From a virus, in IMG/VR virus record IMGVR_UViG_3300020473_002016, positions 1 to 23,881 of that record: 23,881 bases of DNA; one strand, given 5' to 3'. The translations under genes were made by a program, and so were the position numbers. Positions 1 through 23,881 of the stretch are shown here, one piece after another. Below the pieces are notes generated by a model. It ran no database searches and was not told the DNA's origin. It worked only from the letters and a program-made list of their open reading frames with translations. Each line of letters begins with the position of its first letter. Position 1 is the first letter of the stretch.

Positions 1-70
1 TGATATTAAAATTGGAATTGCCTGTACATCGTTGACAGGGGACAGTTCAGTTCTTGTGGAGAATCTTTGA
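1..70 (+). CDS. C-terminal tail of an unidentified protein (5' end outside window)
   Basis: A reading frame is open from position 2 to a TGA at 68-70, giving 22 residues that end in S-S-V-L-V-E-N-L. The rest lies upstream of the window. The stop overlaps the TTG start of the next gene (TTGA), the tight junction seen elsewhere here, so this is probably a real gene end in the same operon rather than a leader. I do not recognise the family from so short a tail. By position it probably belongs to the glycan cassette, but that is inference only. Confidence 0.55.
   Translation, partial: DIKIGIACTSLTGDSSVLVENL
58..61 (+). promoter_or_regulatory. Shine-Dalgarno GGAG that fixes the TTG start at 67
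   Basis: GGAG lies five nucleotides before TTG 67, inside the end of the upstream gene. No ATG or GTG nearby in this frame is as well placed, and starting here keeps the N-terminal I-P-A-R-G-G-S-K nucleotide-binding motif of the cytidylyltransferase intact. Confidence 0.6.
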
Positions 71-1485
71 AAATAATCTGTGTAATACCCGCAAGGGGTG
101 GAAGTAAACGACTTTCTAGAAAAAATATTCACCCATTGATGGGAAAGCCTCTAATTTTGTGGTCAGTTGAGGCTTGTCTAAAGAGTAAATATCTTAATTA
201 TGATAATATATTTGTTAGTACAGAAGATTCAGAAATTAGAGATATTTCCAAAGCAGCGGGCATAAAGGTAATTGATAGACCAGAAGAATTATCAAAAGAT
301 GACGTCTGGACGCAGGACGTTCTTTCACATGCAAAAGACTTTTTACTGAATACAGGAGAAGATTTTGACATAATGGTGAGAATTCAAGCAAATTCTCCAC
401 AAATTCAATCAGAAAAGATCGATGAGTGTATTGAAAAGCTAATTAATAAAAAATTGTGGGAAGTGTTTACTGTTGATAGTGAAGGAGTCGAAGACGCTTC
501 AATTCATGCACTATTAAAAAAATGCATCGATCAAAAAGCCTTGAGTGTTTATAAGGGCGTTGTTGCTACCGACTATGTAGACGTTCACACACTAGCTGAC
601 ATTAAAAGAGTTGAGAAAATAATTTCTCTAAAGCACGAAGCTCAAGATGAATATGATATAACAAAAGATAAAATTATTGATATTTCAAAAGATTTTTCTA
701 AAAAAATAGAGACATTTTTAAAAAATAAAAAATACGAGATAATAGAAGGATCACTCCAGGGATTCCCACCCATTTCAGAACTGGATCTTAGAGAGTGGCA
801 CTGGCACTTCATGTCTGCGTGGCATTGGAATCTTAGATTTTCACTTGTTGACAGGTTTGAAAAATCACTATCGAGTCATAGTGTCTTCTTTAGCGAGATT
901 AGTAAAAAAACAGCTAGAGGAGAAAGGGTAAAGATATTAGACCTCTGTAGTGGCTTTTGTGTCTACTGGCCTATCTTGTGTGAAATTGGAGTTTCAGAAA
1001 TTGTCGGAATAGATCTCTACGACGACAGGGAGAAAATAGTAACAAAAGCCACTTTGCAGGATTCATCAATTAGATTGCAGACAATTACTATGACAATTAG
1101 ATCAATGATTTCTAGTAACCTAAACAACGATATCTTTCAGCTAAGTAGAAAATCTATTGAAAGCCTTTTTGAAGCAATGGAAAGGCTATGGAGCAATTCA
1201 TTTGAAATGTTTTGTAGAAGCCGTCAGGCATATTATGATACGTCTAGGGAGCTAGTTGATAACTTTACACGTAGTGATTTTCAATATAGGCTATTTAGAG
1301 GAAATATTGACTCTATAGATCTATACCTGTCACCTGATGACGAACAATCTTTTGATGGAATAATGTGTATCGCCCCAGGGGGTAAGAAGGAAACTCTTGG
1401 TACAGGTGTATCTAGAGAGACACTTGACTATATTACTAAAAAATATCTAAAGAAAGGCGGGGTTACTGCCTTTGATGGAAGGTAA
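67..1485 (+). CDS. CMP-sialate synthetase-like cytidylyltransferase fused to a methyltransferase-like domain
   Basis: Residues 1-185 look like an acylneuraminate/KDO cytidylyltransferase (NeuA family), which activates a nine-carbon sugar with CTP to give the CMP-sugar donor. The N-terminal signature IPARGGSKRLSRKN (7-20) binds the nucleotide, G-K-P-L-I is at 26-30, and S-T-E-D is at 51-54. The usual Q-P-T-S-P loop reads R-I-Q-A-N-S-P (105-111). The expected D-x-D near the end of the domain reads D172-V-H174-T, so one metal-binding Asp may be His. Residues 285-320 hold a Rossmann SAM-like motif, I-L-D-L-C-S-G-F (290-297) followed by G-I-D-L (314-317), and the C-terminus has Y-L-K-K-G-G. The family is normally about 225-230 aa, so this 472-aa protein is a fusion. 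The linker at 190-285 is unassigned. Start is TTG with a good GGAG; NeuB lies about 3 kb downstream. The cytidylyltransferase call is firm; the methyltransferase call is moderate. Confidence 0.8.
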   Translation: MKIICVIPARGGSKRLSRKNIHPLMGKPLILWSVEACLKSKYLNYDNIFVSTEDSEIRDISKAAGIKVIDRPEELSKDDVWTQDVLSHAKDFLLNTGEDFDIMVRIQANSPQIQSEKIDECIEKLINKKLWEVFTVDSEGVEDASIHALLKKCIDQKALSVYKGVVATDYVDVHTLADIKRVEKIISLKHEAQDEYDITKDKIIDISKDFSKKIETFLKNKKYEIIEGSLQGFPPISELDLREWHWHFMSAWHWNLRFSLVDRFEKSLSSHSVFFSEISKKTARGERVKILDLCSGFCVYWPILCEIGVSEIVGIDLYDDREKIVTKATLQDSSIRLQTITMTIRSMISSNLNNDIFQLSRKSIESLFEAMERLWSNSFEMFCRSRQAYYDTSRELVDNFTRSDFQYRLFRGNIDSIDLYLSPDDEQSFDGIMCIAPGGKKETLGTGVSRETLDYITKKYLKKGGVTAFDGR

Positions 1486-1487
1486 GT

Positions 1488-2135
1488 GTGAAAGTTAGTG
1501 TTATTATAACCTGCTATAATCTAGAGCCCTATATATCAAGGGCAATAAATAGCTGTCTAAATCAAACAATGAATGAAGATGACTATGAGGTGATCGTTGT
1601 AGACGATATGTCAACTGATAAGTCATGGAGCGTTATCGAGAGATTTGGAAGCTTAGTTGTTCCAATTAGGATGAAAGAAAATTTAGGAGTTTCTGCTGCT
1701 TCAAATGCTGGAATTAGAGAGGCATCGGGAAAATATGTTGTACGTGTCGATGGGGATGACTTTATAAATAAGAACTTTCTTCTCTCAATGTATGAAGTTT
1801 TAAAGTGGAACGATGATATCGGGTTCGTTTATTGTGACCACATAGTTGTTAATGAAGATCTTGAAAGAAGACAGTCATTAAATACACTTGACACCCTTCT
1901 TGATCACGGAGCGGGCGTCATGTTTCGAAAGAGGTATCTAGAGTCAATAGGCCTGTACGATGAAAATTTAAGAAATCGAGAAGATTATGATCTTATCTTA
2001 AGATATATTAAAAATTTTAATGGATATCATCTAAGGTTGCCATACTACAGGTACTTTAAGAGATCAGGAAGTCTCTCTTCTTTAAAAGATGAGCGCAAGA
2101 TTATTAAGAATCAAATAGACAGCAGGGAAAAATAA
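1488..2135 (+). CDS. Family 2 (GT-A) glycosyltransferase
   Basis: This is a GT-A fold enzyme that moves a sugar from a nucleotide-sugar donor onto a growing glycan, probably in the cytoplasm. The N-terminus K-V-S-V-I-I-T-C-Y-N (2-11) is the classic GT2 opening. V-V-D-D (37-40) and S-T-D follow, N-L-G-V-S-A-A-S-N-A-G is near 65-75, and the metal/nucleotide site R-V-D-G-D-D-F is at 86-92. At 215 aa it is little more than the catalytic domain, with no membrane segment. The start is GTG, two nucleotides after the previous stop, with GGAAGG just before it, so it is co-transcribed with the cytidylyltransferase fusion. Donor and acceptor cannot be read from the sequence. It could be the transferase for the nonulosonate, but no known sialyltransferase motif is visible. 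Confidence 0.88.
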   Translation: MKVSVIITCYNLEPYISRAINSCLNQTMNEDDYEVIVVDDMSTDKSWSVIERFGSLVVPIRMKENLGVSAASNAGIREASGKYVVRVDGDDFINKNFLLSMYEVLKWNDDIGFVYCDHIVVNEDLERRQSLNTLDTLLDHGAGVMFRKRYLESIGLYDENLRNREDYDLILRYIKNFNGYHLRLPYYRYFKRSGSLSSLKDERKIIKNQIDSREK

Positions 2136-2136
2136 T

Positions 2137-2961
2137 ATGAATCTGAAAAATATCTCAAATATAAGATACGACAGGCACAAAGACGTTCTTTTCTTTGACT
2201 TTAAAGACAAGTCTGGAAAGGTCACAACACACCACCTAGAGCAAAAAAGAAGCATCGACCACGCCCTAGATGTCTTAAAACACAATAGGGTAGCTACTTC
2301 AGATGATCATGCCCAGCTCCTTTATTCTCTAATATTATTTTTTAGGTGCAAATCTATAGTTGAGATAGGGGTTGCCTATGGTGACACCACAAGGTGGCTC
2401 TGTCAGGCTGCCGATGCAATTGGCTCAATTGTGCATGGATTCGATTGCTGGGAAGACCACGGTATTTCAAAAATAAAGTATGGTCAAAAATCATCCAAGG
2501 AGGATGTTGAAAAATATTTAAAATATTTTCATAATGTTGAAAACTTTCTACTAACAAAGATCAACACAATAAGTGAGAATGATAAGTTTATCGATCATAT
2601 TAAAAAATTAGCTCCTTTAGATTTTGTATTTATTGATGGTGATCACTCTTTGGAGGGCGTATCATCTGACTTCGAATCAATATATCCGTACCTTTCAGAC
2701 CAGGCAATTGTAGTATTTCATGATACCCTCATCTGCAATGGATCGAGACAGTTTGCACATGAGCTAAGGACAAAATATTTTGATAATACATTTGATATAG
2801 TTGATATGCCCTATGGAAATTTTGAACAAAGGTGTGGACTCACAGTCCTCTTTAAGCGTAGCTTTTCTAAGTGTAATGTAAAAATAATTGAAGACTGCGG
2901 TGCCACCCTATCAGATTCTGAAATTTATGAAAATGAAAAAAGACTAATAGGTCGAGATTAG
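2137..2961 (+). CDS. Class I SAM-dependent methyltransferase (Methyltransf_24-like)
   Basis: The 274-aa protein has a Rossmann SAM-binding motif, I-V-E-I-G-V-A-Y-G-D-T-T (74-85), the acidic ribose-contacting G-F-D-C-W (101-105), and a second core strand F-V-F-I-D-G-D-H (163-170) typical of Methyltransf_24 / cephalosporin-hydroxylase-like enzymes. These often sit in polysaccharide clusters and O-methylate sugars. I-V-V-F-H-D-T (191-197) completes the fold. The gene starts one base after the upstream stop and is followed by a 38-nt gap with a TATAATA motif, so it may end one transcription unit. Residues 1-70 are an extra N-terminal region with no family I recognise. The methyl acceptor is unknown; a sugar hydroxyl is the contextual guess. 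Confidence 0.8.
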   Translation: MNLKNISNIRYDRHKDVLFFDFKDKSGKVTTHHLEQKRSIDHALDVLKHNRVATSDDHAQLLYSLILFFRCKSIVEIGVAYGDTTRWLCQAADAIGSIVHGFDCWEDHGISKIKYGQKSSKEDVEKYLKYFHNVENFLLTKINTISENDKFIDHIKKLAPLDFVFIDGDHSLEGVSSDFESIYPYLSDQAIVVFHDTLICNGSRQFAHELRTKYFDNTFDIVDMPYGNFEQRCGLTVLFKRSFSKCNVKIIEDCGATLSDSEIYENEKRLIGRD

Positions 2962-2983
2962 TTTAATTTAATCTCAAATTCTG

Positions 2984-2990
2984 TATAATA
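2984..2990 (+). promoter_or_regulatory. Candidate promoter (TATAATA), possibly late-type
   Basis: The 38-nt gap 2962-2999 contains TATAATA ten bases upstream of the next ATG. The best -35 candidates at 16-18 nt spacing match TTGACA at about three of six positions, so a standard sigma-70 promoter is weak. T4-type late promoters have only a TATA-like element, and a gp55-like sigma is encoded at 11472. Similar motifs occur in the other long gaps. It is short enough to occur by chance in AT-rich DNA. Confidence 0.4.
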
Positions 2991-2999
2991 GAGAGTAAG

Positions 3000-3959
3000 A
3001 TGGTTAGTAATCCTAAAATAACATTTACGTGTGTGACGTATAACAGGGTCACCATGCTAAGGAACCTTCTATTAAGTTTTTCATTGGCCAATAGGGGTTA
3101 TGATAATTTTGAGTGGATGGTTCTTGAGCATGATACGAATGACGGAACTGTTGATTTTTTAAAAAATATCAATAGAGATCCGCTATTTGAACCCTTGAGA
3201 GGGAAGATTAAGGTATTCTACGAGTCAGATCGAGAGTATCTAGATCACTTAAGGTCAAAAGGAATTGATGTTTCAACAAATATGAAAAAGTGTCAAGCTT
3301 TTTTTGGAAAATTTAGAAATGATCTAGTCAGACAGTCTCAAGGAGATATTATAGTAGACCTTCCAGATGACCATCAGTTTATTACAAGAGGAAATTTTTG
3401 CCAGGATATAGTTGATATTTTTAAAGATAGAGTGGAGAAGGTCGGATACGATGATATTGGGACACTGACCTTTAGAACGAGATTTTTATATAGGATAAAA
3501 AAGAAAAATAATTCTCACGATCCAGTTCAAAAAACATCGAGCAATGTTGAATATTTTGTAGTTAATTCGTACAAGACATGTGATGACTGGGGCGCAATAT
3601 CAAGAAGCAATTTTGATAAAATTGGAGGATACACTCAGCTTGAAAATGAAACTAGTGAAATAATTGAAAAATGGAATAATACAGACTACTATGTTCATCA
3701 CTACGATACAATGATGAAAAAGACAAAGGATGCAGGATTAAAGAAGATAATGACAAAAGTTCCAATAGTTCACGACTGCATAAATGATTCAATAGCTGGA
3801 CAGATAAATAAGGGAAGGCTTAGCATGGCATTTCCAATCTTTAATAAAGATGACGTTAAAAAAAGACTAGGGCACCTTGAGAGGTGTACAGGAATTCATG
3901 AGTTTGAAAGAATTTCTGTAAAAATGAAACAAGAAGTATCGAATAAGGAGGCAAATTAG
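3000..3959 (+). CDS. GT2-like glycosyltransferase
   Basis: This 319-aa protein begins I-T-F-T-C-V-T-Y-N-R (7-16), the opening strand of family 2 GT-A glycosyltransferases, followed by R-N-L-L-L-S-F (21-27). F-E-W-M-V-L-E-H-D (37-45) takes the place of the usual V-D-D-x-S. A D-x-D-like acidic cluster, D-I-I-V-D-L-P-D-D-H, is at 116-125, where metal and donor phosphate should bind. The insert between the first two motifs and the cluster is longer than in the GT2 at 1488. The central part (D-D-W-G-A-I-S-R near 195-203) resembles the acceptor-side region of GT-A enzymes. The start ATG has only a weak purine-rich site (GAGAG). Sugar specificity is unknown. The FkbM methyltransferase one base downstream suggests they act on one glycan. 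Confidence 0.7.
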   Translation: MVSNPKITFTCVTYNRVTMLRNLLLSFSLANRGYDNFEWMVLEHDTNDGTVDFLKNINRDPLFEPLRGKIKVFYESDREYLDHLRSKGIDVSTNMKKCQAFFGKFRNDLVRQSQGDIIVDLPDDHQFITRGNFCQDIVDIFKDRVEKVGYDDIGTLTFRTRFLYRIKKKNNSHDPVQKTSSNVEYFVVNSYKTCDDWGAISRSNFDKIGGYTQLENETSEIIEKWNNTDYYVHHYDTMMKKTKDAGLKKIMTKVPIVHDCINDSIAGQINKGRLSMAFPIFNKDDVKKRLGHLERCTGIHEFERISVKMKQEVSNKEAN

Positions 3960-3960
3960 C

Positions 3961-4746
3961 ATGAAGTTTGATAAGAATGTAGATCCTGAGCTTATAGCTG
4001 AGTATATGGAAGTACAAGAAAGAAAGAAGGTATTAAAGAATCTTCTTGGTGAAGCCTTTAGCAGTGACTTTTGTAATCTTGAGTTTTCTAAAATTTTATC
4101 TAGTGTGGGTGCGAATAGTGAAAGTGTAATATTGGATCTAGGTGCAAACATAGGGCAGCAAATTAAAGATACAATAGATATTGGTGCAACAATACATGCC
4201 TTTGAGCCGCATCCGGTGATTTTTGACTTACTGGTAAGAGGCTACGGAGAGTATGAGAATGCTATTTTATTGAATGCAGCAGCTGGTGCAAGTCGTGGAA
4301 AGTTTAGACTATTTTATAAGGGCAACGCGGAAGACGTGAATGGAGGCGCAACGCTGCTTCCCTGGAAGGTTACAGGCGGAGATAACGTTATTGATAGAAT
4401 GAAAAAAGATTCTACATCTAAGTTCGCAGACGTTGACTGCTATAATATCTCAGAATATATTGAAAACTTAGGAAAGAAAGTTAAAATTCTTAAGATTGAC
4501 GTTGAAGGTCTTGAATATGCCATTCTTGACAACTTAATGAAGACAGGTCAGATCCACAATATTGAATACATTCTATTCGAAGATCACGCTGATTGCTTTA
4601 TGTATAAGACATGGTTTGATATAGCAATTAAATCAATAAACAGATTTAAAAATTCTCAAATAGAGACAAAAATTATGGTCTGGAATGGGTTTAGTGAAAA
4701 TAATGATCAAATACTATCACAAATTATGTCTAAAAACCAGGTATAA
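3961..4746 (+). CDS. FkbM-family SAM methyltransferase
   Basis: The 261-aa protein carries the FkbM hallmarks: SAM motif I V-I-L-D-L-G-A-N-I-G-Q (56-66), H-A-F-E-P-H-P (79-85) after the second strand, and I-L-K-I-D-V-E-G-L-E (176-185). FkbM enzymes O-methylate hydroxyl groups, often on sugars of surface polysaccharides or natural products. The start is very clear, with AAGGAGG nine to ten bases before ATG inside the end of the glycosyltransferase gene. It sits directly before the nonulosonate synthase. A role in methyl-capping or decorating the glycan made by the neighbouring transferases is likely but inferred. Confidence 0.88.
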   Translation: MKFDKNVDPELIAEYMEVQERKKVLKNLLGEAFSSDFCNLEFSKILSSVGANSESVILDLGANIGQQIKDTIDIGATIHAFEPHPVIFDLLVRGYGEYENAILLNAAAGASRGKFRLFYKGNAEDVNGGATLLPWKVTGGDNVIDRMKKDSTSKFADVDCYNISEYIENLGKKVKILKIDVEGLEYAILDNLMKTGQIHNIEYILFEDHADCFMYKTWFDIAIKSINRFKNSQIETKIMVWNGFSENNDQILSQIMSKNQV

Positions 4747-4749
4747 GAT

Positions 4750-5799
4750 ATGACTACTAGCGACCTGTGGGAAAGAATTACATCGGGAGAACCCTTTTTT
4801 ATTGCCGAAGCGGGGGTAAATCATTTGGGCTCTTTAGATCTTGGTGAAAGATTGATTAGAGAGGCTGCTGAAGCAGGTGCGCATGCAATTAAGTTTCAAT
4901 CATATAAGGCAAAAAACCTTTGCACAAAGAATGCCCCTAGATTTTGGGACTGGGATGGTGAGGTAGAGAAGGATGGGTCACAATTTGATTCTTATTCTCA
5001 CCTAGACTCTTTTGGAGAGGCTGATCACGCTGAGCTAAAGCGGCTGTGTGACTACTACAACATAGAATTTATGTCCACACCTTTTGACGATGAGGCAACT
5101 GACTACCTTGATAGGGTTGGAATTAATGCATATAAAATAGCTTCTTGTGACTTAACAAATCATCCGCTTCTTAGAAATGTCGCATCAAAGAAAAAAATAG
5201 TTATGCTTTCTACGGGTGCGGGATCAATTGAAGAAATAAAGTCTGCAGTTAAAATTTTAAGTGAGGAAACAGATAAGATTGTCGTTATGCATTGTAATCT
5301 TAAATATCCAACAGGTGATCATGAGATAAATTTAAGAATGATAGAGCACCTAAAAGAAGAGTTTCCAGACTGCGTCATCGGGCTTTCAGATCACACAATG
5401 AATCTTTGGACTCCGGCATTCGCATATTCACTTGGTGCAACAGTGTTTGAAAAGCACTACACAGTAGATAAAACGCTCGATAAGAGCGCTGATCACTGGC
5501 TCTCAGTTGACCCATCAGAAGTTAGTCAAATAATTGATAATATAAACTTAGCAGTCACACTCTTAGGATCCCGTGAGAAAAAGTGCACCAAGAGCGAAGA
5601 GCGTGCAAAGCTATATGCCAGAAGAAGTATAGTAGCTATTTCAGATATCAAAATGGGCGAAGTACTTACTGATCAAAATTTATCTTGTAAGAGACCTGGG
5701 ACGGGTCTTTCACCAACAATGCTTCACAAAGTTTTAGGAAGAATTGCTGCTAGAGATATCTCTGATGATCAAATTTTAACAATGGAGGATATAAAATGA
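4750..5799 (+). CDS. neuB: NeuB-type nonulosonic (sialic) acid synthase
   Basis: This full-length 349-aa enzyme condenses phosphoenolpyruvate with a six-carbon amino sugar (ManNAc or a relative) to give a nine-carbon acid. The TIM-barrel domain shows F-F-I-A-E-A-G-V-N-H (16-25), K-F-Q-S-Y-K (48-53), Y-K-I-A-S (128-132), the metal-binding histidines H215 in G-L-S-D-H and H236 in E-K-H-Y-T, and E234. A C-terminal SAF/antifreeze-like domain (about 285-349) has R-R-S-I-V-A (291-296) and R-P-G-T-G-L-S-P (315-322), whose Arg reaches into the partner active site. All expected catalytic positions are present, so it should be active. Substrate (sialic, legionaminic or pseudaminic type) cannot be fixed by eye. 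With the cytidylyltransferase at 67 it forms the core of a CMP-nonulosonate route; the precursor steps are not in this window. Confidence 0.93.
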   Translation: MTTSDLWERITSGEPFFIAEAGVNHLGSLDLGERLIREAAEAGAHAIKFQSYKAKNLCTKNAPRFWDWDGEVEKDGSQFDSYSHLDSFGEADHAELKRLCDYYNIEFMSTPFDDEATDYLDRVGINAYKIASCDLTNHPLLRNVASKKKIVMLSTGAGSIEEIKSAVKILSEETDKIVVMHCNLKYPTGDHEINLRMIEHLKEEFPDCVIGLSDHTMNLWTPAFAYSLGATVFEKHYTVDKTLDKSADHWLSVDPSEVSQIIDNINLAVTLLGSREKKCTKSEERAKLYARRSIVAISDIKMGEVLTDQNLSCKRPGTGLSPTMLHKVLGRIAARDISDDQILTMEDIK

Positions 5800-6125
5800 A
5801 TCTAAAAGAACTAACACTAAATTATTTTAAAACTTTTTCTAGTCAAGACCCAGACGGCTTAAGAGGACTTTTTTCTAATGATGTATACCTTAGGGATTGG
5901 GAAATTAACGTGGAGGGAATTGATGGAGTAGTTGCTGCAAACAAAGGAATATTTGACTCAGTTGACACTATCAATGTTGTTCCAGTTAAAATATGTGAAA
6001 CTGGAAACATGACAATCTCTGAAATAGAAGTCCACGTCAATAGTACTGAAGTTTTAAAAGTTGTTGACGTTATTGAGTTTGACAGTGAGGGAAAGATAGT
6101 GGCTGTAAGAGCTTATAAGGGATAA
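5796..6125 (+). CDS. NTF2-like / SnoaL-type small protein
   Basis: The 109-aa product has the usual size of a single NTF2-like cone-fold domain. N-terminal helices (L-T-L-N-Y-F-K-T-F-S) are followed by G-L-R-G-L-F-S-N-D-V (22-31), I-E-G-type turns and an alternating beta-rich second half ending V-V-D-V-I-E-F-D-S-E-G-K-I-V-A-V-R-A-Y. That ending (V-D-x-F-x-F-D-x-x-G-K-I) is characteristic of SnoaL/ketosteroid-isomerase-like proteins. The ATG overlaps the NeuB stop (ATGA) and has GGAGG upstream, so the two are translationally coupled. Members act as isomerases, hydrolases or binding subunits; which one applies here is unknown. Pairing with NeuB suggests a step in, or support of, nonulosonate synthesis. 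Confidence 0.7.
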   Translation: MNLKELTLNYFKTFSSQDPDGLRGLFSNDVYLRDWEINVEGIDGVVAANKGIFDSVDTINVVPVKICETGNMTISEIEVHVNSTEVLKVVDVIEFDSEGKIVAVRAYKG

Positions 6126-6128
6126 AAG

Positions 6129-6947
6129 TTGTCTTATCTTGGATTCATACAAATGGTAACAACGGCTTATAGCCACATGGATAAGATTAGAGTTCTTGAA
6201 ATAGGGATTGATCAAGGGCATTCTTGCTTCCCAATAGTCCACAATCTCTCAACACTATTTGATGACTTTGAATATGTTGGCATCGACATAAAGGTAAACT
6301 CAAAAATTACAGACGGACTGGCACAAATGTCAGGAATTAGAGTTAGAGACTCCTACGAATGTGTAGACTTTAATGTCTCTATGTACGAGTCAAATAGCCT
6401 TACAATTCTTCCAAAGATACTCAGTTCAAATGAGAAATTTGATATTGTATTTCTTGATGGAGATCACAACTACTTTACTGTCGCACATGAGCTTGAAATA
6501 ATTGAAAAACTGTGCCACCCACATTCAATAATAGTCTGTGATGACTACACAGGGCCTGGATCTACAAGTGATTCATTCTATTCAGAAAGGGAAGAATACA
6601 CTAGTTTAAGACAGAATGTTGAAAACAAACCCATATTTGATCAATTTGGAGAGATCCACATACAACACAACAAAGCAACACCTCCAATTATTGTTAAAAA
6701 TAAAGAAGGAGAGTGCCAAGGTGTTAGACGGGCAATTGATGAATTTATAAGCAGTAGGCCTGGTTGGGACATGAGGACATATACGCTCGAAGGCAGAGTG
6801 GTTGAAGCAGTTGCTCTATACCAGTGTAATTACACATCAATTTCTGATGATCCGTCAATATGCCCAAAGACAGGAGAGAGAACTTATATGACAATAGACT
6901 TTAAGACACCAGAAAAGAAAGAAGGTTGGGGATTTATAAATGATTGA
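6129..6947 (+). CDS. Class I SAM methyltransferase-like protein (Methyltransf_24 type)
   Basis: The 272-aa protein has R-V-L-E-I-G-I-D-Q-G-H-S (21-32) as SAM motif I, Y-V-G-I-D-I (49-54) as the acidic second strand, and F-D-I-V-F-L-D-G-D-H-N-Y (104-115), the same I/L-D-G-D-H block as the methyltransferase at 2137. I-I-V-C-D-D-Y-T-G-P-G (134-144) follows. The C-terminal ~110 residues are distinct and unassigned. The start chosen is TTG 6129 with GGGA upstream; the first in-frame ATG (6153) lacks a ribosome site and would cut the N-terminal helix. The gene overlaps the following dehydrogenase by 8 nt. Probably a sugar O-methyltransferase of the cassette; the substrate is unknown. Confidence 0.75.
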   Translation: MSYLGFIQMVTTAYSHMDKIRVLEIGIDQGHSCFPIVHNLSTLFDDFEYVGIDIKVNSKITDGLAQMSGIRVRDSYECVDFNVSMYESNSLTILPKILSSNEKFDIVFLDGDHNYFTVAHELEIIEKLCHPHSIIVCDDYTGPGSTSDSFYSEREEYTSLRQNVENKPIFDQFGEIHIQHNKATPPIIVKNKEGECQGVRRAIDEFISSRPGWDMRTYTLEGRVVEAVALYQCNYTSISDDPSICPKTGERTYMTIDFKTPEKKEGWGFIND

Positions 6948-7803
6948 TACGATAGGCATAGTCGGACAGGGATTTGTCGGAGGAGCCCTTAATGCAGGAA
7001 TGAGTCATGCATTTAACATAGTGACATATGATAAGTTTGTAGATGAAAAATCTACATGCGACTCCTTGGAGTCTTTAGTGGAGTGTGCAGACGTTATATT
7101 CGTCTGTCTTCCCACGCCTATGAGAAAAGACGGGTCCTGCGATCTTCGCATTGTTGAGAATACAATTTTTGAAATTGATCAAATCTGCGGAAAGAAAGAA
7201 CACCTTGGGAAAATAGCTGTAATCAAGTCAACAATTCCGCCCGGAACCACACAGAGTCTTAACGATAGGGTGAAATACATTCAAGTAATCTTTAATCCAG
7301 AATTTCTAACTGAGGCAAATGCAGTAGAGGATTTTAAGAATCAGACTAGAATAATAGTCGGCGGACCAAGACCAGGAACATCTGTTGTAAAGAATATCTT
7401 TAGAAAGGCATTTAAACAGACACCCATTGTTAAGACAGGATCTAATACAGCGGAAATGGTCAAATATTTCACTAATTGCTTTCTTGCCACCAAGGTTATT
7501 TTTTCCAATGAGATGAAGCAGATCTGTGAGCCACTTAGCATAGACTATGACAAGGTTGTTGAATATGCACTTTACGATGATAGACTTGGAAAGTCACACT
7601 GGTCGGTTCCAGGCCCTGACGGAAGTATGGGCTTTGGAGGCCATTGTTTTCCAAAGGATTTAAATGCCCTTATTAAGGTAGCAAAGAATAACAGTGTTGA
7701 TCCAAGAATTCTTCGGTGTGTATGGGAAAAGAATCTAGAAGTTAGAGATGAGAATGAACGAGATTGGGAAAGAATGTCTGGTCGAGCTGTTAGTGAAGAT
7801 TGA
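6940..7803 (+). CDS. Short UDP-glucose/GDP-mannose dehydrogenase family protein
   Basis: Enzymes of this family oxidise the C6 hydroxyl of a nucleotide sugar to a carboxylate with two NAD+, giving UDP-glucuronate or similar. Visible: the NAD Rossmann motif G-I-V-G-Q-G-F-V-G (6-14), V-C-L-P-T-P (55-60), K-S-T-I-P-P-G-T-T (96-104), N-P-E-F-L-T-E (119-125), A-E-M-V-K-Y-F-T-N (171-179) with the catalytic Lys175, and G-F-G-G-H-C-F-P-K-D (231-240) with the catalytic Cys236. The NAD domain and central helical domain are complete, but at 287 aa it stops where the usual ~390-440-aa enzyme would begin its C-terminal UDP-binding domain. There is no frameshift remnant: the 41-nt gap after it leads straight to another gene. 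Either a compact functional variant or one needing a partner. Confidence 0.85.
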   Translation: MIDTIGIVGQGFVGGALNAGMSHAFNIVTYDKFVDEKSTCDSLESLVECADVIFVCLPTPMRKDGSCDLRIVENTIFEIDQICGKKEHLGKIAVIKSTIPPGTTQSLNDRVKYIQVIFNPEFLTEANAVEDFKNQTRIIVGGPRPGTSVVKNIFRKAFKQTPIVKTGSNTAEMVKYFTNCFLATKVIFSNEMKQICEPLSIDYDKVVEYALYDDRLGKSHWSVPGPDGSMGFGGHCFPKDLNALIKVAKNNSVDPRILRCVWEKNLEVRDENERDWERMSGRAVSED

Positions 7804-7832
7804 TAATCGTGTAAAGTATAAGTCTAAAGCAG

Positions 7833-7839
7833 TATAATA
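7833..7839 (+). promoter_or_regulatory. Candidate promoter (TATAATA) almost touching the next start codon
   Basis: Gap 7804-7844 contains TATAATA, with only five bases between its end and ATG 7845. No Shine-Dalgarno sequence is present. If transcription starts at the normal distance from this element, the mRNA would begin at or next to the ATG (leaderless). The -35 region (TGTAAA at 17-nt spacing) is poor, as in T4-type late promoters. Confidence 0.4.
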
Positions 7840-7844
7840 ATAAT

Positions 7845-8678
7845 ATGACTGAAAATACTTTTCCAACAGGAAAGCCTCATATTTCATTTTCTGAAGTAAA
7901 GATATGGAAAGAGTGCTCCTGGCGACACAAGCTTATGTATGTTGACAAGATTGACACTTTTGAACCTTCACCCTATCTAGATTTTGGAACAGCTGTTCAC
8001 GAGGGGTGTGAAACTCTTCTTGAGACTAGGAAAGTTGATAAGAAAAAACTTTTTAATGACATTACTTCTGCATGGGAGAAGAATGGATTTGATGATCCAG
8101 CGTGGGTTGAAAGGCAGCCTGGATGGTACAAATATGCCCCAGTAGAGACGTGGTGCCAATGGGCTGAAAATATGTGGGATGAGGTTCCCGATTTTCTAGA
8201 TTCAACTTTTCCCAATTGGGAACCTGTAAAAGCAGAAGAATACCTCTACGAAGAAATTGAGGGAAAGAGTGTAAAATTTAAGGGATTTATTGATGCCATC
8301 ATAAAGGTTCCGAAGAAGCGAGGCGAGGGTTACAACTACTGGATACTCGATTGGAAGACAGCTCAGTCATATGGGTGGCGAAGAGAAAAGAAGCAAAGCC
8401 TCCTAATGACAGCCCAGCTTATTTTATATAAGCATTTTTGGTCTAGAAAGCACTCTGTTCCACTTGCCGATGTTCGATGTGGTTTTATCCTGCTTAAGCG
8501 TGGAGGTAAGCCTGGACGCATCTGTGAGCTTGTTACAGTATCTGTGGGACCTAAGACACTAGAAAAAGGCATCAAGATGATGAATAGCATGATATCTTCT
8601 GTCTATAGGGGAATGTTTTTAAAAAATAGAGACTCTTGCACATACTGTCAGTTTAAAAATACAGAACATTGTACCTGA
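7845..8678 (+). CDS. PD-(D/E)XK nuclease, RecB/Cas4-like, with putative Fe-S cysteines
   Basis: The 277-aa protein shows the RecB-type nuclease motifs in order: G-T-A-V-H-E (48-53) with His52, F-I-D-A-I (149-152) with Asp150, I-L-D-W-K-T-A (167-173) with Asp169 and Lys171, and Q-L-I-L-Y (191-195) with Gln191 and Tyr195. One cysteine near the N-terminus (C24, before S-W-R-H-K-L) and three near the C-terminus (C265, C268, C276) match the layout of iron-sulphur Cas4/AddB-type nucleases, although the last spacing (seven residues) is longer than the usual five. Such enzymes degrade or trim DNA ends and in phages are linked to recombination or host DNA breakdown. No cas1/cas2 or CRISPR is nearby, so a CRISPR role is not supported. 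It sits between two sugar gene groups but has gaps on both sides, so it may be its own transcription unit. Confidence 0.88.
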   Translation: MTENTFPTGKPHISFSEVKIWKECSWRHKLMYVDKIDTFEPSPYLDFGTAVHEGCETLLETRKVDKKKLFNDITSAWEKNGFDDPAWVERQPGWYKYAPVETWCQWAENMWDEVPDFLDSTFPNWEPVKAEEYLYEEIEGKSVKFKGFIDAIIKVPKKRGEGYNYWILDWKTAQSYGWRREKKQSLLMTAQLILYKHFWSRKHSVPLADVRCGFILLKRGGKPGRICELVTVSVGPKTLEKGIKMMNSMISSVYRGMFLKNRDSCTYCQFKNTEHCT

Positions 8679-8685
8679 TTTACTT

Positions 8686-8691
8686 TATAAT
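8686..8691 (+). promoter_or_regulatory. Candidate promoter -10-like TATAAT
   Basis: TATAAT sits in the 50-nt gap 8679-8728, 37 nt before the glycosyltransferase ATG and just upstream of a hairpin. There is no clear -35 box. If used, the transcript would carry the hairpin at 8693-8717 in its 5' leader. Confidence 0.33.
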
Positions 8692-8692
8692 T

Positions 8693-8717
8693 CCTCGATG
8701 ATAATATTTCATTGAGG
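8693..8717 (+). promoter_or_regulatory. Hairpin holding the GAGG ribosome site of the next gene (or weak terminator)
   Basis: CCTCGATGA (8693-8701) can pair over nine positions with TCATTGAGG (8709-8717), eight Watson-Crick pairs and one G-U, around a 7-nt loop TAATATT. The 3' arm ends in GAGG, the best Shine-Dalgarno match for ATG 8729 (11 nt away), so folding would hide it. Only three Ts follow the stem, so it would be a poor intrinsic terminator for the nuclease gene. Confidence 0.5.
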
Positions 8718-8728
8718 TTTATAGAGAT

Positions 8729-9982
8729 ATGACAAAAAAGAAGAAAGTTCTGATTTTATCAGATCACGCTCTTTCTACATCAGGTGTAGGCACACAGACC
8801 AGACACCTTGTAAATGGATTGCTAACCAGGCACCCAGGTGAGTGGACATTTAGGCAATTCGGTGCAGCACTAAAGCATACTGACTACAATACAGTTGCTG
8901 TTAGTGAAGATTTTATTATTAAGCCTATTGACGGATTTGGCGACCGAGATTTGATTAGAGTTGCTCTGGCTACTGAGAAGCCTGATTTGCTTCTCATATT
9001 TACAGATCCTCGATTTTTTATATGGCTGTTTGAGATGGAAGATGAAATTCATCAAATATGTCCAATTGCGTGGTGGCATGTATGGGATAACGATCCCTAC
9101 CCAGACTTTAATCACGTCCTTTATCAATCTACTGATCTTATAAATTGTCATTCTCATATGACGTATGAGTTAATTAAAGACAGGGTTTCATCTAGAATAA
9201 ACTTTATACCTCATGCAGTTCCAAATGAAATATTCTTCCCGCTGGAAGATTCTGTACGTAAATCCTATAAAAAGCAAATTCTAGGCCCAGATAGAGAAGA
9301 CCACTTTATTGCAATTTGGGTAAATAGAAATGCAAAAAGAAAAAGACCCTCAGACGTTGTAGAGTCTTGGAGGGTGTTTCTTGAAAATTTAGAAAAAATT
9401 CACGGTCATCGAAATGCAACTCTAATTATGCACACCGACCCAATGGATCATGAGGGTCCTAATCTAATTAAAAATGTTGAGCTTCAAGGGGTGTCAAATA
9501 ATGTCTACTTCTCTACAGACCGCCTTGATTTTGAAAAAATGAATGTTTTATATAACATTTCTGATGCTTGTATAAACATAAGCTACGCAGAGGGATTTGG
9601 TCTTTCAACACTTGAGGGAATGATGACTGGATGTCCAATAGTCGCTATAAAGACTGGAGGATTGACACGCCAAGTCGTTGATCATGAAGATGGTTCGGAA
9701 AACGGTGTCGCTCTTCCAGTTGAATTTAGGTCACTTGTAGGTTCTCAGGCTGTACCGTTCATCTATGAAGACTATGTTACATGCGAAACTGTTGCTGAGG
9801 GGATTATGAAAATGTATAATCTATCTAGCGAGGAAAGGCTGGAGCTAAGAGAAAAATGTCTAAACTATGTTAAGAAAAATTTTAATATCAATGACACTAT
9901 TGATGAATGGAATAAGACCATGAAAGATCTTTTAGACAATTGGAAAAAAGACTATAAAGCATGGGAATGCTTTACCTTATAG
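8729..9982 (+). CDS. GT4-type (GT-B fold) glycosyltransferase
   Basis: This 417-aa glycosyltransferase has a GT-B fold. The N-terminal domain opens K-V-L-I-L-S-D-H (6-13) with an S-G-V-G-T-Q loop (18-23). The C-terminal donor-binding domain begins near F-I-A-I-W-V-N-R-N-A-K-R-K-R-P (193-207), has L-I-M-H-T (232-236), and carries the family E-x7-E motif A-E-G-F-G-L-S-T-L-E (287-296, Glu288 and Glu296), then G-C-P-I-V-A-I-K-T-G-G. No transmembrane segment is visible. It probably transfers a sugar from a nucleotide donor with retention of configuration. A second GT4 follows after 12 nt, so the two likely act in sequence on one glycan. Donor and acceptor are not readable. Confidence 0.87.
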   Translation: MTKKKKVLILSDHALSTSGVGTQTRHLVNGLLTRHPGEWTFRQFGAALKHTDYNTVAVSEDFIIKPIDGFGDRDLIRVALATEKPDLLLIFTDPRFFIWLFEMEDEIHQICPIAWWHVWDNDPYPDFNHVLYQSTDLINCHSHMTYELIKDRVSSRINFIPHAVPNEIFFPLEDSVRKSYKKQILGPDREDHFIAIWVNRNAKRKRPSDVVESWRVFLENLEKIHGHRNATLIMHTDPMDHEGPNLIKNVELQGVSNNVYFSTDRLDFEKMNVLYNISDACINISYAEGFGLSTLEGMMTGCPIVAIKTGGLTRQVVDHEDGSENGVALPVEFRSLVGSQAVPFIYEDYVTCETVAEGIMKMYNLSSEERLELREKCLNYVKKNFNINDTIDEWNKTMKDLLDNWKKDYKAWECFTL

Positions 9983-9994
9983 GAAATAAATTAG

Positions 9995-11161
9995 ATGAAA
10001 AATGTTATTATTAGGGCTCCCCTCCTATCGTGTAGCGGCTATGGGGTTCACTCCAGGCAGATATTTAAGTGGCTCTTAACTAGAAAAGATTTTAATGTAG
10101 TTACTCAAGTTGTATCGTGGGGCACGACTAGCTGGATGATAGATCCAAATCTAGAGGATGGCCTTATTGGGGAGGTCATGAATAGATCTAGGCCCCTTAG
10201 CGATAATGCAGATATCACATTTCAAGTTCAACTTCCTGATGAATGGGATCCAAAGTTAGGAAAGTTTAATGTTGGTGTTAGCGCCTTTGTTGAGACAGAC
10301 AGGTGTAATCCAGACTGGATTAAGAGAATTGATTTAATGGATCTAGTAATCGTCCCAACAGAGCATGTAAGAGATACCATTATGAGATCAGGATCTCCGA
10401 GGACGCCTGTTGTGGTTATTCCAGAATCATATCTAGAGGAGATTGACCAAAATCCTGAGCCACTTCCTTTAGAACTGGATACAAAGTTTAATTTCCTAGT
10501 CTTGGGACAGTTTACCGGAAATGACCCGTATAATGATAGAAAGAACCTTCTCTGCACCCTTAAGTGGATGTTTGAAGTATTTAAGGATGATCCAGACGTT
10601 GGAATTATCATTAAGACAAACCACGGAAGAGGGACAAAGATAGACAGAGAAATTACCAGACAAAAGGTTGTCTCCGTAATTAATGAAATTAGAAAAGGGC
10701 CATATCCTAAGCTTCACTTATTACATGGAAATCTTACAAGCTCAGAAATTGCATCACTCTACAGGGTAGAGTCAATTCGATGTCTAGTCAGCCTAACAAG
10801 AGGAGAGGGTTTCGGATTGCCCATCCTTGAGGCAGCTTCTTCAGGAATTCCTGTAATTGCGACCAATTGGTCAGGTCATTTAGATTTTTTAAATTTAGGA
10901 AAATTTATACCTATAAACTATAGTATCGTTGAAATACCCAGCAACAGGGTTGATGGAAGAATCTTTGTTGACGGCCTGCGATGGGCAGATCCTGATGAAA
11001 ATGACTTTAAGAAGAAAGTTAAAAAATTTAGAGATAATTATTTAAAGCCCAGTCAGTGGGCTTCTGAACTTTCTTCTCGACTTAAAGACACATTTTCCCA
11101 GAGTGCCATCAACATGAAGTATGATGCTTTAATTGATAGTGAGCATTGGAGAAAAGATTGA
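9995..11161 (+). CDS. GT4-type glycosyltransferase
   Basis: This 388-aa GT-B enzyme opens N-V-I-I-R-A-P-L-L-S (3-12) with G-Y-G-V-H-S-R (15-21), has V-S-A-F-V-E-T-D (95-102) and V-I-V-P-T-E-H (118-124) in the acceptor domain, and F-N-F-L-V-L-G-Q-F (165-173) at the start of the donor domain. The E-x7-E motif is G-E-G-F-G-L-P-I-L-E (270-279, Glu271 and Glu279), followed by G-I-P-V-I-A-T. It shares architecture with the gene upstream but the sequences differ clearly, so they are not a recent duplication. The gene ends in a TTGA overlap with the next, which links the glycosyltransferases to the gp55 region by translation. Substrate unknown. Confidence 0.87.
   Translation: MKNVIIRAPLLSCSGYGVHSRQIFKWLLTRKDFNVVTQVVSWGTTSWMIDPNLEDGLIGEVMNRSRPLSDNADITFQVQLPDEWDPKLGKFNVGVSAFVETDRCNPDWIKRIDLMDLVIVPTEHVRDTIMRSGSPRTPVVVIPESYLEEIDQNPEPLPLELDTKFNFLVLGQFTGNDPYNDRKNLLCTLKWMFEVFKDDPDVGIIIKTNHGRGTKIDREITRQKVVSVINEIRKGPYPKLHLLHGNLTSSEIASLYRVESIRCLVSLTRGEGFGLPILEAASSGIPVIATNWSGHLDFLNLGKFIPINYSIVEIPSNRVDGRIFVDGLRWADPDENDFKKKVKKFRDNYLKPSQWASELSSRLKDTFSQSAINMKYDALIDSEHWRKD
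11148..11151 (+). promoter_or_regulatory. Shine-Dalgarno GGAG supporting TTG 11158
   Basis: GGAG ends six bases before TTG 11158. An upstream in-frame TTG at 11146 overlaps this site and has no ribosome site of its own, so 11158 is preferred. The resulting TTGA junction with the stop at 11159-11161 copies the junction at 67-70. Confidence 0.55.
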
Positions 11162-11472
11162 ATTGGGCTCTAATAGCGATTTCTGCTGGTCTATTTTTGT
11201 CTCTTTGTGTTTCCACTTATTTCAACTATAAATTTGGATTAATATTAATTCAACTAGAAGACGGAATAGAAGAATCACTTGATATTTTAGATCAAAAGTA
11301 TGCATCGATGAGTAAAATCTTAGAAAGACCTGTATTCTTTGACAGTGTCGAGGTCAGACAGGTAATTAGAGACATAAGAGACTCCAGAAGTGCTGTTCTC
11401 TATGTTGCAAATATTCTTGGATCTATTGATGAAAGTGCTGTCTCTGACTTGGAAAAAACGAGGCCTAAATAA
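11158..11472 (+). CDS. Small protein with one N-terminal membrane segment, function unknown
   Basis: Starting at TTG 11158 the product is 104 aa (108 aa from TTG 11146). The N-terminus, W-A-L-I-A-I-S-A-G-L-F-L-S-L-C-V, is a strong membrane helix or uncleaved signal anchor, with no lipobox cysteine in the right setting. The remaining ~75 residues are charged and probably helical (L-E-D-G-I-E-E-S-L-D-I-L-D), ending with a basic tail. I do not recognise a family. It lies between the glycosyltransferases and the gp55-like sigma gene, sharing a TAATG overlap with the latter, so the two are translated together. A holin or other membrane role would fit the shape but nothing specific supports it. Confidence 0.65.
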   Translation: MNWALIAISAGLFLSLCVSTYFNYKFGLILIQLEDGIEESLDILDQKYASMSKILERPVFFDSVEVRQVIRDIRDSRSAVLYVANILGSIDESAVSDLEKTRPK

Positions 11473-12215
11473 TGAAAAAAGGAAAGAAAAAATTTGTCAA
11501 GATCAGAAGACGGAGGGGCAAGGGAAAGAGAAATCTTTACTTTCACCAGGGAACTCATGACGCAATAGTCAAGTTTCAATCACTAGAGTGCACAAGCGGC
11601 AGGGAGAAGCTATACGTCTCAGAAATCTTTCCTGCTTTTGATAAGTTGGTTGAAAATCTAATCTTTATTCACGGATTTACTTCAACTCATAGTTCCTTTG
11701 AAGATCTTAAAAATGACTGCGTGGTCTTTCTCTATGAAACTCTAGATAAGTTTGATCACACTCGGGGTACAAAGGCATTCTCTTACTTTAACGTTGTTGC
11801 CAAGAACTGGCTGATTATAAAAAGCAAGCAGAGGTCAAAGCAAATTAGAAGGCAAGTAAGCCTAGATGATCCCATGTCCATTAGCAGAAGAGACATGAGT
11901 TCAATAGAGTCATATAAGATAGTACCGGCTCAAGATACTGAAATGATCAAGAGAGAGTCAATTGAAAACCTATTTTCTCTAATGGTAGAGATTAAGAAAA
12001 AACTGTCTGGAGAAAATGAGATTGCATGCATTGATGCAATTATAACCCTATTTGAGAAAATAGATGATATTGACCTCCTTAATAAGCGTGCAATATTTGT
12101 CTATCTTCGCGATATATCAAGTCTTAATCCAAAACAGCTATCAATTGCCATGTCGTCAATAAGAAAGCACTATAAATCCCTCGTAAAACAGGGGGAGTTT
12201 GATATATTCTTTTAG
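11472..12215 (+). CDS. 55: T4 gp55-like late-transcription sigma factor
   Basis: The 247-aa protein looks like the T4 late sigma factor, which replaces sigma-70 on host RNA polymerase and reads TATA-type late promoters. The core, residues 55-120, is sigma region-2-like: F-D-K-L-V-E-N-L-I (56-64), F-E-D-L-K-N-D (76-82) and L-D-K-F-D-H-T-R-G-T-K-A-F-S-Y-F (91-106), the last being the diagnostic K-F-D-x-x-x-G-x-x-F-x-x-Y-F pattern, then V-V-A-K-N-W-L. The N-terminus is very basic (K-K-G-K-K-K, R-R-R-R-G-K-G-K-R). The last residues, G-E-F-D-I-F-F, form an acidic/hydrophobic tail like the sliding-clamp-binding tails of T4 late proteins; that is inference. It is longer than T4 gp55 (185 aa). Start ATG overlaps the previous stop by one base (TAATG). 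Confidence 0.82.
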   Translation: MKKGKKKFVKIRRRRGKGKRNLYFHQGTHDAIVKFQSLECTSGREKLYVSEIFPAFDKLVENLIFIHGFTSTHSSFEDLKNDCVVFLYETLDKFDHTRGTKAFSYFNVVAKNWLIIKSKQRSKQIRRQVSLDDPMSISRRDMSSIESYKIVPAQDTEMIKRESIENLFSLMVEIKKKLSGENEIACIDAIITLFEKIDDIDLLNKRAIFVYLRDISSLNPKQLSIAMSSIRKHYKSLVKQGEFDIFF

Positions 12216-12226
12216 GGGAGTAAAAA

Positions 12227-12592
12227 ATGGGAAAAAAAGTATCTGACCTTAAAAAGAGCATAGATAAGAAAAATAAAAAAATAGAAAGCTTTGGAGATAT
12301 CCTGGACGCTATAGAAAGCACTGAGGATAAGAAAAAGCTTCTCTGGAAAGAGATTTATGAAAATGCTCTAAATGATAGAGAGAACGCTTCAATTCTCTTT
12401 ATGGACCTTATGACACAATCTCAGGGGAATGCTGCAAATCACTCAACTTTTGGTCCAATTATGGCAAAATACCTTGAGAGAATGTCAAAGTCAAATGATC
12501 AAATTCTACGACTTGCAGAACTAATAGATAAAGCAGACTCTAAGGCAGAGATTATTGACCCTGATGATATCTTTAATCAGATTGGAAGCTAA
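12227..12592 (+). CDS. Small helical protein, possibly gp16-like small terminase subunit
   Basis: A 121-aa, almost wholly helical, charged protein with a strong ribosome site (GGGGAG) before the ATG. The central part, A-S-I-L-F-M-D-L-M (56-64), then P-I-M-A-K-Y-L-E-R-M-S-K-S-N-D-Q-I-L-R-L (79-98), has the pattern I remember for T4 gp16: a helix, an H/S-rich turn, then an M-x-x-x-N-x-x-I-L-K-L helix. The C-terminal I-D-P-D-D-I-F-N-Q-I-G also resembles the short terminal motif of gp16 proteins. Small terminases bind phage DNA and regulate the packaging motor. The match was made by eye only; a UvsY-like or unrelated role cannot be excluded, since UvsY sits near gp25 in T4. No large terminase is in the window. 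Confidence 0.42.
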   Translation: MGKKVSDLKKSIDKKNKKIESFGDILDAIESTEDKKKLLWKEIYENALNDRENASILFMDLMTQSQGNAANHSTFGPIMAKYLERMSKSNDQILRLAELIDKADSKAEIIDPDDIFNQIGS

Positions 12593-12594
12593 AA

Positions 12595-14010
12595 ATGCCC
12601 TTCAATCCACTAGAGAGAAATCAGACACCGCAAGCTAGCAGAATCTTTCACACAGTTGTGGTTGTCGACTTTATAGCAAACCCAGCGACACTTAGTGCGT
12701 CAGATCGAGCATCACTATCTCTTGGAAACGTTGCCGGAAGTAAGGGGATTATTAACTCTCGGTACATTAATAGAATGCCAAGAAATAGCATAATAGGATA
12801 CAGAATCTCAGATAGATCTGGAAATCTTCAACAGGCTGAAATATTTTACCCTTTTTTCTCACCACATCTCTCTCTTCCCATCAAGCCCGGTGAGCAAGTC
12901 TGGGTGATATACGAGACTGTTGGTGGAAGCAGCTCCCGAGCGCAAGGGTCTCTCGGGTATTGGGTTTCGAGAAAGCATGTTGACGATCAAGTTGACGATA
13001 TAAATTACACACATGCTTCTAGGATGGATTTTCATAGGTCTAGAGCCCAGCAAGGTCGAGGGTCTAGGGAAAGAACTTCATCATCTGCACAAGAGGATGG
13101 ATCTCATATTTTGCAAAATCACATTCCCGGATTTCCAAATGGAGATGGATCCGGAAATTTAATTCTTCCAGGGCCCAACGCTTTTGAGAAAATTATTAAG
13201 AGATCTAGAGCGATGGGTCGAAGAGGTCATGCAAATCAGTTTATCGGAGAACCTGTTCCAAGAATCACCAAGACTGTCGGTGATCTCGTTCTTCAGGGTT
13301 CAAACAATGCCAGCATAGTCCTCGGAACAGAGCACACAAGAGACAGTTCACCCTACTTATCTTCATTTCCATCTAGAATGGCTGCCACGGGCCAGGGTGC
13401 AATTGATATCTGTGCCGGACGTGCCCAAACAGACAGCACAGCTGCAGCTCACGTTGCTCATGGAATTATAAATGAAAGAGGGTATAGAGAATCATCTAAG
13501 TATCCGACAAAGGAGCTGAGGGCTTTTAAGTCTAAGGCCAATGCTGCAGAAGGGTCTATGGATCCTGAAAACGATCTCTCTAGAATCTACGTCTCAATGG
13601 CAACTGATCCAGACAATATGTTTAGCATTGATACTTCTGGAATGTCGAGAACAGAAGTCTCAGCTCCAGGAGAGCCTTCAATTGTCTTAAAGACTGATCA
13701 TATGAGACTAGTTGCTAGGCAAGACTTAAAGATTGTTATTGGGGATTCTGGGACTGGGTCAGCAGTTGTTCTTAAGGCCGATGGAAATATTGTCTTTATA
13801 CCGGGTCCTGAAGGTGTCATAAAGCTTGGAGGAGACGATGCTGACAAGGCCCTAATAGTAGCTCCGCCAACAAAGACATTGACCGTTGACGGAAGTGTCA
13901 GCCTGCCTCTCCCGCTTGTTACGATTGCTGGAGGCACAATAGGCGAGGCTGAAGAGGTGGCTGATACGTTCAATTTTACCACGTTTGCTACAAAGGTGCT
14001 GGTTAAGTAA
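12595..14010 (+). CDS. 5: gp5-like baseplate hub / spike OB-fold protein
   Basis: The 471-aa protein resembles the T4 gp5 spike of marine T4-like phages. The N-terminal OB-fold region (about 17-130) shows H-T-V-V-V-V-D-F (19-26), Y-P-F-F-S-P-H-L-S-L-P (85-95) and P-G-E-Q-V-W-V-I-Y-E (98-107), then G-Y-W-V-S-R (121-126). A polar Ser/Arg/Gly-rich stretch (145-200) follows. The C-terminal part (about 365-430) has M-F-S-I-D-T-S-G and K-A-D-G-N-I-V-F-I-P-G-P-E-G-V-I-K-L-G-G, a beta-rich stalk/spike region. T4 gp5 has a lysozyme domain in the middle; none of its catalytic pattern is visible here. It would sit under the tail tube and pierce the cell envelope. It starts two bases after the gp16-like gene and overlaps the next gene by TAATG. 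Confidence 0.75.
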   Translation: MPFNPLERNQTPQASRIFHTVVVVDFIANPATLSASDRASLSLGNVAGSKGIINSRYINRMPRNSIIGYRISDRSGNLQQAEIFYPFFSPHLSLPIKPGEQVWVIYETVGGSSSRAQGSLGYWVSRKHVDDQVDDINYTHASRMDFHRSRAQQGRGSRERTSSSAQEDGSHILQNHIPGFPNGDGSGNLILPGPNAFEKIIKRSRAMGRRGHANQFIGEPVPRITKTVGDLVLQGSNNASIVLGTEHTRDSSPYLSSFPSRMAATGQGAIDICAGRAQTDSTAAAHVAHGIINERGYRESSKYPTKELRAFKSKANAAEGSMDPENDLSRIYVSMATDPDNMFSIDTSGMSRTEVSAPGEPSIVLKTDHMRLVARQDLKIVIGDSGTGSAVVLKADGNIVFIPGPEGVIKLGGDDADKALIVAPPTKTLTVDGSVSLPLPLVTIAGGTIGEAEEVADTFNFTTFATKVLVK

Positions 14011-15266
14011 TGCCAAATGCACTTGAAGCTGCAAATATCTTAAGTGAAAACCCAGATACTGGAGCTATGGAGCTATCAGAGTCTGAGGTGGCTAGCCTTT
14101 GGGAAGCCTCCCTCTCACTTGTCGAGAATGGAACAGCTGCATCTCCTGCATTGACTCATGTCATTCCGGGTATTTCACAAACGCTTATTCCTTTAGAAAT
14201 TCCGCCTATGCCAGAGTCTGCTAGCGCTATCAAAGAATCAGGTGGAAATCTAGAAGAATATGATGCATTTGCAAATTCCTTCGGAAACTTTCTAGTTAGT
14301 ATTGCAGAATTTCTTAACGTACCAATTGATTCACCAGTCGGAAGGCCGCTTGGCTACATTGATCCAACTGTAATCATTAAAATTATCAAAGATAAGATAC
14401 AGGAAGTCGTTGCTCAGATTATAGACCTAGTTCAAGAAAAACTAAATGAATTTAAGGAGCATCTAGGAGAAAAGATTGAGGAATTTTTAGATAAAATTCA
14501 ATTTGACTTTGATGAACTTGGTGTTCCGGAAATCCTTGAGAAATTAGCCCAAGCAGCTGCAATAATTGTATCGATACCGATAACCTTGCTCGAGGGAATT
14601 GAAGAACTTCTAGCGCTATTCAATATACCACCCATTGGCGACATAATTGAATCAATTGTGATGACAATCTTGAGCATACAGCGCGCTATTATGGAGCTGG
14701 ATCTTAAAAATAAGATTATAAATGCAATGATCGATGCACTGGCAGCTGTAGTCAACTTTATTAGAGACACAATTATACAGGAGATCAAAGATGCAATTCT
14801 TGCTGCAATACTTGCCCTTCTTGACATACCTCTTCCCGAGCTTCCAGCCCTTCCTGAATGGGTTTTAAAGATTCCAGATTTTAGCATAGATTTTTTCAAT
14901 CTTCAGCCTCCATTTTTTAATTTTACCCTAATGCCTCCAAACATACTTTCGGAAATTCTTGCATTCTTTCAAGCAATTCTTGAATTTTTTAAATCAGTAG
15001 TTCCTACACTTGATTTTATACTAGCACTTATTGCTGCACTTGCCCAAGGTATTGCCGGACTAATTGAGCTTCTGATTAATATAGTTATTGGAATAATTGA
15101 GGCAGCATTTGGTCTAGTAGCCGGTGCAATTCTTAAGATTGCATCTGTAATTGTAATGATAAACAGAATAGTAAGATACTTAGCAGCTGCACTAATAGGG
15201 TATATTCTAGGAGATGGTTTAATTTTTGAGGCACTTGTAAATGAGCTAATGAGCGCAGGCACCTGA
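14010..15266 (+). CDS. Highly hydrophobic alpha-helical tail-cluster protein, function unknown
   Basis: A 418-aa protein with no family I recognise. Residues 1-110 are polar and Pro/Glu-rich. From 118 it is long Ile/Ala/Leu helices with regular charged positions (V-I-I-K-I-I-K-D-K-I, 121-130; amphipathic to about 265), a Pro-rich break (272-311, including P-P-F-F-N-F), and then a nearly unbroken hydrophobic tract (about 312-405: L-A-L-I-A-A-L-A, L-L-I-N-I-V-I-G-I-I, A-A-A-L-I-G-Y-I-L). Three or four membrane helices are plausible. ATG overlaps the gp5-like stop (TAATG), so it is coupled to the spike gene. In this position a virion component that enters or contacts the host membrane during DNA entry is an attractive inference; a hub or chaperone role is equally open. 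Confidence 0.7.
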   Translation: MPNALEAANILSENPDTGAMELSESEVASLWEASLSLVENGTAASPALTHVIPGISQTLIPLEIPPMPESASAIKESGGNLEEYDAFANSFGNFLVSIAEFLNVPIDSPVGRPLGYIDPTVIIKIIKDKIQEVVAQIIDLVQEKLNEFKEHLGEKIEEFLDKIQFDFDELGVPEILEKLAQAAAIIVSIPITLLEGIEELLALFNIPPIGDIIESIVMTILSIQRAIMELDLKNKIINAMIDALAAVVNFIRDTIIQEIKDAILAAILALLDIPLPELPALPEWVLKIPDFSIDFFNLQPPFFNFTLMPPNILSEILAFFQAILEFFKSVVPTLDFILALIAALAQGIAGLIELLINIVIGIIEAAFGLVAGAILKIASVIVMINRIVRYLAAALIGYILGDGLIFEALVNELMSAGT

Positions 15267-15281
15267 TTATTTATTTGGGCA

Positions 15282-15289
15282 TATATTTA
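15282..15289 (+). promoter_or_regulatory. Candidate late promoter (TATATTTA) before gp25
   Basis: The 42-nt gap 15267-15308 is AT-rich and holds TATATTTA, close to the T4 late element TATAAATA, 19 nt before the gp25 start and just ahead of the gp25 ribosome site (GGGAG, 15295-15299). This would be a natural place for a new late transcript covering the baseplate genes. The motif is short and could be chance. Confidence 0.33.
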
Positions 15290-15308
15290 GTAAAGGGAGA
15301 AAGATAAG

Positions 15309-15785
15309 TTGGCAGCAAGAAGTTTTAAAAGTGTCGGTGACAAAGTCTCAGATATCAAGTTTAATAGGCCTGTCCCACAAGTCCCGCCTGTGGGAATAGT
15401 CACACCTTTAAAATTCGGAACAGGCAGATCTGGTCTTTTTGAAATGAATTTTGAAATTGAGAAACAGGTTCAAGATAACTTAAGAAATTTACTTTTAACA
15501 AACCACGGTGAAAGACTTGGTCACTATGACTTTGGTGCAAACTTAAGAGAACTTACAACAGAAAGGCTGTCAAATAAAGATTTTGATAATGAGGCAATGA
15601 TAAGAATAAGAGATGCTGTTAAAAAATATATTCCCTTTGTTGAGCTATCTTCTTTTGAGTCATCATTTAACAAGAATCCCACAACAGATTCTATTGCTGA
15701 AATTAGTATAAAAATATTTTATAATATTCCAAAACTACAAGTGACGAATAAGGGAATAGAGGTTATTCTATACTGCATAGGGTAG
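15309..15785 (+). CDS. 25: Baseplate wedge protein gp25 (GPW/gp25 family)
   Basis: This 158-aa protein has the gp25 core: N-x-E-I-E-K-Q-V-Q-D-N-L-R-N-L-L-L-T-N (48-65), G-E-R (67-69), Y-D-F-G-A-N-L (73-79), followed by I-R-I-R-D-A-V-K-K-Y-I-P (98-109) and a terminal beta sheet E-I-S-I-K-I-F-Y (131-138), E-V-I-L-Y-C-I-G. gp25 joins gp6 and gp53 in the wedge core and starts sheath assembly in contractile tails. Residues 1-40 are a polar N-terminal extension beyond the family core. The start is TTG with GGGAG nine bases before it; no better in-frame ATG exists before the core. gp6 follows three bases later, as in other contractile baseplates. Confidence 0.9.
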   Translation: MAARSFKSVGDKVSDIKFNRPVPQVPPVGIVTPLKFGTGRSGLFEMNFEIEKQVQDNLRNLLLTNHGERLGHYDFGANLRELTTERLSNKDFDNEAMIRIRDAVKKYIPFVELSSFESSFNKNPTTDSIAEISIKIFYNIPKLQVTNKGIEVILYCIG

Positions 15786-15788
15786 GAA

Positions 15789-17618
15789 ATGTCAAATATA
15801 AAAAGTAAAAAAGATCAACTAAGAACATATCTCAATAAAGACTTTAATAGCTTTAGGTCAAATTTATTAAGATATGCCCAGACATTCTTTTCAGATCACA
15901 TTAATGATTTTTCTGAGGCCAGTCTGGGTGGGCTCCTTCTTGACATGAATGCCTATGTTGGTGATACAATGGCATATTATCTAGATCATCAATTTAATGA
16001 ACTTGATATAAACACTGCTGTTGAAGACGTGAATATTGAAAGGCTCATCAGGTCCGCTGGTGTCCCAATTACTGGTGCTGCCCCCTCTACTGCTAATGTG
16101 AATTTTTTTATAAGAGTGGATTCAGATCCTTCAAATACAGATCTTCCTCTTCACCAATTTCTTCCGATAATTAGAGAAGGAACGGTTGTTCAATCCAGCA
16201 AGGGAGTCCGGTTTACTCTAACAGAAGATTTAGACTTCTCTATGACGGATGATGGTGGAAACTATCTTTTTCAAAAAATAATTCCCTCTAATGCTGGATC
16301 AGATCCAAGCTCCTATATTTTAAAAATGTCTGGGCTATGTGTATCGGGACAAATTGCAACTGAGACGAGGTCTTTTGGGAACAATTTTCAGCCGTTTCAA
16401 AAGATAGTGCTACCTCATTCAAATGTTTCAGAGGTGCTATCTGTTAAGGATACTGATGGAAACACTTACTACGAAGTTGACTCACTAGTTCAAAATACTG
16501 TGTACAGAAGAGTAAAAAATACTCAATATGATTTAAATGAAGTTCCAGATAATCTAGAGCTCCTACCAGCACCCTATCGGTTTACTAGAACTGTAAATGG
16601 TTCAACATATAAAACTACAATCACATTTGGGTCAGGTAGGGCGGACACACTTGACAACGATATTATTCCAGATCCTAGTGAGCTGTCTCTTCCACTTTAC
16701 GGAAAGAAGACTTTTTCTAGATTTTCAATCGATCCAAACAATCTTCTTAGAACACGTACACTAGGAATATCTCCTGTCAATACCACAGTTAGCATTAGGT
16801 ATAGACACGGAGGTGGGCTATCTCACAATGTAGGCCCCGGATCCATATCAGGTGTCGGAACTCTTCTTACAACATTTAAAGGAGGAGTTCCAGCAGGCAT
16901 TGTCTCAAAGATAAGAGCATCAGTAGACGTTAGAAATCCTCTTGCCTCAGCTGGAGGTGAAAATGCTCCAAGTATTAGAGACCTTAAGCAATATGTTAAA
17001 TCAGCTAGAAATTCTCAATCTAGAATAGTTACAAGAGAAGATCTTTTAGCTCACGTTTATATGATGCCATCTAGATTCGGTCGGGTCTATAGGGCTGGAA
17101 TTAGATCAAATCCCAACAACCCACTATCAACTCAGCTATTTATAGTTAGTAGATCTGCATCAGGCCTCTTATCTATTTCACCTGATGCACTTAAGCAAAA
17201 TTTAAGGTTATTTTTAAATGAAAGTAGGCTAATTTCAGATGCAATAGACATTCTTGACTCCCCCGTTGTTAATCTTGGAGTAAAGTATTCAATAGTTGTT
17301 GATACAACTTCCAATAGAAGCTCTGCTATTCAAATGGTAAATTCAAGAATAATGGCCTACTTTAGAAATATAAACTTTCAAATAGATCAGCCCGTCATTG
17401 TATCAGAGATTCAAGCTATTGTCCTAAACGCACCCGGCGTGATTTCTGTTCCGGAGTTTGAGATTATAAATAGAGCAGGTGTTATATCAGGAATGTTCTA
17501 TAGTACATTTTATTTAGATATTGACGGCGCAACTCATAGAGGAATAATATCTCCCCCAGCTGGAGGAATATTTGAGATGAGATACCCAACACATGATATT
17601 ATCGGTACAGCGGAATAG
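15789..17618 (+). CDS. 6: Baseplate wedge protein gp6
   Basis: The 609-aa product corresponds to T4 gp6 (660 aa), the wedge protein whose dimers form the inner ring of the baseplate. The N-terminal F-S-E-A-S-L-G-G-L-L-L-D-M-N-A-Y-V-G-D (41-59) and Y-Y-L-D (63-66) with I-R-S-A-G-V-P (87-93) match the conserved gp6/J-type start. The region around residue 400-420 (K-S-A-R-N-S-Q-S-R-I-V-T-R-E-D) is the gpJ-like core domain. The C-terminal part (about 495-600) has I-V-V-D-T-T-S-N and I-V-S-E-I-Q-A-I, the usual two-layer alpha/beta domain. It lies directly after gp25, the standard order. No truncation or frameshift was seen. Stop is TAG. Confidence 0.88.
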   Translation: MSNIKSKKDQLRTYLNKDFNSFRSNLLRYAQTFFSDHINDFSEASLGGLLLDMNAYVGDTMAYYLDHQFNELDINTAVEDVNIERLIRSAGVPITGAAPSTANVNFFIRVDSDPSNTDLPLHQFLPIIREGTVVQSSKGVRFTLTEDLDFSMTDDGGNYLFQKIIPSNAGSDPSSYILKMSGLCVSGQIATETRSFGNNFQPFQKIVLPHSNVSEVLSVKDTDGNTYYEVDSLVQNTVYRRVKNTQYDLNEVPDNLELLPAPYRFTRTVNGSTYKTTITFGSGRADTLDNDIIPDPSELSLPLYGKKTFSRFSIDPNNLLRTRTLGISPVNTTVSIRYRHGGGLSHNVGPGSISGVGTLLTTFKGGVPAGIVSKIRASVDVRNPLASAGGENAPSIRDLKQYVKSARNSQSRIVTREDLLAHVYMMPSRFGRVYRAGIRSNPNNPLSTQLFIVSRSASGLLSISPDALKQNLRLFLNESRLISDAIDILDSPVVNLGVKYSIVVDTTSNRSSAIQMVNSRIMAYFRNINFQIDQPVIVSEIQAIVLNAPGVISVPEFEIINRAGVISGMFYSTFYLDIDGATHRGIISPPAGGIFEMRYPTHDIIGTAE

Positions 17619-17623
17619 TAGAA

Positions 17624-19165
17624 ATGTATAGAATATTAACTGCCAGCAAAGATACATACATTACTAATAAAATTATTAGCAATGACATAAGGGCAAAAGA
17701 CGCAAATGTCGGGCAGGCGGGCACGCTTGATATCTTCAAGCTCTACGCTGAATCAACATCAGGATCTGATACTTCACCGACTGAGCTATCTCGCGTCCTC
17801 ATAAAGTTTGATCTGGATCCACTTAGGGCAATGACAGCTTCATCCCTAGATATATCACATAATTCATTTAAGTGTTTTTTAAAGCTAAAAGACGTCTATG
17901 GCGGACAGACAACCCCTTCTAAGTTTAGACTTCTGGTGGCTCCTCTCTCCAAGGCATTTGACGAAGGCGGTGGAAGAGATATAATTTCATTTTCTGATCT
18001 TGATTCTAGTAATTTTATGACCGCCTCTGTTGCTGGTACCACGCCTGAAGTTTGGACATTTGATGGAGCAAATAAAGAAGGCCTTCTCGGAAGCGACGAC
18101 CTTGATATTATTACAAGCGGAAACCTTCACGACGGAGAGGGGTCCGCTGCCTTTATTTGGAAAGATCAACTATTTGAATCAGGAAAAGAAGATCTCAGTA
18201 TTGATATAACAAGAATTGTATCCGGCGTCCTAAAGGGTCAAATTCCCGATCATGGATTAAGAATTTCACTCTCAGGTACAATGGAGACTGATGATAAGAC
18301 GAGATTTGTTAAGAGGTTTGCGTCAAGACATGCAACAACAGTTGAACACAGGCCTAAGATAGTCGTTCACTATAACGATTCTCAAATCGATCATCATAAA
18401 AACTTTTATTTTAATCTCACAGGCTCTCTTTTCTTAAATAATTTTCACAGAAATCAGCCAGCCCATATGCTTGACGGAAGAACGGGAAATGAAGTCAAGG
18501 GTTCAAATTGTGTCGTTCTTAGACTTGAGTCAGGATCTCATGATCACGGAACTTTCTTTACATACTCTGTCACAGGATCTCAGCATGTGATAGGAACACA
18601 CGCAATCACTGGAGTCTATTCAGCTTCTTTTGCAATTGGTGCATTTGCATCAGGTACCCTTAGAAGTGAAATAGTCAATGCTGCTTCTGCTACTTTTTCA
18701 ACCTACTGGGGATCTACTGATTATAAGGTTGGATTTCATACTGGATCACTTGTTATACAAAATGTTAAAAGATCAAGCTTTGACAACGCTCCAGATAAAT
18801 TATTTTTAAACGTTACAAACCTAAGGTCAAAATATAGCTCATTTGAGAAAGCCAGAATGAGAGTCTTTGTTGAGAATCTTGGAAAAGAAGTCGTCTTCAA
18901 GAAAAAGCCGCTTGAGTCAACAAGTGAAATCTATACACAGATGCACTATAGGGTCCGTGACGCCTTTAATGGAAAAATTATAATTCCATTTGATGAAAAA
19001 TACAAAGGAACCCTCCTATCAACAGATTCTGATGGAATGTTTTTTGACCTCTACATGGACTCACTTCCGTCAGGCAGAGTATATTCTTTTGACTTCTTAA
19101 TAAAAGATTTTGGAACAGATAGGGTTTTTACAAATGTAGGAAGCAAGTTTCGCGTGGTTGAATAA
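17624..19165 (+). CDS. DNRLRE-type virion/baseplate protein
   Basis: A 513-aa beta-rich protein. The first half fits a DNRLRE-like domain: A-S-K-D-T-Y-I-T (7-14) at the start, S-R-V-L-I-K-F-D-L (56-64), and F-A-S-R-H (232-236) then R-P-K-I-V-V-H-Y (243-250) at the end. This is a jelly-roll-like module often found in surface and adhesion proteins and, as I recall, in marine T4-like phage tail proteins. The second half (251-513) is beta-rich and Ser/Gly/Thr-rich with no family I know. The gene starts five bases after gp6 and overlaps the next gene by TAATG, so it belongs to the baseplate operon in the place of T4 gp7/gp8. A peripheral baseplate or fibre-attachment role is inferred. Confidence 0.68.
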   Translation: MYRILTASKDTYITNKIISNDIRAKDANVGQAGTLDIFKLYAESTSGSDTSPTELSRVLIKFDLDPLRAMTASSLDISHNSFKCFLKLKDVYGGQTTPSKFRLLVAPLSKAFDEGGGRDIISFSDLDSSNFMTASVAGTTPEVWTFDGANKEGLLGSDDLDIITSGNLHDGEGSAAFIWKDQLFESGKEDLSIDITRIVSGVLKGQIPDHGLRISLSGTMETDDKTRFVKRFASRHATTVEHRPKIVVHYNDSQIDHHKNFYFNLTGSLFLNNFHRNQPAHMLDGRTGNEVKGSNCVVLRLESGSHDHGTFFTYSVTGSQHVIGTHAITGVYSASFAIGAFASGTLRSEIVNAASATFSTYWGSTDYKVGFHTGSLVIQNVKRSSFDNAPDKLFLNVTNLRSKYSSFEKARMRVFVENLGKEVVFKKKPLESTSEIYTQMHYRVRDAFNGKIIIPFDEKYKGTLLSTDSDGMFFDLYMDSLPSGRVYSFDFLIKDFGTDRVFTNVGSKFRVVE

Positions 19166-22100
19166 TGTCTAGTGGAAAGCCAAAAAATGTAATGGGGCCT
19201 AGCCTATTTTCTCCTTCCTTTATTAGGGGTATAAACCTTGGAAGTGCAAGAGTTGATGATGTAACATTTTCTGAAGTATCTGATACAAATATAGGAAGCA
19301 CATCTTCATTTAGATACGACCCCCCTGGAAGTCCAATGAGGTCAACCCAGCAATTAAACATTGACTGGTCTATATTTGAAAATCATACATTTTTTAATTC
19401 AGCAATTTCAAAAGTCAACGTTGCATTTGATAAAATTATTAATGAGTTCCCATTTGATGGGACAAGAAAGGAAACAGAAGACTTTCTCGACAATCTGACT
19501 GGGTATGAAAACTATATTCTGGATAGATTTCCAAAAAATACTGGGTACCTTAATTTTTATGGAAGTAGCACCGCCGGACTAGATCAAGGGACACTTATTA
19601 AGGTCAAAGATCAAGCAGGAAGATTATTTCCTGAATATTCAAAAATGAACACTGGGCAGAGAGTCCTAGACCCTACAACAGGATCTTTCTCAATTGAGAT
19701 GCAGCTCTTGTGTGCTTCTATAACAAACAATAAGCAGATTATCTGTCAAAGACTTGTTGATGATGATTATGGATTTACCTTAGGAATTTCAAATACATCA
19801 TCTACAACAGAAGCTTCAATAGTCTTTTCTGTCACTTCTGGGTCAAACTATATGATCACGTCTGGGACTATTTCTAAGGGATCTTTTGAGCATGTCTGCG
19901 CTGTGTGCAATAGAGAGGAGGGTGTAGGAAAGCTTAGGCTTTATGTAAATGAAAAGCTAATCGGCGAGTCTGATGGAGAGACAGAGATTTTGGACATGGG
20001 ATTTTCTCCATCTCACTACTTTACAATCGGATCAGGTTCAATTCACCACCTAAGCGGTGTTGTGGGAAGCACATCTGAAACACCGACAGGTGGAAAGTTT
20101 ACACCCACAGAGACTTTTTCAGGATCAATTGATGAATTTAGATTTTTTCACTCTATTAGAAGCCTTGACGAACAGAAGCAATTCGCCAAGAGGTCAATTT
20201 TTTCATCTCCCGATCTACGGCTTTATTTTAAATTTAATGAGCCTAGTGGGTCTACGGGTGTTAATGATATTGTCTTAGACAGCTCTGGTAAGTCACTTCA
20301 TTCAAGAGTTTTAAACTACTTTAGCGTATCATCCGGAATAGCTCTAAGGGGTACTGGAAGCGCCGGAGGGGGAACTGGTCCAGTTAAGCCCCCACTTGTT
20401 GATGAGAATTTAGACTTATGCCCAGTTCTGTTTCCTAAGTTTGAAAAAGTAACAGATTTAAACTATACACTTCTCTTGTCTGCTAGTAGATATGATAATG
20501 ATAATCCAAATCTAATAACAAAGCTCATACCTCCGCACTATCTTGAAGAGGGACAGCATGCACAGGGCTTAAACACTATTAATGGAGAGATATTAGGAAA
20601 CTATTCCGGATCCTCAATACCTGGAACAGGTGATATCGGATCTTCTCAGCTTCTTACTGCTCTTCTTTTTGTCTATGCTAGCCAGTTTGATGAGATTAAG
20701 CTTTTTATAGATGAGTTTTCTCAAATTTTTTATGTCGACTATGATGAAAATACTTCTGCATCTGATCCCTTTCTTCTGTTTGCAGGAGAGTATATGGGAA
20801 TTGATCTACCTAGAATCTTTAGTGACGCTTCTCTCTTGCAACAAGTCGACGGAGAAGATCTTACTACAGACACAGCCAGGGCAGGGGGTTCTTTAAATTA
20901 TGTTCAAAACCAGATCTGGAGAAGAATCTTAACAAATATGAGAGAAATTACAGTTTCTCGTGGAACTATTCACAGTGTTAAGTCTCTAATTAGGTCTATT
21001 GGAATTGAACCTGACAATGTTCTAAGAATTAGAGAGTATGGAGGTCCTTCAAGGAAGACGCTTAGAAACCTTCGTGTCAAAAAGTCTGAAGTTTCGACAA
21101 TGATAGACTTCTCAGGGTCTCTTGCAGCCCATTCCAATATGGAGGTAGGCTGGAGCTTAAACGACCAGGGCTTCTTGACAGGAAGCTTTCAGAGGCCTCG
21201 TCTAATGTCTCCCTATCTGAGTGCAAGCAGGTTTGAGGTAGGATATCCTGAACCGCAGGGGACTTTTGTCAGTAAGCATATTGACTATCTTTCCAGAATA
21301 GGGGGTGTTAAGAAGGCATCAGTTGTGCTTCAGTCAACTGCTCAGGCAAATACAAATGAGACAATTATTTTAATTGCAACTGATGGAACATCTCAGACTT
21401 ATACATCTAAGAGCTCTGAAACACTATCTTCTGGATTTTTTAAAGGAACAGCCGCGTATACTGTTGCTCAGAGAATGACATCATTAAAGGCATGTATAGA
21501 GGCCAAGCAACCTGGAAAGTTTACAATTGTTCAATCATCCACAACAGCAGCTAATGACACCCTAACTCTTACACAGGTTCAGGGCGGAGATGAGGGAAAT
21601 ACGATAGTCACCAATACCCTGTTAAATTTTAAGGTTAACGGGATTCTCAAGGGAGCAAGCACAACTGTTCCATTTACAGGTGGAAGATCAGCTGTTGGCG
21701 GTGATCCGCTATTTGATCACAATATTCATGGTATCTCAAATGATCCGGACGATGGCCTGTTTACTTCTGGGTCGTGGACATATGAGGCAATTTATCAAAT
21801 ACCGGGTCTCTTGACTGGATCTCACTTTGTTACACAAAGCCTGGCTAGGCTTCACGTTACAGGCACCAATGCGCCAGCTAAAACCCACGGAATTATATTC
21901 AACCTCTCTACAATCTCAGGTACTAGTAAGACTATTTTGTTTGGAAGGCCCTCAAGAAGTACCACAGCTTCAACTTTAAAGCTTGTTTTAACAGGAGCTA
22001 ATATATTTGATGGAAACCCATGGAACATATCGTTCGGAAGATATCGAGCAGATGACCCTATTTCCGGAACTATTTCGCCTCTAAGCTCGTCATACTTTAT

Positions 22101-23274
22101 CAGGTGTGCAAGAAACAGCTATGGAGAAATAAAGGAATACTTTTCAACTGCCAGCCTCTTCTCTACACCTGGTGCTAGCTCTGATAGTGAACAGACAATT
22201 AATGCAAATAGAAACTCCCACGGAGCCTTTGTGGTAATCGGATCTCAGAGCATAGATACTGCTGGAAATTATTACTTAAACTCTGTCACCAAGCTTTCAA
22301 ATGAAGGTTTAAACCCTGCTGCAAGATACACAAATTTCTCAGGACGTGTAGGGCATATTAGGTTCTGGTCAAGAGGATTAAGCGAGACAGAGTTTAAGGA
22401 GCACACTAGAAACTTTAAGTCACTAGGCTCAGATGATCCAAAGAAGGGATTTAACTTTGATAGGGTCACAACGGGTACTTTTGGAAAGCTAAGAATAGAC
22501 ACGACAACAGACCAGCAGGTTACAGAATCAAATTCTCTTGGGACGATAACACTTACAGACTTTTCACAAAACAGTGTATTTGGAAAGACAACAAGACCCT
22601 GGGAGTTTGTAGAAACCTATGGCGGAGAGAGGGGAGATGAGAATAGATACTTTCACATGTCAGGCTCAGGGTTTGAAACAAGCAAGCAGATAATAAAACC
22701 TACATCATTTCACTATAGCTATCTATCTCCTAGATTTGACATGTCTGAAACAGATGAAAAGGTAAGAATTAGAAGCTATCAGTCAGTCGATAAGGTTGAG
22801 GAAAGTGACTTCGCCTATCGAGCCCCGCTTCATGAGCTACCCAGACAAGATATTCCTGATGACGATACAAGGTTTGCTGTTGATTTTTCAGTCGTCCAAG
22901 CCTTAAATGAGGATATTATGACAATGTTCTCTTCTCTTGATTTCTTTGATAATGCTCTTGGAAGCCCCAATCTAATGTTTGATGAGTACTACCCAGATCT
23001 AGACCAATTAAAGAAAATTTATTTTAATAGACTTATTGATAAGATTAACATTAAGAATTTCTTTGAATTTTATAAGTGGTTTGATTCAATTTTAGGTGTT
23101 ATGATTTCACAGCTAATTCCCAAGAAGACAAACTTTAATGGTGTAAACTTTGTAATTGAGTCACATGTTCTGGAGAGAAACAGGATGAGATATTTATCTG
23201 ACGAGATCTACTTAAAGCTTTCCGAAAGAGAAGGTACATTTTCTGACTTAGTTGATAAGTTCCTGGAGTCTTAA
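19165..23274 (+). CDS. Large multidomain baseplate/adhesion protein with LamG-like and tail-protein-I-like regions
   Basis: The 1369-aa protein is the largest in the window. In order: a polar N-terminal arm (1-130); a LamG/concanavalin-like jelly roll (about 170-345: S-F-S-I-E-M-Q-L, F-T-L-G-I-S, L-R-L-Y-V-N, S-I-D-E-F-R-F-F); a region at 497-640 like P2 gpI / phage tail protein I (L-L-F-V-Y-A-S-Q-F-D-E, W-R-R-I-L-T-N, S-R-G-T-I-H-S-V, I-R-E-Y-G-G); a small beta module (717-840) with T-L-T-Q-x-x-G-G-D-E-G-N-T; a second LamG-like fold (about 865-1080, ending G-R-V-G-H-I-R-F-W-S-R); and a C-terminal block (1180-1350) with I-S-Q-L-I-P-K-K-T-N-F-N-G-V-N-F. The tail-protein-I part suggests a wedge role like T4 gp7; LamG parts suggest sugar binding. 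Start overlaps the previous stop by one base. Confidence 0.72.
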   Translation: MSSGKPKNVMGPSLFSPSFIRGINLGSARVDDVTFSEVSDTNIGSTSSFRYDPPGSPMRSTQQLNIDWSIFENHTFFNSAISKVNVAFDKIINEFPFDGTRKETEDFLDNLTGYENYILDRFPKNTGYLNFYGSSTAGLDQGTLIKVKDQAGRLFPEYSKMNTGQRVLDPTTGSFSIEMQLLCASITNNKQIICQRLVDDDYGFTLGISNTSSTTEASIVFSVTSGSNYMITSGTISKGSFEHVCAVCNREEGVGKLRLYVNEKLIGESDGETEILDMGFSPSHYFTIGSGSIHHLSGVVGSTSETPTGGKFTPTETFSGSIDEFRFFHSIRSLDEQKQFAKRSIFSSPDLRLYFKFNEPSGSTGVNDIVLDSSGKSLHSRVLNYFSVSSGIALRGTGSAGGGTGPVKPPLVDENLDLCPVLFPKFEKVTDLNYTLLLSASRYDNDNPNLITKLIPPHYLEEGQHAQGLNTINGEILGNYSGSSIPGTGDIGSSQLLTALLFVYASQFDEIKLFIDEFSQIFYVDYDENTSASDPFLLFAGEYMGIDLPRIFSDASLLQQVDGEDLTTDTARAGGSLNYVQNQIWRRILTNMREITVSRGTIHSVKSLIRSIGIEPDNVLRIREYGGPSRKTLRNLRVKKSEVSTMIDFSGSLAAHSNMEVGWSLNDQGFLTGSFQRPRLMSPYLSASRFEVGYPEPQGTFVSKHIDYLSRIGGVKKASVVLQSTAQANTNETIILIATDGTSQTYTSKSSETLSSGFFKGTAAYTVAQRMTSLKACIEAKQPGKFTIVQSSTTAANDTLTLTQVQGGDEGNTIVTNTLLNFKVNGILKGASTTVPFTGGRSAVGGDPLFDHNIHGISNDPDDGLFTSGSWTYEAIYQIPGLLTGSHFVTQSLARLHVTGTNAPAKTHGIIFNLSTISGTSKTILFGRPSRSTTASTLKLVLTGANIFDGNPWNISFGRYRADDPISGTISPLSSSYFIRCARNSYGEIKEYFSTASLFSTPGASSDSEQTINANRNSHGAFVVIGSQSIDTAGNYYLNSVTKLSNEGLNPAARYTNFSGRVGHIRFWSRGLSETEFKEHTRNFKSLGSDDPKKGFNFDRVTTGTFGKLRIDTTTDQQVTESNSLGTITLTDFSQNSVFGKTTRPWEFVETYGGERGDENRYFHMSGSGFETSKQIIKPTSFHYSYLSPRFDMSETDEKVRIRSYQSVDKVEESDFAYRAPLHELPRQDIPDDDTRFAVDFSVVQALNEDIMTMFSSLDFFDNALGSPNLMFDEYYPDLDQLKKIYFNRLIDKINIKNFFEFYKWFDSILGVMISQLIPKKTNFNGVNFVIESHVLERNRMRYLSDEIYLKLSEREGTFSDLVDKFLES

Positions 23275-23277
23275 GCT

Positions 23278-23881
23278 ATGCCAATTTCACCATTTAGAGA
23301 TAGGTTTGGTAGATCATTCGCACTAACCGGATCATCCACTGCATCAACCCCCCCATCAGTGGGTGTTAGCTCTTCTTTTAGTTTAATTAATACGGCTGCC
23401 GGAGGAATGAAGACAGCAAAGATTGATCGGTTTAGGCAGGGCATCAACGTTTCTTCTAGGCGATATGTAAGAAGAAATTCTCCTACCACAGTCATAGATA
23501 CAGGAAATACTGCTGTAATTGGCGCTTTGCCCATTTTAACATCTAGGGGAATTGATTCCGAGCAGTTTAGTGATGTTCATTCAATAGAGATTAGAGACTT
23601 TGGTCAACCAAAGTTATTTGAGGACCATGAACCCTTTGAAGACATGGCTACGATGAAGATAAACTCTAAAATAGTTTCAGGAATAACTTCTGCCTACGGC
23701 GGCCCAATAGCCTTTCTTGAAGATTCAGGCCAGCAACAATATCCCGTTATAATGCTAAACGTTTCAATGAAATATCCAGATCAAATGGATGGTGTGATCG
23801 AACCCCTGGCAATTAGAGAAATTATTAGCAATAGATCGGCAGAGACTCCGTTTATTGCCCATAGGGTAAGAGCTCATCTTA
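23278..23881 (+). CDS. Structural-cluster protein, 3' end beyond window
   Basis: An ATG three bases after the previous stop, with GGAG upstream at about 11 nt, opens a frame that stays open for 201 codons to the window edge. The N-terminus is Ser/Thr/Pro-rich (S-S-T-A-S-T-P-P-S-V-G-V-S-S-S) and basic around 44-63 (D-R-F-R-Q-G, S-S-R-R-Y-V-R-R-N). Later residues look beta-rich, with Y-G-G-P-I-A-F-L-E-D, Q-Q-Q-Y-P-V-I-M-L-N-V-S and I-E-P-L-A-I-R-E. I do not recognise a family. Its place at the end of the baseplate run suggests a virion protein. A run of seven C (23349-23355) lies near the start; the frame reads through it cleanly. Confidence 0.75.
   Translation, partial: MPISPFRDRFGRSFALTGSSTASTPPSVGVSSSFSLINTAAGGMKTAKIDRFRQGINVSSRRYVRRNSPTTVIDTGNTAVIGALPILTSRGIDSEQFSDVHSIEIRDFGQPKLFEDHEPFEDMATMKINSKIVSGITSAYGGPIAFLEDSGQQQYPVIMLNVSMKYPDQMDGVIEPLAIREIISNRSAETPFIAHRVRAHL

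Follow-up and report, generated by a model that had tools for sequence, protein, structure and literature searches.

Large clusters of sugar-nucleotide and glycosyltransferase genes have been described in T4-like marine phages. In cyanophages of the P-SSM2 type, such "LPS biosynthesis" clusters vary among relatives, and the parts of the source that describe them list epimerase/dehydratases, kinases and glycosyltransferases, with no mention there of NeuB or sialic acid (PMC7824862). Another marine virus, whose genes include Gmd, WcaG, ManC, NeuA, KdsA and WaaG, resembles the locus studied here in carrying a CMP-sugar synthetase among surface-sugar genes, but it is a single genome, for which KdsA and not NeuB is named (PMC5332604). 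Glycans on phage proteins have a precedent in the capsid and tail tube of mycobacteriophages, which are other phages and have no NeuB in the system as the citing text outlines it (cited in PMC12619734). In bacteria, the sps legionaminic acid pathway of Bacillus subtilis combines a NeuB-family synthase with a cytidylyltransferase, has no NeuC and uses a transferase outside the known sialyltransferase families (PMC7439481). Moreover, a NeuB-like lysis gene has been reported in Stenotrophomonas phage DLP4 (PMC6469090).

Compared with the cyanophage clusters, the locus analysed here has a core of NeuB, CTP transferase and GT2 beside a constant GT4 pair, and it differs from the sps genes in having no SpsC/SpsD/SpsG-type genes in the window. 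Phage sugar clusters are already known; a NeuB cassette held within a lineage, with its own viral clade and at a locus of module exchange, would provide a testable model of glycan variation and would tie nonulosonic acids to phage biology. Contigs with lipopolysaccharide-type genes were removed from an ocean-wide survey of viral metabolic genes (PMC11360552), and with at least one survey having done so, such cassettes are likely to fall into a blind spot.

Gene run and genomic context

The window, that is the whole stretch of DNA analysed, corresponds to an entire linear IMG/VR record of 23,881 bp. The tightly packed run of the preliminary description is confirmed: from position 67 to 7803 all open reading frames lie on the plus strand and are separated by roughly 0-50 bp or overlap slightly (Table 1).

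Table 1. Predicted genes and gene blocks of the window
Feature	Position	Strand	Basis
3' end of X4, polysaccharide-deacetylase-fold gene	2..70	+	frame 2 = DIKIGIACTSLTGDSSVLVENL-stop
Short CMP-ulosonate-synthetase-type cytidylyltransferase (~residues 1-205) + methyltransferase-like domain (~235-472)	67..1485	+	PF02348
GT2 glycosyltransferase (GT2a)	1488..2135	+	PF00535 108 bits; synteny
Methyltransf_24 methyltransferase	2137..2961	+	Pfam
Divergent GT2-like protein	3000..3959	+	weak GT2, E=0.006, below Pfam cut-off
FkbM-type methyltransferase	3961..4746	+	PF05050, TIGR01444
NeuB-family synthase with C-terminal SAF domain	4750..5799	+	PF03102 245 bits; TIGR03569 327 bits
SnoaL/NTF2-like protein	5796..6125	+	PF12680 (SnoaL_2)
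Methyltransf_24 methyltransferase	6129..6947	+	Pfam
Truncated NDP-sugar dehydrogenase (UDPG_MGDP_dh)	6940..7803	+	PF00984/PF03721, phrog_9148, TIGR03026
PD-(D/E)XK exonuclease, first gene of conserved core	7845..8678	+	PF12705
Core GT4 glycosyltransferase a	8729..9982	+	PF00534, phrog_2170
Core GT4 glycosyltransferase b	9995..11161	+	PF00534, phrog_2170
Sigma-factor-like protein	11472..12215	+	PF04542 E=0.01, below cut-off; conserved across clade
Baseplate/tail block	12595..19165	+	includes gp25- and gp6-like wedge genes

The placement of a glycan cassette in a T4-like phage genome is borne out by homologues of the baseplate-wedge genes gp25 and gp6 (phrog_6 1.2e-18, phrog_43/261), which mark a T4-like myovirus, and by homologues in phage immuto; genes for major capsid protein, portal and terminase do not appear among those identified in the 23.9 kb of the record. 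Flavobacterium phage immuto and Microcystis phage Mel-JY01 are the closest cultured relatives (~30% identity). No enrichment of the T4 late-promoter motif TATAAATA was found. The order of the run is shared by about ten IMG/VR contigs of 36-235 kb, in which the open reading frames are intact, keep their order and show 63-87% identity. Since the same synteny recurs in many independent contigs, misassembly or host contamination of the window, the objection raised in the preliminary description, is ruled out; the end of X4 lies within the window too. A Moritella match in the phage collection turned out to be a bacterial contig.

Exchange of the cassette beside a conserved core

The run had been said to lead on to two GT4 enzymes and a late sigma gene. 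The two GT4 genes are indeed present, but an exonuclease gene intervenes and the sigma assignment is below the Pfam threshold, although homologues of this gene occur in immuto, Mel-JY01 and more than 590 viral stretches. Nuclease, GT4 pair and sigma-like gene are constant in 29/29 relatives among the matches listed. NeuB occupies the spot upstream of this core in 3 of the 29 among the matches listed, a frequency that is only rough, as the 29 loci are a sample of the relatives. Otherwise, among these matches, fucose, dTDP-sugar or other genes are found there, or none: GDP-fucose-type genes are found in two (L214, L200), dTDP-sugar/aminotransferase-type genes in a third (L167) and no sugar genes in a fourth (L146), while a fifth (L141) has another NulO-type set consisting of a PseF-like CTP transferase and a NeuB without SAF domain. 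The NeuB island is accessory and exchangeable beside a fixed core.

This accessory distribution, together with the frequent exchange of glycan genes, would also be expected of a passing host-derived island that is useless to the phage, or of an assembly artefact. We consider such an explanation highly improbable, as about ten contigs concur and the NeuB proteins form a viral-only clade with a long internal history, in which genes remained intact and in order.

NeuB synthase and cytidylyltransferase

The NeuB had been described as complete, and this is confirmed: PF03102 matches over its full length (245.5 bits, model positions 1-241/241, above cut-off), followed by a SAF domain (39 bits, Pfam), so that the protein belongs to the NeuB family of TIM barrel plus SAF enzymes. 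Alignment to 1xuu indicated that the active-site residues E20, K48, K129, H215, H236, D248 and R315 are retained, and they are unvarying across six phage NeuBs. E20, H215, H236, D248 and R315 align with E25, H215, H236, D247 and R314 of N. meningitidis SiaC, which we take to be its metal, PEP and sugar residues. The equivalog models for N-acetylneuraminate synthase (TIGR03569, 327.3 bits, curated cut-off 399.65) and pseudaminate synthase (TIGR03586, 258.1 bits, curated cut-off 340.25) both scored below their thresholds. In the final tree, from which long-branch rows were left out and in which SpsE was included, the NeuB of the window falls into a viral-only subclade of 17 rows (100/99) nested within a clade of 50 rows (100/99). 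The sialic, legionaminic and pseudaminic references and SpsE (1vli) all lie outside the latter, and the window NeuB groups neither with SiaC, PseI or SpsE nor with NeuBs of NeuC/Leg clusters. No NeuC was found in the neighbourhoods of the 50-row clade, of which, to our knowledge, no member has been characterised. The viral-only clade is an old branch with a long internal history. A sialic-acid-like product had been proposed; the class of NeuB and CMP-synthetase stands, but given this position in the tree the term names a class of product and not one product.

Bacterial relatives from Acidobacteriota, Campylobacter concisus, Chlorobium, Desulfovibrio and the marine gammaproteobacterium AG-447-O13 belong to the sister clade, with NeuBs ~38-49% identical to the phage protein and, in some, homologues of GT2a, X2, X3 or X4 near NeuB. 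They differ from the phage locus by aminotransferase and PseG-like genes in several of them and by an SpsF-type cytidylyltransferase.

The gene at the start of the run had been called a CMP-sialate-synthetase-like enzyme. Family and motifs agree with this (CTP_transf_3, PF02348, 93.6 bits; RGGSKxxxxKN and QxxSP present), but in the window and its relatives the DxD metal site reads DVH instead of DID, with His for one metal-site Asp, and ~35 residues are absent, including the RQ..P..NGaiY stretch of bacterial NeuA. Because the enzyme is shortened and carries this His, CMP activation is only probable. Its fused C-terminal domain has no Pfam match and is homologous to separate methyltransferase-like (MTc) genes in relatives; a scan yielded no confirmed close relatives of the whole fusion.

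These features raise the possibility that the product is another 2-keto-3-deoxy acid at the same locus, with a different chain length or as an unusual amino-ulosonate. The NeuC-free clade with its viral-only subclade and the altered cytidylyltransferase would be in line with this, as would the iron-alcohol dehydrogenase, DegT aminotransferase, PseG-like and SpsF-like genes beside bacterial clade members. We nevertheless regard it as unlikely, since the NeuB-family active site is retained, the top-scoring NCBIfam model is N-acetylneuraminate synthase, and B. subtilis makes legionaminic acid via SpsG instead of NeuC (PMC7439481).

Upstream genes and precursor supply

In relatives, four conserved unannotated genes (X1-X4) lie upstream of the cytidylyltransferase, X4 directly preceding it. 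The window opens with the final codons of X4, whose frame-2 end matches DVKIGIACTSMTGDKSILVEDL-stop of X4 in two relatives (L002, L003), and thus begins inside the island. X1 is a GT-B enzyme whose nearest folds are UDP-GlcNAc 2-epimerases, which makes it a candidate source of the six-carbon precursor, and X2 resembles a nucleotidyltransferase below cut-off. For X1, X3 and X4, neither Pfam nor PDB sequence searches were informative. NeuC was found in none of the relatives, not even in the contigs measuring 125 and 235 kb; PF02350 was matched in 0/8 relatives and not above cut-off in 10, and DegT occurred in two phage-clade contigs. A classical sialic or legionaminic route was rejected on this ground and on the position of NeuB outside those clades. 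The suggestion that precursors come from the host or from upstream genes is thereby narrowed: no NeuC was found in relatives, but X1 might serve. The relatives are all contigs of unestimated completeness, so that missing NeuC, flippase or ligase genes are not proof of absence.

Proposed function

Building on the observed gene content, synteny, swapping and NeuB phylogeny, we tentatively read positions 1-7803 as one form of an exchangeable nucleotide-sugar cassette that a clade of uncultured T4-like phages carries at a constant site for glycan genes, with a virion protein as likeliest acceptor. Product, order of steps and acceptor would be as follows. Judging by homology and active-site residues, NeuB would condense PEP with a six-carbon amino sugar (or a relative), supplied by the host or by upstream genes such as X1, to a nonulosonic-type acid, which the short cytidylyltransferase would activate with CTP. 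GT2a, which in the phage clade always lies close to NeuB and does so in several bacteria as well, and/or another cassette enzyme may transfer the activated sugar; among the window proteins searched, Pfam revealed no CMP-sugar transferase from any of the known sialyltransferase families. The constant GT4 pair would assemble what the glycan variants have in common, and the cassette would set the outer sugar. A phage virion protein would most likely be the acceptor, and its glycosylation would take place in the cytoplasm, since the cassette proteins are soluble (none of those encoded at 67-11161 has a transmembrane stretch), the locus borders on the baseplate block, and ten relatives contained no flippase (PF01943), no Wzy/WaaL (PF04932) and no initiating transferase (PF02397) above cut-off. 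Sub-threshold scoring of NeuB with TIGR03569, its clade without known characterised members and the atypical cytidylyltransferase count against this model.

Alternatively, the activated nonulosonate may be attached during infection to host lipopolysaccharide or capsule via the host export machinery, so that competing phages are kept from adsorbing. Large cyanophage sugar clusters, in the sections of the source that treat them (PMC7824862), and the marine viral genome with NeuA and KdsA (PMC5332604) have been read in this way. Bacterial NeuB relatives are clustered with surface-polysaccharide genes, and frequent swapping is consistent with diversifying host-surface antigens. Soluble glycosyltransferases also serve surface-polysaccharide assembly, and export could rely on genes of the host. 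Yet cassette and ten relatives contain no membrane, carrier-lipid or export gene, and the locus adjoins tail genes and includes the constant GT4 pair. Recoating of the host is possible but less likely than not, and glycosylation of the virion is somewhat favoured over it.

A bolder version of the virion reading, which we hold to be improbable, would be that virus-only NeuBs and shortened cytidylyltransferases make a nonulosonic acid that cells are not known to produce. In this version, the GT-B precursor enzyme and the deacetylase would belong to the same cassette, an unrecognised GT2 would load the sugar onto the virion, and this sugar would be one cartridge among several exchanged at the locus.

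In the favoured virion model, the chain would be decorated by methyltransferases, and by the sulfotransferases present in relatives. The three methyltransferase genes and the NTF2-like protein noted previously were recovered by Pfam, and the methyltransferase at 2137-2961 has no orthologue among the five closest relatives. Only one of two reported GT2s is clear; the weaker shares 31% identity with a protein of a relative (L006). The reported UDP-sugar dehydrogenase keeps the catalytic Cys motif GGHCFPKD but is truncated: it has no C-terminal UDP-binding domain, and its NAD domain is incomplete. This truncated form recurs in the island in 15 of 29 relatives among the matches listed.

Results

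The contig is linear, 23,881 bp long, and begins at position 1 without upstream sequence. In its initial 7.8 kb all genes lie on one strand, about 0-40 bp apart or slightly overlapping. Family searches recovered there a full-length NeuB with SAF domain and a CTP_transf_3 enzyme, which bears out the tight run of the preliminary description, along with its three methyltransferase genes (two Methyltransf_24, one FkbM) and a SnoaL protein. Other assignments needed revision: of two GT2 enzymes, the first is a strong match but the second only a weak one; the supposed UDP-sugar dehydrogenase belongs to the NDP-sugar dehydrogenase family and keeps the GGHCFPKD catalytic motif, but is shortened, the UDP-binding domain missing; and the cytidylyltransferase ORF (472 aa) also includes a C-terminal methyltransferase-like domain, which relatives encode as a gene of its own. 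The run leads on to two GT4 genes and a putative late sigma gene, although an exonuclease intervenes and the sigma profile match is weak. Genes 3' of the cassette are of the T4 baseplate type and share about 30% identity with their counterparts in Flavobacterium phage immuto and Microcystis phage Mel-JY01, in agreement with the proposed T4-like setting.

Coordinates of window features and compared loci
Locus	Position	Feature	Remark
Window	67-7803	Island	
Window	1488-2135	GT2a	
Window	4750-5799	NeuB	
Window	7845-8678	PD-(D/E)XK exonuclease (PDDEXK)	Between island and two GT4 genes; weak Cas4-like match
Window	8729-9982	GT4a	
Window	9995-11161	GT4b	
Window	11472-12215	Sigma-factor-like protein	
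L141	2130-6362	PseF-like CTP transferase, oxidoreductase, SDR, SAF-less NeuB	Same spot 5' of PDDEXK
L004	6831-8492	SAF-less second NeuB-like protein fused to cytidylyltransferase (553 aa)	Adjoins ordinary NeuB
L007 (MH319754.1, Kyanoviridae single-cell virus)	5376-8834	SDR, SpsF-like cytidylyltransferase, DegT aminotransferase, SAF-less NeuB, consecutive	Within large glycan cluster
L008 (LR756508.1, 484 kb uncultured phage)	7265-12086	NeuB adjoined by several small proteins	
L054 (marine gammaproteobacterium AG-447-O13)	2931-16210	Two NeuBs, KdsC-like phosphatase, phosphoheptose-isomerase-like gene, X3 and X2 homologues	One cluster
L050	13940-15298	X4-type deacetylase-fold protein without Pfam name	Beside bacterial legionaminic-type or NeuB genes
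L080	11741-12913	X4-type deacetylase-fold protein without Pfam name	Beside bacterial legionaminic-type or NeuB genes
L002	12220-13871 (minus strand)	Sulfotransferase-family gene	Within or adjoining island
L003	613-1506	Sulfotransferase-family gene	Within or adjoining island

The NeuB cassette is a real phage feature. IMG/VR scans with the window NeuB and its alignment found full-length NeuBs, 56-87% identical, on 13 contigs, among them one of 235,681 bp and one of 125,024 bp. The majority order on these contigs is X1-X2-X3-X4-cytidylyltransferase-(methyltransferase)-GT2a-NeuB-dehydrogenase-(SDR)-PDDEXK-GT4a-GT4b-sigma-baseplate, X1-X4 being four conserved genes that precede the cytidylyltransferase in relatives. 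Window bases 1-70 encode the C-terminal end of X4 (it reads DIKIGIACTSLTGDSSVLVENL-stop here and DVKIGIACTSMTGDKSILVEDL-stop in the relatives L002 and L003), and therefore the same cassette extends past the contig end; compared with the usual order, three additional genes separate GT2a from NeuB. Isolated-phage records rarely carry NeuB, with two phage matches (L007 and L008); a Moritella match was a bacterial contig. Both small proteins tested in L008 match eukaryote-type GT29 sialyltransferases (PF00777, E 8e-32 and 2e-30, far over the cut-off), and the same motif is visible by eye in two more.

A scan with the sigma-like protein gave at least 80 loci; of the 80 retained among the matches listed, 29 have at least 9.5 kb upstream. 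Among these, PDDEXK, GT4a, GT4b and sigma occur in all 29, SDR in 26, the dehydrogenase in 15 and NeuB in just 3. The islands of L214 and L200 hold a GDP-mannose dehydratase and a GDP-fucose-synthase-like protein, that of L167 RmlA-like and aminotransferase genes, that of L141 a different nonulosonic-acid-type cassette, and that of L146 no sugar genes. Since the GT4 pair is constant while the upstream islands differ, the pair is core and sugar supply is a changeable module. The exonuclease is likewise constant next to the GT4 pair throughout the clade.

Discussion

The window NeuB keeps the active-site residues of N. meningitidis SiaC, which are invariant across phage copies, and falls under the equivalog cut-offs of both N-acetylneuraminate synthase and pseudaminate synthase. 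Phylogenetic analysis of 85 NeuBs placed it in a 50-row clade (bootstrap 100, SH-aLRT 99) that excludes SiaC, the pseudaminic synthase PseI and B. subtilis SpsE; NeuBs with NeuC or legionaminic contexts group in another clade. Within the 50-row clade the 17 viral rows form a subclade of their own (100/99). The proposed sialic-acid-like synthase thus holds for family and active site, but not for kinship with these references. NeuC was found in the neighbourhoods of 0 of the 50 rows. In cellular sister rows PseG-like and SpsF-like genes often adjoin NeuB, some with a DegT aminotransferase and iron-dependent alcohol dehydrogenase as well. B. subtilis makes legionaminic acid without NeuC, via SpsG (PMC7439481), so that a nonulosonate would be compatible with the absence of NeuC, while the product cannot be read from sequence.

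Aligned to bacterial NeuAs, the phage cytidylyltransferases have intact N-terminal nucleotide-binding motifs, lack about 35 residues with the RQ..P..NGaiY motif and carry DVH as the metal motif DxD; the closest solved structures are NeuA and KdsB, across the N-terminal 130 residues. The enzyme likely activates a sugar with CTP, and that sugar may be an unusual one.

Six-carbon precursors had been suggested to come either from the host or from genes upstream. No relative has a UDP-GlcNAc 2-epimerase (PF02350) match over cut-off in the profile search, and only two phage-clade contigs carry a DegT aminotransferase, but the conserved X1-X4 lie there in relatives, X1 being a candidate. The predicted X1 structure (pLDDT 89.5) is a GT-B enzyme. 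In the PDB fold search 13 of its 14 leading matches are named UDP-GlcNAc 2-epimerases or relatives (best E 5e-10, identity about 12%, TM about 0.6), followed by glycosyltransferases and TagF, so that X1 could either provide the missing precursor step or act as a transferase. X2 has weak nucleotidyltransferase matches, and X3 shows by eye a similar G..SDLDF motif. The X4 model (pLDDT 82) matched the polysaccharide deacetylases 3qbu and 3s6o, with weaker, unrelated matches for its C-terminal beta domain. The single-cell genome of a marine gammaproteobacterium has homologues of X2 and X3 clustered with NeuB and NeuA. Homologues of X4 lie close to NeuB in one actinobacterial and one Holosporaceae genome, of which the Holosporaceae one also has a complete legionaminic-type set; these families are therefore tied to nonulosonate clusters.

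Phage sugar clusters and virion glycosylation are on record (PMC7824862 and PMC12619734, respectively), as is a viral NeuA (PMC5332604). Our search of the open literature turned up neither an account of a NeuB cassette maintained within a phage lineage nor one of the cartridge arrangement of sugar modules.

Because no transmembrane stretch is predicted in the cassette proteins, and searches of ten relatives gave neither a flippase nor a ligase nor an over-cut-off initiating transferase, we mildly favour cytoplasmic glycosylation of a virion protein. The same absences speak mildly against polysaccharide assembly at the host cell surface, the usual proposal for cyanophage sugar clusters (PMC7824862); as some contigs may lack part of the genome and the phage could rely on export by its host, we rate that role as less likely but give virion-protein glycosylation just under even odds. 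Pfam searches of the window proteins gave no known CMP-sialic-acid transferase. GT2a, invariably near NeuB, is by its position alone the best candidate for transferring the activated sugar. The sulfotransferase-family genes of L002 and L003 suggest that the glycan of relatives is sulfated.
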